DNA from: Pseudophaeobacter sp. EL27
GTDB lineage: Bacteria; Pseudomonadota; Alphaproteobacteria; Rhodobacterales; Rhodobacteraceae
Direction: 5' to 3'
DNA length: 64,000 bases
Assembly: GCF_900313025.1 (NCBI RefSeq)
Contig: NZ_OMPQ01000014.1
Location: forward strand, 3 to 64,002
Shown here: positions 1 to 64,000 of the stretch, in pieces
How positions within the stretch are numbered: position 1 is the stretch's first letter
Layout: each line of letters opens with the position of its first letter
The notes under the pieces: generated by a model
Database searches by the model: none
What the model was told of the DNA's origin: nothing
What the model saw: only the letters and a program-made list of their open reading frames with translations
Program-made: the position numbers and the translations under genes

Positions 1-75
1 GAGACAGTTCCTGAGGGCGATACGGATCTAGGCCTCGGCGACCTGACGTTCCAAGTCCTGCGCCATGAGATGTGA
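1..75 (+). CDS. 3' end of an unidentified gene
   Basis: The first 24 codons are open and end with TGA at 73-75. The visible residues include DLGLGDLTFQVLRHEM. This is the C-terminus of a protein that begins before the window. It is too short to assign to a family. Confidence 0.4.
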   Translation, partial: ETVPEGDTDLGLGDLTFQVLRHEM

Positions 76-531
76 CCGCTGATCTGAAGCCCGCATGGGC
101 CAAGGCAGATATAAAAATTCACGACACTCTTTTTATACAAAGTATTTGGCTAATAGGCACAACTGGCTTTGTTGCACAAATCGTTTGTAGGGATTCATGC
201 TGTGAATCCAGCATGATAGATGGGAGGTGTGAGTGGCAGGCCCTCAATAATGTACAAGACAAAAACTGGTCGTCTTACAATGCTAGTCTGAAGCAGCGTG
301 GATCTCTGTCGGGAAATGTCGACCAGCGCGTCACAGACCGCCTCTGGCTGCAAGATCATTCGCGCCTTTGGCAATTGATCGAGCGGCAACCTATCGATTC
401 ATTCCTGGAAGCCCGGCAGCGGTTTGCGCTGCCAGACCGTTGAAGCGCAGTTTGACTGATGAATTGCAGTCAGACTTCCAGGTGCGGATACAAAAGCCTG
501 CAATCATCGAGTGCAGGGATTTTGTCGAGGA
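76..531. other. gene-poor stretch with IS debris
   Basis: No intact gene is visible between the end of the first partial gene and the SnoaL-like gene. An open frame spans 72-443 on the plus strand, but only a short part of it resembles a protein family (an IS5-type transposase start). The rest, up to 531, shows no recognisable coding or RNA signal. Confidence 0.5.
158..320 (+). mobile_element. truncated IS5-family insertion sequence remnant
   Basis: A terminal-repeat-like sequence reading GGCTTTGTTGCACAAATC lies at about 170-187 and resembles the ends of IS5-family elements common in this bacterial group. Shortly downstream the frame encodes NWSSYNASLKQRGSL, which matches the characteristic start of IS5-type transposases (an N-x-x-YN-x-x-LK-x-RGSL pattern). 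After this point the similarity stops, and no DDE catalytic region or second terminal repeat is visible. The element is therefore a short, non-functional fragment. The assignment rests on recalled family features. Confidence 0.5.
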
Positions 532-1038
532 TCATTTGAGGGGCCCTGTTTTCAGGGCCGGTTCCGGCGGCTGGTAGGGCAGCGAGGAGTGGTGCAGAAC
601 GATTCGCAGCGTACCGGTTTCGTCCTTTTTGTAACCAAAGCTCTTGTCGACCGTGGTGACCGACCCGTCCGAGTTGGTCAGTTTGACCCAGCCCATCCAC
701 ATCGCCACGTCGCCCTGAAGGAAGCTGGCCGAGGGGATGCTTTCCATCGCGCGCCAGCCCATGATCGCAAAGCCGTTGTCGAGCGGGTATTCTTGGGAGT
801 GTCCACAGAAATAGGCCAGGGCCCCCGCCTTGGTTGGACGGAAGGTCTGCGCGCCACTGGCCATGGTCGGTTTGAACAGGACCGGCCCAAGATCGTAGCC
901 ATAGTAGCTGTCGATATTGGCAGAGGCGACCGCGCGAGCCGCTTCAATGCCACCCTCCTCGAAAGCCTTTGAAATGGCGATTTTTCCATTGCCCCAGGTT
1001 GCCAAGGCCGTTTCGATATCATCTTGAGTGATCGGCAA
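532..1038 (-). CDS. SnoaL / CaMKII-association-domain-like protein
   Basis: This 168-residue protein has no signal peptide. Its layout fits the NTF2-like fold of the calcium/calmodulin-dependent kinase II association domain. An N-terminal helix region (ALATWGNGKIAIS) is followed by a long beta-rich part ending GTLRIVLHHSSLPYQP, and the HHSS-P ending is typical of that family in bacteria. No enzymatic residues can be named. The gene follows thrS on the same strand with a gap of about 80 bases, so it may be the last gene of the yidD-thrS operon in the zinc-linked cluster. The family call is moderate and the function unknown. Confidence 0.55.
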   Translation of the reverse strand: MPITQDDIETALATWGNGKIAISKAFEEGGIEAARAVASANIDSYYGYDLGPVLFKPTMASGAQTFRPTKAGALAYFCGHSQEYPLDNGFAIMGWRAMESIPSASFLQGDVAMWMGWVKLTNSDGSVTTVDKSFGYKKDETGTLRIVLHHSSLPYQPPEPALKTGPLK

Positions 1039-1116
1039 GAGTTGTTCCTTTTTCGTCTATACTTCAAAAAGCCCAGGGCGCAGGGGAACTCGGTACCACT
1101 TGACCGAGCGTCGCCA

Positions 1117-2850
1117 TCAGCCGTGCCGACTGGGGGATTGCGCCTCTGCTACCAGTGCCTGCACGGCTTCCTCCATGGACAGAGTCTGGGTTTTGTCGGT
1201 CCCGTGGCGGCGGATGGTCACGCTGCGTTCTTCGGCCTCCCGCCCGCCAAGCGCGATCTGCACTGGGACCTTCTGCAGGGCGTGTTCTCGCACTTTATAG
1301 CCGATCTTTTCGTTGCGCAGATCGGTCTCGACCCGCAGCCCCGCGGCTTTCAACGCTCCAGCGACCTCTGTGGCCCAACCGTCTGCCGCACTTGTCACTG
1401 TGGCCACAACCGCCTGCACTGGTGCCAGCCACAGAGGCAGGTGCCCTGCGTGGTGTTCGATCAAAATGCCGGTGAACCGCTCCAGCGAGCCAAAGAGCGC
1501 CCGGTGCAACATGACCGGCGCCAGTTTGTCACCGGAAGGGGCAACATAGGTGGTGGCGAACCGTTCCGGCAGGTTGAAGTCCACCTGAAGCGTCCCGCAT
1601 TGCCAATCCCGCCCGATGGCGTCGCGCAGGACATATTCCAGTTTCGGCCCGTAAAACGCGCCTTCGCCCTCAAAGATCGTATAGGGATGCCCCGCTTGAT
1701 CCAGGGCTGTGCGCAGTGCCTCCTCGGCGCGATCCCAGCTGTCATCGTCGCCGATGCGGTTTTCGGGGCGGGTCGACAGTTTGATCCGCACGTTGTCAAA
1801 TCCGAAATCGCGGTAGATGGAAAGGACCAGATCGTTGACCTTCAGGCACTCCTCGGTCAGCTGTTCGGGTGTGCAATAGATATGGGCGTCATCCTGGGTA
1901 AAGCTGCGCACGCGCAGCAGCCCGTGCAAAGCCCCCGAAGGCTCGTAGCGGTGTACCTTGCCAAATTCGGCGATTTTTAGCGGCAGATCGCGGTAGCTCT
2001 TGGTGCCTTGCCCGTAGATCAGCATATGGCCGGGGCAATTCATCGGTTTCAGGGCGTAGTCGCGGTCGTCCTCGGTCTTTGCCAGGAACATGTTCTGGCG
2101 AAAATTCTGCCAATGGCCGGAGGTTTCCCAGAGCGCACGATCCATGATGTCTGGGGAGTTGACCTCAATGTAACCTGCCTCTTCCTGACGATCGCGCATA
2201 TAACCGATCAGCGTTTGGAACAATCGCCAGCCCTTGGCGTGCCAGAAGACAGAGCCGGGCGCGACCTCTTCAAAGTGGAACAGGTTCATTTCGCGGCCCA
2301 GCCTGCGGTGATCACGTTTCTCGGCTTCGGCCATCATCGTCATATGGCCGTCAAGCGCAGCTTTGTCGGCAAAGGCAACGCCATAGATACGGCTGAGCAT
2401 CTGGTTATTGCTGTCACCCCGCCAATAGGCCCCCGCCACACGGGTCAGCTTAAAGGCGCTGCCCGCATCACCGGTGCTACGCATATGCGGTCCCCGACAC
2501 AGATCCAGCCAATCCCCTTGGCGATAGACCTTAACCGCCTCGCCCTCAGGGATCGCGTCAAGCAGCGCGACCTTGTAGGGCTCTCCGGCGGCTTCAAAGT
2601 GCTGCTGAGCCTGCTCGCGGCTCCATTCTTCGCAGGTGAAGGACGTCTTGCTGGCAATGATCTGGCGCATCTTTTTCTCAATGACGGGCAGATCCTCAGG
2701 CGTAAACGGCGTGTCGCGCTCAAAGTCATAGTAGAACCCATGCTCGATAGCGGGGCCAATGGCCGTTTTGGTGTCGGGCCAGAGCGCCTGGACGGCTTCC
2801 GCCAGAATATGGGCCAGATCATGACGGATCAGCTCCAGCGCGCGGATCAT
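1117..2850 (-). CDS. thrS: threonyl-tRNA synthetase, editing and catalytic part (frame-disrupted)
   Basis: Threonyl-tRNA synthetase charges tRNA-Thr with threonine. The 577 residues begin exactly at the second domain: the editing-site HxxxH (RHDLAH) and CRGPH motifs are present. The catalytic core keeps the zinc ligands expected in the class II fold (Cys in MNCPGH, His in DDAHIY, His in VMLHRA), followed by a normal anticodon-binding domain. The N-terminal TGS domain lies in the neighbouring frame (2819-3037), so the full 640-odd-residue enzyme is split by a frameshift in a GC run near 2840-2850. Because the gene sits beside a COG0523 GTPase and a low-zinc-type hisI, it may be a second thrS copy, in which case the break would be tolerated. 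The ATG at 2850 could also allow translation as a separate chain. Confidence 0.9.
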
Positions 2851-3037
2851 CGCGGGACATCAGTTCTACCGCGGCACCATCGGGGAAGGGCGCAGACAGA
2901 TCGCTCACCTGGCCATTCACAACCGCAGCCACCGTGCGCTTGGCGAGGCTGGGGCTGATGGAGGCGGCAAGATCGGCGGCAGTGCTGGCAGGATCAAGCG
3001 CGCGGGTCGCGCCATCGGGCAGGCTAATGGTGATCAC
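2819..3037 (-). CDS. thrS: TGS domain of threonyl-tRNA synthetase (5' fragment of thrS)
   Basis: This 72-residue frame starts MITISLPDG and is a typical ThrRS TGS domain. It ends a few residues after DDPRA, where the intact enzyme would continue into ALELIRHD. That continuation is found in the next frame from 2850. The two frames overlap by 32 bases and are offset by one, so a gain of two bases or loss of one in the CGCGCG run would rejoin them. The start overlaps the end of yidD by four bases, showing an operon. It is either the 5' half of a pseudogene, a sequencing error, or a naturally split enzyme. Confidence 0.8.
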
Positions 3038-3342
3038 TTTGAAGTCTTTCTTTCGCGGGGGCAGGGCACCGGATCGTAGCCGCTGCCTCCCCAGGGGTTA
3101 CAGCGGGCAAGGCGCCAGAGCGTCAGCCATGATCCGCGCAGCGGTCCATGTGTCTCCAGCGCCTCGATGGCATAGGCGGAACAGGTGGGTTGAAACCGGC
3201 AGGCATGGCCCAGCCAGGGTGACAACAGCAGGCGATAGCCACGCACAGGCAGGGCCAATAACCAGACAGCAAAGGCGCTGATCGGGCCGCGGCTGACCTG
3301 TGGCGCAATTGGGCGCTTTGACTGGGAACAGCAGCTCGGCAT
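3034..3342 (-). CDS. yidD: membrane protein insertion efficiency factor YidD
   Basis: This 102-residue protein is a YidD family member, a small amphipathic inner-membrane-associated protein thought to help YidC-dependent insertion. The hallmark run is present: a hydrophobic N-terminal helix, then [10 protein letters not shown] with [15 protein letters not shown], then [18 protein letters not shown]. The N-terminal extension of about 20 residues before the core is variable in the family, so the start is less certain. The stop overlaps the start of the TGS frame by four bases, so it is co-transcribed with thrS. In most Rhodobacteraceae yidD lies elsewhere in an rnpA context, so this may be an extra copy. 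Confidence 0.9.
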
Positions 3343-3345
3343 GGC

Positions 3346-4488
3346 TCAGAACGGCATCTCGATGGTCTCGACCATCATGCCGCCGGGCAGGTCTTTTGAT
3401 CCGGCACCGTCTTTGGGCTGCATCAAGAGCATTTCCAGGCTGGCCTGCAGATCCGCCTGCTCCATGTCGCGTGCGATCACAACGACACGGCTGGTTGTGT
3501 CCTGCCCCGACCAGCTCTTTATTGGTACGGGGGCCTCAAAGATGTGCTGCACCCCGTGAAAGACAAATGGGTACTGCAGCCCTTCGACATGCAAAATACC
3601 CTTCATGCGCAGGATGTTCGGGCCTTTGAGCGCGATCAGCGTATCCAGCCAGAAGTCAAAAACATCCGCCGGAATTGGTTCTGTTACTTCGATGGATGCG
3701 GAATTGATCCGGTGATCATGATGGGCCACTGGCGCCGAGGGGCTGAAGGTGGCAGGCGTTGCAGGCTGGGCTGAGAAGCCGGAAAGCCCTGCCAGGGGAT
3801 CGGGCTTGGCCATTTGCGCGGCCAGCCCCAGCCAATTGTCCACCTCTGATGATGTCACTTCGGTTTGCATGGCGGACAGGCCAAAAAGCACCCCCAATGG
3901 GACGCTCCCGTGGTCTGCATAGATGCGCCGTGCAGAGGCATTGATGCCTTCTAGCCGGGTCTCGAACCGGGACAGATCAAAAGCTTCGACAAGATCTGTT
4001 TTTGACAGGATCAGCACGTCGGCCATAGCGACCTGGTGAACCGCTTCGAACTGCTGATCGAGCGTTTTCATTCCTGTTGCCGCATCGGCCAGTGTCACAA
4101 CACCGTCTAGCCGATAGGCCTGGGCGATCTGATAGTCCGTGGCAAGCGTGTGGACGATCGGGCCTGGATCAGCGATACCGCTGGTTTCAATTACAACCCG
4201 GTCGAAATCGACCTTTCCTGCAAAGCGTTTGTCAATCAAAGCCGCGAGCGTTTTAGCAAGATCGCTCAGGATTGCACAGCACAGGCAGCCGGATTGCAGC
4301 AATACGGTTTCCTCGGTCGCCTCCTCGATCAAGTCGTGATCAAGACCCACATCCCCGAATTCATTCATGATGACAGCAATCCGCCCGGCCTCCGGATCGC
4401 GGATCAGGTGGTTGAGCAGCGTTGTCTTTCCCGCGCCCAAGAACCCCGTCAACAAGGTGACAGGAACGCGGTTGTCCATTGATGCCAT
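3346..4488 (-). CDS. COG0523 GTPase (CobW / ZNG1 type zinc chaperone)
   Basis: This 380-residue P-loop GTPase belongs to the G3E COG0523 family, whose zinc members deliver metal to client enzymes. The Walker A motif GFLGAGKT lies at residues 15-22. The metal-binding CxCC signature (Cys68, Cys70, Cys71) follows, and a TKxD-like base-recognition motif reads SKTD. The C-terminal CobW domain starts near residue 270 and ends with several Met and Asp residues. A His-containing stretch (HHDHR) in the linker could bind metal. The gene is transcribed away from hisI, with a Zur-like palindrome between them. That arrangement and its neighbours argue for a zinc rather than a cobalt role. Confidence 0.88.
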
Positions 4489-4531
4489 TTTGGCCTGCGC
4501 CTCAAAAAGTATCTGCTTTCAGTTGTGAACC

Positions 4532-4544
4532 GTTATGCTATAAC
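4532..4544. promoter_or_regulatory. probable Zur operator (palindrome)
   Basis: GTTATGCTATAAC is a perfect 5-bp inverted repeat around a 3-base centre. It lies in the 80-bp gap between the divergent COG0523 GTPase and hisI genes. Its shape matches the GTTAT...ATAAC core of Zur boxes described in alphaproteobacteria. One site here could repress both directions when zinc is plentiful. The assignment is inference from shape and context. Confidence 0.55.
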
Positions 4545-4568
4545 ATCTCAAAACACAAGAGAGCCAAG

Positions 4569-5042
4569 ATGACACAATTGAAATTTCAATCCCGTCAAAC
4601 CGTGGAACAGGTCGAAGAAAGCACAGATCTCGCCCCCAAGTTTGACGAAGATGGCCTTCTGCCCTGCATCACCACCGATGCCGCCACGGGTGAGGTGCTG
4701 ATGCTCGGTTGGATGAATGCCGAAGCCTTCCGCTTGACCATCGAAACTAGTGAGGCGCATTACTTCAGCCGTGCCCGCCAGGTACTTTGGCACAAAGGCG
4801 CCACCTCTGGTCTGGTCCAGAAACTGGTTGAAGCGCGCATTGATGATGATCAGGATGCGCTGTGGCTGCGCGTCGATGTCGCCGGGTCCGGTGCGTCTTG
4901 CCACGTTGGCTATCGCTCCTGTTTCTACCGGGCGGTCCCGCATGGAGCAGAGGCTGGTGGCCCGCTGACCTTTGTCGAAGACCACAAGTCATTTGATCCC
5001 GTGGCTGTTTATGGTGATGTGCCAAACCCAACCCAACTCTGA
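4569..5042 (+). CDS. hisI: phosphoribosyl-AMP cyclohydrolase, probable low-zinc paralogue
   Basis: HisI opens the purine ring of phosphoribosyl-AMP in histidine synthesis. The 157 residues hold the core motifs MLGWMN, HYFSRARQVLWHKG-TSG and ASCHVGYRSCFYR. The usual DCDxD segment, which supplies one zinc-ligand cysteine, here reads DDDQD (residues 92-96): the cysteine is replaced by aspartate while the magnesium-binding acidic pattern stays. Cys111 and Cys118 remain. This, together with the divergent COG0523 GTPase and the palindrome upstream, suggests an isozyme used under zinc starvation. The ATG at 4569 was chosen because the frame upstream runs into the promoter region and family N-termini begin close to here. 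Confidence 0.85.
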   Translation: MTQLKFQSRQTVEQVEESTDLAPKFDEDGLLPCITTDAATGEVLMLGWMNAEAFRLTIETSEAHYFSRARQVLWHKGATSGLVQKLVEARIDDDQDALWLRVDVAGSGASCHVGYRSCFYRAVPHGAEAGGPLTFVEDHKSFDPVAVYGDVPNPTQL

Positions 5043-5163
5043 ACTGTATGCGTCGAGCCTTGGCGGGGCCAAGCGCGCGGCCGTGCCTAGCCCTTTCTCC
5101 CTATCGAGCTTTGGCTTTCAAATATTATTGCGCGAACAAACACCGGGATATTCTAAAGGCGGT

Positions 5164-5418
5164 ATGTCAGAACGTAGTCCAATGCAGGCCGCAAAAGCCA
5201 TGTGGCACAGACAACGCATCAAGCGTTTGGTCAGAGAGTATCTCGGCAGCGGTGCGGCCTGCCTCGTCTCGGTCCGCGAGACAATTTGTACCGATCCGGG
5301 CTGCACCGGACCGGCAACCGAGGTGCGCGTAATGAACCTGAGCTTTTGCGAAACCCGTTTTACCATCCACAAGCCAATATCTTCTGTGTCAAATTCCGAC
5401 ATCTTCGAGATTCTTTGA
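5164..5418 (+). CDS. small conserved protein with CxxxxC motif
   Basis: This 84-residue protein starts at an ATG preceded by a purine-rich AAAGGCGG segment. It holds SVRETICTDPGCTGPATEVRV followed by FTIHKPISSV. The ExxCxDPGCxGPxTE core looks like a conserved family, and I recall similar short proteins near zinc and COG0523 genes, but I cannot name it with certainty. The two cysteines could bind metal. It lies 120 bases after hisI on the same strand and may belong to the same regulon. Function unknown. Confidence 0.55.
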   Translation: MSERSPMQAAKAMWHRQRIKRLVREYLGSGAACLVSVRETICTDPGCTGPATEVRVMNLSFCETRFTIHKPISSVSNSDIFEIL

Positions 5419-5549
5419 CCGAAGATAAAGTCGCCAGAATGCTGCGAAATGCACGAATAGCCGCAATGCGAAAGCTGCAGCGCAGCGTTCAAATAACCAG
5501 CGGACAGCGGCTGTGGGCCGATCGCGCCTCTAAGGAGCGGCCTTGCGCC

Positions 5550-5795
5550 CTAGACTTTGCAAAATCCGCTAGCCGGCTGCCCTCTGAGCGAGACGCAGCA
5601 TATGTGAGCCTTGCCTATAATGTCGGGATCCGTGGGATAGGGCGAAGCACCGCGACACGCGGCCTGAATGCAGGGGGTGTCGCGGGTGGGTGCCAGGCAC
5701 TGACCTGGTGGAACAAGGCCGGAGGGCGCGTTGTGTGCGTACTGGTGCGTCGTCGCACTGATGAATACCGGCTCTGCATGTTGGGTGTGAGCTGA
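5550..5795 (+). pseudogene. C-terminal fragment of a phage lysozyme (GH24 type)
   Basis: The frame ending at TGA 5793-5795 encodes AAYVSLAYNVGIRGIGRST, then LNAGG, then WNKAGGR and LVRRRTDEYRLC. These segments match the C-terminal half of phage GH24 endolysins, which end in an RST...LN...W-N-x-AGGR...GLVRRR-x-E pattern. The catalytic N-terminal part (E-x8-D-x5-T) is absent; the sequence before about 5540 is unrelated. The endolysin is therefore truncated and inactive. It is followed directly by overlapping spanin-like genes, as in phage lysis cassettes. Confidence 0.6.
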
Positions 5796-6112
5796 TTATT
5801 GGGTGGCTTCGCTGGATTCCGCACATCGCCCTTGTCGGGGCCGTCTGGTGGCTGGTTGATCTGGTCAATGACCGGACCCAACTGCGCGAGGATCTTGCAG
5901 CGATTAAGTCCGACCTTTCCAGCAGGAATGCAGAGCTGGAACGGGCCGCAGAGACCGTTTGCATTCACCACGCTCACCTGGACCGCGCTTCCGATGAGGC
6001 GCGCGGCTGGGCGGCGCTTTCTAAAGATCTGCAATCCATGGAGGGACGCCATGCGCCTTTATCCCCTTTGCTTGCCGCTATTGCTGGCCGGATGCTTCGG
6101 GCTGGGCAGTGA
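5795..6112 (+). CDS. inner-membrane spanin-like (Rz) protein
   Basis: The frame open from 5765 to TGA at 6110-6112 encodes a short N-terminal hydrophobic helix (WIPHIALVGAVWWLVDLV), followed by a charged coiled-coil-like region rich in Glu, Arg and Ala. This is the layout of Rz-type i-spanins. No ATG or GTG lies in a suitable place. CTG 5792 or ATT 5795 would be needed, overlapping the lysozyme stop, so the start is uncertain or lost. Its last 60 bases overlap the lipoprotein gene in another frame, the classical Rz/Rz1 arrangement. Confidence 0.5.
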   Translation: MIGWLRWIPHIALVGAVWWLVDLVNDRTQLREDLAAIKSDLSSRNAELERAAETVCIHHAHLDRASDEARGWAALSKDLQSMEGRHAPLSPLLAAIAGRMLRAGQ

Positions 6113-6446
6113 GCCGATTACGCCACCACCCAGAGTGCCGGCCGATCTGCTGCAGCCCTGCGCTGGCTACACCGGGCCAGTGCCGCAGTCTGAAGGACAG
6201 ATCTCGGATGCCCTGGTTGCCGAGGCGCGAGGTAGGGCCTGTGCTAATGGAAAACTCCAAACCGTTTCAGAGATCCTGAAACAAACCCAGCCCGAACAAG
6301 GGTTGATTGTTCCACTAGAAATAGAGGCCCTCAGGGTCGTGCAGGACACGGTGTTTAGCGAGAATGGCATCCTGGTGCAGCTCTCGGATACCCTGCGCAC
6401 CTATGAGCTGCAGGGCGTCCGTCAGATCGACGGTAACGGGATCTAA
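6051..6446 (+). CDS. outer-membrane spanin-like (Rz1) lipoprotein
   Basis: This 131-residue protein starts MRLYPLCLPLLLAGCFGLG, a type II signal peptide with lipobox LLAGC, followed by a proline-rich start of the mature part (PITPPPRVPADLL). Rz1-like o-spanins are small, proline-rich lipoproteins that join the i-spanin across the periplasm to disrupt the outer membrane. The ATG lies inside the preceding Rz-like frame. The C-terminal 60 residues (from about QTVSEILKQ) are longer than usual and may be a fusion created when the prophage decayed. Confidence 0.55.
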   Translation: MRLYPLCLPLLLAGCFGLGSEPITPPPRVPADLLQPCAGYTGPVPQSEGQISDALVAEARGRACANGKLQTVSEILKQTQPEQGLIVPLEIEALRVVQDTVFSENGILVQLSDTLRTYELQGVRQIDGNGI

Positions 6447-6633
6447 ACCCCGCTGCGGGTCTGGGCGGAGTGAAGAGGCGCAGTAGGAGGTAATGGCGGC
6501 TTTGCGCAGGTAGCGACCTTTGCAAAGTGGTGCCCGAGGCGCAAGTGAAGCGGATGAAGCTGTTCCTCCAAACAACGTTCAATATGGTCGCAAACCCCAT
6601 TTAACTCCGCGAGGAGATTGCTAGTCTGTACGA

Positions 6634-7518
6634 ATGCAGACACAGGATCGAAACCGAACAAAGATTGCCAGAGCAGCCCTCTATATCGAAGAGAACCTTT
6701 CGGAGCCATTGCGAGCCTTTGACATCGCCAACAAGGCAAATCTCTCGCCCTTTCACTTTCAGCGCTTGTTTTGCGCATACATGGGGGAACCCGTAAGCCA
6801 ATACATCGTTGTACGCCGGTTGGAGGCCGCAGCCTTGGAACTGGCAAGCAACTCATGTGCCAATATTTTGCAGGTTGCTCTGGACTATGGTTTCCAGACA
6901 CACAGTGCGTTTTCCAAGGCCTTTAAAAAGCAGTTCGGCGTGAGCCCATCCGCGTTTCGCAATGATCCAGATGCGGCAGTAAAAGGCATTGATCAAGACC
7001 GGCGATTTCTCATCAGCTCCCCTCCTAGCAAAACGATTGAGACCCTGGGCATTGCAAAACTGGAAGCGTTTCATTTTCTGCACCGCCAGTCATCCGGAAC
7101 GCAAGAAGGACAGTTCTTTCAAAAAGGTAACCAAGATGTCGCCCTGCAGTTCTCATCGCTACTGGCCTCCCCCTCACCTCCTGATCTGTTCCTGATGAGT
7201 TGTTTTCCGAGCACGCCACAAAAGCTGAACGATGGCGATGTTCCGATCTGGTTCGGGGGGGCATTCTCCGCAACCGCAGAAAGTGATTGGAGCAAAGATT
7301 GGCATAGGTTTTCAGCGGGAAACTGGGCCGTTTTTGAACATTGGGGGGAATATGATTTTCTCTATCAGACATGGAACCAGATCTACCGCAACTGGTTGCC
7401 GCAGTCCGATCATGTTTTACGCGACGACATCCCCTTTGAAGCCTACCTGAGCCCAGGGGATGAAGCCGAAGGGGTGCCTCAACTCACTCACATCTACATT
7501 CCTGTCAAAAAAGCATGA
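6634..7518 (+). CDS. AraC-family transcriptional regulator with GyrI-like effector domain
   Basis: This 294-residue protein has two N-terminal helix-turn-helix units of the AraC/XylS type (residues 5-105). They include the signature ALDYGFQTHSAFSKAFKKQFGVSPSAFR. A C-terminal domain of about 160 residues resembles the GyrI-like small-molecule binding domain seen in Rob/SoxS-type regulators. It stands alone, 67 bases before a co-directional amidase gene that it might control. The ligand is unknown. Confidence 0.85.
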   Translation: MQTQDRNRTKIARAALYIEENLSEPLRAFDIANKANLSPFHFQRLFCAYMGEPVSQYIVVRRLEAAALELASNSCANILQVALDYGFQTHSAFSKAFKKQFGVSPSAFRNDPDAAVKGIDQDRRFLISSPPSKTIETLGIAKLEAFHFLHRQSSGTQEGQFFQKGNQDVALQFSSLLASPSPPDLFLMSCFPSTPQKLNDGDVPIWFGGAFSATAESDWSKDWHRFSAGNWAVFEHWGEYDFLYQTWNQIYRNWLPQSDHVLRDDIPFEAYLSPGDEAEGVPQLTHIYIPVKKA

Positions 7519-7584
7519 TCGGAACAGCAAGGCCAATTTTCACTTGTTACTTCGGGTTCAACTCTGAAACCCGAGGATCAACAA

Positions 7585-8985
7585 ATGTCACTTCATCAAC
7601 TCTCAGCAACCCAGATTGTAAAAGGCCTGAAATCCGGTGAACTTACTGCACATCAAGTTACGCAAAGCCAACTGGACCGCATCAATCGGCTGAACCCTGA
7701 GATTAACGCAATTGTCGCTACAAACGAAAAACCTGACAATGACATGTTTGGCAGTCTGGCTGGGTTGCCAATCACACTTAAGGATCAAATTCACCTTAAG
7801 GGAATGACATGTACCTTTGGCTCTGAGCAGCACAAGGACTTTCGCCCCACCCGGACGGCGCCGGTAGTTGAACGGCTATTGAGCGCAGGTGCTCATGTCA
7901 TTGGGAGGACCAACCTGCCGCCATTTGCGATGGATTTTCAATGCAGTAACCCGCTGTTTGGCACAACCAACAATCCATGGAACATAGACTATACGACCGG
8001 CGGCAGCAGTGGGGGCGGCGCTGCTGCTGTTGCGGCAGGTTTGAGTTTTCTTGACATCGGAACCGACTTAAGTGGCTCTTTACGCATTCCGGCATCCTTC
8101 TGTGGTGTCTTCAGTTTGCTGCCAACCGAGAACGCCCTGCCAAATGACGGGATGATGGCGAATGGCGCTGCACCACTCCGACATTTTGCTCGCATGGGAC
8201 CGATTGCCAGAACACCAGAGGACCTTGATTTGGCATGGGCCCATATGAGCGAGCCGACCGGTGAAGCAGAAAAGGAATTTGTGATGCCGGATGCCTTTTG
8301 GAGCGTTGACAGCGCTGGGATAGAGGTCTGCGACGGCATCCGTCAGTGCTTTGAGAACGCCGCAAAGGAATGGAGAAAATCCGGCTTTCAAGTATCTCAG
8401 GGCCAGCCAAAACACTTTGATTTCTCGCGCGCACGCCGCGCATTTGGCGAGATCATGGGCTTTGAAACTGGCGAGCTGATACCTGCGTCAGTCCGCTTCC
8501 TTGCCCGCCTCTTTGGACGTTCTAGCGCTCGCAGGTCTCCGGCGTTTATCGCCAACGTTATGCTTGGGTATCGCCACAATCAGAAACGCTATGATGACGC
8601 GCTTGCTGAAAAGGCAGTTTTATCTGAAGCTGTTGATGCTTTTCTGGGTGAGAATGGCATCTGGCTACTTCCTGTAACCGCAGTCTCTGCATTCAAACAT
8701 ATGGCGCCAACCAGCGATCGGAGCGGAATACGCGACTACGCCAACCCGCTGTTCATCAACGGGCAACCAGTGAATTACTTTGATGCCATGACGTCGTTTG
8801 TCACGCCAATCTCATTGACGGGGCACCCAGTTGTCACCCTGCCGCTCGGGCAGGATAAAAATGGCTTGCCGATCGGAGCTCAGTTGATTGGCAAGAAGGG
8901 GCAGGAAAGGCACTTAATCCAAACTGCGAAGTTTCTCTATGACGTTTTGAAGAAAGCAGATTGCCCAATGTTTACACGCGCGTAG
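7585..8985 (+). CDS. amidase-signature family hydrolase
   Basis: This 466-residue enzyme of the amidase signature family hydrolyses carboxamides. The Ser-Ser-Lys triad is visible: Lys66 in ITLKDQ, the cis-Ser at 141 in GGSSGGG, and the nucleophile Ser165 in DLSGSLR. The family usually has DxGGSxR, so DLSGSLR is a mild variation. There is no signal peptide, so it is cytoplasmic. The substrate cannot be told. A good start (ATG after GAGGATCAACAA) lies 67 bases after the AraC-type regulator. Confidence 0.88.
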   Translation: MSLHQLSATQIVKGLKSGELTAHQVTQSQLDRINRLNPEINAIVATNEKPDNDMFGSLAGLPITLKDQIHLKGMTCTFGSEQHKDFRPTRTAPVVERLLSAGAHVIGRTNLPPFAMDFQCSNPLFGTTNNPWNIDYTTGGSSGGGAAAVAAGLSFLDIGTDLSGSLRIPASFCGVFSLLPTENALPNDGMMANGAAPLRHFARMGPIARTPEDLDLAWAHMSEPTGEAEKEFVMPDAFWSVDSAGIEVCDGIRQCFENAAKEWRKSGFQVSQGQPKHFDFSRARRAFGEIMGFETGELIPASVRFLARLFGRSSARRSPAFIANVMLGYRHNQKRYDDALAEKAVLSEAVDAFLGENGIWLLPVTAVSAFKHMAPTSDRSGIRDYANPLFINGQPVNYFDAMTSFVTPISLTGHPVVTLPLGQDKNGLPIGAQLIGKKGQERHLIQTAKFLYDVLKKADCPMFTRA

Positions 8986-9210
8986 GCAACGAAGAAGGAC
9001 AGTTGCAGCCCTGATAGCGGTTTCTTCAAAGCAGCAATTGGCGGGAATGCAGGTCACGAACCTACCTGGCCTCAAAATGACTGTTTTTTCATCGTGGGCC
9101 AGCGTCCGCTATGGGCTGCCTTCAGACTTTGTGCGTTGGAGTTTCCTTCTTGGATGACCTTTGGTTCTAGGGCTGGTCAGGCTAGCTAGTCTCGCCTATT
9201 TTTTTCGCTA

Positions 9211-9432
9211 ATGTTAATGCGCGGCGAAACCGAACTTTCAGTGATCGATCGGCACGAACTCTATGTGATGTGCAACTGCGGTCATGCTGAAACCGTGCGG
9301 GTTCTGGATCTCATCGAGAAACTTGGGGATCAGGTGAGGGTTGGTTTTGCCATCAGTAAAATGCGTTGCTCGTGGTGTTGGATGAAGCACGTCAGGGAAT
9401 ACCGGATCACCTTCTCCGCGGGCTCCCAATAG
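9211..9432 (+). CDS. small cysteine-rich hypothetical protein
   Basis: This 73-residue frame encodes two cysteine pairs: CNCGH near residue 21 and CSWCWMKH near residue 52. They could form a zinc ribbon around a helical middle part. I do not recognise the family. The C-terminus runs into a 19-bp tandem duplication that also supplies the stop, so the original end may have been altered. No clear ribosome binding site is seen before the ATG. It may be a decayed gene. Confidence 0.4.
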   Translation: MLMRGETELSVIDRHELYVMCNCGHAETVRVLDLIEKLGDQVRVGFAISKMRCSWCWMKHVREYRITFSAGSQ

Positions 9433-9451
9433 CTCCGCGGGCTCCCAATAG
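9414..9451. repeat. tandem duplication of 19 bp
   Basis: CTCCGCGGGCTCCCAATAG occurs twice in direct succession (9414-9432 and 9433-9451). The first copy contains the stop codon of the small cysteine-rich gene. It looks like a recent slippage duplication. Between here and the tRNA gene at 9716 nothing else is recognised. Confidence 0.9.
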
Positions 9452-9715
9452 CGCTTTTTCGTGGTGGCGGCTTTGGTTTGAGTGAGTCTTGTTGCAGCAA
9501 GAGAAAAACCCATAGGCCCTGGCATCAGCTGGGGCATTTCTCTTTGATACGAAAAGAATCGCGGATTCTGCCAGTGCGGCATTTCTCCGCAATTGGAACG
9601 AAGTGCGAACAGATTTTGCCAATTTTTTGCCACACCCTGTCGCACGTTCTTGCAGTGTTCTGCAAATCAGCTCGCAGCGTCTTACAGAAAATATATAACA
9701 ATCAAGGGGGTTTAC

Positions 9716-9790
<75 letters not shown>

Positions 9791-9874
9791 GCCGGTGAAG
9801 GGGCTTTTAGGGATAAACACCGAAGGGCGCAAGAGCTTCTGGACGGTTTTTTCTCACTAAGTTACAGAAGGTTT

Positions 9875-10030
9875 ATGGCAGAGAAAAAAACACAGAAATC
9901 GAGCCCTTCTCCCACTCAGCGTGAGGATCGGCTAAAAGCCTCGTTGAAGGCTAATATGGCGCGTCGCAAGGCGCAGGCAAAAGCGCGTGCAGTGAAACAA
10001 GACACAACGACCGAAGAGTCGGAAAGGTAG
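9875..10030 (+). CDS. small basic conserved protein upstream of murA
   Basis: This 51-residue, very Lys/Arg/Ala-rich protein (TQREDRLKASLKANMARRKAQAKARA) has an internal helical, charged character. Short proteins of this kind precede murA in many Rhodobacteraceae, and here only six bases separate it from murA, so the two are probably co-transcribed. The ATG at 9875 follows CAGAAGG, a good ribosome binding site. Function unknown; an RNA- or ribosome-associated role is only a guess. Confidence 0.7.
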   Translation: MAEKKTQKSSPSPTQREDRLKASLKANMARRKAQAKARAVKQDTTTEESER

Positions 10031-10036
10031 AGGCAG

Positions 10037-11305
10037 ATGGATTCGATTTTGGTAAAAGGTAACGGCCCCCTGAATGGTCAGATTCCAATCGCAGGGGCAA
10101 AGAATGCCTGCCTCGCTCTGATGCCCGCGACCCTGCTCAGCGAAGAGCCGCTGACACTGACCAATGCGCCACGGCTCAGCGATATCAAAACCATGACCGA
10201 GCTGCTGCAATCGCTGGGGGCCGAGGTCTCCAGCCTGCAGGATGGTCTGGTTCAGGCACTGTCGAGCCACACTATCGACAACCACGTCGCCGATTATGAA
10301 ATTGTGCGCAAGATGCGCGCTTCAAACCTGGTGCTGGGGCCAATGCTGGCCCGGCTCGGTCAGGCGGTGGTTTCCTTGCCGGGCGGCTGTGCCATTGGTG
10401 CGCGCCCGATGGATCTGCACATTCACGGGCTTGAAGCATTGGGTGCCGAGATCGAACTGAAAGATGGCTACCTGCACGCCAAGGCGCCGCGCGGCCTCAA
10501 AGGGGCCGTGATCCAGCTCGGCTTTGCCTCCGTCGGGGCGACTGAGAACATCATGATGGCGGCGACCCTGGCCAAGGGCACCACCCAGATCAAAAACGCC
10601 GCGCGCGAGCCTGAGATCGTCGATCTGGCCGACTGTCTGAAGAAGATGGGCGCTCATATTGAGGGCGCCGGTAGTGAGGTCATCACCATTGAGGGGGTCG
10701 ACCGTCTGCATGGCGCCACCCATCCGGTGGTCACGGACCGCATCGAACTGGGTACCTATATGCTGGCGCCTGCGATCTGTGGCGGCGAAGTCGAACTGCT
10801 GGGTGGACGTCTTGATCTGGTTGGCGCCTTTGTGGAGAAACTGAATGAGGCAGGTGTTGATGTCATCGAGACCAAGGCGGGTCTGAAGGTCAAACGGCGC
10901 GGTGACCGCGTTAAAGCGGTGAATGTCACCACCGAGCCCTTTCCCGGCTTCCCCACGGATCTGCAGGCCCAGATGATGGCCCTGATGTGCACCGCCGAAG
11001 GCACCAGCGTGCTGGAAGAGAAAATCTTTGAGAATCGCTTTATGCATGCGCCCGAGCTGATCCGCATGGGGGCCAAGATCGACGTGCAGGGCGGCCATGC
11101 CACGGTGACCGGCGTTGACCGCCTGAAAGGCGCGCCAGTCATGGCTACTGACTTGCGGGCCTCGGTCTCATTGATCCTGGCCGGTCTTGCGGCCGAAGGG
11201 GAGACCATCGTTAATCGGGTCTATCACCTGGATCGCGGCTATGAGCAGGTGGTGCGCAAATTCTCAGGCGTTGGGGCCCAGATCGAACGCATAAAAGGGA
11301 GCTGA
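10037..11305 (+). CDS. murA: UDP-N-acetylglucosamine 1-carboxyvinyltransferase
   Basis: MurA adds enolpyruvate from phosphoenolpyruvate to UDP-GlcNAc, the first committed step of peptidoglycan synthesis in the cytoplasm. The 422 residues are full length. The N-terminal [18 protein letters not shown] and the catalytic loop [14 protein letters not shown], with the cysteine attacked by fosfomycin in homologues, are both present. The C-terminus with [17 protein letters not shown] is also typical. It is followed after three bases by a DUF2948 gene, an arrangement usual for the family. Confidence 0.97.
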
Positions 11306-11308
11306 CCT

Positions 11309-11785
11309 ATGTCAGACGCGAGCTTTCATGATGGGCGCGAGGCCCCGCTGAACCTTGGCGCGCTGAGCGCCGAGGATCTCCAGGTGGTGTCCACTCTGGT
11401 GCAGGATGCCGTCTTTCCCATCAACGAGATGAGTTGGCGCGCTAAGGAACGCCGCTTTGCGCTCCTGCTCAACCGGTTCCGCTGGGAGGATCTCTCCAGC
11501 GCCGAAAAACGCGGCCGCCCTTTTGAGCGGGTTCAGTCACTACTGGTGATCGACGCGGTCCTGGGCGTTGCCTCCCAGGGCATTGATCGCAGCGACAAGG
11601 AGATGGTTCTGTCGCTGCTCTCGGTCCATTTTGAACCGGGGGAAGATGGTGCAGGTCACTTGCTGCTCACACTTGCCGGTGATGGCAGTATCCGACTGGC
11701 GGTTGAAGCCCTTGAGGTCAGCCTGCGCGATGTCACCCGTCCCTATGTGGCACCCTCTAAACAGGCGCCGGATCACGGCGACTAA
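11309..11785 (+). CDS. DUF2948 family protein
   Basis: This 158-residue cytoplasmic protein has the DUF2948 pattern AEDLQVVSTLVQDAVFPINEMSW, then RRFALLLNRFRWE and DAVLGVASQGID. Members sit between murA and hisD in alphaproteobacteria. No function is established. The ATG lies three bases after the murA stop, so it is translated from the same message. Confidence 0.85.
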   Translation: MSDASFHDGREAPLNLGALSAEDLQVVSTLVQDAVFPINEMSWRAKERRFALLLNRFRWEDLSSAEKRGRPFERVQSLLVIDAVLGVASQGIDRSDKEMVLSLLSVHFEPGEDGAGHLLLTLAGDGSIRLAVEALEVSLRDVTRPYVAPSKQAPDHGD

Positions 11786-11805
11786 GGTAAAAACCGGGGG
11801 ATGCC

Positions 11806-12339
11806 GTGGACATGCAAAACAAGCGCGGCATTTCACAGGTCTTTTCAGCTTTGCCCCTCTCGCAGGAACTGGTGCTGCGCCCTGCCACGGTGTTTGACGT
11901 CTTTGAAGTGAGCGAGGTTTTGGTGGCCTCCATCACCCAGCTTTGCCAGCGGGATTCTCTTGGCGATCCGGAATGCTTGGCGCAGTGGTGCGGCAACAAA
12001 AGCCCTGCAGATATCCGGGGTTGGATTGCCGCTGGCGTGGTCCCCACCGTTGCGACTTCACCTGAGAGAATCTTAGGAGTTGGTCTGATAGGGCCGCAGG
12101 CGGAGGTCTCGTTGTTGTATGTCGCGCCCTGGGGCATCAACTGCGGCGTTGGCGGCGCGTTGTTAAGGCATATGGAAGCAGAGCTCGCAGCACAGGGACA
12201 TACGGCGGCGCAGTTGACCGCGACCAAAAGCGGGCTGGATTTTTATCTGTCGCAGGGCTGGCAGTGCAGTGGGGCGGCGACCAATTGCTTTGGCTTGCCA
12301 GGGCAGCCTATGCGCAAACTGTTGCAGGCGGCGCCGTAA
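11806..12339 (+). CDS. GNAT-family acetyltransferase
   Basis: This 177-residue protein has the GNAT fold. The N-terminal strand LVLRPATVFDVFEVSEV starts the domain. VSLLYVAPWGINCGVGGALLRHMEAEL is the acetyl-CoA pyrophosphate-binding segment, with an unusual G-I-N-C-G-V-G-G in place of the standard R-G-x-G-x-G/A. The start could also be the ATG at 11812. It lies 20 bases after the DUF2948 gene and 58 bases before hisD. The substrate is unknown. Confidence 0.75.
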   Translation: MDMQNKRGISQVFSALPLSQELVLRPATVFDVFEVSEVLVASITQLCQRDSLGDPECLAQWCGNKSPADIRGWIAAGVVPTVATSPERILGVGLIGPQAEVSLLYVAPWGINCGVGGALLRHMEAELAAQGHTAAQLTATKSGLDFYLSQGWQCSGAATNCFGLPGQPMRKLLQAAP

Positions 12340-12397
12340 CGCTTGTCGCAGGCTGCTCTGGGCGATATGTCGACCCTAACAGCCAGAGAGAGCCGAT

Positions 12398-13702
12398 ATG
12401 CCCGTTTTCCTAGACTCATCAGACGCAGATTTTGAAACCGCCTTTGCCGGGTTGCTCAATGCCAAGCGCGAGGACAGTCCGGATGTAGATGCCGCTGTTG
12501 CTGAAATCATCGCAGATGTGCGCGCGCGCGGAAATGCCGCGGTCCTTGAACTCACCGCCAAGTTCGACCGCCTGGATCTCACCGCTGACCAGCTGGCGAT
12601 CTCGGAAGCCGAAGTGGATGCAGCCATTGCCACCGTGTCACCGCAAGAACGTGCCGCGTTAGAACTGGCTGCTGAACGCATCCGTGCCTACCACATGCGG
12701 CAAATGCCGACAGATGCGCAATGGCAAGACGCCACCGGGGCGACATTGGGGTGGCGCTGGTCGCCGGTTTCGGCGGCCGGGCTCTATGTCCCCGGCGGGC
12801 TTGCCTCCTATCCGTCATCGGTACTGATGAATGCGATTCCAGCGCAGGTGGCTGGGGTGGAACGCCTGGCCATCACCGTACCAGCCCCGGACGGGGAGCT
12901 GAACCCGCTGGTCCTGCTGGCGGCGCGCCTGTCCGGCGTCACAGAGATCTACCGCATCGGCGGCGCCCAGGCGATTGCGGCACTGGCCTATGGTACCAAA
13001 ACAATTGCCCCGGTGGATAAGATCACCGGCCCCGGAAACGCCTTTGTTGCCGCCGCCAAACGGCGGGTTTTTGGCAAGGTCGGCATCGATATGATCGCCG
13101 GACCGTCCGAGATTCTGGTCATCGCTGATAAGAACAATACCCCTGACTGGATCGCGCTGGATTTGATGAGCCAGGCAGAACACGACGAGAGTGCTCAATC
13201 ACTGCTGATCACGGATGATGCCGATTTTGGCCGTGCTGTCGCCAAGGCGGTTGAGGCGCGATTGGAAACATTGGAGCGCCGCGAGATTGCAGGTGCCAGT
13301 TGGCGTGATTTTGGTGCGGTGATCACGGTTCGTGATCTGGACGAGGCCGCAGAGCTTTCCAATCGTATAGCCCCTGAACATTTGGAGCTTTGTGTTGCTG
13401 ATCCGCAAGCGCTGAGCCTGAAAACCATCCATGCAGGGGCGATTTTCCTTGGCCAATACACTCCAGAAGCCATTGGGGACTATGTTGGCGGACCCAACCA
13501 CGTCTTGCCAACAGCGCGCTCTGCCCGCTTTTCTTCCGGGCTCTCCGTGATGGATTTTGTAAAACGTACCACCCTTAGCCAGATGACCCCTGCTTCCCTA
13601 CGTGCAATTGGCCCCGCCGCCGAAGTGCTCGCACAAAGTGAAAGCCTGGAGGCTCATGGGCTTTCCGTGACTGCCCGCCTTGAGGCCCTAAACCAAGAAT
13701 AA
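12398..13702 (+). CDS. hisD: histidinol dehydrogenase
   Basis: HisD is a zinc enzyme that oxidises L-histidinol to L-histidine in two NAD-dependent steps, ending histidine synthesis. The 434 residues are full length. They include GLYVPGGLASYPSSVLMNAIPA, the NAD-binding GGAQAIAALAYG, GPGNAFVAAAKR, DMIAGPSEI, and the catalytic region YVGGPNHVLPT with the zinc-ligand histidine. A weak hairpin without a T run follows the stop. Confidence 0.97.
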   Translation: MPVFLDSSDADFETAFAGLLNAKREDSPDVDAAVAEIIADVRARGNAAVLELTAKFDRLDLTADQLAISEAEVDAAIATVSPQERAALELAAERIRAYHMRQMPTDAQWQDATGATLGWRWSPVSAAGLYVPGGLASYPSSVLMNAIPAQVAGVERLAITVPAPDGELNPLVLLAARLSGVTEIYRIGGAQAIAALAYGTKTIAPVDKITGPGNAFVAAAKRRVFGKVGIDMIAGPSEILVIADKNNTPDWIALDLMSQAEHDESAQSLLITDDADFGRAVAKAVEARLETLERREIAGASWRDFGAVITVRDLDEAAELSNRIAPEHLELCVADPQALSLKTIHAGAIFLGQYTPEAIGDYVGGPNHVLPTARSARFSSGLSVMDFVKRTTLSQMTPASLRAIGPAAEVLAQSESLEAHGLSVTARLEALNQE

Positions 13703-13745
13703 GGGGGGGCGCTGCCCCTCTTGGCCTGTGGCCAATTCACCCCGG

Positions 13746-13905
13746 GATATTTTGGGCCAAATGAAGATTGGTCACCTCTCGGTCATGCGCTGGCGCAGAC
13801 CGAGAGGCTTCACTTGGCACGGCCATCGGCGTCCCCGCCTGTTCCGCCTCTTGAGCCTAGAAGCATAGCAAGAGCGATTCCCAGCTTCATTTGGCCCAAA
13901 ATATC
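13746..13905. repeat. large nested inverted repeat in intergenic region
   Basis: The 21 bases at 13746-13766 recur as a perfect reverse complement at 13885-13905; the arm core reads TATTTTGGGCCAAATGAAG. Nested inside is a second stem, CCTCTCGGTC (13775-13784) with GACCGAGAGG (13798-13807), whose loop also pairs (TGCGC/GCGCA). A degenerate relative of the arm occurs at about 17382-17400 (AATATTTTTGGAAAGATGAA). This looks like a dispersed intergenic repeat family present as a head-to-head pair. No gene lies between hisD (13702) and the UPF0262 gene (14068). Confidence 0.85.
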
Positions 13906-14067
13906 CTCGCCGAAGGCAAGAGTTTCTCTTTTGTTGCCCTGTTTTCGAGAGTTTCACGGCCATTTTTTGTTGTACGGACAGCTGTACTGTGGACTGTCTG
14001 TTTGCCCCAGGCGGCGCCATAGATTAGAGAGATTGGTGAACCGCTTTTTCGACAGAGACCAAAACCC

Positions 14068-14547
14068 ATGAGCCGCATCAGCCAAATCGATTTGGACGAC
14101 CGCAATCTGCCTCCGCCCACGGCTGAGATAGAGCAGGAGCGCAAGGTTGCGATTTACGATCTGATCGAAGAAAATTCCTTTACCTTGCCTGAACGGGCCG
14201 ACCGTCCAGTTGTGGATGGCCCTTATCATTTGGGTCTTTCCATCCGCGAGAAACGTCTGGTGTTTGATTTGGAGACCGAGGCTGGGCAAAAGGCTGCGGA
14301 ATTCCATCTGTCACTCTCACCTTTCCGACAGGTGGTGAAAGACTATTATCAGATCTGCGAGAGTTACTTTTCGGCGGTGAAAACCCTGCCCCCCAGCCAG
14401 ATCGAGACCATCGACATGGCGCGGCGCGGTATTCACAATGAAGGTAGCCGGGTGCTGCAGGAACGCTTGGAAGGCAAGGCAGAGGTTGATACCGACACTG
14501 CACGCCGTCTTTTTACGCTTATTTGCGTGCTGCATTTTGGGGGCTGA
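14068..14547 (+). CDS. UPF0262 family protein
   Basis: This 159-residue protein matches the UPF0262 family restricted to alphaproteobacteria. Landmarks are RISQIDLDDRNLPPPTAEIEQER near the start, ALYDLxEEN-type IYDLIEEN, FHLSLSPFRQVVKDYYQICESY, and IETIDMARRGIHNEG. It has no signal peptide and no assigned function. It is followed after three bases by a phosphatase-like gene, its usual neighbour. Confidence 0.9.
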   Translation: MSRISQIDLDDRNLPPPTAEIEQERKVAIYDLIEENSFTLPERADRPVVDGPYHLGLSIREKRLVFDLETEAGQKAAEFHLSLSPFRQVVKDYYQICESYFSAVKTLPPSQIETIDMARRGIHNEGSRVLQERLEGKAEVDTDTARRLFTLICVLHFGG

Positions 14548-14550
14548 TGC

Positions 14551-15009
14551 GTGAGCGAGTTGCCGCAGTCCGTTTTGTTCTGCTGTGATCATAACGCGGT
14601 CCGCTCGCCTATGGCCGAGGGGATCATGAAGAAGTTTTACGGCACTGGCACCTATGTGCAGTCTGTGGGCGTCAAAAATGATCTTGAAATCGACGGGTTC
14701 TGCGTTACTGTCTGTCAGGAAATTGACGTGGAGCTGTCGCGCCACCGGTCGCGCTCTTTTGACGAGATGGAACAATGGGGCGATGATCTGTCGTCCTTTG
14801 ACTTGGTCATCTCTCTCTCGCCCGCCAGCCAACGTCGCGCACTGGAACTGACGCGGGTCTTTCATTTGGACGTTGAATACTGGCCGATCATGGATCCCAC
14901 GGGGCTTGGTGAAACGCGTGAGGCCAAGCTGGACAGCTATCGGCAGACGCGTGACCAGATTATCCAACAACTTACAGCGCGCTGGGGCGAAGCCACGGAG
15001 ATCCTATGA
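14551..15009 (+). CDS. low-molecular-weight phosphotyrosine phosphatase-like protein
   Basis: This 152-residue protein has the CX5R(S) phosphate-binding loop of low-molecular-weight phosphatases and arsenate reductases: Cys12-DHNAV-Arg18-Ser19 near the N-terminus. A general-acid Asp lies in WPIMDPTG. The GTG start at 14551 lies three bases after UPF0262. The stop overlaps the next gene by four bases, so the three genes form one operon. A phosphatase role is more likely than arsenate reduction because no ars genes are nearby. Confidence 0.82.
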   Translation: MSELPQSVLFCCDHNAVRSPMAEGIMKKFYGTGTYVQSVGVKNDLEIDGFCVTVCQEIDVELSRHRSRSFDEMEQWGDDLSSFDLVISLSPASQRRALELTRVFHLDVEYWPIMDPTGLGETREAKLDSYRQTRDQIIQQLTARWGEATEIL

Positions 15010-15416
15010 CCAAGACCATTGCCCGTTATTTTGCGGCCTTTAATGCAGGCGATACAGCAGAAATGCTGGACTGCCTGTCCGACAATGTTGCCCATCACGT
15101 CAATGAAGGCGAGATACGACTGGGCAAGGAACGCTTTGCCGAATTCTGTTCTCATATGAGCCGGTGCTACAAAGAAGAGCTGACGGGCATTGTGCTGTTT
15201 GGCACTGAAGATGGCTCTCGTGCGGCGGCCGAATTCATTGTCAATGGAACCTATCTTGAAACTGATGAGGGGCTGCCAGAGGCCAAGGGGCAGACCTACC
15301 GCCTGCCTGGAGGGTCCTTTTTTGAGCTGCAAGATGGCAAGATCACCCGGGTGACCACCTATTACAATTTGGCTGACTGGATGGCGCAGGTTTCTGGCAA
15401 ATCGGCCCAGGCCTGA
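15006..15416 (+). CDS. SnoaL-like (NTF2-fold) protein, ketosteroid-isomerase related
   Basis: This 136-residue single-domain protein reads YFAAFNAGDTAEMLDCLSDNVAHHVNEGE at the start and VTTYYNLADW at the end, the typical NTF2-like SnoaL cone fold. It overlaps the phosphatase stop by four bases. No catalytic residues can be confidently named. It is likely part of the UPF0262-phosphatase-SnoaL-GNAT operon. Confidence 0.8.
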   Translation: MTKTIARYFAAFNAGDTAEMLDCLSDNVAHHVNEGEIRLGKERFAEFCSHMSRCYKEELTGIVLFGTEDGSRAAAEFIVNGTYLETDEGLPEAKGQTYRLPGGSFFELQDGKITRVTTYYNLADWMAQVSGKSAQA

Positions 15417-15423
15417 TGGCATT

Positions 15424-16026
15424 GTGAGCTCTGTGCGTCTCGAGATCCTGGCCAGTGCGGCGCTGGACCGCGTTTTGCCTGCACTCGCAGGGCTGCGCAT
15501 AGAGGTGTTTCGCGACTGGCCTTATCTGTATGATGGCGACCTGGAATACGAAACAGCCTATCTGCAAAGCTACCGCAACAGCAAAGAGGCCATCGTTGTC
15601 GGTGCCTTTGATGGCGGGACTTTGATTGGGGCCTCGACCGGTACCCCGTTAACCGATCACGCCGAGGATTTTGCTGCGGCGTTTGAAGGTCGAGATATTG
15701 ATCTGAACTGTGTCTTCTACTGCGCCGAATCAGTGCTTTTGCCTGCCTATCGGGGCCTGGGTCTGGGGCATGAGTTCTTTGATGCCCGCGAATCCCATGC
15801 CCAGGCGTGGGGCTATTCCAAATCGGCATTTTGCAGCGTGCTGCGACCAGTTGATCACCCGATGCGCGCTAAAGACTACAACCCGCTGGATCCTTTTTGG
15901 CGAAAGCGGGGTTACGTGCCGATGGAGGGGGTTGTTGCACAGTTTTGCTGGAAAGATCTCGACAGTTCGACCGCAACAGATAAGCCGCTGCAATTCTGGG
16001 TGCGGGATCTGACTGCGACACCTTAA
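15424..16026 (+). CDS. GNAT-family acetyltransferase
   Basis: This 200-residue protein starts at GTG, seven bases after the previous gene. FYCAESVLLPAYRGLGLGHEFFDARESHA is a good GNAT acetyl-CoA binding segment (R-G-x-G-x-G). The C-terminal half, with KDYNPLDPFWRKRGY, is typical of the family that follows SnoaL-like genes in this group. The substrate is unknown. Confidence 0.8.
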   Translation: MSSVRLEILASAALDRVLPALAGLRIEVFRDWPYLYDGDLEYETAYLQSYRNSKEAIVVGAFDGGTLIGASTGTPLTDHAEDFAAAFEGRDIDLNCVFYCAESVLLPAYRGLGLGHEFFDARESHAQAWGYSKSAFCSVLRPVDHPMRAKDYNPLDPFWRKRGYVPMEGVVAQFCWKDLDSSTATDKPLQFWVRDLTATP

Positions 16027-16112
16027 GGTCGCAGCGGTTCAAAGCGAGAGTTGCCATTTCTTTTTTGATCTGGCCTGTTGGGGCTAGTCATAATCAACAA
16101 GGACCAGAGCAT

Positions 16113-16991
16113 ATGAAAATCGCGACCGCGGCCTATCCGCTTGATTGGCTCGACAGCTGGGCACAGTATGAGGACAAGCTGGCGACCTGGGTGGCGGATG
16201 CTGCGGGGCAGGGCGCTGATCTGCTGGTTTTCCCTGAATATGGTGCGATGGAGCTTTCCACTTTGGATGGTCCCGGTGTTGCAGCACACCTGCAGGCCTC
16301 TATCTCTGCAGTCTCGGATCGGATGGAAGAGGCCGCAGCACTGCACCAAAGGCTCTCTGCCGAATATAACGTATATATTCTAGGGGCTTCGGCACCAGTG
16401 CGGGCAGGGTTTGATTTGCCGGTCAACCGGGCTGAGTTTTACAGCCCCTGTGGCGCGCGGGATCATCAGGACAAGCAGATCATGACCATGTTTGAGCGTG
16501 ATCCCTGGCGGATTGGCGCTGGTGGGCCGCTCAAACTGTTTGATACGGCGCTGGGCAAGATTGGTGTATTGATCTGCTATGACAGCGAGTTTCCTCTTTT
16601 GGGGCGGGCGCTGAGTGAGGCCGATATCATCTTGGCGCCGTCCTGCACCGAGGCCCTTGCTGGCTATTGGCGGGTGCGCATTGGCGCCATGTCCCGCGCG
16701 CTTGAGGGGCAATGTGTTACGGTACAGTCTTCTATCGTTGGCACCGCGCCCTGGTCGACCTCAGTAGAGGTCAATATGGGGACGGGGGGCATTTTTGGAC
16801 CGCCCGATACCGGTTTTCCGGCCACGGGGGTTATTGCCGAAGGCAGATTGGGTCAGCCCGGTTGGACCCTGGCGGAGGTGGATCTAAAATCCATTGCAGA
16901 TGTGCGTGCCCGGGGCGTGGTACGCAATCGCAGCCACTGGCCAGAGCAGGAGCAGAGGATAAAAACCTCTAGAATCCTTCTGAAGCCGTGA
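16113..16991 (+). CDS. carbon-nitrogen hydrolase (nitrilase superfamily)
   Basis: This 292-residue nitrilase-superfamily enzyme has the Glu-Lys-Cys triad visible as Glu42 (VFPEYG), Lys121 (DKQIMT) and Cys155 (LICYDSEFP). Such enzymes cleave amides or nitriles in the cytoplasm. The substrate cannot be inferred. The ATG at 16113 was chosen because residues upstream of it do not resemble the family start, while MKIATAAYPLDW does. Confidence 0.88.
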   Translation: MKIATAAYPLDWLDSWAQYEDKLATWVADAAGQGADLLVFPEYGAMELSTLDGPGVAAHLQASISAVSDRMEEAAALHQRLSAEYNVYILGASAPVRAGFDLPVNRAEFYSPCGARDHQDKQIMTMFERDPWRIGAGGPLKLFDTALGKIGVLICYDSEFPLLGRALSEADIILAPSCTEALAGYWRVRIGAMSRALEGQCVTVQSSIVGTAPWSTSVEVNMGTGGIFGPPDTGFPATGVIAEGRLGQPGWTLAEVDLKSIADVRARGVVRNRSHWPEQEQRIKTSRILLKP

Positions 16992-17075
16992 TTGCGCCCT
17001 TGAAATATTGGGAAAATAGGCTCATTTAGTCCCAGTTCCCGCAGATCGGCGGGGTAATGTGAAGATGGAGACAAC

Positions 17076-17294
17076 ATGGCCAAGGAAGATACGCTCGAAT
17101 TTCCCGGTGTCGTGAAGGAACTCCTGCCTAATGCGACGTTTCGGGTCGAGCTGGAAAACGGCCATGAGATCATCGCACATACGGCAGGCAAGATGCGCAA
17201 GAACCGCATCCGTGTTCTGGCTGGCGACCGGGTACAGGTGGAAATGACCCCCTATGACCTGACCAAGGGCCGGATCAATTACCGCTTCAAGTAA
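17076..17294 (+). CDS. infA: translation initiation factor IF-1
   Basis: IF-1 binds the ribosomal A site during initiation. The 72 residues are full length with the single OB fold: [20 protein letters not shown], then the strand ending [13 protein letters not shown], then [16 protein letters not shown]. The ATG follows GATGGAGACAAC, a good ribosome binding site. A strong terminator follows the gene. Confidence 0.98.
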
Positions 17295-17317
17295 GCTGTT
17301 GATCCGCCAATTGAACC

Positions 17318-17345
17318 AAAGCCCGGCCTTTGTGCCGGGCTTTTG
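17318..17345 (+). terminator. rho-independent terminator after infA
   Basis: GCCCGGC (17321-17327) pairs with GCCGGGC (17334-17340) over a 6-base loop. It is flanked by AAA on the left and a TTTT run on the right. It lies 24 bases after the infA stop. Confidence 0.9.
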
Positions 17346-17471
17346 TATGTGCGGCCCTACGGGCCGCTGCCTCTGGCAGGAATATTTTTGGAAAGATGAA
17401 GTCCAGGGCGGCTCTTTCTTCGTGAAGCTTTCCGCTTTATGAGGGGGTGAATTGAAAAAGGGGCCAGGGTG

Positions 17472-18053
17472 ATGGCATTTATTCTGGGATCAGGCAGTCC
17501 ACGACGGCTGGAGCTTCTGGCGCAGCTGGGAATCAAACCTGACCATATACGTGCTCCGGATATTGACGAGACGCCTATGGCGCGGGAACTGCCGCGCGTC
17601 TATTGCGCCCGGGTGACCCGTGAAAAAGTAGGGGCTGTTCCTGCCGAAACCGATGATGTGGTGCTCTGTGCCGATACCACTGTGGCCTTGGGGCGCCGCA
17701 TTTTGGGTAAACCTGCGGATGCCGGCCAAGCGGCCGAATTTCTGCTGGCCCTTGCCGGGCGTCGCCATCAGGTGATTACCGCCGTTGCCGTCCGTCGCGG
17801 CGAGCGGCTTTGGCAGCGCTCGGTGGTGAGCCAGGTTAAGATGAAGCGCCTCTCTGACGCAGAGCTGAACGCCTATCTCGCCAGCAATGACTGGCAGGGC
17901 AAGGCCGGGGGCTATGGTATTCAGGGAGCTGCGGGGGCGTTTATTCCCTGGATTAGTGGCTCCTTTACAGGAATCGTTGGTCTGCCCCTTGCTGAGACCG
18001 CAAATATGCTGCAGGCCGCTGGCTGCCAGCTTTACAAGGAGGCCGCCGCATGA
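17472..18053 (+). CDS. maf: Maf-family nucleotide pyrophosphatase
   Basis: Maf proteins hydrolyse non-canonical or m5U/pseudo-U nucleoside triphosphates and can affect septation. The 193 residues start [19 protein letters not shown], the usual phosphate-binding segment. They continue with the catalytic-site motifs [10 protein letters not shown] and LGKPAD, and end with the GxxGYGIQG-type segment [13 protein letters not shown] and [11 protein letters not shown]. The ATG at 17472 is preferred over GTG 17469. The stop overlaps the RNase gene by four bases. Confidence 0.93.
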
Positions 18054-19072
18054 AGGGCCGTTCGATCATTCTGGACCACATCCAAGGCCGCGAAGCCGCT
18101 GCCCTTATGGTGGATGGCAGGCTTGATGATTTCCTCATTGACGGCGATGCGCCGCTGCCAGGGACCATCTACCGCGCCCGTGCCGATCGTCCTGTCAAGG
18201 GGCAGGGTGGGATGTTTCTATCCACTCCTGACGGCCCAGCCTTTTTACGCCAGGTTAAGGGGCTTGCTCCGGGGCAGATGCTGCTGGTGCAGGTCACAGG
18301 CTATGCTGAACCCGGCAAGGCAATTCCTGTCACCCAGAAGCTGCTGTTCAAAAGCCGCTATGCCATCGCCACACCGGGAGCGCCTGGGCTCAATATCTCC
18401 CGCTCCATTCGTGATGAGGAGGAGCGCGACCGGCTACTGGAGATCGCGCATGGTGCTCTTGAAGGTGCGCGCTATGGCATGATCCTGCGCTCGGCCTGTG
18501 CGGGGGCGGATGCGGATGAGGTGGCCGAGGACATCGAAGCCATGGCGGATTTGGCTGCACAGGTGCTCGCCGATACAGAGGGGGAGATGGAGGTTCTGAC
18601 CGAAGGTGATACTCCTCACCTGCGGGCTTGGCGTGAGTGGTCAGAGCCCGCTGAGCTCTTCCGTGAAGGCGGTGATTTTGAACACCACGGCGTGCTGGAT
18701 GCGCTGGATGTTACGCTTAGTATCCGGGAACCGCTTTCGGGTGGTGCTCATCTGTTTATTGAACCCACCCGGGCGCTTGTGGCTGTGGATGTGAATACCG
18801 GCAGCGATACCTCACTGGCGGCGGGAACCAAGGCGAACATCGCCTGTGCAAAACACCTGCCCCGCGCCCTGCGCCTGCGTGGGCTTGCCGGTCAGATCGT
18901 GATTGATGTTGCTCCCATGCCAAAAAAGGATCGTAGCACCTTTGAGAGCGCGCTACGTGCAGCCCTGCGGGTGGATAGTGAAGAAACAACCATGGTGGGA
19001 TGGACCAACCTGGGCAATTTTGAGCTTCAGCGTAAACGGTCCCGTGTTGTGTTATCGGAACTGCTGACATGA
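18050..19072 (+). CDS. rng: ribonuclease E/G family protein (short form)
   Basis: This 340-residue protein contains the RNase E/G catalytic region: [18 protein letters not shown] with the metal-binding Asp, then [28 protein letters not shown]. It is much shorter than E. coli RNase G and has no clear S1 domain motif, as is usual for the copy in infA-maf-yacG clusters of Rhodobacteraceae. It overlaps maf and yacG by four bases each, forming a tight operon. Confidence 0.88.
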
Positions 19073-19272
19073 GCTGCCCGATCTGTGGGTCGGAGACCCA
19101 GCAGGCCCATCGCCCATTTTGTTCCAAACGCTGCGCAGATTTAGATTTGGTCAACTGGCTGAATGGCAGCTATGCGGTTCCGAGCAATGACCCAGAAGAC
19201 ATTGAAAACGCATTGAAAGAAATGGAAAAAGTGGAGAGTGGGCCTGTTGGAAAGCTTCCAACCCAGCATTAG
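19069..19272 (+). CDS. yacG: DNA gyrase inhibitor YacG
   Basis: YacG is a small zinc-ribbon protein that binds GyrB. The 67 residues contain CPICG (residues 3-7) and the second pair FCSKRCADLDLVNWLNGSYAVP, which is the family signature. It is the last protein gene before tRNA-Phe, the integration target. Confidence 0.93.
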   Translation: MSCPICGSETQQAHRPFCSKRCADLDLVNWLNGSYAVPSNDPEDIENALKEMEKVESGPVGKLPTQH

Positions 19273-19354
19273 TGCTTTTCTTTTAAAAACCCTCTGGACA
19301 CCACCGCATGGACGTCATAGAAGGCCCCCACCCAAGGTGAACAACCTTTCCCGT

Positions 19355-19429
19355 GCCCGGGTAGCTCAGGGGTAGAGCAGTGGATTGAAAATCCTCGTGT
19401 CGGTGGTTCGATTCCGCCCCCGGGCACCA
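19355..19429 (+). tRNA. tRNA-Phe (GAA), integration target
   Basis: This is a complete cloverleaf. Acceptor GCCCGGG (19355-19361) pairs with CCCGGGC (19419-19425), then discriminator A and encoded CCA. The anticodon GAA is at 19387-19389, and the T loop reads TTCGATT. The anticodon stem has one T-T mismatch (GTGGA/TCCTC). Its last 45 bases serve as the attachment site for three tandem elements. The integration regenerates the tRNA, so it stays functional. Confidence 0.96.
19385..19429 (+). repeat. attachment site att1 (3' end of tRNA-Phe)
   Basis: These 45 bases, from the anticodon loop to CCA, are repeated exactly at 35603-35647 and with one change at 61425-61469. They mark the left end of element 1. 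The identity segment covers the anticodon loop, T arm and acceptor, the usual crossover region for tyrosine integrases. Confidence 0.92.
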
Positions 19430-19460
19430 TTTAACATCCTGATATATTTGTATTTTTTGC

Positions 19461-20573
19461 TCATGATTGATCCTCGTTTCGGTCAGGTTTGACGCTTTTC
19501 TGCGAAGGTTTGACAATCTTCGCGCGCTTTTCGTTTTCTTTTTCCAGCGTCGCTATGGTTTCGCGGTTCTTTTCGGCAAGGTTGGCCGAGCGGGAATAGT
19601 GCCGCGCCATGGAAGGTGTCTTCTGTCCTAGAAGGTCGGCGATGCGGCGTTCATCGAGCCCTGCTTCGCGCAAAGTCGTGGCGACGGTGTGCCGCAAGCC
19701 CTTGAGGGTCAGGCCTTTTTCAATAAGGCCTTCATTCTCAAGGGCGGTTTTGAAGCGGTGCCAAACGGTCGAAAAGCCGTTGTATGTCCATGCCTCACCG
19801 CGCGAATTGGAAAGCACAGTCTCGGCGTCGTGGTTAGGCATGCGGTTAAGCGCGGCCTGAAGGGTCGGGCTGACCGGAATCGCAACCTCTTCGCCTGTCT
19901 TGCCGCGTACGCCCCAGATCGTGCCGCCGTCGACCTGATCATTCCGCAATCTTAGGGCGTCGGACGGGTCGAGGCCGGTGTTCATCATCAGGGCAAGGGC
20001 CACGCGCACATGAGGCTTGGCCTTGCCCAAGACGGTGTCCCGTTCTTCGATGGTCCAAGGGCGGTTGGCATATGCGCGGTCGCGCGGGCGTCTCTTGGGA
20101 ATGACGTCTTTGGCGAAGTTGGCGGAGATGAGCCCCTGCGGGATATTGTAGCGAAACACCTCGCTGAGAAGCGTGCGGACCATATTTGCCCGCCGCCAAC
20201 CAATCTTCTTTGCGGCCTTGTCATGGATACCCGCGATTAGCGGTGTGTCGATAACGTGGATCGGCGTATCGCGGATCGGCTCAAGGAAATCGGCACATTT
20301 GCGGTAGTCGCGCCGGGTGGCTTCGGCGAGGTTTTGGAAGTGCTCGGTCTCAAAGTAGGACTGGATCAGCCCCCCAAGTGTTCCGGCCTTCGGTGCCTTC
20401 GCCCGCTGCGCCTCGGCGATCGCGCGGATCGTCTCGCATTCGGCAAAGAACTCGGCGGAACCAATAGGCGCGTGGGTCAGGTCAACCTTGTGGCCGGTCT
20501 CGCGGTGATAACATCGCTGCTTGCCGTGCCGGTCCTTGAAAATCTTGAACCCTTTGACCCGCACCTGTGTCAT
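19461..20573 (-). CDS. tyrosine site-specific integrase of element 1
   Basis: This 370-residue tyrosine recombinase has a core-binding helical domain (about residues 60-160) and a catalytic domain. The latter contains MNTGLDPSDALRLR with the first Arg, LKGLRHTVATTL with His/Arg, and a C-terminal MARHYSRSA with the nucleophile Tyr. It points toward tRNA-Phe and begins 32 bases after att1, as expected for the enzyme that integrated this element. ATG 20573 overlaps the upstream gene's stop (TGATG), so it is preferred over TTG 20576. Confidence 0.93.
   Translation of the reverse strand: MTQVRVKGFKIFKDRHGKQRCYHRETGHKVDLTHAPIGSAEFFAECETIRAIAEAQRAKAPKAGTLGGLIQSYFETEHFQNLAEATRRDYRKCADFLEPIRDTPIHVIDTPLIAGIHDKAAKKIGWRRANMVRTLLSEVFRYNIPQGLISANFAKDVIPKRRPRDRAYANRPWTIEERDTVLGKAKPHVRVALALMMNTGLDPSDALRLRNDQVDGGTIWGVRGKTGEEVAIPVSPTLQAALNRMPNHDAETVLSNSRGEAWTYNGFSTVWHRFKTALENEGLIEKGLTLKGLRHTVATTLREAGLDERRIADLLGQKTPSMARHYSRSANLAEKNRETIATLEKENEKRAKIVKPSQKSVKPDRNEDQS
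19486..19515. repeat. GGTTTGAC repeats near the left end of element 1
   Basis: GGTTTGAC occurs at 19486-19493 and GGTTTGACA at 19507-19515, within the last codons of the integrase. The same word occurs twice at the other end of the element (35508-35516 and 35549-35557). The paired placement at both ends suggests arm-type binding sites for the integrase. This is inference. Confidence 0.4.
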
Positions 20574-20809
20574 CAAAGGCGGTCCAGAATGGTGTCGCGG
20601 GTATCGGTCACAGCCCCAGACTTCACATCATCAATCCAGAGATCGAGGTCACGGCGATCCCAAAGCAGCGTGCCTTGCTTCAACTCAACGGGGCGCACGG
20701 GACAAGCCGCCTTGAAGTGCTTCACCGGCAACCCGGCATAACTCGCGGCTTCGGACTGCTTCAGCATGCGCTTGTCGATCACGCTGATATTGAGATTGGT
20801 CGTCGCCAT
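20573..20809 (-). CDS. small excisionase/helix-turn-helix-like protein
   Basis: This 78-residue protein contains MLKQSEAASYAGLPVKHFKAACPV followed by LWDRRDLDLWIDDVKSG. That is the layout of MerR/excisionase-type helix-turn-helix proteins, with a winged-helix start and a W-x-x-x-DLDxWID end. It is translationally coupled to the integrase (overlapping stop and start). It probably acts as directionality factor. Confidence 0.7.
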   Translation of the reverse strand: MATTNLNISVIDKRMLKQSEAASYAGLPVKHFKAACPVRPVELKQGTLLWDRRDLDLWIDDVKSGAVTDTRDTILDRL

Positions 20810-20824
20810 AACCGGACACCCCCG

Positions 20825-21031
20825 TCAATTCGCCATCGAACTCTCGGCCCTTTTGACCTTGGTCGCGTTCTTCTGAAACCGCTCCCAGCCGCTCATCGTC
20901 AGCATCTTGGTCTTCGATGAGATCTCCACGAACTCTAGCTTCCCGGTGTTCATGAGCGCGCGAATTTGCGCAGGACTGAGCCCAACGATCTCGCTGAGCT
21001 GTTTGGGAGAGAGAAGACGTTCCTGGGTCAA
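20825..21031 (-). CDS. small DNA-binding protein, second excisionase-like gene
   Basis: This 68-residue protein reads LLSPKQLSEIVGLSPAQIRALMNTGKLEFVEISSKTKMLTMSGWERFQ, a helix-turn-helix of the excisionase/MerR type. It lies 15 bases upstream of the other small HTH gene and the integrase, so the three form one operon. It faces away from the XRE repressor gene across a 138-bp region that probably contains both promoters. Confidence 0.65.
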   Translation of the reverse strand: MTQERLLSPKQLSEIVGLSPAQIRALMNTGKLEFVEISSKTKMLTMSGWERFQKNATKVKRAESSMAN

Positions 21032-21169
21032 TTTCGGCCTCCATCGCTGGATATGAATAGAATCGCTTGTTCTGCACCTTATGACATGCTCAGATGATTT
21101 AAGGGCAAGAAATACGTCATTTCGTGCAGTTTCGCTCGTTATGGCGATTTCGTCAATAGGGAACCTTGC
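21032..21169. promoter_or_regulatory. divergent control region between excision operon and repressor
   Basis: These 138 bases separate the leftward HTH-HTH-integrase operon from the rightward XRE-type repressor gene. The region holds related ATTTCGT words at 21118-21124 and 21146-21152 that might be operator half-sites. The arrangement resembles a phage lysogeny switch. No firm promoter is claimed. Confidence 0.35.
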
Positions 21170-21592
21170 ATGCGGCAGGACGCAAAATCAGTTTTCATTG
21201 CTATGGGCGCGCGCCTTGCTATCGCGCGCAACGAAGTCGGCCTGACGCAAACAGCAATGGCGGAGGCGATTGGCGTCTCACATCGCGCCTATCACAGCTA
21301 CGAAAAGGGCCAACGGGGTCTTCCTGTGGAGGCGCTTGTCGCGATGTCAGACCGGTTTGAAGTAGATGCTGCGTGGATATTGCTCGGAACGCAGACAGTC
21401 CGTGCATCTCATGACTTTGAAGCCTTGAAACAGATTGAGACCTCGCTCGATCAGCACCTCAACGAAGAAAACATAAAGATCAAAAGTGAGAAGCGCGGGG
21501 CCATCGTCGCGCGCTGGTATCAGTCACATCTCGAGGGGCGGGAAGTCAGAGATGATGACGTTCACACTTGGATCGAACTGGTAAGGGATTAA
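21170..21592 (+). CDS. XRE-family repressor
   Basis: This 140-residue protein has an N-terminal XRE helix-turn-helix (LAIARNEVGLTQTAMAEAIGVSHRAYHSYEKGQRGLPVEALV, residues 12-53) and a C-terminal region without an S24 protease motif. It lies opposite the excision operon and is a probable regulator of it. The downstream membrane protein follows after four bases. Confidence 0.85.
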   Translation: MRQDAKSVFIAMGARLAIARNEVGLTQTAMAEAIGVSHRAYHSYEKGQRGLPVEALVAMSDRFEVDAAWILLGTQTVRASHDFEALKQIETSLDQHLNEENIKIKSEKRGAIVARWYQSHLEGREVRDDDVHTWIELVRD

Positions 21593-21596
21593 GCCG

Positions 21597-21893
21597 ATGC
21601 AAAAGCCAAGCGACAACTGGAAGAAACTTCGGCGCGCAACACTGGAGCGTGCACGCCGCAACGCAGTCGAGCCGTTGGAACCGCTCAATACGGTACTCTT
21701 GGTTGCCAGCGCACTCTATTTGATCGGTTTCCTAAGGCTGAGTTTCGGGGGGCAGCCTCATGATTTTACGTTGATATCCGGCGCGGCCATCTTTGCGGTA
21801 GCACTATCTGGAATTCTGGTGCCCATTCTTTCGGGTTCCGTCATCACGTTGCGGCTTGCAGACCGTCAGCTCAAAAAATTGATTGAAGAATGA
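21597..21893 (+). CDS. small membrane protein of unknown function
   Basis: This 98-residue protein has two hydrophobic segments: TVLLVASALYLIGFLRL near residue 33 and AAIFAVALSGILVPILSGSVITL near residue 60. Basic residues dominate the N-terminus. It follows the repressor after four bases and precedes hsdM by 116 bases. No family is recognised. Confidence 0.6.
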   Translation: MQKPSDNWKKLRRATLERARRNAVEPLEPLNTVLLVASALYLIGFLRLSFGGQPHDFTLISGAAIFAVALSGILVPILSGSVITLRLADRQLKKLIEE

Positions 21894-22009
21894 CACGATG
21901 CATTAAAGCCCCTCGCATTGATACCTCTGCGGCCTGTCCTGCGGCGTACGCCAGCGTAATTTGTACATTTGCACGCTCTGAGCGCGCGCCAACTTAGGAA
22001 TACCAGTAG

Positions 22010-24475
22010 ATGCCACTGACACTCGCCCAATTGGAGCGTCACCTTTTTAGCGCTGCAGACATCCTTCGCGGCAAGATGGATGCCTCGGAATTCAAAGAGT
22101 ACATTTTCGGGATGCTCTTCCTGAAGCGCTGTTCGGACGTGTTCGAACAGGCCCGCTTAGAGGTGGTGCAAAAACGTATCGCGAGCGGTGTGGCCCCGGA
22201 GCAGGCCGCCGAAGAAGCGGAGAACAAGGTTTGGTACGGGCGCAGCGGCACGTTCTGGGTTCCGCCGCAATCGCGCTTTGGTCACCTGGTTGACGAAGCG
22301 CACGAGAACATCGGCGACAAGCTCAACAAAGCCCTGGGCGGCGTTGAATCCGAAAACATTGCGCTCGAAGGTGTCCTCGACCACATCGATTTCACCCGCA
22401 AAGTGGGCCAAAGCAAGATCAGCGACCAGAAGCTGCGCCAACTCATCAATCACTTCGGTGAAATCCGGCTTCGCAACGAAGATTTTGAATTTCCTGACCT
22501 TCTGGGCGCAGCATACGAATACCTGATTGGTGAGTTCGCGGACTCTGCCGGCAAAAAAGGCGGCGAGTTCTATACCCCGCGTTCGGTCGTCCGGATGATG
22601 GTCAGGTTGCTGAAGCCAACGCTCGAACATGATATCTACGATCCCTGCTGCGGGTCCGGCGGTATGCTCATCGCGGCCAAGGATTACATCGACGAACATG
22701 GCCAGGACGGGCGCAGGGCTAACCTTTTCGGTCAGGAAGCTGCTGGCACCGTTTGGTCCATCGCGAAGATGAACATGCTGCTCCATGGCATCAACAGCGC
22801 GGACCTGCGGAACGAGGACACCTTGGGCGAACCGCAACACGTCGAGGATGGCGAACTGCGCCGCTTTGATCGGATCCTCACGAATCCGCCGTTCTCGATC
22901 AACTGGGGTTCCAAGGACAAGGATCGCTCTGGCGAATACACGTGGCAGCCCAAGTTCCGGGAACGCTTCTTCCATGAGGTGCCGCTTGGCTCCAAGAAGG
23001 CTGACCTCATGTTCCTGCAGCACATGCTGGCCGTCAGCCGAGACGGCGGCATGATCGCGACGGTGATGCCGCACGGCGTTCTGTTCCGGGGCGGAGACGA
23101 AGGTAAAATCCGTCAGAAAATCATCGAGAGCGATCAGGTTGAGGCGGTCATCGGCCTCGGCCCGCAGCTCTTCTACGGCACCGGCATTCCGGCTTGCGTG
23201 ATCGTCCTGCGCCAGCGGGTGCACCATGGCGCGAACCTGGTCTCGGGCAAGCCAGCCGAACGGCAGGGCAAGGTGCTCTTCATCAACGCCGACCGCGAAT
23301 ATTTCGAAGGGCGCGCGCAGAACCACCTGCTGCCGGAGCACATCGAAAAGATCGTCACTACGTTCGAGGAATACCGCGCAATCCCCGGTTTCTCGGCCAT
23401 CGTCGACATCGACACGCTGCGCGAGAATGACTTCAACCTCAACATCCGCCGCTATGCCGACAACGCCCCGCCGCCCGAGCCGCATGACGTGCGCGCGCAC
23501 CTTGTCGGCGGAATCCCGAAATCAGAGGTTGAGGCCAAGGCGGACCTGTTCCAATCCCACGGGCTGGACCCGATGGACCTGCTGACGCCGCGCGATGAAA
23601 ACTATCTCGACTTCGCCGCAAGCCTGACCGCCAAGTCAGACCTCAAACCGGCCATCGAAACCAATGCGGGCCTCGTCGCCCGCGAAGCGCAGATCAAGGA
23701 CAGCTTCAACGCGTGGTGGGGCGCGCATCAGGACAGCATCAAATCCCTCGCCGGGGCCGAAGACCCCGCCGCGCTCATCACGCTGCGCGATGAACTGCTC
23801 TCCAGCTTTTCCGAAACGCTCGAAAGCCTTGCCATGCTCGACCCGTTTACCGTGCGGGGCATCATCGCGCAGTTCTGGAACCAGTCGCGGTTTGACTTCC
23901 TGACCCTCATGGCGCGCGACACCAAGGGCGTGGTCGATGCCTGGCGCACCTCTATCGTCACGGCGCTGGAGGATAAGGGGAACAAGGAAAACCCGCTGGA
24001 TCACAAGCTGGTCGCTTTCCTGATGGGCGACTTCGTGCGCGAGATTGCCGAGCTTGAGGCGCGCAAGGCGGAACTGGATGCACAGATCAAGGCGGCGACG
24101 GCCAAGCCCGAAGAGGACGAGGAAGAAGAGGACGAGGACGAACCGGTGGATGAGGCGCAGATCAAGCGCTGGAAGAAGGAGCTGAGCGAGGTCAAGAAGA
24201 CGCTTAAGGCCAAGCAGGCGCAGTTCACGGATGAGATCAACGCAGGCGTTGACGGGCTGTCACCCGAGGAGGCGGCGGAGCTGCTGCTGAAAATCCTGCA
24301 TGATGACATGCAGAAGATCCTGACCCGCTACATCGCAGCGCAGCGCGGCCAGATCGTGGCGGCGTTCGAGAACTGGTGGGACAAGTATCGCGTAACCCTG
24401 ACCAAGATCGAGGGCGCACGGGCCGAGGCGACAGACAAGCTGGCCGGGTTTTTGAAGGGGTTGGGCTATGTCTGA
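22010..24475 (+). CDS. hsdM: type I restriction-modification methyltransferase subunit
   Basis: HsdM methylates adenine in the HsdS-defined target and is part of the M2S methylase and R2M2S nuclease. The 821 residues include the N-terminal HsdM helical bundle, the SAM-binding DPCCGSGG (residues 211-218), and the catalytic NPPF (292-295). A long C-terminal extension carries an acidic run ([12 protein letters not shown]) and a coiled coil, so it is longer than the classical 500-residue enzyme. It overlaps hsdS by eight bases. Confidence 0.95.
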
Positions 24476-25799
24476 GCCACTTACAGAATACGCGGACTTC
24501 CTTAGCAAAACACCGGCTCATTGGCCGAAGAAAAAGATTCGTGATGTTGGCACTGTTGTCAGTGGCGGAACGCCTTCTCGGGATGCGCCATCACTTTGGA
24601 ATGGAAGCATACCATGGGTCACGCCGGGCGAACTGACTTCGCTTGCCACGAAAGAAATCAGCGAAACGAGTGAGACGATTTCACAGGCCGGATTGGCAGG
24701 CAGTGGGGCCAACCTGCTACCGCCAAATTCTCTCTTAATCACATCCCGCGCTACATTGGGGGCGCGCGCTGTGAACACCGTACCAATGGCAACAAATCAG
24801 GGCTTCAAGTCCATTGTGCCATTCAATCTGCGCAACACTGATTTTCTCTACCACCTTGTCGAGAAGCTTAAACCCGAACTGATGCGCCGCGCTTCTGGAA
24901 CCACGTTTCTCGAAATATCTGGTTCTGAGTTCGGTGACATCGACCTTCCGCTTCCCGAAGTAGATGAGGCCACCAAAATCGCTGAGGTGCTGGATACGTT
25001 GGATGCGGCGATCCGGGGGACGGAGGCGGTGGTGGCGAAGCTGAAGGCGATGAAGCAGGGCTTGCTGCATGACCTTCTGACCCGCGGCATCGACGCCAAC
25101 GGAGACCTCCGCCCCCCACACGCCGAGGCCCCCCACCTCTACAAAGAAACCCCACTCGGCTGGCTCCCGAAGGAGTGGGATGCTGTGGAACTGGACAGCG
25201 TAGTCGAAAACCGGAGACCCGTCGTTTACGGCATTCTGATGCCCGGCCATCACTATGAAGGCGGTGTTCCAGTTGTAAAAGTCCGCGACATAATCGGCGG
25301 TCGGATTTTGTCCGAGCAACTGTTGCTGACCGATCCAAGAATTGACGTCGAGTACCGTAGATCGCGACTGAAAGGTGGCGATCTGCTGTTTAGCATTCGT
25401 GGGTCAGTCGGACGGATGGTGATTGTTCCTGATCATCTTGAGAATGCCAACATTACCCAGGATACGGCGCGGCTCAGCTTAAGGGGGCTCGACGCACGTT
25501 TTGTCGCAGCGTATCTCGAAACTGAGCAAGCAAAGCGATTTGTCGCTAACCACACCATTGGCGTTGCAGTACAAGGGATTAACCTTCGCGACGTTCGCAG
25601 AATACCGATTGCGAAGCCGACAAACGGTGAGGACAAGATTATTGCCGACCGGATAGCTGGACTTGATCGCAAGTTAAGCTTTGAAGTCGCTGAGCTTGAA
25701 AAACTCCGGCTCCAAAAATCCGGCCTGATGGACGACTTGCTCACCGGGCGGGTGCCCGTCACGCCGCTGCTCGACGGGGAGGCTGCACATGGGGCATGA
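24468..25799 (+). CDS. hsdS: type I restriction-modification specificity subunit
   Basis: HsdS recognises the bipartite DNA target. The 443 residues contain two target recognition domains, each followed by a conserved helix: about residues 15-205, ending [19 protein letters not shown], and about 230-435, ending [20 protein letters not shown]. The target sequence cannot be read from the protein. Overlaps with hsdM and hsdR show one operon. Confidence 0.93.
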
Positions 25800-28700
25800 G
25801 TTCGACGATGTGGAACAGCCCTTTATCGACCAATGTGTCGCCATGGGCTGGCAGGCGCAGACCGGCAATATGGACGACCCCGCCCTGACCGGGCGCAACA
25901 GCTTCAAACAGGTCATCGCCGAGGCCACGCTGCGCGAGCGCCTGCGCGCCATCAATCCCGGCCCCGATGGCAAACCATGGCTCGACGAGGCGCGCCTGTC
26001 CGAGGCTGTCAGCGCGCTCACCCGCCACGGCCAGCGCGGGCTGATGGAGGCCAATCAGGCGGTCACAGACCTGCTGCTCAAGGGCCTGACGGTCGAGGGC
26101 CTGCCCGGCTGGGACGGTGGGCGCGGCCAGACCATCCGCTACATCGCCTGGGACGATGTGGAGGCGAACAGCTTCACCGTTTCCAACCAGTTCCGCGTCG
26201 ATTGCCCGCCCGGCCATGACGTGGGCAAGGGCTTTATCATTCCCGATGTGGTGATGCTGGTGAACGGTATCCCCGTTGTGATGGTCGAGGCGAAAAGCCC
26301 CGGCATCCCGGAACCGCTGGCCGAGGCGGTCAAGCAACTGCGCCGCTATCACAACGCCCGCAAGGCCGCGCTGGAGGTGGACGAGAACGAAGGCGCGCCT
26401 GCGCTGTTTGCCTCGGTCCAGTTGCTGATCGCCACAAGCTTCGATCAGGCCCGCGTCGGCTGCATCGGTGCGGGGCTGGAGTATTACGGGCAGTGGAAGA
26501 CGGTCGTGGGGCCGGATGGCAAAGGCTCCGAGGATGAGGTGGCTGCGGCACTTGGCAAGACACGCCTGTCCGAGCAAGAACGCATGATCGCGGGCATGCT
26601 GCGCCCCGCGCATCTGCTGGATATCCTGCGGCACTACCTGCTGTTCATGAATGTGGGCGGCCAGACCATCAAAACCGTCTGCCGTTATCAGCAATACCGC
26701 GCCGTGAACCGCGCGCTGGAGCGCCTGCGGACCGGCAAGACGCGGTTGCAAGACGGCGAATATGACCGGCGCGGCGGCATCGTCTGGCACACGCAAGGCT
26801 CCGGCAAGAGCCTGACCATGGTCTTCATGATCCGCAAGATGCGGACGGATTTGGACCTGAGGAAGTTCAAGGTGATCATGGTCACCGACCGCAAGGACCT
26901 GCAACGGCAACTGTCTGAAACGGCGACGATGTCCGGTGATGTGGTGGAACTGGCGACAAGCAACAGTTCCTTGAAGCGGCTGGCCCGCCGGAAGGGTCCG
27001 GGGTTGGTCTTTGCCACGATCCAGAAATACCGCACCGACGAGGATGTGGCCGAGGTCACGAAGGGCCCGGCCTTTGATGTGCTGAACGAAGATGACACGA
27101 TCCTGGTCGTTGTGGATGAAGCGCACCGTACGCAGGCGGGCGATCTGCATGCCAATTTGCTGGCAGCGCTGCCGAACTGCGCGCGGATCGGTTTTACCGG
27201 CACGCCGATCATCATGGGGGAGAAGAAGCGTTCGACCGAGATTTTTGGCGATTTCATCGACCAGTATACGATCAAGGAAGCCGAGGCCGATGGGGCAACT
27301 GTGCCGGTGCTCTACGAGGGTCGCACCGCTGAGGGTGCGGTGAAGGACGGGGCCACCCTGGACGGCCTGTTCGAGGATATGTTTCGCGGCCGTTCGGATG
27401 AGGAACTGGAAGCGATCCGCAAGAAATACGCGACCAAGGGCAACATCCTGGAGGCCAAGGAACTGATCGGGGAAAAGGCCCGCGACATGCTGCAGCACTA
27501 CGTGACCAATCTTTTGCCGAACGGGTACAAGGCGCAGGTCGTGGCCTACAGCCGCACAGCGGTCGTCCGGTATTATGCGGCTTTTTTGGAGGCACGTGAT
27601 GAGCTTTTGGCCGAAGCGGCGGCTCTGCCTGATCGTGACAAGTCGTTGGACGATGAAGAGCTTTGCATCAGACCCGCAAAGCTGCAGGCGTTGGTCCAGG
27701 CTTGGCGATACCGCGATACGCTGGAGAAGATCGAGTTTGCGGCGATTATGTCCGGTGGCAACAATGATGATGCCAGCTGGAAGCAGTGGACCGAAGGATC
27801 AGCGCAGGAAATGCGGATCAAACGGTTCAAGAAACCTCTGTTTCACAAGGACCCTACCAAGTCGGACCCCCTCGCGTTTCTGATCGTGAAATCAATGCTT
27901 TTGACGGGCTTCGATGCGCCCATCGAAGGCGTGATGTACCTTGACCGATCGATCCGTGAAGCCGAGCTGTTGCAGGCCATTGCCCGTGTAAATCGAACCG
28001 GTTTTGGCAAGACCTGCGGGATCGTCGTGGACTATTTCGGCGTTGCGCATCACCTGAAGTCGGCCCTTTCCGCCTATTCGGATGAAGACATCGACGGAGC
28101 GCTGGTCAGTCTCACCGACCAAATTCCCATTCTGCGAGATCGGCACATTCGGGTCGTCGACATTTTCCGGCGGGAGGGCCTAGATGACTTGTCTGACGAT
28201 GAGAAATGCCTTCAGGTTTTGGCCACCGAAAAGGTTAGGGCTGAGTTCACGGTGAAGCTGAAGGACTTCCTCAAATCCTTGGAAATCGTGCTTCCAAGAC
28301 CCGAGGGTCTGCCATTTGTGAAGGATGCAAAGCGCCTTGCCTATATCCAGGCGCGCGCGCGGAACAGGTTCCGCGATGTCGCCGTCATAGGTTCAGATGT
28401 GGGTGCTAAGGTCCGAAAGCTGATTGATGACCATGTGATCTCGTTGGGTATCGATCCCAAGATACCTCCCGTTCAACTTACGGATGCCGAGTTTGAAGAC
28501 CAGGTTGGGCAAGCAAGCGGTGCGCGCGCCAAAGCTTCGGAGATGGAACACGCGATCCGTTCACATATCCGCAAGAAGCTCGAAACTGACCCTGTTCGGT
28601 TCAAGAAGATGTCCGAGCGCCTTAATCAGATTTTAGATGGCTTTGGCCATCAGTGGGATGAAATCATCGAGCAGCTTCAAGCGATTATTGATGAGCTCCG

Positions 28701-29055
28701 GTCAGAGTCCCAATCAACTGGCGAAACTGAATTCGATATACCGGAGATTTATGTCCCCTTCCTTCGCACCGTTCTAGAAGAGGCGGGAGCGGACGAAAAC
28801 ACTCCGGCACAACATCTTCAGGCTCTGCATCGTGTGACCCAGGAAATCGTGGATCGCATTGTCGAAGAGGTTGTTGCCAATCGCTCAATCTGGAGCACAT
28901 TCAAGATGGCTGATCAAGAAAATCTGCGATCTGAAATCTTCGAAAAACTGGTTGATGCAAAGATCGAGGGGCTTGGTGTTTTGGATGCAGAGCGGTTGTC
29001 GGAGCATTTGATGCAGCAAGCCAAGGCCAATGACGAAGCCTTGAGGGGATTCTGA
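25789..29055 (+). CDS. hsdR: type I restriction enzyme, endonuclease/translocase subunit
   Basis: HsdR translocates and cuts unmethylated DNA. In 1,088 residues it has the N-terminal PD-(D/E)xK nuclease (IPDVV...MVEAK, Lys169), Walker A at 334-341 (HTQGSGKS), the DEAH box at 443-446, and motif VI (QAIARVNRTG). The C-terminal helical part binds the methylase. It is complete. It overlaps hsdS by eleven bases, and its TGA overlaps the ATG of the metallopeptidase gene. Confidence 0.95.
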   Translation: MGHEFDDVEQPFIDQCVAMGWQAQTGNMDDPALTGRNSFKQVIAEATLRERLRAINPGPDGKPWLDEARLSEAVSALTRHGQRGLMEANQAVTDLLLKGLTVEGLPGWDGGRGQTIRYIAWDDVEANSFTVSNQFRVDCPPGHDVGKGFIIPDVVMLVNGIPVVMVEAKSPGIPEPLAEAVKQLRRYHNARKAALEVDENEGAPALFASVQLLIATSFDQARVGCIGAGLEYYGQWKTVVGPDGKGSEDEVAAALGKTRLSEQERMIAGMLRPAHLLDILRHYLLFMNVGGQTIKTVCRYQQYRAVNRALERLRTGKTRLQDGEYDRRGGIVWHTQGSGKSLTMVFMIRKMRTDLDLRKFKVIMVTDRKDLQRQLSETATMSGDVVELATSNSSLKRLARRKGPGLVFATIQKYRTDEDVAEVTKGPAFDVLNEDDTILVVVDEAHRTQAGDLHANLLAALPNCARIGFTGTPIIMGEKKRSTEIFGDFIDQYTIKEAEADGATVPVLYEGRTAEGAVKDGATLDGLFEDMFRGRSDEELEAIRKKYATKGNILEAKELIGEKARDMLQHYVTNLLPNGYKAQVVAYSRTAVVRYYAAFLEARDELLAEAAALPDRDKSLDDEELCIRPAKLQALVQAWRYRDTLEKIEFAAIMSGGNNDDASWKQWTEGSAQEMRIKRFKKPLFHKDPTKSDPLAFLIVKSMLLTGFDAPIEGVMYLDRSIREAELLQAIARVNRTGFGKTCGIVVDYFGVAHHLKSALSAYSDEDIDGALVSLTDQIPILRDRHIRVVDIFRREGLDDLSDDEKCLQVLATEKVRAEFTVKLKDFLKSLEIVLPRPEGLPFVKDAKRLAYIQARARNRFRDVAVIGSDVGAKVRKLIDDHVISLGIDPKIPPVQLTDAEFEDQVGQASGARAKASEMEHAIRSHIRKKLETDPVRFKKMSERLNQILDGFGHQWDEIIEQLQAIIDELRSESQSTGETEFDIPEIYVPFLRTVLEEAGADENTPAQHLQALHRVTQEIVDRIVEEVVANRSIWSTFKMADQENLRSEIFEKLVDAKIEGLGVLDAERLSEHLMQQAKANDEALRGF

Positions 29056-29807
29056 TGCCAAACCTCCCGCTTTCACCCATTCGAACCGGGGGCCGCTCAG
29101 TCCGTTTTTTCGACCAGCATTTGGACGTAGATGGCCTGTCGTTCAACATACGACGAAGCGATAGAAGAAAGACCCTCCAAATTACCGTGGAGAGGTCGGG
29201 TGAACTTGTAATTCTTGCGCCGCCGGACGCAACAGAAAGTGAACTGGTCGAGTTCGTTAAGGAGAAACTGCTTTGGGTGCATACCAAGTTAGAGGAAAAG
29301 GCGCGGCTTCAGCGAAGGGCCCCTGTTAAGGAGTTCGTCGATGGCGAGGGGTTCCTGTATCTTGGTAAAAGTTATCGCCTTCGCTTGGTCGACCGTCAGC
29401 TTGTCGATCTGACATTGAAGAATGGACGCTTCTGTCTTCGAACGGCCTCGGTCCATAGAGGCCGGGAAGTCTTTATTTCCTGGTATATTCGCAAGGCGCA
29501 GGCCTGGTTCGAGAAGCAAACCCTTCAGCATTCAAACCGCATGGATGTGAACATCAATGAAGTCAAAGTCCAGGACCTAGGCTTCCGGTGGGGTTCGTTC
29601 GGATCAGAGGGGAGGGTTTCCTTTCACTGGAAGGCTGCGCTTTTGCCGCCGAGGATCGCGCAATACATCATCATCCATGAACTGGCACATGCCCATCATT
29701 CCGATCATTCGGCGAAATTCTGGATCAAGGTTGAGCAACATCTCCCTGATTGGAGGGCCCGTAAAGAGTGGTTGGCCGAAAATGGAATGCAAGTTGAAGG
29801 CTTGTGA
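29055..29807 (+). CDS. YgjP/DUF45-type metallopeptidase linked to type I RM
   Basis: This 250-residue protein of the YgjP-like (DUF45) family has the zincin motif HELAH (His208, Glu209, His212) followed by the third-ligand region HHSDHSAKFW. The N-terminal half is beta-rich (FNIRRSDRRKTLQITVERSGELVILAPP). Such genes often accompany type I RM operons, but their role is not established. One proposal is turnover of HsdR. It shares one base with hsdR, so it is translated with it. Confidence 0.85.
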   Translation: MPNLPLSPIRTGGRSVRFFDQHLDVDGLSFNIRRSDRRKTLQITVERSGELVILAPPDATESELVEFVKEKLLWVHTKLEEKARLQRRAPVKEFVDGEGFLYLGKSYRLRLVDRQLVDLTLKNGRFCLRTASVHRGREVFISWYIRKAQAWFEKQTLQHSNRMDVNINEVKVQDLGFRWGSFGSEGRVSFHWKAALLPPRIAQYIIIHELAHAHHSDHSAKFWIKVEQHLPDWRARKEWLAENGMQVEGL

Positions 29808-29854
29808 ACGTTTCGATTTTGTTGGGGTAGCCCCTCAATCGACTCGAAGCAATA

Positions 29855-29874
29855 AAGTTGTCAGTTGACAACTT
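29855..29874. promoter_or_regulatory. palindrome upstream of toxin-antitoxin-like genes
   Basis: AAGTTGTCA (29855-29863) and TGACAACTT (29866-29874) form a perfect 9-bp inverted repeat with a two-base centre. It starts 39 bases before the HicA-like gene. This is the usual shape and place for an autoregulatory operator of a toxin-antitoxin operon. TTGACA within it could also serve as a -35 element. Confidence 0.5.
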
Positions 29875-29893
29875 AAAGAAAGAGACCTATTTA

Positions 29894-30172
29894 ATGCCTA
29901 GAAAGTCGCACAAGTCCAAGGAGATCGAAGCCGTTCTGCGTGAGCTGGAGGCCTTGGGTTGGACGGTCACTTTGCGTTCCGGGCGCGGTCATGCTTGGGG
30001 CCTGATCCGGTGTCCGAACAACGATCCTGACTGTAGGTGCGGTGAGTTTTGTCAGATGGGTGTCTGGTCGACGCCTCAAAATCCTGGCCGCTTTGCGCGG
30101 CAATTGAGAAGTCGGGCGCTTGGTTGCACGAAACTCGATAACACGAACGAAGGCGCGCAAGAGGACGAATAA
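29894..30172 (+). CDS. HicA-like small protein (possible mRNA interferase toxin)
   Basis: This 92-residue protein reads SKEIEAVLRELEALGWTVTLRSGRGHAWGLIRCPN, similar to the double-stranded RNA-binding-like fold of HicA toxins, in which a helix and strands lead to G-S-G-x-H with the catalytic histidine. It carries an additional cysteine cluster (CRCGEFC) and ends in a region seen in related proteins (STPQNPGRFARQLRS). The ATG lies 19 bases after the palindrome. It is followed after one base by a larger gene that is the probable partner. Toxin activity is inferred. Confidence 0.6.
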   Translation: MPRKSHKSKEIEAVLRELEALGWTVTLRSGRGHAWGLIRCPNNDPDCRCGEFCQMGVWSTPQNPGRFARQLRSRALGCTKLDNTNEGAQEDE

Positions 30173-30173
30173 T

Positions 30174-30761
30174 ATGGCAGAAATCGAGTTTGAACTGATC
30201 TTCGCCCTTCCAGAGGGTGAACATGAAGCGTTCCATCTGATGGACGCGGTCTTCGAGGCTGGCTTCGAGGATGCCATCGTCGGCACTGGTGTGCCTGGCG
30301 TGCTTGGCGTTGCGCTGGAAGCAGCGAGTGATCGTGCGGAAGATGCGATCCTCGATGCGGCGCGTGCGATCAAAAAGCAATTGCCGGAAGGCTCGGTTTT
30401 GTGGGAAGTGCGGCCTGACCTCGTCAGCTTGGCCGATGTTGCCAAGCGGTTGGACGTGACGCGCCAGTCGCTGCAAAAGCGCAAGATGCCCCCGGCCAGC
30501 CAGGGCGGGCTGTTCCGGATGGAAGAGGTCGCTGTGGTCATCATGGACGCTGCGGAAGGCAAGGGAGCTGGAGCGCGCAAAGGGCGCTTCGCAGTTGGCA
30601 AAGCGGGAAAGTGGCTTAGTGCGGGTAAACCGGCGCGGCGGGTGAACGCAGGCCTTGCCGTTGGCGCGATTGACGGGGCGACGCTGGAAGTGCGCGACGA
30701 TGCCAAGCAATTCATCTACGCTGATGAGATGAACGCAGAACCCCGAACTGGCGCGGCCTGA
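30174..30761 (+). CDS. putative antitoxin/DNA-binding partner of the HicA-like protein
   Basis: This 195-residue protein has an N-terminal alpha/beta part (IEFELIFALPEGEHEAFHLMDAVFEAGFEDAIVG) and a central helix-turn-helix (VSLADVAKRLDVTRQSLQKRKMPPASQGGLFR). A basic region follows. It starts one base after the HicA-like gene. It is not a standard HicB (no RNase H-like HicB motif), so it may be a new partner type. The function is inferred from position. Confidence 0.55.
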   Translation: MAEIEFELIFALPEGEHEAFHLMDAVFEAGFEDAIVGTGVPGVLGVALEAASDRAEDAILDAARAIKKQLPEGSVLWEVRPDLVSLADVAKRLDVTRQSLQKRKMPPASQGGLFRMEEVAVVIMDAAEGKGAGARKGRFAVGKAGKWLSAGKPARRVNAGLAVGAIDGATLEVRDDAKQFIYADEMNAEPRTGAA

Positions 30762-30775
30762 GAGAGTATCCGGCG

Positions 30776-31021
30776 ATGAGCTTGCTTGAAGACCCAATGC
30801 ATCCCGGTGAAGTCCTCAAAGAGCTTTACCTTGATCCTCTGGAGATGGGGGCCATCGCGTTTGCGCGGCGTCTGGGCGTGCCTCGGACGCGGATCGAGCG
30901 GCTGATCAAGGGCACGACGGGGATCACACCTGATACAGCGTACCGCCTTGCCCGCTTGTTCAACACGACCCCAGCTTACTGGGTTAGCTTGCAAACGAAT
31001 TACGACTTAGCGCGGGCATAA
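30776..31021 (+). CDS. HigA-family antitoxin-like XRE protein
   Basis: This 81-residue protein starts DPMHPGEVLKELYLDPLEMGAIAFARRLGVPRTRIERLIKG, a typical HigA-type XRE domain with the PGE-x-L-x-E-x-L start, and ends NTTPAYWVSLQTNYDLARA. No higB toxin lies next to it, so it is an orphan antitoxin or the third gene of the upstream module, 14 bases away. Confidence 0.8.
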   Translation: MSLLEDPMHPGEVLKELYLDPLEMGAIAFARRLGVPRTRIERLIKGTTGITPDTAYRLARLFNTTPAYWVSLQTNYDLARA

Positions 31022-31179
31022 CGATAGATCGGTGTATCTGATATTGATCGCTTTTCGCGGTTCTTTGCGGCGATTGCCAGTTCAGCGACGCCTATGGAGC
31101 GATTTCCATCAGGGATGGAACTTGGCTTGAGTTTGTGTTGATCTCAAGCGCAAGATGCTTTTTCAAAAAGGGGAAAATT

Positions 31180-32571
31180 TTGGAAGTTTTGGATCCACGA
31201 ACCGCAGAATTGGCCCCCGAAACACAGAACCTCTTTGATGAAGTTTCAAGTGTCGCAAGCGATCTGGCAAAGAAGCGCCCGTTTAGTCAAGAGGTCAACT
31301 CCCGGCTTAGTACCGAGTTTTTGCCAGACAGGATTACCGCGAGTCTGAACATGGAGGGTATCTCCGTTTCCAGAAGGCAGACTCTGCTGATGATGGATGC
31401 AATGACACTCTCCGAAAATAGCTCCAAAGCCGAAGCGGAAATTTACAATGCTCTGAAGGCAGACGAGTTCATTTTTGGCCTCACGGAGGAAAATCACCCA
31501 CTGACACCAAGTGCTATTCGAGAGACAAACAAGATACTTCAGAAAGAGATTCTGCCGAGTGCGGGCAAATTTCGTGAAACCGAGGTGGAGATCACCGGCG
31601 CTTCTTTTCAGCCACCACCACCTGCCGACATCGAACCCCTCGTGCGGGAAATGACGTCGCTCTACGGCGAAACGGAGGCGCTTCATCCGATTCTGCGCGC
31701 TGCCTGGCTTCATGCCACGTTTACCAGAATCCATCCGTTTGAAGATGGGAATGGCCGCACCGGTCGTCTGCTTCAAGATTACTCGCTACTATCCAGTGAC
31801 CTTTATCCAACAGGAATTCCTTCATCTCGAAGAGATGACTACTATGATGCGCTTGAGAAAGCTGACAGCGGTGATTGGAATCCACTCTGCCAGATGATCT
31901 GTGAGTTCGAACTGGCGATCTTATCTCGCGTGACATCTATTCTGGAAGAAGTTCAATCTCGGGGCCAATTCATCGAGACGCTGGCGAGGAGAGCTAGCGA
32001 CAAAAAAACCGGGGGCCTGCACAAGCAATACGTTGTCTGGAAACAGAGAATGCAGAACTTTTCAGACCAACTGGCGGCAACTTGCGAAGAATTGAACTCC
32101 AGCTCAGACATTCTTCATGTGCGCTCTGAAAAGTTTGATGCCATAGACTTCAGAAAATGGCGAGAAATCAGCGAAACGGGAAAATCAACGAATACTTGGT
32201 TTCTCAAGCAAACTTGGTTCTCTGAAGGAGAAGCGTTTTATCGAACGATCTTCTTCTTCAAGCGCCACAACTTCAGACCTGAGGACGTCCACGATAGGGA
32301 TGACCTATATGGAGCTGTTTCGCTGTGCCTAACGGGCGGCGAACCACAGGCCAATGTCAGATATAATTTTGATCAGTTCACGGACGACGAAATTCGACTC
32401 CGCGAGCTTCTTTACATCAACGACAAAATGCACCTTTACACAGCAACAACGGAAAAGCGCAAAGGCCGCTTTGGTCCAGAGGAAATTTGGGCCTGTGAAG
32501 AGATTGGAGATACTTCGGTTCTTGTCCAGAGCTTCTTAGAGGATATGTTTGTCCGCAAGCTCGGCATCTGA
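31180..32571 (+). CDS. Fic-domain protein with N-terminal inhibitory motif
   Basis: Fic enzymes usually AMPylate target proteins. The core motif HPFEDGNGRTGR is intact (His185 counting from TTG 31180). The N-terminal inhibitory-helix motif S-x-x-x-E-G is present as SLNMEG (Ser55-Gly60), so activity should be self-restrained (class II Fic). The C-terminal 200 residues are unassigned and may contact the target. TTG 31180 follows AAAGGGGAAA, a plausible ribosome binding site; an upstream GTG at 31135 in the same frame has none. Confidence 0.85.
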   Translation: MEVLDPRTAELAPETQNLFDEVSSVASDLAKKRPFSQEVNSRLSTEFLPDRITASLNMEGISVSRRQTLLMMDAMTLSENSSKAEAEIYNALKADEFIFGLTEENHPLTPSAIRETNKILQKEILPSAGKFRETEVEITGASFQPPPPADIEPLVREMTSLYGETEALHPILRAAWLHATFTRIHPFEDGNGRTGRLLQDYSLLSSDLYPTGIPSSRRDDYYDALEKADSGDWNPLCQMICEFELAILSRVTSILEEVQSRGQFIETLARRASDKKTGGLHKQYVVWKQRMQNFSDQLAATCEELNSSSDILHVRSEKFDAIDFRKWREISETGKSTNTWFLKQTWFSEGEAFYRTIFFFKRHNFRPEDVHDRDDLYGAVSLCLTGGEPQANVRYNFDQFTDDEIRLRELLYINDKMHLYTATTEKRKGRFGPEEIWACEEIGDTSVLVQSFLEDMFVRKLGI

Positions 32572-32616
32572 ACTGAACTTTGCAGTCAAGCGATGTTCGA
32601 TTGGGGCCCAGCGAGT

Positions 32617-34170
32617 CTAATGCCGCAACCCCCGCTCCGCATGCGCGTCCTGGCTATCTAGCTGTCCCTCAATCTCTCGGCGGCGGCTTTCGCTAAGGTC
32701 AAGCTCTGCTGCAAGCTCTCGTTCAGCGTCTTGTAGCTCGCCTCGTCGTTCAGCAATCCGTTCAAGGCCTTCATGGATGCGGCCTGCGAACGAATGAGCA
32801 AGGCCACGCAGTCTTTCAAGCCAGCCAGTTCCCTCTCGATCCTGCCGGTCGAGCGTGTCTCCAAGGCGGTCAAGTCCTTCGCGGAGGCCTCTGAGGCCGT
32901 CACCAACCGCTCGACGCAGGCGAGCAAGTCGCGTTCCAAGGCTGTCAGTTGGGTCATCTAATCCTCCTCGATCCGAATGCAGGTGATGCTTTGGCCGCCC
33001 ATCGTGCAGGTTCTGAGCCGCGTCTTCGATGGGTCCAGGATCAGCCAGGTCCCCTCGGGCCGCTCGATCCGCGTCAGGCCCAGTTCCGTCAGTTCCGAGC
33101 GCGTCAGATGCGCCGTCCAGAAAAAGCTCGCGACCATCATCAAGGCGATCCCCGTCAGCACCATCCCCGCGATCAGCCAGGGCGAGATCGTCAGCCAAAG
33201 GCGGATCGATCTGAGCCGCGTCTCGAACAAGGTCTCCGTTTCGGTCTGAAAGTGGCGCGTATCGCTCGCGATGGTATGCTGCGCGGCGCTCACAATGTTC
33301 TTCAAATCGATCCTGAAGCTCTTGAGCTGGGACGAGATCGAGGCGACGTGCTCGGCCCGGATCGTGTCGAGCTCCGCGTTCAGCTTCTCGCTCAGCCGGG
33401 TCGGCTTGCCAGTCTTCATGGAAAATCTCTCCTTTCAGCCGCCAGCGTTCGCCGGTCTCGGGGTCGCGGGCGGTGATGTAGGCCTTGCCCGCGCGTGGCA
33501 GGTCGAAGCCTGCGTCGGTTAGTGCGTCGACCATGGTGGCGCGGTCTGTGATCAGACCCATATCGATCTGGTCCTGTATCCAGGCGTGCAGCTCGTCCCG
33601 GCCCTGTGCGCGGGTGGGGGCTTCGATGGTGTCCCGGACGTCTTGGGCGCGCTCTACGTCCATGGGGTCGGCCCAGTCGTGGCGCTGGTTCATGACGTCC
33701 CGCAGGCTGTCATAGGCGTCCTGGTAGCCCGGTGGCGCGATGTTGAGGCTCTTGCCCGTGGTCAGCTCAAGGCGCGGCGTACAGAAGTGGAGTTCAACCC
33801 GGCCTTCGTGGCGATGGCGGACCCAGAGCACCTCATATTGCTCAGGGTCCAGCCCCGCGAAGGCCAGCCGTTCGAACTGGTCCATGACCTCGGCCTGTTG
33901 GTCCTCAGTCGGGGCGTCGCTGTCCGCAAAGCTGATCACGCCCGCGCGATAGGTCCACTGGTGGCGGCTGGCATCGATGAGGGCCTCGGTGCGCTCGGGG
34001 TTACCGCGCAGGACCTCGGGCAAAGGATCGCGCGTGACGGTTACGGGCTGGCCGTCGGCATCGCGGATCAGGTCGCGGTTGCCGTCATAGGCCAAGACTC
34101 GCTCGGCCACGAGATAGCCGACCGGCCCCGCGCCTGCGCCTTTGCCATTGGGGAAGAACTTGATCAGCAC
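32617..34170 (-). CDS. mobA: relaxase/mobilization nuclease (MobA type)
   Basis: This 517-residue relaxase nicks oriT and pilots DNA in mobilization. It starts MLIKFFPNGKGAGAGPVGYL, and the three-histidine metal site is recognisable in WVRHRHEGRVELHF. The C-terminal half is highly charged and Arg/Asp-rich. Two further genes lie inside its coding region in other frames (32658-32957 and 32958-33419), as in ColE1 where mbeB and mbeD nest in mbeA. The start overlaps mobC by seven bases. Confidence 0.88.
   Translation of the reverse strand: MLIKFFPNGKGAGAGPVGYLVAERVLAYDGNRDLIRDADGQPVTVTRDPLPEVLRGNPERTEALIDASRHQWTYRAGVISFADSDAPTEDQQAEVMDQFERLAFAGLDPEQYEVLWVRHRHEGRVELHFCTPRLELTTGKSLNIAPPGYQDAYDSLRDVMNQRHDWADPMDVERAQDVRDTIEAPTRAQGRDELHAWIQDQIDMGLITDRATMVDALTDAGFDLPRAGKAYITARDPETGERWRLKGEIFHEDWQADPAEREAERGARHDPGRARRLDLVPAQELQDRFEEHCERRAAYHRERYAPLSDRNGDLVRDAAQIDPPLADDLALADRGDGADGDRLDDGRELFLDGASDALGTDGTGPDADRAARGDLADPGPIEDAAQNLHDGRPKHHLHSDRGGLDDPTDSLGTRLARLRRAVGDGLRGLREGLDRLGDTLDRQDREGTGWLERLRGLAHSFAGRIHEGLERIAERRGELQDAERELAAELDLSESRRREIEGQLDSQDAHAERGLRH
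32658..32957 (-). CDS. MbeD/MobD-like mobilization protein nested in mobA
   Basis: This 99-residue helical, coiled-coil protein (MTQLTALERDLLACVERLV) is encoded entirely inside mobA in another frame. The ATG follows the stop of the mobB-like frame directly (TAG-ATG), with GGAGG a few bases upstream as a ribosome binding site. Its start resembles MbeD-type mobilization proteins (T-x-LE-x-xLL-x-x-L-x-x-L). Location, signal and family resemblance support it as a real gene. Confidence 0.65.
   Translation of the reverse strand: MTQLTALERDLLACVERLVTASEASAKDLTALETRSTGRIERELAGLKDCVALLIRSQAASMKALNGLLNDEASYKTLNESLQQSLTLAKAAAERLRDS
32958..33419 (-). CDS. MobB-like mobilization membrane protein nested in mobA
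   Basis: This 153-residue protein lies in another frame inside mobA. It has a helical N-terminal half (AELDTIRAEHVASISSQLKS) and two adjacent hydrophobic stretches around residues 75-105 (LTISPWLIAGMVLTGIALMMVASFFW). It ends directly before the mobD-like ATG. This matches the MobB/MbeB type of mobilization protein that associates with the membrane. GAAAGGAGAGAT lies just before the ATG. Confidence 0.65.
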   Translation of the reverse strand: MKTGKPTRLSEKLNAELDTIRAEHVASISSQLKSFRIDLKNIVSAAQHTIASDTRHFQTETETLFETRLRSIRLWLTISPWLIAGMVLTGIALMMVASFFWTAHLTRSELTELGLTRIERPEGTWLILDPSKTRLRTCTMGGQSITCIRIEED

Positions 34171-34637
34171 TGCCGCGCCTCATCGAGGAGGGCGGTAAGC
34201 TGGCGTTCAATCACCACAAGGCGGCGCGCGACGGTCAGCGTGTCGAGGTCCGTGCGCCCGGCCTTCATGGCGCGATTGAGCCAGCGGGCGATTTGGTTGA
34301 GGTTGCCGCCGATGCGTCCGACAGCGAGCACCAGCGCCGGATCGACGCGCGGCACGGGCTTACGTCGTCGCGCCTCAGTCAGGCCCAAAGCCTCACGCAG
34401 CAGGGTCGCGGCAGGCAGGCCAGCGGCCTCGGCCTTGGCGCGCAACTGGGCCTTCTCGGACGCTGTGCACCGGAAGACGAAGGTCTCGGTCAGCGGCTCT
34501 TTGGTGCGGGCTTTTCCCGCGCCGGTGGGGTTCGAAGGGGAGGCTTGCCGCCCCTCGCAAGGTCCCGTGTCAGCAGCGCCAGCGTATGACATGGGTCGCC
34601 TTGCTGTTTGCTCTTCGGTGGGATCGGTGCTGGTCAT
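34164..34637 (-). CDS. mobC: MobC-like relaxosome accessory protein
   Basis: This 157-residue protein has the C-terminal MobC domain: TFVFRCTASEKAQLRAKAEAAGLPAATLLREALGL, followed by VGRIGGNLNQIARWLNRAMKAGRTDLDTL. Such proteins bind oriT and help the relaxase. It overlaps mobA by seven bases and the upstream HTH gene by four, so the genes form one operon. Confidence 0.85.
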   Translation of the reverse strand: MTSTDPTEEQTARRPMSYAGAADTGPCEGRQASPSNPTGAGKARTKEPLTETFVFRCTASEKAQLRAKAEAAGLPAATLLREALGLTEARRRKPVPRVDPALVLAVGRIGGNLNQIARWLNRAMKAGRTDLDTLTVARRLVVIERQLTALLDEARQC

Positions 34638-35488
34638 GTTCTGAGGCCTGCCGCCGTGATTTGCGCCTGCGTCACCAACTCAGCGGCCAAGAGCGCATCG
34701 ATCTGGCCGGGTGTGATATGGCGGCAAAGGGGATGCTTGTCCGTGACCCAATTAGCCAAGCCTGTGAGCATCTGGGCTTCCTTCGCCTTCGCTTCATCTC
34801 GGCCCTTGGCGATGTCTTCGACATAGGCGCGCCACCGTCCCGACCTGAACCAGTTATCCGAGAAACAGACTTTCGAGCGGGTGAAGCCCGCGCTCTCGGT
34901 CGCGTAGGCCCTTACGGCCTGGAACAGGTCCTCGACCTCTGTTCCAGCGTCCAAAGCCTCCCTTATCCGGCTGAGGCACTCAGCCTTCCCGCGCAAACGG
35001 TCGGGCGGATAGGAGGCCAAAATCTTCTCAGCCTCTTCATCCTCCGCCGCCTCGCGCTCGCGCGTAGGTGGTTTATGGATGGTTTTAGGATGGTTTGGGG
35101 GCCGTGGTGGCCCCGGTACCCCGGCCACTGTGGCCCCCGTTCCGGGTCCAGTCTGGACGGGGTCCACAGTGGCCCCCGTCTCGATCTCGGGCTCGGCGGT
35201 CAGTTCAAGCGCCTCGACCCTGGCCAGATCGATCCGGTAGACGACGGTGAAACCGTTCTTGCAAGTCCTCGCGCCGGTCTCGACGAGGATGCCTTCTTTC
35301 AAGAACTCGCGCACGGTCCGCTTAACGGTGGTCTCTCCCAGCTCCGTATGCCGCTGGATCGTGCCCTTCGAACACCAGATGCCCGACCCATCATCAGAGG
35401 CCTTGTCCGCCAAAAACATGATGATCTGCTTGCGCGTCGCACTCCCAAACTTCCGCTCGGCACAAGCGTTTGCCACGCGCCAGCTCAT
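34634..35488 (-). CDS. helix-turn-helix protein, first gene of the mob operon
   Basis: This 284-residue protein has an N-terminal winged helix (RKQIIMFLADKASDDGSGIWCSKGTIQRHTELGETTVKRTVREFLKEGIL) like plasmid replication or control proteins. A Gly/Pro/Thr-rich linker (residues 90-150) follows, encoded by repeated GTGGCCCCCGT words at about 35120-35185. The C-terminal domain is helical. It may initiate replication of the excised element or regulate the mob operon. The family is not named with certainty. Confidence 0.7.
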   Translation of the reverse strand: MSWRVANACAERKFGSATRKQIIMFLADKASDDGSGIWCSKGTIQRHTELGETTVKRTVREFLKEGILVETGARTCKNGFTVVYRIDLARVEALELTAEPEIETGATVDPVQTGPGTGATVAGVPGPPRPPNHPKTIHKPPTREREAAEDEEAEKILASYPPDRLRGKAECLSRIREALDAGTEVEDLFQAVRAYATESAGFTRSKVCFSDNWFRSGRWRAYVEDIAKGRDEAKAKEAQMLTGLANWVTDKHPLCRHITPGQIDALLAAELVTQAQITAAGLRT

Positions 35489-35507
35489 TGGAAGGCCTCA
35501 GGGGCAA

Positions 35508-35557
35508 GGTTTGACAGTTCGCCGCTAAGTGCTTGATGCGCCGTGGTGGGTTTGACA
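35508..35557. repeat. GGTTTGACA repeats near the right end of element 1
   Basis: GGTTTGACA occurs at 35508-35516 and 35549-35557, within 100 bases of the right attachment site. It matches the pair near att1. No gene lies between 35489 and the att site, so an oriT or recombination arm sites could be here. Confidence 0.4.
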
Positions 35558-35602
35558 GATTTTTCGTGACTAACCTGTTGAGCCTTATCAATAAGCTTCG
35601 GT

Positions 35603-35647
35603 TTGAAAATCCTCGTGTCGGTGGTTCGATTCCGCCCCCGGGCACCA
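35603..35647 (+). repeat. attachment site att2 (copy of tRNA-Phe 3' end)
   Basis: These 45 bases are identical to tRNA-Phe 19385-19429, from the anticodon loop through CCA, but lack the 5' half of a tRNA. They form the junction between element 1 and element 2. Confidence 0.93.
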
Positions 35648-35700
35648 CTAAATCACTGAAATAGTTGATTTATTTGGCTCGTTGAAGCCTTTGAAATTCT

Positions 35701-35739
35701 CCCGTAAAAGTTACACACAGTTATACACTCTTTTACGGG
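35701..35739 (+). promoter_or_regulatory. hairpin directly upstream of the element 2 integrase start
   Basis: CCCGTAAAAG (35701-35710) and CTTTTACGGG (35730-35739) form a perfect 10-bp stem over a 19-base loop. The 3' arm ends six bases before the TTG start codon, so ACGGG in the arm would be the ribosome binding site and the hairpin would mask it. The same structure is kept before the element 3 integrase (61523-61561). It could also be a DNA site for the recombinase. Confidence 0.6.
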
Positions 35740-35745
35740 CTTGCT

Positions 35746-36933
35746 TTGGCAGAAGATTCCAAAAATCGAATTCTCAAAAACAAACCCCTTCGAAAGGGCT
35801 TGGCGATACTGCTGACAGCCCGCAGCCCCTACTGGCTCATTCGGTTGTGGGATCCGGTTGCTCAGAAATACGTCCATCGATCCTCCAAAGAAACATCCCG
35901 TGTGGAAGCGAGAGAAGCAGCCTTTGAGTTTGCGGATAATTTCCACAGCAAAGCCAACAGCGACCATGCCAAGAAGAAAACCACCAGCTTCGAGCATTAT
36001 GCCAAGAAACTGATGGCGATGCAGAAGGGCCAGTCCAAATGGTCCGAGGGTGACAACAAGCTGCTGAACCGAACAAAAGATGGTCTGATCTGCTATTTCG
36101 GCAAGCACGATGTCTCTAAGATCACCACGGGCATGGTTCGGGACTACCTGACGCACCTCGATGGGAATCGTAAAAGGCCATTGGCGCATTCGACCAAATC
36201 CAAACACGTCATCATCATTCGCAAAGTTCTGACGGTTGCTGTGGAAGATGGTGTCCTGAACGTCCTGCCGGTCATGCCGAAGATCAAAACCAAGGACACT
36301 CCCCGGCACACCTTCACAGACAAAGAATACAAGCAGTTCATGCGGGCTGCTGGCGAATGTGCCAAGCGTGGTGATGTGGTCCGGGGCGTTAAAATCACCG
36401 GCCACCATGCCAGGATGTTCCGGTTTGTCGTCCACACCTTCTTGCGCCCTACGGAAGGAGAGCTGTTTGGCCTGAAGCACAAAGATATTCAGGTTAAAGG
36501 TGAGCCTGCACACTTGGAAATGAACGTCCGTGGTGGCAAGACAGGTGGACGCGTGAGTGTCACCATGCCTCTCGCGGTTCCAATGTATCAGGGAAGTCTA
36601 AATCCCTTCGACAAGGGTGCTATCGACAAGGAAGCCTACGTCTGGATGCCGGACTATCCAAACCGCAGGACTGCCATCAACACCGCTCGACGCCTCTTTA
36701 ATCACATTTTGGCCGAGGCAGAGCTCGTTGATGAAGACCGAAAACTGTCTCCCTATTCGCTTCGCCACTATGCCATCCAAGCGCGGCTCAGAGGCTCCAA
36801 GGGAAAGGTGAACCTTTACACGCTGGCCAAGAATGCTGGGACATCTGTTGACCAGTTGGAGCGCTTTTATCTCAAAAACATGGCTCCAACCAAAGAACTG
36901 ATCGAGAACTTGCAGACCAAAGGCGATGATTGA
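35746..36933 (+). CDS. tyrosine integrase of element 2
   Basis: This 395-residue tyrosine recombinase has an N-terminal arm-binding region (SKNRILKNKPLRKG), a core-binding domain, and a catalytic domain. The catalytic domain includes HTFLRPTEGELFGLKHKD with the first Arg, SLRHYAIQARL with Arg-His, and the nucleophile Tyr in ERFYLKNM. The start is TTG, fitting the hairpin-bound GGG upstream. It lies 98 bases after att2 and reads away from it. It is about 97-98% identical in protein to the integrase of element 3 and unrelated to that of element 1, although all use the same tRNA. Confidence 0.93.
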   Translation: MAEDSKNRILKNKPLRKGLAILLTARSPYWLIRLWDPVAQKYVHRSSKETSRVEAREAAFEFADNFHSKANSDHAKKKTTSFEHYAKKLMAMQKGQSKWSEGDNKLLNRTKDGLICYFGKHDVSKITTGMVRDYLTHLDGNRKRPLAHSTKSKHVIIIRKVLTVAVEDGVLNVLPVMPKIKTKDTPRHTFTDKEYKQFMRAAGECAKRGDVVRGVKITGHHARMFRFVVHTFLRPTEGELFGLKHKDIQVKGEPAHLEMNVRGGKTGGRVSVTMPLAVPMYQGSLNPFDKGAIDKEAYVWMPDYPNRRTAINTARRLFNHILAEAELVDEDRKLSPYSLRHYAIQARLRGSKGKVNLYTLAKNAGTSVDQLERFYLKNMAPTKELIENLQTKGDD

Positions 36934-37189
36934 GATACTAAAATTTTTCCAGCCGATCCTATCATGATGATCACTAATTCAAGACACTTCGATGATCTGA
37001 TGTGGGGCAAGATTTTTGGGGCGATCTTTTGTCGAAGGTGAGCTTCAGACAAGCCAAAGCAATTGCTAGCCACCACCGCTATCGTAGGAGTGATTTTTGG
37101 AGAAAGGTGTGAGGACTTGACGGCGAGCCATCACGCAAGGTCTAGTCAGTTTAATACTTCATGAAGTTACAGATGATTAAGGATATCCC

Positions 37190-38509
37190 TTGGAAAATTT
37201 TGATTTCTTGACAAAGACCTTTGATGGATTTTTTGGGTATTTTCTTGCTGCGATCATAGGTTTTTTTAGCAGAGCTGTATTTTTACGCATCCCTCGCTTC
37301 TTCAGATACGTAAGTCGAAAAGCTCATGTTCGCTGGAAGGAAACCTATTTCCCAGATGATACTGACACAATAACTCTCGACTTGGCAGGAACGAACTTAG
37401 ACGACGATGCCGGAAGTGGCTTCATATACGACTACAAGTCAATTCGGGACTCTGCGCAGGTCTTCCGATTAAGTTTTCCAGTGTCAGTTGTATCTGGAGA
37501 GGATATAGGATCAACGTCATTTTCACTGAAAGATTTCAATACAAAATCCGATGAAGTGTTTGGCAAAAATCACATTTCACACCTGGAGGAAATTACTGGG
37601 ATTGAAGGCCTTTCTGAGAAAATCGTAAGAGCCTCAGAAATTGAAGCCAAGCTATTCTTTTCAAAAAAGAACGGAAGGCACTTCAATGGGAAAGCTTTCG
37701 GATTGAGGTCTGTAAATTTTAATAGATCTGGAAATCTTGAACAGCCAAAAATTGACATTTCACTATATAGAACTGACTATTTCACACAATGCGTTATGCA
37801 TCGAGTTGCCCTTGACCTATTGTCTGATGGCACCCTTTCTCCTGACGAAATTTCTTCCAATCGCAATAGTGGGTTTGATGTTATTAACTCCACTTACTAC
37901 CCTTTTATTGCCGGATTGGCCATCAATGCTTTTGTCCTTACTGACGAAGGTAGGGAAATCGTACTAGTACGGCGCTCAGCGAACGCAAACAATAGCCTTG
38001 ACCATGCGGGAAAGTACAACACCTCCATCGATGAGGCCTTCTCTCAATTCGACACGACGCACTCCAAATTTGGTCATGGGAACGTGACGATACAGAACTG
38101 CTTTCGCCGCGGTGCAAAAGAGGAGCTTGGAATAAATTTGGATGACCCCATGCTAGGTGAACTAAGTGTTTACCAAGTGTTTTTTGTTAAGAGTCTATTT
38201 CAAGTTGCTTTGGCTGGACATTGTACATTTGATGGAACATTCGAAGAGCTCAGATCACTTCCTGCCCAAGACAAACCTCTGGAGCATGAAAGCATGGAGA
38301 GTTTTGAATTCCGAGTGAGACCTATGTCCAAGCTCGTAAATAGCGGTGAGCTTATACCTTTCGCACGTGATCTTTTAATTGATCTATGCAGAATAAGGGG
38401 TATTGATGTTGATTCAACTCTGGGAAAAGGAATTTCCCCATTATTCATGTATATAAAAATTTACGTTGGAACATTTGTGAAAACATTGACTTCAAGGATG
38501 GGTCAATAA
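37190..38509 (+). CDS. membrane-anchored protein with Nudix-like domain
   Basis: This 439-residue protein has one N-terminal hydrophobic segment (FGYFLAAIIGFFSRAVFL, residues 16-33), a middle region without known motifs, and a C-terminal part. There, FVLTDEGREIVLVRRSANA and RRGAKEELGI (residues 306-315) resemble a Nudix fold and the second half of the Nudix box (REUxEExGU). The Glu after Arg is replaced by Gly, and the first half of the box is not clear. The TTG start at 37190 has AAGGAT upstream. Its AT-rich composition differs from the core. In this setting it may be a stand-alone defence or signalling protein; that is inference. Confidence 0.6.
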   Translation: MENFDFLTKTFDGFFGYFLAAIIGFFSRAVFLRIPRFFRYVSRKAHVRWKETYFPDDTDTITLDLAGTNLDDDAGSGFIYDYKSIRDSAQVFRLSFPVSVVSGEDIGSTSFSLKDFNTKSDEVFGKNHISHLEEITGIEGLSEKIVRASEIEAKLFFSKKNGRHFNGKAFGLRSVNFNRSGNLEQPKIDISLYRTDYFTQCVMHRVALDLLSDGTLSPDEISSNRNSGFDVINSTYYPFIAGLAINAFVLTDEGREIVLVRRSANANNSLDHAGKYNTSIDEAFSQFDTTHSKFGHGNVTIQNCFRRGAKEELGINLDDPMLGELSVYQVFFVKSLFQVALAGHCTFDGTFEELRSLPAQDKPLEHESMESFEFRVRPMSKLVNSGELIPFARDLLIDLCRIRGIDVDSTLGKGISPLFMYIKIYVGTFVKTLTSRMGQ

Positions 38510-38610
38510 GTCAACCTCGCAACTACGGGTGTAGCAATTCTGTAAACATGTAGAATTAATTACTTCTTGTTTGGACCTCCTAAGCGAGAAATCGATTTGC
38601 ATAGTTTCAT

Positions 38611-38636
38611 GCCAGCTCTTCGATCTTCCAGTGCAT
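38611..38636 (-). other. short echo of the VHL-like gene
   Basis: The segment GCTCTTCGATCTTCCAGTGC and following bases matches the region near 63620-63645, the 3' end of the VHL-like gene in element 3, with one or two differences. It seems to be a relic left after loss of such a gene, or a shared element end. Confidence 0.35.
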
Positions 38637-38706
38637 ATCTGTCAAAGGCCCGTTGCCCTCTCTGTATGACCCAAAGGACGCCATAGGGGTAACAAAGGAG
38701 ACCCCA

Positions 38707-39072
38707 ATGGCACTTGAGAAACAGTTCAAACTAGAAGCGGCAGAGAAGCCAAAAGCGATTCAGCCGTTTGCTCAGCGTCGTCAGAAGTTCATCGCTGCTG
38801 TCGAAAAGCAACTGGCCGGTGTGCCGGATGATGGGACCAGCACGATCACCAGCACATGGGTGTGGAAGTCAGATGATGGCGATTGGTTCATCTCGCCCCG
38901 TTATGGGAGAACGCCGCTTGAGCTGTCCCCCGGCCTGAATGCGATCAAATGTGTGGATGTGGGTGACGTCGCCAAGAACCTCCAAAAGCTGAAGACGCTC
39001 GCCGATGAGGGCACGCTGGATGATGTGTTGATGGAAGCCGCCACCACGATCCGCAGCCGCTTCGGCAAATGA
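38707..39072 (+). CDS. DUF6641-type small protein
   Basis: This 121-residue soluble protein (MALEKQFKLEAAEKPK) is followed by AQRRQKFIAAVEKQLAG and STITSTWVWKSDDGDWFISPRYGRTPLEL. I recall this pattern as the DUF6641 family, with moderate certainty. The ATG at 38707 has AAAGGAG six bases upstream, a strong ribosome binding site. It is the nearest gene upstream of the polymerase, separated by a long structured region. Confidence 0.65.
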   Translation: MALEKQFKLEAAEKPKAIQPFAQRRQKFIAAVEKQLAGVPDDGTSTITSTWVWKSDDGDWFISPRYGRTPLELSPGLNAIKCVDVGDVAKNLQKLKTLADEGTLDDVLMEAATTIRSRFGK

Positions 39073-40013
39073 GACAATTAGCGGGCTGGGAACCAGTTTG
39101 GTCAAAGGCCGAACTCAATACTCAGCCCGCCCAAACCAACCAACGAATAGAAATCTCAAGCACCTGCGAAGCACTTCACGAAGTGAAGCCATATGCCAAT
39201 CGTTGGTCAATTGCTTGATCCCTTCGTGATCAAGAACGGCGTTGGTATCTGATTGTAATATTTAAGTGTTTTGGATTTTGGACATACTTCTCCTATCCGT
39301 TGAGGAGAAGCCTGCAAGGCACAGCGGCCTGACAAACCATCTACACACGATTGCGTTCGACGCTCGGCTGGCGGTTATCCTGTCTCAGCCTACGTGCTGC
39401 TTACACAGCGGACCGATGTACTAGCGCCCTGTAGATGGCAATTTGGCTAGCTCGGCGACGGCACTTCCCCGTCTCGTGATGACAATTCATTTGCTCTGTC
39501 TCTCTCATGGGGGCTTTCATCCTTCCCCCGGCTTTCGCTGTCCCCTGACCCTACTATTCGATGACATCATGTCTGCTGACCTACTGGACTTCGGTTCGGC
39601 ACCATCCGGCGGAGATTACCTTCTGATCGCATGACGCTTCGGGCTGTCTATGTGGTTTTCTGTATCGCGTTCCTGATACGAAGAGAGCTTCGAGCTGTGT
39701 GGAATATGGCTATGTGTGTCGGTGGGTATCGATGTATGTTTCTGTGTGTGTGAGGTTATTTATGGGCTGACGGTTGGGACTTTTTCGGGGTATGGCGGAT
39801 TTGGGAGAATGTCCCACAGAAACTGTGTTTAGGGGCAGATTATCCCCCGAGGTCGGTAGCGAGCTCTAGTGATCATGACGAATGGTCAAAAATAGTAAAA
39901 GTGCCGTATGGGTGTGAGCGCATGACATTTACTATTTTTGCGATCTGGCGCAGGGTCGACTCATTGGATGATCCATAGCAGCCCTTCGTACCTTCAATAG
40001 ATCTGGAAACCGC
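39073..40013 (+). ncRNA. structured noncoding region upstream of polB (candidate RNA or origin)
   Basis: These 941 bases have no convincing gene but many hairpins. They include GCGGGCTG/CAGCCCGC (39081-39088 with 39123-39130), CTTCAC/GTGAAG over GAA (39174-39188), CTTGATC/GATCAAG (39214-39234), CTTCTCCT/AGGAGAAG (39287-39310), a long-range CCATCTACA/TGTAGATGG pair (39337-39345 with 39430-39438) enclosing smaller stems, and CACAG/CTGTG over AAA (39815-39827). The segment about 39640-39800 is G/T-rich on the plus strand. Such density suggests a structured RNA, a replication origin, or both. It is a candidate, not an identified RNA family. Confidence 0.45.
39887..39940. promoter_or_regulatory. 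13-bp inverted repeat before polB
   Basis: CAAAAATAGTAAA (39887-39899) and TTTACTATTTTTG (39928-39940) are a perfect inverted repeat separated by 28 bases. It ends 73 bases before the polymerase ATG. It could be an operator or an origin hairpin. The AT-rich arms stand out from the surrounding sequence. Confidence 0.55.
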
Positions 40014-42794
40014 ATGACCATCAAGCCTCAGTTTCGTCCAGATCAGTTTGGTCGCCGCAACAGCCCCAAGACCAAGTACCCTCGATATCTGATCATTGGC
40101 TTTGACACGGAGTATCAGCGTGAAGTCATCACAAATGCCGAGGGCAAAGTTGAGCTGAGGAACCAAGTTCTCTCATACCAGTACAGCTGCCGTATCATCT
40201 CACAAGAGAATGCTGATTTTGAGCCTCATTGGTCGGGTATCGTTCTGCCGGAAGGAACGGATGATGATGATCGTCTGACGCTAGCTGAATTCATCGAGCA
40301 TGCTCTGACAGCCGGGTTTAAGGCACTTCCAGATCAGAAGATGCCTGTCGATATCTATTTGGTGGCCCACTTCACCCGTGCGGATGTGCCGGGGTTCAGC
40401 GACTTTAAGGACGAAGCCAGCCGGTCGGCAATGAACCTCGAAAACATTCGGGGCCTCTTCATGAATGTTGAAAAAGACATCACGGTCAATCTGAGCTGTG
40501 GCAAGGGGTTCAAACCTATTCGGCTTGGCGTGAAGATCAGGGACACGATTGCTCTGGCCCCAGCAGGGGCAAAGAGCCTTGCTAGGTTGGGTGATATTCT
40601 TGGGTTTGAGAAACTGAAGCTGTCCGTCGACCCTGATGAAGAGCTGCGGCTTAAGCAGAACATGGCAGAAGTATTGGCGACGGACTGGGACCTGTTTCGT
40701 GAATACGCCATCCGTGATGCTGAGATCTGCGATCAGTACACCACTAGAATTATCCGGATGTATTTTGAGAGAACAGGCAGGTTCAAGCTGCCTGTGACAT
40801 TGACCTCAATCGGCGTCGATCTGATCCAAGAGTTCTGGAAATCTCAGGGACTTGATCCTCTGGCAGTCGTGGCCAAGGAGGAAGTGGTCGAGAAATACTG
40901 GAGCAAGAAAAAGGAACGCTTCCAGACTCGCAAGAGGACCGTTTCCACCAAAAAGATGCACTGGAACGAGGACTTTTTCACCGAGTGCTATCATGGCGGG
41001 CGCAATGAACAGTTTTGGTTTGGTCCAGCACCCGAAGGGGTTTGGTATGACTATGATCTGTCCAGTGCCTATCCATCCGGCATGGCGATCATTGGCAACC
41101 CGCATTGGGATACGATCAGGGCCATCAAAAGTACTGAGGAGCTTCTGACCAATTTTGAGCCTGATGATCTGGCCTACGCCAATGTAGATTTTGAGTTCCC
41201 TGAAGACGTCCGATATCCCGTTCTGCCAGTGCGGACGGAGAATGGGCTGCTGTTTCCGAGGAAAGGCAACAGCACCACCCATATCAGTGAGATCCTTCTG
41301 GCCAAGCGGCTTGGATGTAAAATCGATTTGGTTGAAGGGCGGCAGATCGATTCCGATAGGATCATCAGCAGGACAGAGGAGTTTTCCCCGGCCAAACGCC
41401 CCTTCTCTGGCTTTGCCCGCAACTGCATTGCGGAACGCTCCAAATACCCCAAGAAGTCTTTGGACAATCTGTTTTGGAAAGAGCTCGTCAACTCGACCTA
41501 TGGCAAAACTGCCCAAGGGCTGAGGGAGCGTCGGATATATGATTTGCGGGACGCTGAGACAAAACCTCTTCAGCCCAGCAAGATTACCAACCCAGTCTAT
41601 GCCGCCTTCATTACGGCCTTCTGTCGGGGTGTGCTTGGCGAGATCATGAATGCGCTTCCCCCTGAGGTGCAGATCTTCAGCGTGACGACGGATGGCTTTC
41701 TGACGACAGCAACAGACGAACAGATGCAAGCAGCTGCTTTTGGACCCTTGGGGCGAAGGTATTTGGATTCCCGTCGCAGGCTTGCAGGTGAGTGGGGCAT
41801 CTATGAAATCAAGCATGTCATCCGTCAACCTGTCGGGTGGCGAACCCGAGGGCAGGCCACTTTGCAGCCCTCCCAGTCTACAGATTGGGAGGGAACAGGC
41901 ATGACGCCCAAAGAGGACGAAAAGGTCGTTCTGGCCAAAGGCGGGATCAAGCTCGATGCGATGCTTTCCAAGAAGGAACAGAACGATGAAATCCTTCGTC
42001 TGTTCTTTGACCGCAAGCCGACGGACACAATGGTCGTCAAACTCGGGGCGGGCATTCGCGAGATGTACGAACAGGGAATGGACTTCGTTGACAAGACAAT
42101 GAACAAACGGTTGTCGATGGAATTTGACTGGAAACGGCGGCCTTATAGTGCTGGCGACGTGAAGGTGCCAAGCTCAGGCAAGCAAACCTATGACCACCTC
42201 GCGTTCTCAACCCAAGTATGGGACAGCGTGGACCAGTTCAACACCGTGCGGGCGATTTGGTCTGACTACAACAAACAAGCCCCCCATTGCCTGAAGACGT
42301 TGGAAGACTATCAGGCATGGGCTGAGTATTTTGAGGGCAAGCTGGCAGCCCAAGGAGAGGCTGGGGCCTATCTGGCCAAGGACGACGGCATTCTAAAGCG
42401 TGTGCGTAGGGATCTGATCATTGCTCACAAACTCCGAAAGGCTGGCACCCATGTTCTGAAGCCACACGCCTTTGGCAACACAAAGATCTTCCCGACCTAC
42501 AGGCTCAAGTCGCAGGAACTTGCTGACATTCTCAACGACGACCTTGGCATCCCTTGTTCGAAATTTGACGTCGACAATGCAAAGAAGAAGACCGCATTCA
42601 TTCCGCACCAAGTGCCGAACTGTGTGGAAGCTGTCACCGTCCTCAGGAAGGCCAAACGGTATCTGTTCCCCCAACTGGACATCGATCAGTTCCTGACGCC
42701 GAAGGCAGCGTTCAATCTCGATGTGGAGAAGGCGGATATGACCCTGCACCCGCGTGATCCGTTGGAGGGGTGGGGTTCGACGGTCGAGAAGTAA
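40014..42794 (+). CDS. family-B DNA polymerase, probable primer-independent (piPolB-like) type
   Basis: This 926-residue polymerase has a 3'-5' exonuclease domain: Exo I FDTE (Asp31, Glu33), an Exo II-like AHFTRAD, and Exo III YAIRD (Tyr231, Asp235). The family-B palm motifs follow: motif A DLSSAYPS (Asp348), motif B KELVNSTYG (Lys489, Asn493, Tyr496, Gly497), and motif C TTDGF (Asp560), where the first Asp of the usual DTD is Thr but the catalytic second Asp is kept. A C-terminal extension of about 350 residues follows. Size, motif C and location in a tRNA-integrated element with recombinases fit the piPolBs of pipolins. Protein-primed PolB is the alternative. Only the PolB fold is certain. 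Confidence 0.85.
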   Translation: MTIKPQFRPDQFGRRNSPKTKYPRYLIIGFDTEYQREVITNAEGKVELRNQVLSYQYSCRIISQENADFEPHWSGIVLPEGTDDDDRLTLAEFIEHALTAGFKALPDQKMPVDIYLVAHFTRADVPGFSDFKDEASRSAMNLENIRGLFMNVEKDITVNLSCGKGFKPIRLGVKIRDTIALAPAGAKSLARLGDILGFEKLKLSVDPDEELRLKQNMAEVLATDWDLFREYAIRDAEICDQYTTRIIRMYFERTGRFKLPVTLTSIGVDLIQEFWKSQGLDPLAVVAKEEVVEKYWSKKKERFQTRKRTVSTKKMHWNEDFFTECYHGGRNEQFWFGPAPEGVWYDYDLSSAYPSGMAIIGNPHWDTIRAIKSTEELLTNFEPDDLAYANVDFEFPEDVRYPVLPVRTENGLLFPRKGNSTTHISEILLAKRLGCKIDLVEGRQIDSDRIISRTEEFSPAKRPFSGFARNCIAERSKYPKKSLDNLFWKELVNSTYGKTAQGLRERRIYDLRDAETKPLQPSKITNPVYAAFITAFCRGVLGEIMNALPPEVQIFSVTTDGFLTTATDEQMQAAAFGPLGRRYLDSRRRLAGEWGIYEIKHVIRQPVGWRTRGQATLQPSQSTDWEGTGMTPKEDEKVVLAKGGIKLDAMLSKKEQNDEILRLFFDRKPTDTMVVKLGAGIREMYEQGMDFVDKTMNKRLSMEFDWKRRPYSAGDVKVPSSGKQTYDHLAFSTQVWDSVDQFNTVRAIWSDYNKQAPHCLKTLEDYQAWAEYFEGKLAAQGEAGAYLAKDDGILKRVRRDLIIAHKLRKAGTHVLKPHAFGNTKIFPTYRLKSQELADILNDDLGIPCSKFDVDNAKKKTAFIPHQVPNCVEAVTVLRKAKRYLFPQLDIDQFLTPKAAFNLDVEKADMTLHPRDPLEGWGSTVEK

Positions 42795-42846
42795 TCTGTT
42801 TATGGCTGAAAGGCTCCTGCACCTGACAAGTGGCGGTGCTTGAGGC

Positions 42847-43737
42847 CTAGAAAGGAAGTCCGCTATCTATCTGACTTTGGGTGTGTTTGACAAAGCTCTC
42901 AGCAGTATCGATCACTTCAGTAACATACAGCTTGTCGAAGACATTTAGCTGTGTGCCGCTCTTGTCCATTCCGTTCCTGTGGACGCAGTCATGCCGGTAT
43001 CCAATGGCTTTTTTAATAGTCGTGAGCGCGTTACGGTCTGGGCGGATCGTTATGCCAAGTGCTTTTTTGTAGAGTTTCGCAACTTCGTCTATCTTGTGAT
43101 AAAGCCTGTTTTTTAGGCTGGCCTCAATCATGCTTTTTACCAGGTCACTTCCGTCCAAGACATCTGTGAGACCGATTTTGATTTCGGAAAGTGATCCGTC
43201 TCCTGCAATCAGCTTCTTCATAGCATCATTTGACTTTGTAACTTCGATGATAAACGCGTCGCAGAAGTAGGCTTCAAATGCAGCGATGACCTGGGCGAAG
43301 ATCATCCGATTCATTAGGGCTTCAGGGTCCATGCTGCCGTGCTTCTTCAGCATTTCTCTCAGCTCGGATGTCGTCGTCATAAAGATCTGGTAGGGGTCCT
43401 TTGGGAGTTCATAATCGTCCCAGTCATCTGGTTGAGTGTAGTAGGGAATATCCGCATGAACTGTAACGTCTGAATAGTCGTCCAACTCAATTGAGCAATG
43501 CGAGGGGCCTGCGTAAGCATATGCGGAGAAACAGGTCTCGCATTCTGGGCAAACGACTTCCGCCACGTCGTCAGTTTGCATGTCGGAAGATTTTTCACCG
43601 CCAAAAAATGGCTCAGGAACAGCGACTTCTGTTAGGACTGTCTTTTTGCACTCAGGGCACGTGAAGTGGACTCTAGAGACAAACCTCTGGGTGTTTTCCC
43701 ACATTTTTTCGATAACGTAATCGGTTGTAGCTGACAT
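42847..43737 (-). CDS. zinc-ribbon HEPN-domain protein
   Basis: This 296-residue protein has an N-terminal zinc ribbon (FTCPECKK and VVCPECETC) and a C-terminal helical domain with RHDCVH (Arg248 to His253). That is an R-x4-H motif as in HEPN ribonucleases. The helical stretch MIFAQVIAAFEAYFCDAFIIEV is like that of abortive-infection HEPN proteins. ATG 43737 follows AGAGAGGG. It faces polB tail to tail. A role as a phage-triggered RNase is inferred. Confidence 0.65.
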   Translation of the reverse strand: MSATTDYVIEKMWENTQRFVSRVHFTCPECKKTVLTEVAVPEPFFGGEKSSDMQTDDVAEVVCPECETCFSAYAYAGPSHCSIELDDYSDVTVHADIPYYTQPDDWDDYELPKDPYQIFMTTTSELREMLKKHGSMDPEALMNRMIFAQVIAAFEAYFCDAFIIEVTKSNDAMKKLIAGDGSLSEIKIGLTDVLDGSDLVKSMIEASLKNRLYHKIDEVAKLYKKALGITIRPDRNALTTIKKAIGYRHDCVHRNGMDKSGTQLNVFDKLYVTEVIDTAESFVKHTQSQIDSGLPF

Positions 43738-44003
43738 CGGTGCCCTCTCTGGCAATCGTTCCCACTACATTGCTCCCGAACGACCCTAAATGACGTATGG
43801 TTGAAAGTAGGTTTTGTTATTCCCTCAATGTGGACAGCATGTTGCTGTCAGAAGCAATAGTGTTTGAGGCGGAAATCGTCGCACCCTGTTCGTTCAGCAA
43901 TCTGAATCCAACAAGAGGAAGACACTTTGATCCAAGTCATGGAACACTCCCGTTAAACCAGGGTGAATACTGCTCATTGAAAACACCCATTGGGAGAATC
44001 ATT

Positions 44004-44189
44004 GTGAAACTCATTATTGCAGCTGCGCTTGCTGTGAGCTTTAGCGCGGGCATCTCTGTCGCCGAAATCGAAACTTCCGCACCACGCGCTGAAAAACAAA
44101 GTGAAGTCGAGCACGGTGGAGGTTGCCGGAAAGACTCCCCAAGAGGGAAGTGCTGTCATGCAGGATCTAAACCCTATCATTGCCACTGA
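44004..44189 (+). CDS. small secreted Cys/His-rich protein
   Basis: This 61-residue protein starts at GTG with GGGAGAA upstream. A signal peptide (KLIIAAALAVSFSAGISVA) is followed by a short mature part ending CRKDSPRGKCCHAGSKPYHCH. The CCH...HCH end resembles small periplasmic proteins with a metal-binding C-terminus, which I recall from related bacteria without a function name. The upstream extension of the frame (from 43797) is not convincing. Confidence 0.55.
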   Translation: MKLIIAAALAVSFSAGISVAEIETSAPRAEKQSEVEHGGGCRKDSPRGKCCHAGSKPYHCH

Positions 44190-44440
44190 CTTTTGAAAAA
44201 TTGGGCGTCTTGCTACTCTGCAGGACGCTTTGGCTCGACGGTGTGAACGTTGTTGATGGTGCCTTGAACGCCTTCTACGCAACGAAGAACTTTTCAGCCG
44301 ACGATGTTGATGACAATGAATTTACCAGCGCCGGAGATTTTACCCTCCATATGCTTGATGCCAACTCAGGTTTTGTAGAGGTCATCAAGAAGGCGTTTGG
44401 CGCGACAACAATTCCCTTCTCTGAGGATAAGGCGGCTTGA
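44180..44440 (+). CDS. hypothetical protein, possibly a fragment
   Basis: The open frame from TTG 44180 to 44440 encodes 86 residues; the later part reads ATKNFSADDVDDNEFTSAGDFTLHMLDANSGFVEVIKKAFG. It overlaps the end of the previous small gene, and its start is poor. It may be the 3' end of a truncated gene. No family is recognised. Confidence 0.35.
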   Translation: MPLTFEKLGVLLLCRTLWLDGVNVVDGALNAFYATKNFSADDVDDNEFTSAGDFTLHMLDANSGFVEVIKKAFGATTIPFSEDKAA

Positions 44441-44482
44441 TGATGCAAAGCTGATCTAAGAAACGGAAACGTGGGGCCAGCT

Positions 44483-45133
44483 CTAGGTTGGCCTCACGCC
44501 ACTGGAAGCCATATCTGAATAGTTCCTCACAGTCTGAGGGTACCATTTCCCACCTTTGGCAGTTCGGACGCCTCTGTCGTTCAACAGTCGTGCGGTTCCC
44601 GAAAACGTCCCAGCCTCGGCAATCGCCTGTTCAAAATCGGTCCGTATCGTTTCGAAGAATTCCTGCTTCTCTAATCGTCGTTGAGCGGCCAGCGCCAGAG
44701 CATTCCGACCAAGCACGGTCCCTCGCTTCTTTGCCACTCTGAGTGCCGCTCTGGTGCGTTCTGAAATCTGTCGGCGTTCCTCTTCGGCAAAACAGGCCAG
44801 CAGGTGCAGGAAGAAGGTCGAGACGTTTGGATGCTCACAAACGACCAGTTCGACGCCTTGGTCGATGATCCCCGAGATGAATGACACCTTCCGAGAGAAC
44901 CTGTCCAACTTCGGGATCAGTAGCTTGGATCGGGTCTTCTTGACTAGGTTGATTGCGTTCCACAGCTCGACCCGGTCGTCACGCTTGCCAGACTGGATTT
45001 CCGTGAACTCGGCAATCACCGTGTCATGCGGCTGAAGGAACTGCTCAACCATCGAACGCTGGGCTTCCAGCCCCAGACCAGACCGCCCCTGCCGTTCCGT
45101 CGAAACCCGATAGTAGGCAACGTATTCTGTCAA
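44483..45133 (-). CDS. serine recombinase (resolvase family)
   Basis: This 216-residue resolvase-type protein starts at a TTG with GGAGGG seven bases upstream: MTEYVAYYRVSTERQ with the catalytic Ser11. It continues through the core (SGLGLEAQRSMVEQFL and LLIPKLDRFSRKVSF) to a C-terminal helix-turn-helix-like end (RLLNDRGVRTAKGGKWYPQTVRNY). It may resolve multimers of the excised polymerase element or be a former integrase. An in-frame upstream extension to 45205 lacks a ribosome binding site. Confidence 0.88.
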   Translation of the reverse strand: MTEYVAYYRVSTERQGRSGLGLEAQRSMVEQFLQPHDTVIAEFTEIQSGKRDDRVELWNAINLVKKTRSKLLIPKLDRFSRKVSFISGIIDQGVELVVCEHPNVSTFFLHLLACFAEEERRQISERTRAALRVAKKRGTVLGRNALALAAQRRLEKQEFFETIRTDFEQAIAEAGTFSGTARLLNDRGVRTAKGGKWYPQTVRNYSDMASSGVRPT

Positions 45134-45509
45134 ATCGAACCCTCCGTATAAAACAAACCTTGGTTTGTCGTGTAAGGGGTCCGAAAGTTGGACAGTGTTG
45201 GGCAACGGTCGAGTAGAGGCTTGGCCGATTGGCTTTGCCCAGATGGCCGCTATGCGCAGATTGGGTACTTTGCAAAGTCAAGCCGTTTTCCCAAAGCGGA
45301 CCATCAGTGACACGGTCGCAAAGGTTGCTCTAAACCTACTTAGGGCAGTTCGCTTTGATCCTAGAGCCGCACGCAACGCTGATTGTTTTGGCCATTTCCC
45401 AGATCAATTTGTGTAGGCAAAATGCGAGATTTGGACTGCGAAATGTTCTGAATCCCTCGTAAGAAACATTCCTATTCAGCGCGAGGCCAATGGAAGCCTT
45501 GCTTGGCAT
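45134..45509. other. intergenic region without recognisable genes
   Basis: These 376 bases separate the resolvase start from the end of the large helicase gene. Apart from a short stem (GTCC/GGAC near 45179-45193), nothing is recognised. The resolvase promoter should be in its left part. Confidence 0.5.
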
Positions 45510-48500
45510 TCAACTGGGTTCGCCTTCCAAGCAGGCCCTTATCACGTCAACGATCTTGGTAGGATTATCCCGCCATTCCCGCGAGGTGACGGTCACAGCC
45601 TTCCAACCAAAAGCTTCCAGCAGAATGGCACGTTCAGTCAAAACTTCTAAAGTGGCATGGTTCGCATAGGTCTCTTTTCTATCGATCAGAATGGCCAGCT
45701 TAAAGTCTGGTTCATCCGCGTGGCGGACGGCGACATCGACGCAAAAGCGGGACATGCCGTGGTTGACCACTGCAACAATTCCGCGCCTTTGCAAGGCATC
45801 GGCAATCTGTTCTGCGGCCACATTCACAGGTTTTTCGTTCCGGTCCACATTGCTCATTACCGCCTTAAGGGCCAGACCTGCTCCTTGCCTATCTCCGGTT
45901 GAGGCAAGTTGCGCATACCGCAAGAAAGTCTTCAGCGCGTTGGCACCTGCATTATAGTCGTTGGTGATCTGCTCAGAGGTGATCGACGACACAACGATCA
46001 TGTTTTCCTTCGCACGCGAAAAGATAACATTCAGGCGCTTTTCGCCTCCGACCTTGTTGATGGGGCCAAAGTTCATCCGCATCTTACCATTTTCCGGCGG
46101 AGCATAGCAGATCGACAGCAAAATGATGTCTCGTTCGTCGCCCTGTACATTCTCGAGGTTCTTTACGAAAAGCCCGATGAATTCGCCATCACTTTCGCGT
46201 TCAAATTCAGTTTCGAGCTGGCGAGAAAAGTCCTTGTCGGTACGTGCCAGATCTCTCAAAGCGGTTTCAATCTCGGATTGCTGCGCCTCCGAGAAGGCGA
46301 CGATGCCGATCGTTTTGTGACTTTCCTGAGCAAGGATGTCGCGCAGCAGATGGGCGATATAGCGAGCTTCTTCGGCGTTTCGCCGCAGGGCATAAACACC
46401 CTCATTGATCATATGATAGGAAATTGGACGCGCCAAAATCTCGGATGCGGTTAGCGGGGGAGCCCCTGCATCCATCACATCGATTTGAGGTTGCGCCTGC
46501 CGGTTGTGTGTCGCCGGAATCGTCAATAACTGCCCATTGTAAAAGGCCCCGTTGGAAAAGCTTATCAGCTCTTCGCTGCGCGATCGATAGTGCCAGCTAA
46601 GCATCGTCGATTTCAACCGTTCTGCCGCAAGGGTCAGAAAGCTATCCTGCTCCAATTCAAAGTTCAAATCTTCTTCAGCATCATCAAAACCCTCGGCAGC
46701 GTCACTACTGCCAAAGAACTTTGACGGCGGGAGCTGCATCTCATCTCCCACAACGATGATCTGCGGAGCGCGCATCAATGTTGGCACCGCATCTTCTACT
46801 GGAATTTGCGATGCCTCGTCGAAGATCACCACATCAAACAGATCGGAATCAAGTGGCAGCACATCCGCCACTGAAAGCGGGCTCATCAACCAGATCGGCT
46901 TCATGTCCGGTATCAATGCTCCGGCAGGACCACCTAACATTTCGCGCGGCGACCGATAGGCACGGGTCTTTTTGAATTCATGTTCTAATGCCCGACGCGC
47001 CTTGGCATAGGATGACTTGTGCGCCCGGTCTTCCATCGACAGGTTGCGATCCATTTCAGCGGTCAACGCGATATGGGTGTCAAAGGTTTCCATGGCACGC
47101 AGTTCCAGCAGACTCGCATTGACCTTTTGCAGGGCCTTCCGGCTCTCTGCGATCTTTGCACGAGCCCGCTCAAGCATGGCATGATCAATAGCCGACAGGC
47201 CAGGAGTCTGGACCACGCTGCGGCGCACAGTCTCAGACAGGATTTCTGCGTGCAACTGATCTGTTGATAAATCAAGGTTGCGCAAACAACGCCAGATCGA
47301 TGCAGGCGCTTCTGCCAGCGGTTGCAACATGAACTTCAGATCACGCAAATGCGGCCGGCTGAGTGCGAGCGCATCAAGCACCAGAGCCAACTCAGACAGT
47401 GGCAATGTTTCCAGCCCGTCAATCAGGCCGGTAGCTTCTTCCAACAGCCCTTCGACCACAGGAGCGTGGCGGGCCAACGCCAGCACCTGACGCTCCGAAG
47501 CGGCCGGATCACTCGCCACGTTGGCCAGGATCGGGTCTACTGCGACCCCTTCTGCCATTCTCCCTGCCGCCCGTTCCGCCACAATTGTGGAAAGGACTGT
47601 GAAATCTTCAAATCCATACCGCCCAGCAGTTTGCCGTTTGGTTTCAACCAGTACCGCTCTGGCTGTATGTTCAGCATCAAGCTGCGATAGAAGATCTACC
47701 ACAGTGGGAGCAACAGCGGCATCCACCGTCCGTGTGCGCGACGAAACGGTTTTTTTCAATTGCCGCCAAGGGCCAGACAGGAACGACAGGAATTTGCCTT
47801 CTTTGTCCTGCGCCAGCCGCAGCGCTGTTTTGGTTTCATCAGGGGTCAGCCGCTGGGTCCAGGCGGATGCCTTTTCAGCTGCCGCAGCTAAGGCACGCTT
47901 TTTCTCCTCTACCAGGCGCAATTCGCCCTTGAACTGGCGGCTTTCGCGGCTTGCAGGGTCCAGCAGGCCTAGTTGTCCCACCTCTGCCATTGCGGCAACA
48001 CGCGCAGCAAACCGAATTTGCGCAAACCCAGCACCCGCGCTGGTGATCTCACCAAACAGGTCGGCGCTTATTCCGGTCAACAGCTTGGCGCGCGACGCCA
48101 GATTTGCGGCCCGTTCCGGCACCTGATCCAGGGTCTTGTCATCTGCCCAGACCGCCGGGGCCAACAGTCTTTCGGGTCGTTGCGACAGACACTGCCCCCC
48201 TGCCAAGCCTTTGGTTCCGGTCAGCGCCCGGTCTACGGCATCCTCATACTCCAACCAATCCGACAGATCAGGCAACAGGTCCCGATCATCATCGTCCAAA
48301 CCGGTCGCAGGGGCGCTCAGCGCGCGGTCAATCACGGAATAAAGCGCTTCATTTGTCCCAACCGCAGCGGAGGACATGGCCTTGATATGCACGCGCACAT
48401 CAGCAAGCGCTTCTGAAATACGTCTTAGCAGTGCCGTACGTTCATCCGTCAGCATGGCCGTGGTCTTTGGACGAGCCTCACTGGTCCAACGCGTGTAGAT

Positions 48501-50633
48501 CTCCTCCATCTCTTGAATGAAATCGCGCTTGTTTTGCTGACTGTCGTGCACAAGACTACACAGAGCCCCAAGGCCCACGCCCGTCAAACGGTTGAACACC
48601 ACATCCAAAGCGGCGCGTTTTTCACAAACGAACAGCACACGTTTCCCTTGCCCGATGAAGTCCGCAATCAGGTTGGTGATGGTCTGTGATTTGCCCGTAC
48701 CAGGCGGGCCCTGAATGACATAACTTTCCCCACTGCGAGCATTCAGAACCGATTTTTCCTGACTAGGATCCATTTCGATGACTGGATAGCGATGTTCCGG
48801 CTTGGGAAGGCTGGGAATGCCACCAGTATCAAAATTGCGTTCATTGAACAGCAGATCAAAGGCGGGATTTGGAGGCAATTCACCCGCCAAGATGGAGTCA
48901 TAATCCCGCACTAGAGACATTTTTCGATAGTTAAAGTTGGCAAGGGTTACCGAGCAAAGATCAAAGCTCCAGTTAAAGCGTCCATCAGTGTCCTGCGCCG
49001 AAGAAAACGTTGTCGCCTCACGTTCTGCCATTGCAGGATCGACCACGTGAGAGGTACTGAACATCCGAGGCAGTGCCCGCCCCATCACGGCCTGATTGGG
49101 AGCCTGCGCAGGTGTGACGTATTCTTTGAATAGCTGTAGCCCCAGCGGGTTGAACCCAGGATGCTCATAGGAATAGCGAAGCCCAGATCGCGCCCGCCTG
49201 CCTTTAACTATGCCAACGCGGCGCTTGTTAAATTGATCTAGGCGGCGGCGCACCTTTTGGTGCAATACCTTGATACGCGGTTTGTCTGCATATTCCAGGC
49301 GTACACCGGGCTCGCTGGACAAAATCTGGGTCTCGATAAGTTGATAGAGATCCTGCAGGGCCTCCGGCTGAGACATGTCCACCGTTCTTGGCAGTTTGAT
49401 GCCAAACAGCTTTTCCAACGCAAAGGATAAGGCCGGATTGACCTCGGCCACTGTATCAAGAGCTTTTAGGGTGAAGACATCCTTTACCCCCTTGCGGCGC
49501 TTCAATTCTGCCCGCAGCAACAAAAGCGGCGAGGAAATCGGCACATGCGGATCGTTCTTCAGATCATACCAACGCAGGAATACGGGCACCAAACGCAGTG
49601 GGGCTGCCCCATATTCCCGCGCAACCCGCGCACTTTCTGAGCGTAGCTTGGACAGGACTGATGGCGCAAACTGCATCTCTTCAAAACGAATGTAATCCCG
49701 CAAGGCAACCTCTTTGCCCGACAGCAGCATTTGCATGGCACGGGCATCTGCGGTGAACAGTTCTTCGGATTTGATCGCCTGAAAATTCATAACCAAAGGC
49801 ACGGATGTTTCTGTCAGGTTCAATTCGGTCGAGACAGGCTTGTGGTAGATCAGTCGATTGCGCCTAGTCATATCATATAGCCGGGCGCGCAAACGCTTAA
49901 GCAACTCACCTCTGGGCAAATTGGCATCTGTCCCGAATGAAGCACTCGTTGTCAGTTCATTGTCAAAAACTGAACCGATCATGCGATGGTTTTCAAACGC
50001 GCGGATCAGGGTGGGCATGTCTTGTGCTCGGTTGAACCGTTCCAACTCGGTCATGCGCTCGATCGCGCGACAGATCACCGGGCTAAGCCGATTGTTCAAC
50101 TGAGCCAAATCACTGCGATAGCGGGTAAAGGTTTCGAGCTGTTCCTTCTGCCGAAAATCAAGACCGGTCGCCAGTGAACCGATGATCATTCCCAGCCCAT
50201 AGATGTCAGTGATCGGGTCGTGATGGCCTGCTTCGACCTCCCAGGACCGGTAATGGGTTAAAAAAAGTGGACCGGCTTCGGCATCCTCTACAACTTTTGC
50301 GTCATGCACGTTGGTTCCGGTTGTGTCATCAGAAGTCACTCTGAGTTCACTCACGACCTTGATACCGCTCTTGGCCTGCAAGTCCTTGCGACTGCGAACC
50401 GCGCGGTCCGATGCCGGTGCACTTGCATCGGTCTGAATAAAGAACAGATGGCCATGATCCGTTTTCAGCTTAGCCAGCGGAAACAACGGAGCCACTTGTC
50501 CGGCATCATGCACCTCAGCGACCTGCTGCATCAGGGGCAAAACGGCGGCCAACAGGTCCTCATTCCCGATTGAATGCGTTTCATTCCAGCTTTCAAGAAG
50601 CTCAAAGAAACCATGTTCTGCAACATCAATCAT
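45510..50633 (-). CDS. pseudokinase-DUF4011-SF1 helicase-nuclease fusion
   Basis: This 1,707-residue protein starts at ATG 50633, which overlaps the upstream stop (ATGATTGA). Residues 1-230 look like the C-lobe of a kinase fold (VHDAGQVAPLFPLAKL, then HDPITDIYGLGMIIGS) without an HRD or DFG, hence a pseudokinase. Around 240-330 is a DUF4011-type segment (LKRLRARLYDMTRRNRLIYHK). The SF1 helicase core has Walker A GPPGTGKS near residue 640, Walker B FDEASQIP near 1268, and GDEMQLPP after it. The last 120 residues (LAILIDRKETYAN, AILLEAFGW) look like a Vsr/MTES_1575-type nuclease. DUF4011 helicase-nuclease fusions are known as the Hhe defence protein; the kinase-like start and protease partner here are unusual. 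Confidence 0.8.
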   Translation of the reverse strand: MIDVAEHGFFELLESWNETHSIGNEDLLAAVLPLMQQVAEVHDAGQVAPLFPLAKLKTDHGHLFFIQTDASAPASDRAVRSRKDLQAKSGIKVVSELRVTSDDTTGTNVHDAKVVEDAEAGPLFLTHYRSWEVEAGHHDPITDIYGLGMIIGSLATGLDFRQKEQLETFTRYRSDLAQLNNRLSPVICRAIERMTELERFNRAQDMPTLIRAFENHRMIGSVFDNELTTSASFGTDANLPRGELLKRLRARLYDMTRRNRLIYHKPVSTELNLTETSVPLVMNFQAIKSEELFTADARAMQMLLSGKEVALRDYIRFEEMQFAPSVLSKLRSESARVAREYGAAPLRLVPVFLRWYDLKNDPHVPISSPLLLLRAELKRRKGVKDVFTLKALDTVAEVNPALSFALEKLFGIKLPRTVDMSQPEALQDLYQLIETQILSSEPGVRLEYADKPRIKVLHQKVRRRLDQFNKRRVGIVKGRRARSGLRYSYEHPGFNPLGLQLFKEYVTPAQAPNQAVMGRALPRMFSTSHVVDPAMAEREATTFSSAQDTDGRFNWSFDLCSVTLANFNYRKMSLVRDYDSILAGELPPNPAFDLLFNERNFDTGGIPSLPKPEHRYPVIEMDPSQEKSVLNARSGESYVIQGPPGTGKSQTITNLIADFIGQGKRVLFVCEKRAALDVVFNRLTGVGLGALCSLVHDSQQNKRDFIQEMEEIYTRWTSEARPKTTAMLTDERTALLRRISEALADVRVHIKAMSSAAVGTNEALYSVIDRALSAPATGLDDDDRDLLPDLSDWLEYEDAVDRALTGTKGLAGGQCLSQRPERLLAPAVWADDKTLDQVPERAANLASRAKLLTGISADLFGEITSAGAGFAQIRFAARVAAMAEVGQLGLLDPASRESRQFKGELRLVEEKKRALAAAAEKASAWTQRLTPDETKTALRLAQDKEGKFLSFLSGPWRQLKKTVSSRTRTVDAAVAPTVVDLLSQLDAEHTARAVLVETKRQTAGRYGFEDFTVLSTIVAERAAGRMAEGVAVDPILANVASDPAASERQVLALARHAPVVEGLLEEATGLIDGLETLPLSELALVLDALALSRPHLRDLKFMLQPLAEAPASIWRCLRNLDLSTDQLHAEILSETVRRSVVQTPGLSAIDHAMLERARAKIAESRKALQKVNASLLELRAMETFDTHIALTAEMDRNLSMEDRAHKSSYAKARRALEHEFKKTRAYRSPREMLGGPAGALIPDMKPIWLMSPLSVADVLPLDSDLFDVVIFDEASQIPVEDAVPTLMRAPQIIVVGDEMQLPPSKFFGSSDAAEGFDDAEEDLNFELEQDSFLTLAAERLKSTMLSWHYRSRSEELISFSNGAFYNGQLLTIPATHNRQAQPQIDVMDAGAPPLTASEILARPISYHMINEGVYALRRNAEEARYIAHLLRDILAQESHKTIGIVAFSEAQQSEIETALRDLARTDKDFSRQLETEFERESDGEFIGLFVKNLENVQGDERDIILLSICYAPPENGKMRMNFGPINKVGGEKRLNVIFSRAKENMIVVSSITSEQITNDYNAGANALKTFLRYAQLASTGDRQGAGLALKAVMSNVDRNEKPVNVAAEQIADALQRRGIVAVVNHGMSRFCVDVAVRHADEPDFKLAILIDRKETYANHATLEVLTERAILLEAFGWKAVTVTSREWRDNPTKIVDVIRACLEGEPS

Positions 50634-51807
50634 TGGGCACCTCCACAAGTGCCTTGCGCAGTGACACCAGCTTTTTCTTGGGCACACCAAGGTCTTTGGT
50701 AATGCGCGGTGTAATCGCATCCGACAGCCCGTATTTGTCGGCAAACTGCATTGCTTCCAATAACGGTTCGTCTTCAAGATCCGGATCCGCAGCTGCAAAA
50801 TCTAGCAGAACCGATGCCATGTAATCCTTCACGTCATCACTTGCCTCCGGCAGGCGGGACAGTTCTGTGTCATCGGATGGGATCATTGTGCGGTCAAAAT
50901 CTGGGAAGTAAGCGCGGGCGTGCGCCTCGATCTCTTCGGACTGAGCCCAATCGGCGCTCAGAAGTTTCTGTATCGTCAGGCGGGTCAGATCGGTCAGTTT
51001 GCGCTGCGCCAGCAGGTCCAGCCGTTCCAACTGGTCATCACCTTCCACCAACTTGGGAAGACGCGCGTCAGCGGTCTCTTTGTCCTTGGCCCAATCGGCA
51101 AGAGCAATCGCGCGGATGTAGGTTTCAGGATGTGATCCCCCCTGCGATCCGTCCTTCTTGCTTAAATCAAGCGCCTCCGCTGCCTGTTCGAGATAGGTTT
51201 CAACCGAAAACTTCTTCAACCCGGACCCAACCTTGATCAGCAAGGAAATTGCTGCATCCCGGTTCGCACAAACCATAAGGCCGACCCGGTCAGCAAAAAT
51301 CTCCTGATAGATCTGCGACAGCCAGAGCGACTGCAGATGCGCAGGATGCGATCCATTTTCCCCGCAAATCCACCCCAGCATCCGATCAGCCGTGAAATAC
51401 CGCCCATCCTCGCGGGTCTTGTGCAGGTAATGCGCCATCTCATGACCCAGCAGGCAGCGCAACTCAGCGTCGTTGAGAATATCAATGATCTCGCCCTCAA
51501 ACATGATGTTGATTTCATTGGGGGTATAGATCAACGCGGCATTCCGATGACTTCCCGTGCCCTGAAAAAGGTTGAGCGGCACGTCAATCTCAAGCGCTTT
51601 TTTCACTTCGCCCACAACAGCGAACAATCTGTCATGCGACCCTGCGTCCAATCGCACTGCATTTTTCAGCAACATCAGTCGATTTTCATCAAAGGCCTGT
51701 TCTGTCAATTTGTCAGAGGCAAACCAAGCCCAGGTATCGGCTTCTTCGCGCTGCAAAAAATCGGCGAGGGCGTTGTGGTAATTCAGGAATGGCGGGATTT
51801 CGGACAA
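50626..51807 (-). CDS. M48-like metalloprotease coupled to the helicase-nuclease
   Basis: This 393-residue soluble protein has a zincin motif HEMAH (His122, Glu123, His126) and a downstream E-x-x-x-D (EIFADRVG) typical of M48-type proteases. There are no membrane segments. The C-terminal half is helical. Its stop overlaps the start of the large helicase gene by eight bases, so both are made together. A protease activated on infection, acting with the helicase-nuclease, is a plausible but unproven idea. Confidence 0.75.
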   Translation of the reverse strand: MSEIPPFLNYHNALADFLQREEADTWAWFASDKLTEQAFDENRLMLLKNAVRLDAGSHDRLFAVVGEVKKALEIDVPLNLFQGTGSHRNAALIYTPNEINIMFEGEIIDILNDAELRCLLGHEMAHYLHKTREDGRYFTADRMLGWICGENGSHPAHLQSLWLSQIYQEIFADRVGLMVCANRDAAISLLIKVGSGLKKFSVETYLEQAAEALDLSKKDGSQGGSHPETYIRAIALADWAKDKETADARLPKLVEGDDQLERLDLLAQRKLTDLTRLTIQKLLSADWAQSEEIEAHARAYFPDFDRTMIPSDDTELSRLPEASDDVKDYMASVLLDFAAADPDLEDEPLLEAMQFADKYGLSDAITPRITKDLGVPKKKLVSLRKALVEVPND

Positions 51808-52245
51808 AGGCTTTTCTCGCGTAAGAACTGAATGATCTGGTCGTAAATGAAGGGAGCATAATCTTGCCTACCCTATGGCAATAAGGAACTGACCAACCAT
51901 CATCAAGCCGCTAGAGTCTCCTGACCGGGGACAACTGTCTCAGTCTTGCCCGAATTTCGCAATAATCGCGCAAACGCCCAGCAAGGTTCCGACCAGTGTG
52001 ATCTACGAACGGACGGATATTCTAGCGTCGGAGGTCTGTTCTTGCGGCGAGTAACCAGCACCAAAGGCGTTGTTTCTGCTTCAGCACAGTCCGCAAACAA
52101 GAGGTTGATTTGTACCGCATAAGGGTTTTGCTGCTGGTCACGTTTAAAATCCGCTTTCTATGGAGATGATTTTATAGCGATGTCTCCTCTGGGCTGGGAG
52201 CTGCCCTTCCTTCCTGTAAGCAGACACCAGCAGCCCTCAGGCTTC
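51808..52245. other. intergenic region without recognisable genes
   Basis: The 438 bases between the protease gene start and the end of the lipoprotein gene hold no convincing gene. The protease-helicase operon promoter should lie near 51810-51900. Nothing else is identified. Confidence 0.5.
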
Positions 52246-52617
52246 TTAAAGGCCCGGACTGGGTATCAAGGTTCCTTCAGGAAACAGCCTGAAATCGCTT
52301 CGAAAAACCTTGTAGAGAGTGCATCTATCCTGCCCGATGATGTCCTGGCCGACGCGAATACACTCCGCCCTGACACGTTCGCCGCTTTCAAAACGAAACC
52401 CTATGTCAGCCAATGGATCATCCAATTGGTACTGTGCTTTCCCGAAGTAGTAGGTGCCGTTGATCATCACCAGATCGAGTAGCGAAGTGCCGCCAGGATA
52501 GTACATTACAAGCATATCGTGACCATCGGCGTTCGTCAGTTTGACAGATGTTGGAATGCAGGCCTGCATCACCAATAGTGCTGTCGCAGCGGCGGTTAGT
52601 TTGAAAAGTCGCTTCAT
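52246..52617 (-). CDS. putative small lipoprotein
   Basis: This 123-residue protein has a signal peptide and lipobox (MKRLFKLTAAATALLVMQAC), followed by a beta-rich mature part (SVKLTNADGHDMLVMYYPG). No family is recognised. It lies 44 bases after the GYF-domain membrane protein gene on the same strand and may be co-transcribed with it. Confidence 0.6.
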   Translation of the reverse strand: MKRLFKLTAAATALLVMQACIPTSVKLTNADGHDMLVMYYPGGTSLLDLVMINGTYYFGKAQYQLDDPLADIGFRFESGERVRAECIRVGQDIIGQDRCTLYKVFRSDFRLFPEGTLIPSPGL

Positions 52618-52661
52618 CTTGTAAAAGCCTTTTGGGTTGGGAATGTATTTGTTTCAATCGG

Positions 52662-53495
52662 CTAGAAGCTGGCAAACCGAACCTGAAAATAGAACTGATT
52701 GTTCGTCTCGGAGATCGTCAGGGCAATCGGTGTGGCTGTGCCGCTGGTGTTTTGAACCGTGGCGCTGCACTCACGCTGGCCAAGCGTTTCTGAGTATTTG
52801 ACCTCTTTGATGTCCGTAATCCTGACCACTTCGGCATTGGCAAAGTTGATCGGAATGTTGGGATAAAGGTCTTCGATCATGCTCATGGATGTTCGGCTGT
52901 CGCACTTCGGCAGACCCGACATAGTGTAGCCACCTCCCGGCCATGCAATCGAAATGAACCCGCCCAGCACCAACATGCCAATCCACGCAAACAGCGGCCC
53001 ACTGCCCAAGCCCGTTCGTTTTGAGCGCAAGAAAATGTAGGCCGGAACAAACAACAGTATCCAAACCAACAGGCCGTCTGCCGCATCCTTGCGGCCACTT
53101 CGTTCCACGGCGTTCTGATCGAACAAAGCGCAGAGCGTATTGGCAAAGAAGACCAGCAGGAACGAGGCCCCGGGCAAGGAGGTCCAACCAAAAGGACCTG
53201 CTGCCAGTTGTCCGATCATCAAGTCCGCAAAGGTCATCACTAGCGGCACCAGTATCAGCATATACAGCCAGTGGTTCTGTATCTCGCCTGTCGGCACCAA
53301 TGGCGGTTCGTTTGCTTCTCTGACCCCCGGAACCTCTGCGATCCTCTTCCAGTCGTCCGCATAACCCTTGGTCCAAACGAGTGTCTTCTCGTTCAGCTCT
53401 CCGTTCTCGTAGCGCGTCTTCAGGTCAGAGAAAGTGACCGGCCCAAGACGTTCGCCGCCGATGATGTAAAACCATTCTATATTCGCTTCAGTCAC
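52662..53495 (-). CDS. GYF_2-domain membrane protein
   Basis: This 277-residue protein has an N-terminal GYF_2 domain (WFYIIGGERLGPVTFSDLKTRYENGELNEKTLVWTKG, residues 9-45). It is followed by hydrophobic segments around residues 75-95, 105-125, 140-156 and 168-185, and an extracytoplasmic-looking beta-rich tail. GYF_2 domains are thought to bind peptides near the membrane. Its link to the neighbouring genes is unknown. Confidence 0.75.
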   Translation of the reverse strand: MTEANIEWFYIIGGERLGPVTFSDLKTRYENGELNEKTLVWTKGYADDWKRIAEVPGVREANEPPLVPTGEIQNHWLYMLILVPLVMTFADLMIGQLAAGPFGWTSLPGASFLLVFFANTLCALFDQNAVERSGRKDAADGLLVWILLFVPAYIFLRSKRTGLGSGPLFAWIGMLVLGGFISIAWPGGGYTMSGLPKCDSRTSMSMIEDLYPNIPINFANAEVVRITDIKEVKYSETLGQRECSATVQNTSGTATPIALTISETNNQFYFQVRFASF

Positions 53496-53644
53496 GCGGA
53501 CCTCCGAAAGGTGAAATTGCTACGCGAGATGTGCTCGCAATGCCTTGGTACGGCCATCCAAGTGGAAGGCCGACATGAAATATCTACTTTTTAGATAATC
53601 TGATTTCAAGATTATTGGAACCCTCGCTAGTTGCGAGGGACCAA

Positions 53645-53902
53645 ATGACAAAGACACTGCGTTCAGAAGGGCAAATTGCGCTCGTGGCTGCGCTCATTCA
53701 GGCTCGCAAAGATGCTGGCCTCTCTCAAGCGTCGCTCGCGGAAAGGCTGCGCTGCCATCAGTCGTTTGTTGCACGGATCGAAAGTGGGCAGCGGCGGATC
53801 GATGTGCCCGAACTGGTGATCCTGTGCCGGGCTTTGCGGGCTGATCCTATGGATGTTCTGCAGGTCGTTGCGGAAAGCACGCCCGTGGATGCGCGGATCT
53901 AG
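53645..53902 (+). CDS. XRE-family transcriptional regulator
   Basis: This 85-residue protein is a single helix-turn-helix: IALVAALIQARKDAGLSQASLAERLRCHQSFVARIESGQRRIDVPELVILCRAL. ATG 53645 follows GAGGGACCA, a good ribosome binding site. It is divergent to the GYF-domain gene and may regulate it or other island genes. Confidence 0.82.
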   Translation: MTKTLRSEGQIALVAALIQARKDAGLSQASLAERLRCHQSFVARIESGQRRIDVPELVILCRALRADPMDVLQVVAESTPVDARI

Positions 53903-54132
53903 CTGCTCGATTGCTTGAAATTTTTACGCAAACACCCCGACCATAGGTCAAAGGTGTCGCTGGTCGCCCAGCGACCATTCTTCGTGAGAGGTTTCTAAGC
54001 CCCAATGTGACCGCGTCGGCCACATCAGAATCAGTGGTAGCAGCTAGTTTGGGGAGCGGAAGGCGTCTGTTCGCGCGTTGAATTCTCTAGTACTTGTCAG
54101 TCAAAGGGGCTGTGTGGGTCAATTTTTCCAAC

Positions 54133-55323
54133 TCAAAAAGTGTTGTAGTTCCTTGGCAAATTCGACCTTTCTACGGCGTTGTGGCATTGATTGTGCTCAA
54201 AGACACTCGAGTGAATATTTGCCCCATCTGGAACAATTCGCTCCTCGAACCAAGGGATGTATACCCCTGCAGCGGTCTTTCTTGTGGTCGGGATGTGGCT
54301 GCGTTTGAATCTTGGAATGCCCTCTATGATCGACCATGCTCTGGTCATGGAGTCGTTTATCGGAGCTTGGGCATCAGGTCCCACGTACTGTCCGCCGTTT
54401 TGAGCGAAGACGATGGTATTGATGGTCCGTGTTTTGAGTTTCAAACCCGCTGACTGGGCTTCGTGAATCATCCACTCTAGAGGTATCTTGGCAATTGCGC
54501 TCTTAGGCTCGGGATATCCTCCTCCAACATCACCATGAGACCCTACGAACCAGACCTCTTTGGCATCTTGTTCTACTTCAGACTTTGGATTGAAATGTTC
54601 GGAGCGGTACGGTTTTCCCGTAGGCCAAAGCTGAGGTTGGAACATTGTTCTGCGCTCATCCAAGGCAAGTGCATGCCGGATACTTTTAACACTTGAGTTG
54701 GTGCTTGTGAACGCATGAGACCTGAGCCTTGGGCCAAACCTTCCGCTCTCAATGACAGATCCAACTGTATCAAAAAGTCCCAGGAAACGAATTCTGGGCC
54801 TGGTTGGACGGAGCATGCGTTCAAACAAACGGACTTCTGCAAATTTTCTGTCGTTCCCTTCGTTGCCTGCATTGCCCCCAATGCCCTTGTAGGCCCGGTA
54901 TGCGTAGTCAAGCAGGTTTAGGTTGTCAGGATGAAGCAGCCCGACCGCGTGAATGAAGCCGGCCAGGACCCTTGCGGTGTATGCGCCGCGGCTGAAGCCA
55001 AAGATATAAATTTGATCTGCTTGGTCATCGTCGCCGCCACTGGGTTTATGTTCGTAATGTTTGACTAGATAGCGGTAGGCTTCCTTCACGTTGGCGTCCA
55101 ACCCCCAACCAGTTGCCAGGCCCCAAATCTCAACACCGCGCCGGTAGTAGTATGAGGCCGAGTTTTCTGCCCCAAAGGTGCCAACGCCTGGATCATAGAA
55201 CACAGATTGTTCTGGAGATTTCTTGAGGCACCCAAAGAGCCGCAGGATATTGGTCCTATCCTGTGAGATCTCGTTCGAAGTTCCATCGCAAAGTATGACA
55301 ATATTTTTGCTCAATCTCTTCAT
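54133..55323 (-). CDS. DUF2235 alpha/beta-hydrolase (Tle1-like)
   Basis: This 396-residue protein of the DUF2235 family has the N-terminal strand NIVILCDGTSNE and the nucleophile elbow GFSRGAYTAR (Ser111). FLGLFDTVGSV follows with an acidic residue, and a late His is likely in VGSHGDVGGGY. Known relatives are phospholipase effectors of type VI secretion, but no secretion genes are nearby. Here it could be a membrane-damaging defence effector. It is divergent from the nuclease-like gene upstream of hamAB. Confidence 0.8.
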   Translation of the reverse strand: MKRLSKNIVILCDGTSNEISQDRTNILRLFGCLKKSPEQSVFYDPGVGTFGAENSASYYYRRGVEIWGLATGWGLDANVKEAYRYLVKHYEHKPSGGDDDQADQIYIFGFSRGAYTARVLAGFIHAVGLLHPDNLNLLDYAYRAYKGIGGNAGNEGNDRKFAEVRLFERMLRPTRPRIRFLGLFDTVGSVIESGRFGPRLRSHAFTSTNSSVKSIRHALALDERRTMFQPQLWPTGKPYRSEHFNPKSEVEQDAKEVWFVGSHGDVGGGYPEPKSAIAKIPLEWMIHEAQSAGLKLKTRTINTIVFAQNGGQYVGPDAQAPINDSMTRAWSIIEGIPRFKRSHIPTTRKTAAGVYIPWFEERIVPDGANIHSSVFEHNQCHNAVERSNLPRNYNTF

Positions 55324-55446
55324 CCATAGATTTAATACTCTATAGGTAGAATAGCGTCTTGCGTTGGAATGTGGAGTATGAATTTCCTATGGTGGGCCTC
55401 CTTGCTATTGGAGTTCTCACAGAAGTAAGCTCGTTGGAGGTGAAGT

Positions 55447-57327
55447 GTGCCTATTTCTCATGACGATTGCCGACCTTATCTATCGGCAACCCTTTTCAGA
55501 ATTACGACCAACACTGAAATCCTTTTGGGTGACCTCAAAAAGGATATCATTGCAGTGCTCCGGGCGAGCGTGCTCCCAAAGAACGAGGCATCTTCAGCAA
55601 CTCGTAGCTTTTCAACGGTTGGAGACCCCGAAGAGTTGCCGGGTGGTTTGGAGTTAACTTGGCTGGCGTATGACGAAAAACGCCCGCCTGCTTGGTATGC
55701 CCGGGATGATCTGAAAAACACGCTTCATCATCTGGTAGTAATCTCCTCACGGGAAGATGTGCTGGCAATTTGTTTCACGGATGGTGCCGCCAGGCAGACG
55801 GTTGTGCGAGCAATAGCAAAGGATGACAAGGCATCGTTCAAACATATCAAGAAGATGGCAGCTACAGACGTCGAAGCAGCGTTTGTCGAAGATAAGGTTC
55901 GGACCTTGTGGCTCAGCGGCGCCCATCGGCGCTCGCTCGTGAAACCTGACGCGAAGGTACTCTCAGGAGCGGAGTTGGAAAACGCCTTGGATCCTTTGGA
56001 AGATCAAAGCTACTACTTCAGTTCAGTAAGAACGACTTCTTCGAACACTGAATTGGCGCAGGATGGTCGAAATGCCATCATTGGCACGAGCCCCAAACAT
56101 GCACGGATATGGCTTGGTCCATGTAGAGATTGGAACCAATTCACTGATCGATTGGCAAAGGTATTGTGTCAAGCAAAACGTAGCTTGGACGAAGGAGACA
56201 AAAATTATACCCCCATCCCTGTGCTTGCCCGCCCGACAGCAGATGTTGGTGATGTCGAACACCCATATGGTGTTGCCATAATTGTTCCCGAACAACTTCT
56301 AGCGGATGTGGTTGAAGGCGGCGGTGATGATCGCTGGTTTCAGCAGTTTGCGGACCAAGTACACTTTTCTGTCTTTGAACAAGAAGGGACTCCGGATTTT
56401 CTTGCCAGAGTGATGTGGGGAGATGAACAATACGGAGAATTGTCATTCAAATTTGAAGCCAAGGGAGGTGGTGTTCAAAAGCTCAGTATTGAAAAACTGA
56501 CTTGGGATGAAACCAAGGAACACCATGAAGAAATTCTAGAAGTTTGCACTGATCAAGAAAACCTGACGCTATATTTCGACACCGGTCACACCTTTGCGCG
56601 CGGGCAGTTCTACCTTACTCAATTCCGCGATGCCCAGTTTGAAGATTGGCGATGGGTGGACATGGGAGCGGCCGGTGTTTCCGTCAAACAAGAAAAACCC
56701 TTAGATGGCAAACGTTTTGCCGTCGAAACGACGGGTGACGACGAAGATACTTCCTTGTTCGGCTTGATCGTAAAGCACTGGCCGAATGTTGAAGGCATGG
56801 GTGACTCGACGGGATGGCTGGTCTGCGACGATGGAGCTGGTGAGTCTGCCGACTTCATACATTTGGATGATAATCCAGGAAGTGCAAAGCTCACTCTGAT
56901 ACATGCCAAAGGCAGTGGCTCAGAAAACGATAGTCGCCAGATATCCGTATCAGAATACGAGGTTGTGGTAGGGCAAGCGGTCAAGAATCTGAGACATGTT
57001 GACCGCGGGTTGCTTCATGAAAAGCTAGCGGCAAATGGCAATGGCGTGCTGCGCGATGCGGTCTGGTACAATGGAATCCGTCAGGCTGACAGGTCAGGTT
57101 TTTTGGGTGCATTGGCTGATGTTGGATCGGACCTTGAGCTGGAAGTCGTTGTACTTCAACCGCGTGTCCGGAAGGCGGAACTCGCTAGAGCTAGGGCCGA
57201 GATCGAGGGTGGTCAAGAAACCGCTAGGATACGCAGAATGCAACAACTGGATGCGCTTCTTTTGGGGGCAAAAGCCAACTGTGCTGCACTCGGAGCTTCC
57301 TTTCGCGTTTATGCGGACGATGCTTGA
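55447..57327 (+). CDS. unknown 626-residue protein with PD-(D/E)xK-like motif, next to Hachiman genes
   Basis: This protein starts at GTG with GGAGGTGA upstream. No family is named. Around residues 459-488 it reads VCDDGAGESADFI, then LTLIHAKGS. This spacing of Asp/Glu (D462, E466, D469) and a late H-x-K (Lys488) resembles PD-(D/E)xK nucleases of the DDGxGExADFI...HxK type. The C-terminus is a charged helix ending with a coiled coil. It is co-directional with hamA, but 422 bases separate them. A third, nuclease-like component of the Hachiman neighbourhood is inferred. Confidence 0.6.
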   Translation: MPISHDDCRPYLSATLFRITTNTEILLGDLKKDIIAVLRASVLPKNEASSATRSFSTVGDPEELPGGLELTWLAYDEKRPPAWYARDDLKNTLHHLVVISSREDVLAICFTDGAARQTVVRAIAKDDKASFKHIKKMAATDVEAAFVEDKVRTLWLSGAHRRSLVKPDAKVLSGAELENALDPLEDQSYYFSSVRTTSSNTELAQDGRNAIIGTSPKHARIWLGPCRDWNQFTDRLAKVLCQAKRSLDEGDKNYTPIPVLARPTADVGDVEHPYGVAIIVPEQLLADVVEGGGDDRWFQQFADQVHFSVFEQEGTPDFLARVMWGDEQYGELSFKFEAKGGGVQKLSIEKLTWDETKEHHEEILEVCTDQENLTLYFDTGHTFARGQFYLTQFRDAQFEDWRWVDMGAAGVSVKQEKPLDGKRFAVETTGDDEDTSLFGLIVKHWPNVEGMGDSTGWLVCDDGAGESADFIHLDDNPGSAKLTLIHAKGSGSENDSRQISVSEYEVVVGQAVKNLRHVDRGLLHEKLAANGNGVLRDAVWYNGIRQADRSGFLGALADVGSDLELEVVVLQPRVRKAELARARAEIEGGQETARIRRMQQLDALLLGAKANCAALGASFRVYADDA

Positions 57328-57749
57328 ACTTGCCGCATTAGTGTTCTTCTTGTTGCCCGCGATGTAGATTGCGCCGGAGACAGTGGCAACGAGTCGGCAT
57401 ATGGGTATGGTCCTAGCTGTTTGGATGTCGCAAGGTCTGCGCCTTTTCAGGCAAAAGGGTGGATCTCTGCCATTCTCTGCATATGCGGGTTTGTCCCGTT
57501 GGTTCACAAAAGAAACCATTCACGACAGAAAGCTCATGCGGTCCCAATGTCGGTTGGTGCCTCTATGTCAATACTGCACTCCACATCAAACTTCGCGATA
57601 TTGGCTTGTTCCCGCATGCATTTACGCCCTAAGTTGTGAAAAATACTAACATATGACAATCAAACAGACGTTCGAACTGCCCATTTCTACTCTATGACAA
57701 TCGATTCGGAAGTTTGGCGGCAAGCGTATTGAGAGATGCCAAGAAAAAA
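57328..57749. other. gap between the nuclease-like gene and hamA
   Basis: The 422 bases hold no convincing gene. Open frames here lack family resemblance and good starts. The hamA promoter may lie here, as AT-rich stretches near 57640-57720 suggest. Confidence 0.45.
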
Positions 57750-58709
57750 ATGACCGCACCACTGGACACCGATTTCCAAGAAAAACTAGAAGCCGCCATT
57801 TCAGGTGGTGCGAGCGTCACTGACTCCCATTTGCATGTGGTGGAGCGCGACTTAGTGGTTGATGGTACCAAGACGACCGCGCACTGCTACATACCAACCC
57901 TCGACGGGAATGGGCGATTGCGGATTAAGCTTCTCGTCGAGTTCTTGCGTAATCGTGTCGTTGAATACGCTGTTCCACCGTCCAAATTGCAGCAAGCGAA
58001 AAAAGAACTGAACGAAACCGGTTCGCCTGCAGCCTTGGCGAAACTTCACGAAGAAGCAAAGAGGTCGTTCACCTCCCTGAAGACAACCGGGGAAGGTGGT
58101 GAATTCTTGCTTTTTGCGCTTGCAGAAAAAGAATTCAAGCTGAAGCAAATACTCTGCAAAATGCGATTAAAAACAAGCTCATCCATGCACTATCACGGTG
58201 CCGATGGCGTGTATGCCTCAGGTGGTGAAGACGGATACTTCAACCTGTTCTGGGGTGAGTCAAAGGTCTACGCTGACGCGAAAAAAGCCATAAAAGCTTG
58301 CCTTAAGTCGCTTGCTCCATTCCTAACTGAAGAGCTGGGTGAAGACGCAGAAAACGCACGAGACATTCTTCTCCTAAACGAATACTCAGACCTCGCAGAT
58401 GGGCATCTTGAAACTGTCATCAAGAGCTTTCTTAGCCCTGATGATCCTGCCTCGAAAAAGCTCCGGCTTTGCGGTTTCGCACTTGTCGGCTTTGATGACG
58501 AGGCATTCCCCTCCGAAGGTGAAACAGCGGACTTCAATCAAATCGTCAGCACCATACAGGGGCAACTTGATAACTGGAAAAAGTACATTGGCAAACGTGT
58601 TGAAGCGGAGAACCTAAAAGTTTTTGACATTCATTTTGTTTGTATCCCCATGCGCTCGGTAGAGGATTTTCGGGCATACTTTCTAGAAAGTCTTGGGGTG
58701 GCAAAATGA
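57750..58709 (+). CDS. hamA: Hachiman anti-phage protein HamA (DUF1837)
   Basis: HamA is the nuclease subunit of the Hachiman defence system. The 319 residues contain GEFLLFAL (Glu118), KMRLKTSSSMHYHGADGVY (Asp152) and WGESKVY (Glu170, Lys172). These form the PD-(D/E)xK-like core of the DUF1837 domain. The N-terminal half is mixed alpha/beta. ATG 57750 is chosen; a frame extension back to 57714 lacks a standard start. The stop TGA overlaps hamB ATG (ATGA). Confidence 0.85.
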   Translation: MTAPLDTDFQEKLEAAISGGASVTDSHLHVVERDLVVDGTKTTAHCYIPTLDGNGRLRIKLLVEFLRNRVVEYAVPPSKLQQAKKELNETGSPAALAKLHEEAKRSFTSLKTTGEGGEFLLFALAEKEFKLKQILCKMRLKTSSSMHYHGADGVYASGGEDGYFNLFWGESKVYADAKKAIKACLKSLAPFLTEELGEDAENARDILLLNEYSDLADGHLETVIKSFLSPDDPASKKLRLCGFALVGFDDEAFPSEGETADFNQIVSTIQGQLDNWKKYIGKRVEAENLKVFDIHFVCIPMRSVEDFRAYFLESLGVAK

Positions 58710-61318
58710 GTGGAACGGACCTTCAAAAATGGATCGTGTCCGATCAGGGGGTGCGAGACGATATCCGAAATCTTCGTGGCTGGCACGCACGGCGAAGCTT
58801 GGGTAAGGACACTGTTGACTGCAACGAAAAAGAAACAGACAGCCCAAACTGGCGTAAACTTCTACTTGCATCCAGTGTCCTCGCTGAAAGTGAGGACATT
58901 GGGCACCAAGAAACATCCCTAATGATCGCTCAAGCGGCAATGCAATTTGGCGATACAACGACGGTGAGGGACGCAGGAGCAGTAGTCCTTACACAGCTTT
59001 CCAACTCTCGCTCGATCTCTCTGGCAGAAGAACGTGGTCTAATTGCCGGAGGGATTCTGGAAAGGTTGGGGGTCTCAGAGACCTTATTGGCTAATCGTAG
59101 ACTGCTTGAGTCTTCCATCGTCTTATCCGATTCAAACGCAATCGCCGGAAACAGTTTTCAGATCAAGCTTTGGGATCGACTCAAGGATTCTGATTGGGTC
59201 TCTGCAACAGCACCAACGGCAGCAGGAAAGACCTACCTCGTTCTGAACTGGCTATTAAGGCAATTCCAAGACTCGTCATGCGGGCTTGCTGTGTTTTTGG
59301 CACCGACAAGAGCACTCGTCAGTGAAATCGAAAACGAACTTGTGGAGCTAAGCAAATCTTTCAAGCTTCCCTCGCTACGAGTTTCCTCCCTACCGGTCCC
59401 CGAGTTTGGAGACCTAACCGAACCTACGATACTTGTTTTGACACAAGAACGCCTGCACCTCTTTCTGAACGGCTTTGATGTTGCTCCAGAGATCGACATC
59501 ACGATTGTTGACGAAGCCCAAAAGCTCGGAGACGGTGACAGAGGTGTGCTTCTTCAAGACGCTGTAGAGAGAATTTACCGAACAAATGAAAGTGGCAAGT
59601 TCGTATTTCTCAGCCCACATTCAGAAAACCCGGATCTATTGTTGTCTGACGCTCCGTCGGACAGCTCGAAGTCAGCGGTCCCGGGGGGAGCACCGACAGT
59701 TACGCAGAACTTGATCGCTGCAGAACAGGTTTTTCGCCACCCGCAAGAATGGACACTTTCCTTCGTGGGTAGCGAGGAAGATGGACCATTCGGCAAAATC
59801 ACTCTTCACGACCGGCATGAAGGGTCTCCACGAAAAAAACTTGCCTATGTTGCCCTAGCACTCGGTCAGAAGAACCAAGGCACTTTGGTTTACGCGAACA
59901 GACCCTCGGATGCGGAAAAGATTGCGAATATCATCTATGCCGGACTTGAAAGAGAGATCGACGACGAGATCGTGGATGAAGAACTGCACGATTTATCAGA
60001 ATTCTGCAAAACATCTATCCACCCAATGTTCCAGCTTGTTCCGCTGGTCAAACGAGGCGTTGCTTTTCACTACGGGAACATGCCCGCAATCTTGCGCAAC
60101 GAGATCGAAAGACTGTTTCGCACCGGCAAAATCCGTTTCCTCGTTTGTACTTCGACACTCATTGAAGGAGTCAATCTCGCCTGTCGAACTATTGTTGTGC
60201 GTGGACCGAAAAAGGGCAATGGCAAGTACATGCTCCCTCAAGACTTTTGGAACCTTGCTGGCAGAGCTGGGCGGTGGGGGGCGGACTTTACTGGCAACAT
60301 TGTGTGCGTCAACACGACAGATAAATTGGCTTGGCCCACTGGAGTGCCACCAAAATCCAAGTTCGTTCTTGCCCGAGAAACCGACGCGGTTCTAAACAAC
60401 TCAGAGAACCTTATTGAGTACGTTGAGATGCGTACCGCTATCAAACCGCATGCAATCGACACCGAAAAGGAGGCCGTGACTGCCTATCTTCTTTCGTGGT
60501 TCGCTCGAAACGAGAGTGTTGCAGATTGCCCATCCATAAAACGAGTACCAGTTGAGTTTGTCCCACAAATTGACTTTGCGCTCAGGACTGCTTCCGCACA
60601 AGTCAGGATACCAGCAGAGCAAATCACAGCTCATCCCGGTATTAGTTCGGTGGCCCTCCAGGCGCTTCTCGACTCTTTCACCGAATCCGAGTTGGAACCA
60701 GAGGACCTGCTGCCACCTTGGCCTGAAAGCGACGACGCGGCGCCTCAACTGAAGCAAGTGTTAAACCGGATCAATGAGCACATGGCTTCCAAGTTCGGCA
60801 ATGATGCCTATCAATGGGCATGCACTTTCACGACTCTGGACTGGATGGGGGGCAAGCGGATCGCGCAAATGATCCGGGGCGCAATAGATCGTCATAAAAA
60901 GAACCACCCCGAAGAAGCTGACGAGGATGTTCCCTACGCGAGCCTTATCAGAAAGACGTTCGAAATGGTCGAAACCGTTGCGAGGTTTTTAGCTCCGAAA
61001 TATCTCTCCGCGTACCTTGATGTTCTACGCCTTCACTATGAGGAACAGGATCGGCTGGATGAATTCCCAGAAAACCTTAAGCTCGATTTATTTTTAGAAT
61101 TTGGCGTTAGCACTGACACCCTTCTTTCATTGATTGGTCTTGGTTTGTCGCGAACCTCTGCGATTGAAGTCAATGAGTACCTAGCTCGCAGTGATATGTC
61201 TAAGCAGGAAGTCGCAGATTTTCTACGTAACGGATTGTGGGAAACGTTTGACCTCCAAAATGTGGTGAAGCGAGAAATTCGATACGCAATTCAGCGCGAC
61301 TATTCCTCTATCGAGTAG
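58706..61318 (+). CDS. hamB: Hachiman anti-phage helicase HamB
   Basis: HamB is the DNA-sensing superfamily 2 helicase that controls HamA. Over 870 residues it has APTAAGKT (Walker A, residues 169-176), APTRALVSE, DEAQ (269-272), TSTLIEGVNL, and motif VI NLAGRAGRWG (516 onward). The C-terminal part is a helical extension. It begins in the hamA stop (ATGA), a standard coupling for these genes. No truncation is seen. Confidence 0.88.
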   Translation: MSGTDLQKWIVSDQGVRDDIRNLRGWHARRSLGKDTVDCNEKETDSPNWRKLLLASSVLAESEDIGHQETSLMIAQAAMQFGDTTTVRDAGAVVLTQLSNSRSISLAEERGLIAGGILERLGVSETLLANRRLLESSIVLSDSNAIAGNSFQIKLWDRLKDSDWVSATAPTAAGKTYLVLNWLLRQFQDSSCGLAVFLAPTRALVSEIENELVELSKSFKLPSLRVSSLPVPEFGDLTEPTILVLTQERLHLFLNGFDVAPEIDITIVDEAQKLGDGDRGVLLQDAVERIYRTNESGKFVFLSPHSENPDLLLSDAPSDSSKSAVPGGAPTVTQNLIAAEQVFRHPQEWTLSFVGSEEDGPFGKITLHDRHEGSPRKKLAYVALALGQKNQGTLVYANRPSDAEKIANIIYAGLEREIDDEIVDEELHDLSEFCKTSIHPMFQLVPLVKRGVAFHYGNMPAILRNEIERLFRTGKIRFLVCTSTLIEGVNLACRTIVVRGPKKGNGKYMLPQDFWNLAGRAGRWGADFTGNIVCVNTTDKLAWPTGVPPKSKFVLARETDAVLNNSENLIEYVEMRTAIKPHAIDTEKEAVTAYLLSWFARNESVADCPSIKRVPVEFVPQIDFALRTASAQVRIPAEQITAHPGISSVALQALLDSFTESELEPEDLLPPWPESDDAAPQLKQVLNRINEHMASKFGNDAYQWACTFTTLDWMGGKRIAQMIRGAIDRHKKNHPEEADEDVPYASLIRKTFEMVETVARFLAPKYLSAYLDVLRLHYEEQDRLDEFPENLKLDLFLEFGVSTDTLLSLIGLGLSRTSAIEVNEYLARSDMSKQEVADFLRNGLWETFDLQNVVKREIRYAIQRDYSSIE

Positions 61319-61424
61319 AGAATTTCCTTATTTTTATCAAAGCACTACAGGGCAAATTTCATATAGTTGCACACAAAATTCGACACTCACATATAACTGC
61401 CTGATTTCATTATTGGTAATGTGA

Positions 61425-61469
61425 TTGAAAATCCTCGTGTCGGTGGTTCGATTCCGCCCCCGGGCGCCA
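61425..61469 (+). repeat. attachment site att3 (variant copy of tRNA-Phe 3' end)
   Basis: This matches the 45-bp tRNA-Phe end except that the discriminator A is G at 61466 (GGGCGCCA instead of GGGCACCA). Two bases before it (61423-61424) also match the tRNA. It marks the junction of element 2 and element 3. Confidence 0.9.
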
Positions 61470-61522
61470 TTAAGTCACTGAAATAGATTATTTATTTGGT
61501 TCGTTGAAGCCTTAGAAATTCT

Positions 61523-61561
61523 CCCGTAAAAATTACACACAGTTATACACTCTTTTACGGG
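61523..61561 (+). promoter_or_regulatory. hairpin upstream of the element 3 integrase start
   Basis: CCCGTAAAA (61523-61531) pairs with TTTTACGGG (61553-61561), a 9-bp stem ending six bases before the TTG start. The structure is kept from element 2, although one arm base differs, which shortens the stem by one pair. Confidence 0.6.
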
Positions 61562-61567
61562 CTTGCT

Positions 61568-62755
61568 TTGGCAGAAGATTCCAAAAATCGAATTCTCAAA
61601 AACAAACCCCTTCGAAAGGGCTTGGCGATACTGCTGACAGCCCGCAGCCCCTACTGGCTCATTCGGTTGTGGGATCCGGTTGCTCAGAAATACGTCCATC
61701 GATCCTCCAAAGAAACATCCCGTGTGGAAGCGAGAGAAGCAGCCTTTGAGTTTGCGGATAATTTCCACAGCAAAGCCAACAGCGACCATGCCAAGAAGAA
61801 AACCACCAGCTTTGAGCATTATGCCAAGAAGCTGATGGCGATGCAGAAGGGCCAGTCCAAATGGTCCGAGGGCGACAACAAGCTGTTGAACCGGTCAAAA
61901 GATGGTCTAATCTGCTATTTCGGAAAGCACGATGTCTCCAAGATCACCACGGGCATGGTTCGGGACTACCTGACCCATCTCGATGGGAACCGTAAGAAGC
62001 CCTTGGCGCATTCGACCAAATCCAAACATGTCATCATCATTCGCAAGGTCCTGACGATTGCTGTTGAGGACGGCCTGCTGAACGTTCTGCCGGTCATGCC
62101 GAAGATCAAGACCAAGGACACTCCCCGGCACACCTTCACGGATAAAGAATACAAGCAGTTCATGAGGGCTGCTGGCGAATGTGCCAAGCGTGGCGATGTG
62201 GTCCGAGGTGTTAAAATCACCGGCCACCATGCCAAGATGTTCCGGTTTGTCGTCCATACCTTCTTGCGCCCTACGGAAGGAGAGCTGTTTGGCCTGAAGC
62301 ACAAAGATATTCAGGTTAAAGGTGAGCCTGCGCACTTGGAGATGAACGTCCGTGGCGGCAAGACTGGTGGACACGTGAGTGTCACCATGCCTCTTGCGGT
62401 TCCAATGTATCAGGGAAGTCTCAATCCATTCGACAAGGGTGCTATCGACAAGGAAGCCTATGTCTGGATGCCGGACTATCCAAACCGCAGGACTGCCATC
62501 AATACTGCCCGCCGCATCTTCAATCACATTTTGGCGGAGGCAGAGCTCGTTGATGAAGACCGAAAATTGTCTCCCTATTCACTTCGCCACTATGCCATCC
62601 AGGCACGGCTCAGGGGTTCCAAAGGGAAGGTGAACCTCTATACACTTGCCAAGAATGCTGGGACGTCAGTCGACCAGTTGGAGCGCTTTTACCTCAAAAA
62701 CATGGCTCCAACCAAGGAACTGATCGAGAACTTGCAGACCCACGGAGACGATTGA
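61568..62755 (+). CDS. tyrosine integrase of element 3
   Basis: This 395-residue tyrosine recombinase differs from the element 2 integrase at about ten positions, for example K for R near HHAKMF and H for R near GGHVSV. Catalytic residues are unchanged (LRPTE, SLRHYAI, ERFYLKNM). It starts with TTG behind the hairpin. It belongs to a third element that continues beyond the window. Confidence 0.92.
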   Translation: MAEDSKNRILKNKPLRKGLAILLTARSPYWLIRLWDPVAQKYVHRSSKETSRVEAREAAFEFADNFHSKANSDHAKKKTTSFEHYAKKLMAMQKGQSKWSEGDNKLLNRSKDGLICYFGKHDVSKITTGMVRDYLTHLDGNRKKPLAHSTKSKHVIIIRKVLTIAVEDGLLNVLPVMPKIKTKDTPRHTFTDKEYKQFMRAAGECAKRGDVVRGVKITGHHAKMFRFVVHTFLRPTEGELFGLKHKDIQVKGEPAHLEMNVRGGKTGGHVSVTMPLAVPMYQGSLNPFDKGAIDKEAYVWMPDYPNRRTAINTARRIFNHILAEAELVDEDRKLSPYSLRHYAIQARLRGSKGKVNLYTLAKNAGTSVDQLERFYLKNMAPTKELIENLQTHGDD

Positions 62756-62948
62756 AGAGTTGGGAAGGTCCCATCTACTATCACTCAAGCTGCCGTTCGT
62801 CCTAGATGCAGCGAATGCTCACTTCGAGCCCAGACCTACCAGTTCAGGAGCTTGCAGCGAATGACGGCTCACGTCTTGCGCAAAACATAGGAATTTTGTT
62901 ATATACCAATATGTTCTGGGAAATTGATGCGACATCTAGGCTGGTGAA

Positions 62949-63512
62949 ATGTTCAAAGGATTGTGCACGGGCTTTGTAGCGACTCTGTTTTTGGCATTCG
63001 CTGCAACGAGTAGCCGGGCCGAGAGTGTTGATATCATTTGTTCGAATGTGGGTGCTCTCAATTCTCAGTTCGTGTTCCTTCTGGCAAAGCATCTCCATTT
63101 CGAACCAAGCGTTGTAATCAATCCTCGACGGCAAAATGCCATTTCTAGTGACGATGCTAGAACCGTTCGTCTCGTAATTTCTGGCCGATCTTACGAGTCC
63201 GTCGTTGCTTGCGCTGTTGGACACAAATTCGAGCGAGATGAACTGGATCAGAAAATTGGAGAGCTACGCCGACGGTTGGGCAACGAAGGGCAACCCGTTT
63301 TTCCTGGAGGGGCAAGAGGTAGACTACTGTCTGTTGGAGAGGCTGTTAAGTTGAACGGTCAGCAGTTCTTCATCAGTGTGTCGGGCGTTGACGACTTGAT
63401 GGTGGCCGCTGCCGCAGTCGCGCAATCGCACGATGTTGACAGTAAAGCGTGCTGGTTCGATAACGAATGTTTGGCCGCGGCTGAGACGTACTGGTCGCGA
63501 AATGCAAATTGA
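62949..63512 (+). CDS. secreted protein of unknown function
   Basis: This 187-residue protein has a signal peptide (MFKGLCTGFVATLFLAFAA, cleavage after SSRA). The mature part has two cysteine pairs, in IICSNVGAL and VDSKACWFDNECLA, suggesting a disulphide. No family is recognised. It lies after the element 3 integrase. Confidence 0.6.
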   Translation: MFKGLCTGFVATLFLAFAATSSRAESVDIICSNVGALNSQFVFLLAKHLHFEPSVVINPRRQNAISSDDARTVRLVISGRSYESVVACAVGHKFERDELDQKIGELRRRLGNEGQPVFPGGARGRLLSVGEAVKLNGQQFFISVSGVDDLMVAAAAVAQSHDVDSKACWFDNECLAAAETYWSRNAN

Positions 63513-63603
63513 AATCGGCTCTATTGTCATCAGTCATTTACTGAAAGCTGTCATTGGGTACGGCCCCCAAACGGTGGCTCTGTCCGCCTAGCTGACTATG
63601 GCT

Positions 63604-63993
63604 TTAGAGTGGTTGAATGTCTGCTCTTCGATTTTCCAGTGCATAACCAACTTCCCAGACACCACCGAGGCAGGTACCGCTGAAGTCCTTTGCAATAAAT
63701 CGATGACCCGCGTTCGATGTCAGGGCGATGGATTCATCGGGAACCATGCCGCCCATTTCAACGTTGTTGCCCTGCAGATCGAGCCAGTAGAGATTGACGG
63801 CACGGTCGGACCGATTGACGAAGGTCACATCACCAGCATCTTGCGAGTCGATGGAGCGGACAGTGCCATAGGCCGGGCAACCCGCCCCCATGCGTGCTGA
63901 ATCATGCTCCACAGGCGCAACCGCTGGGGTCGAATTGCGCGGCACAACATTGGCGCGCGCGACCTGGCCACGGCGACTGACACATTCCTTCAC
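63604..63993 (-). CDS. VHL-beta-domain-like protein (possibly continues past the window)
   Basis: The C-terminal 80 residues read VRSIDSQDAGDVTFVNRSDRAVNLYWLDLQGN and end GTCLGGVWEVGYALE. This strongly resembles the beta domain of von Hippel-Lindau protein (V-R-S-x-N...F-x-NRS-x-R-x-V-x-x-x-W-L). Such domains exist in bacterial secreted or membrane proteins. The frame is open upstream to the window edge, so the GTG at 63993 may not be the real start. Confidence 0.7.
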   Translation of the reverse strand: MKECVSRRGQVARANVVPRNSTPAVAPVEHDSARMGAGCPAYGTVRSIDSQDAGDVTFVNRSDRAVNLYWLDLQGNNVEMGGMVPDESIALTSNAGHRFIAKDFSGTCLGGVWEVGYALENRRADIQPL

Positions 63994-64000
63994 TTTAAGG

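Follow-up and report, generated by a model that had tools for sequence, protein, structure and literature searches.

The piPolB family comprises DNA polymerases that are able to start DNA synthesis without a primer, and the enzyme described here is assigned to it from sequence. Among pipolin genes, that for uracil-DNA glycosylase is frequent but not defining. Pipolins, their att sites at tRNA genes and their restriction-type cargo are already published (PMC9710591, PMC7385651), and the piPolB of Escherichia coli is given as UniProt P0DPS1 (PMC7385651). In the former, alphaproteobacterial pipolins occur in a figure legend, Staphylococcus epidermidis and Lactobacillus fermentum are named as hosts of pipolin plasmids, and it is said to be unclear what piPolB does biologically (PMC9710591).

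The 64-kb stretch of DNA analysed here (the window) carries an element, termed element B, which is like the chromosomal pipolins of E. coli in its SVTTDGFLT motif C, its tyrosine recombinase, its integration at a tRNA gene and its restriction-type cargo. It differs in that tRNA-Leu is nearby in E. coli instead of tRNA-Phe, that the two polymerases share only 31% identity (over 763 aa, E 2.7e-102), and that the E. coli loci examined have neither the dyad described below nor an annotated serine recombinase. The plasmids pSE-12228-03 of S. epidermidis and pLME300 of L. fermentum, which we take to be the pipolin plasmids of these hosts, encode polymerases of the same group as that of the window in our tree, and the polymerase of pSE-12228-03 is at best 28% identical to it. 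Genes for a serine recombinase and a relaxase are present on this plasmid as well. Both plasmids are circular, with no integrase listed in the regions examined, whereas element B is integrated.

Organization of the tRNA-Phe island

The tRNA-Phe gene is located at 19355–19429, and its 3' end is present three times, within the gene and as the two att copies listed in Table 1. In a search of the whole own genome, the only match besides these copies was a weak one of 36 bases on a different contig. The three copies show that the island is a tandem array: bounded by att sites, it consists of two tandem elements, A and B, and a remnant. Element A (~19.4–35.6 kb) contains its own tyrosine integrase, a type I restriction-modification system, Fic and a relaxase, while element B (35.6–61.4 kb, ~26 kb) contains the polymerase, its own integrase and Hachiman cargo. 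On the 3' side of the third att there are another integrase (61568–62755) and an ORF of 187 aa that Pfam does not match, and then dnaE2- and imuB-like genes. This integrase shares 94% DNA and 98% protein identity with that of element B, and is taken as the remnant of a third element. The dnaE2 and imuB genes are host-like and lie a few kb beyond it. The integrase of element B itself has no match in NCBIfam, and it is called a tyrosine integrase because its 98%-identical copy matches Phage_int_SAM_5 (3.8e-8). The marks of an integrated pipolin, a tyrosine recombinase and direct repeats of att type at a tRNA gene, are both found, the type of the recombinase being read from the SAM-like domain of the near-copy. 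The original prediction had placed a tyrosine and a serine recombinase between tRNA-Phe att repeats; both recombinases are there, but the single island it described had element A merged in. No empty site was revealed by a genome of the same genus (G340), in which 16 kb from the tRNA-Phe region had no match to dnaE2 or imuB. Moreover, the two ends of element B (600 bp each) share no inverted repeat, which is weakly consistent with a circular form.

Table 1. Features of element B (positions in the window)
Feature	Position	Strand	Evidence
Left att, copy of the tRNA-Phe 3' end	35603..35647	+	45/45 identical
Integrase (tyrosine recombinase)	35746..36933	+	SAM-like domain of near-copy; homologues in 7/7 relatives with 5' flank
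p139, small conserved protein encoded 5' of the non-coding region	38707..39072	+	7/7 relatives with 5' flank
Conserved non-coding block, 450 bp, candidate origin or cis-acting region	39270..39720	.	87–93% identity, 6 relatives
Dyad, 52 bp, centre TATGGGTGT	39887..39940	+	Two arms of 16 bp (94% complementary) around a 22-bp spacer
piPolB (sequence-based assignment), 926 aa	40014..42794	+	ATG start, Pfam, homology, tree, motifs
HEPN-like protein	42847..43755	-	RiboL-PSP-HEPN 8.6e-05, 23 bits, below Pfam cut-off 28.4
Serine recombinase, resolvase type	44483..45205	-	Resolvase 7.7e-25
Helicase-nuclease protein (DUF4011, AAA, MTES_1575), cargo	45510..50798	-	Pfam; PADLOC PDC-S37 1.2e-189
Hachiman HamA + HamB, cargo	57714..61318	+	Pfam, PADLOC
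Right att	61423..61471	+	48/49 identical

The coordinates of p139 start at a conserved Met (the ORF as listed begins at 38653), and the protein matches PHROG 31551. Among the element B ORFs scanned with Pfam, which did not include small ORFs or the integrase at 35746, no uracil-DNA glycosylase was matched, and there was no Cas1 match that would point to a Cas1-like casposase among the 15 ORFs scanned. The ORF at 54133–55323, part of the cargo, has a Tle1-like phospholipase catalytic domain (1.2e-78). As had been predicted, the neighbours of the polymerase are defence-like, with Hachiman and other defence-like genes around it (PADLOC), and these genes look like cargo.

Relatives and distribution

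Eight related loci were found, and in the seven that include the 5' flank (L002–L008) the order is always tRNA-Phe, a homologue of the element B integrase, p139 and the polymerase. A second att copy is present within the flanks examined in three of the seven (L003, L005 and L007). Homologues of the serine recombinase occur in L002–L005 and L007–L009, and also in L028 and L033, while none was found in L006. Among the 11 other ORFs of element B that were compared (10-kb flanks), only the HEPN gene (in L008) and the GYF gene (in L004 and L009) recur. This bears on the suggestion, made in the original prediction, that the polymerase itself acts in phage defence. Although defence-like genes surround it, the polymerase belongs to the shared core and not to such sporadic genes, and PADLOC gives no match to it, so that a defence role is not supported and appears very improbable.

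A match to the polymerase was found in 10 of 394 genomes of the family; among these ten, the gene is a remnant with stops in G045, partial in G238 and split in two in G327. In a sample of the phylum 4 of 398 genomes matched, the window's own included and one by a weak C-terminal match only, and the own genome (4.55 Mb) has one such match. The piPolB loci further off adjoin other tRNA genes or none. L006 and L030 (G327) are the same place, and so, apparently, are L009 and L025 (G238). The record of L009 is named Nocardioides marinus, a name which is probably wrong since the same place occurs in G238, from the window's own family. In G327 the two parts of the polymerase gene (L030:6980-9229 and L036:796-1461) are separated near residue 731 by ~11 kb of other DNA. 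The polymerase at L007:9938-12289 is missing its first 169 residues, the non-coding region upstream of it is mostly gone, and the dyad is 3' of the gene. In addition, a Pseudosulfitobacter plasmid (L045:7608-13152) carries a divergent piPolB-like gene in two pieces flanking IS66-family genes, and 30 plasmid records of this kind match.

The polymerase is assigned to piPolB

The predicted coordinates of the polymerase ORF proved exact, including its ATG start and 926 aa. The protein matches Pfam DNA_pol_B_2 (3.3e-10, above cut-off) and two PHROG DNA polymerase families. The exonuclease and palm motifs claimed for it, Exo I, II and III and motifs A, B and C (TTDG, 558–561), align with those of other PolBs. 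The E. coli piPolB aligns to residues 26–773; the long C-terminal part noticed earlier lies beyond residue 773 and is real, as it is conserved among the close relatives. Six polymerases from elements found in this bacterial family are 86–71% identical to it and five that are more distant 61–42%, and the match to PRD1 is weak (E 2e-6 over 179 aa). No relative was found in the PDB by sequence search, and a profile search gave only two chance-level matches. A structure prediction from a six-row alignment was set aside (mean pLDDT 37.9). As to E. coli, the gene of the polymerase compared here (L059) is matched by both published piPolB PCR primers without mismatch, which is not so for a variant gene (L055). 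The variant is matched in 299 of 5,426 complete E. coli genomes, nearly all at 60–80% identity, and 285 of the 299 matches cover at least 80% of the gene length.

In a tree of 27 rows, from which casposon PolBs were left out, a branch with support 100/99 separates 21 piPolB rows, including E. coli piPolB, pSE-12228-03 and pLME300, from the other six. These are phi29, PRD1, Cp-1, ABV and His1 (viral pPolB-type) and Pol II. Thus the phylogeny that had been proposed as a check groups the polymerase with piPolB, and the placement with protein-primed polymerases that had been named as speaking against the prediction was not found. Because of long branches and odd composition, about which the tree tool warned, the deep branch order is unsure, also within the piPolB group.

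All 21 piPolB rows have TDG in motif C, and piPolBs are described as lacking the first Asp of this motif (PMC7544198). The motif is DTDS in phi29, PRD1, Cp-1 and Pol II. However, ABV and His1 also lack this Asp in our alignment, and the motif C mark alone is therefore no proof of piPolB. Furthermore, residue 346, which is two positions N-terminal to Asp 348 of motif A, is Asp in 21 of 21 piPolB rows and in none of the six other PolBs. For archaeal B2, another Asp has been proposed as replacement for the lost one (PMC7544198). Such a part for D346 is weakened by ABV and His1, which lack both the motif C Asp and Asp346, so that Asp346 is tied to piPolBs and not to the loss of the motif C Asp. 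Homology, motif C and the tree together identify the polymerase as a piPolB.

The protein-primed PolBs of phi29, PRD1 and Cp-1 share aligned Exo I–III and motifs A and B with the polymerase of the window, but differ from it in motif C, in having no Asp at 346 and in their annotated terminal-protein gene. Since that gene lies just upstream of the polymerase in all three, p139 could by its position be a terminal protein and the polymerase protein-primed. We regard this as extremely improbable: tree and motif C place the enzyme with the piPolBs, p139 is ~940 bp away from the polymerase, the 600-bp ends of the element share no inverted repeat, and p139 has no likeness to the small protein before the E. 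coli piPolB (hhalign, probability 0.4%). A search for a terminal protein gene gave no match of the annotated types, in a comparison which did not include p139 and for proteins which are poorly conserved in sequence.

A conserved non-coding block and a dyad at the polymerase gene

Between p139 and the polymerase gene there is a 450-bp non-coding block (Table 1), whose identity in L030, L004, L005, L028, L008 and L003 is 92.9, 90.2, 89.5, 89.4, 88.9 and 87.2%, respectively. In the same order, the DNA identity is 71.3, 72.8, 70.4, 80.5, 73.6 and 71.7% for the polymerase and 86.6, 78.3, 79.6, 87.9, 86.9 and 71.1% for p139, and that of the integrase is 75–79% in these six relatives; the block is more conserved than all three in six of six comparisons. 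In L030 the block is the most similar of the six but the polymerase gene is only distantly related, so that recombination between parts of the element contributes as well. About 100 bp of the block is retained in L007, and L002 has only short pieces of the wider region. The block occurs once in the own genome and in 4 of the 394 family genomes, all within the ten with the polymerase (one as a 75-base piece at a contig end); it is missing from the other six and confined to a close group. It does not look coding, because its 93 variable columns are spread evenly over the three codon phases (34, 33 and 26). No DnaA box is found in the block, and the nine in the 64-kb window compare with 8.1 expected. 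Neither the block nor the dyad was matched in plasmids, and two patterns for the block and one for the dyad gave 0 matches in viral contigs. Outside the block, a 24-bp palindromic motif (39165–39188) is exact in L003 and L007 and repeated in L003.

The dyad was found in 15 copies (E < 0.001) in 14 loci, two of them in L003. It is near the polymerase in the window, L002–L005, L007–L009, L028, L030, L031, L032 and L037, and lies ~6 kb from it in L033. A further dyad is 9.5 kb from the polymerase in L069 (G178), a weak one (E 0.01) precedes it in L029, and L037 may carry a weak second copy. The dyad can be 5' or 3' of piPolB (3' in L007, L009, L031 and L037), in both orientations, and is shared by piPolB elements whose polymerase identity is as low as 42%. 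Over the 15 copies, 84.9% of the cells pair and both partners differ in 6 of 15 pairs, a number reached in 0 of 500 shuffles, which ignore relatedness; controls slid along the sequence gave 0–4 pairs. As a pattern with up to two mismatches, the dyad is present in seven of the ten genomes with a polymerase match and in none of the other 384 of the 394, and the reversed pattern gave one match. The association (Fisher p 4e-13) comes from related genomes, six of the seven having supplied sites for the pattern, and the fair test is therefore its absence from the 384 together with the new match in G178. The pattern is not matched in G237, G224 and G045, and G224 has a match to the model (L031). With E up to 10, the model found no dyad in 16 other loci, including those of E. 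coli, Staphylococcus, Fusobacterium, L. fermentum and Helicobacter, which means that some pipolins do without the dyad. In pSE-12228-03, a perfect dyad of 12 bp with a 22-bp spacer was set aside, having no visible sequence likeness.

The block might be a non-coding RNA gene or a control region of the polymerase gene, as piPolB follows it immediately in seven elements and as it forms several predicted hairpins; of the 122 predicted pairs, 6 differ in both partners. However, its folding is no better than that of shuffled sequences (z 1.19 and 0.08 for the two strands), the term for covariation is close to zero (0.24), there is no Rfam match, and a scan shows no sigma-70-like promoter or terminator, which makes this explanation rather unlikely. 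Moreover, the dyad changes side and orientation and can be kilobases away, as would be expected of a function for the whole element more than of a promoter.

The strongest rival to an element-wide role as origin is a recombination site, either res-like for the serine recombinase or a point of cargo entry. Most close relatives have the recombinase among their core genes, and an arrangement of mostly one dyad per element on either side of piPolB would fit this too; L033 and L069 carry cargo-sized ORFs between the dyad and piPolB, and the two dyads of L003 flank ~1.3 kb. We nevertheless find it distinctly unlikely, because the dyad also occurs in L031, L032 and L037, where the stretches examined show no recombinase homologue, a spacer of 22 bp is long for a crossover site, and the 450-bp block would be left unexplained. 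The block and dyad are most likely a candidate replication start or initiator-binding site, an assignment that we hold tentatively, at somewhat less than an even chance.

Proposed mechanism and significance

Considering all of this, element B is probably a pipolin of ~26 kb integrated at the 3' end of tRNA-Phe. We assume that its integrase would excise it as a circle and insert it at tRNA-Phe, that piPolB would copy the circle, starting without a primer or a terminal protein, and that the block and dyad before the gene may be where replication starts or an initiator binds. The resolvase-type serine recombinase might then resolve circular multimers, and the defence genes would be exchangeable cargo. 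The original prediction of a new pipolin-like element stands with regard to the pipolin, on homology, motif C, tree, att sites and integrase, while it is new only as this member.

The element is of a known kind, and the part that is new to us is the conserved non-coding DNA before piPolB. Our literature search, which did not reach the main subscription papers, found no pipolin origin or conserved pipolin cis-element. That the block and dyad are the origin at which piPolB starts without a primer, and would be the first cis-acting replication site of pipolins, is a possibility we consider somewhat doubtful. A compact conserved cis-element tied to piPolB offers a defined place to ask if the polymerase starts copying an element in the cell, and where, and the named relatives are roseobacters, which are amenable to such work in laboratory strains.
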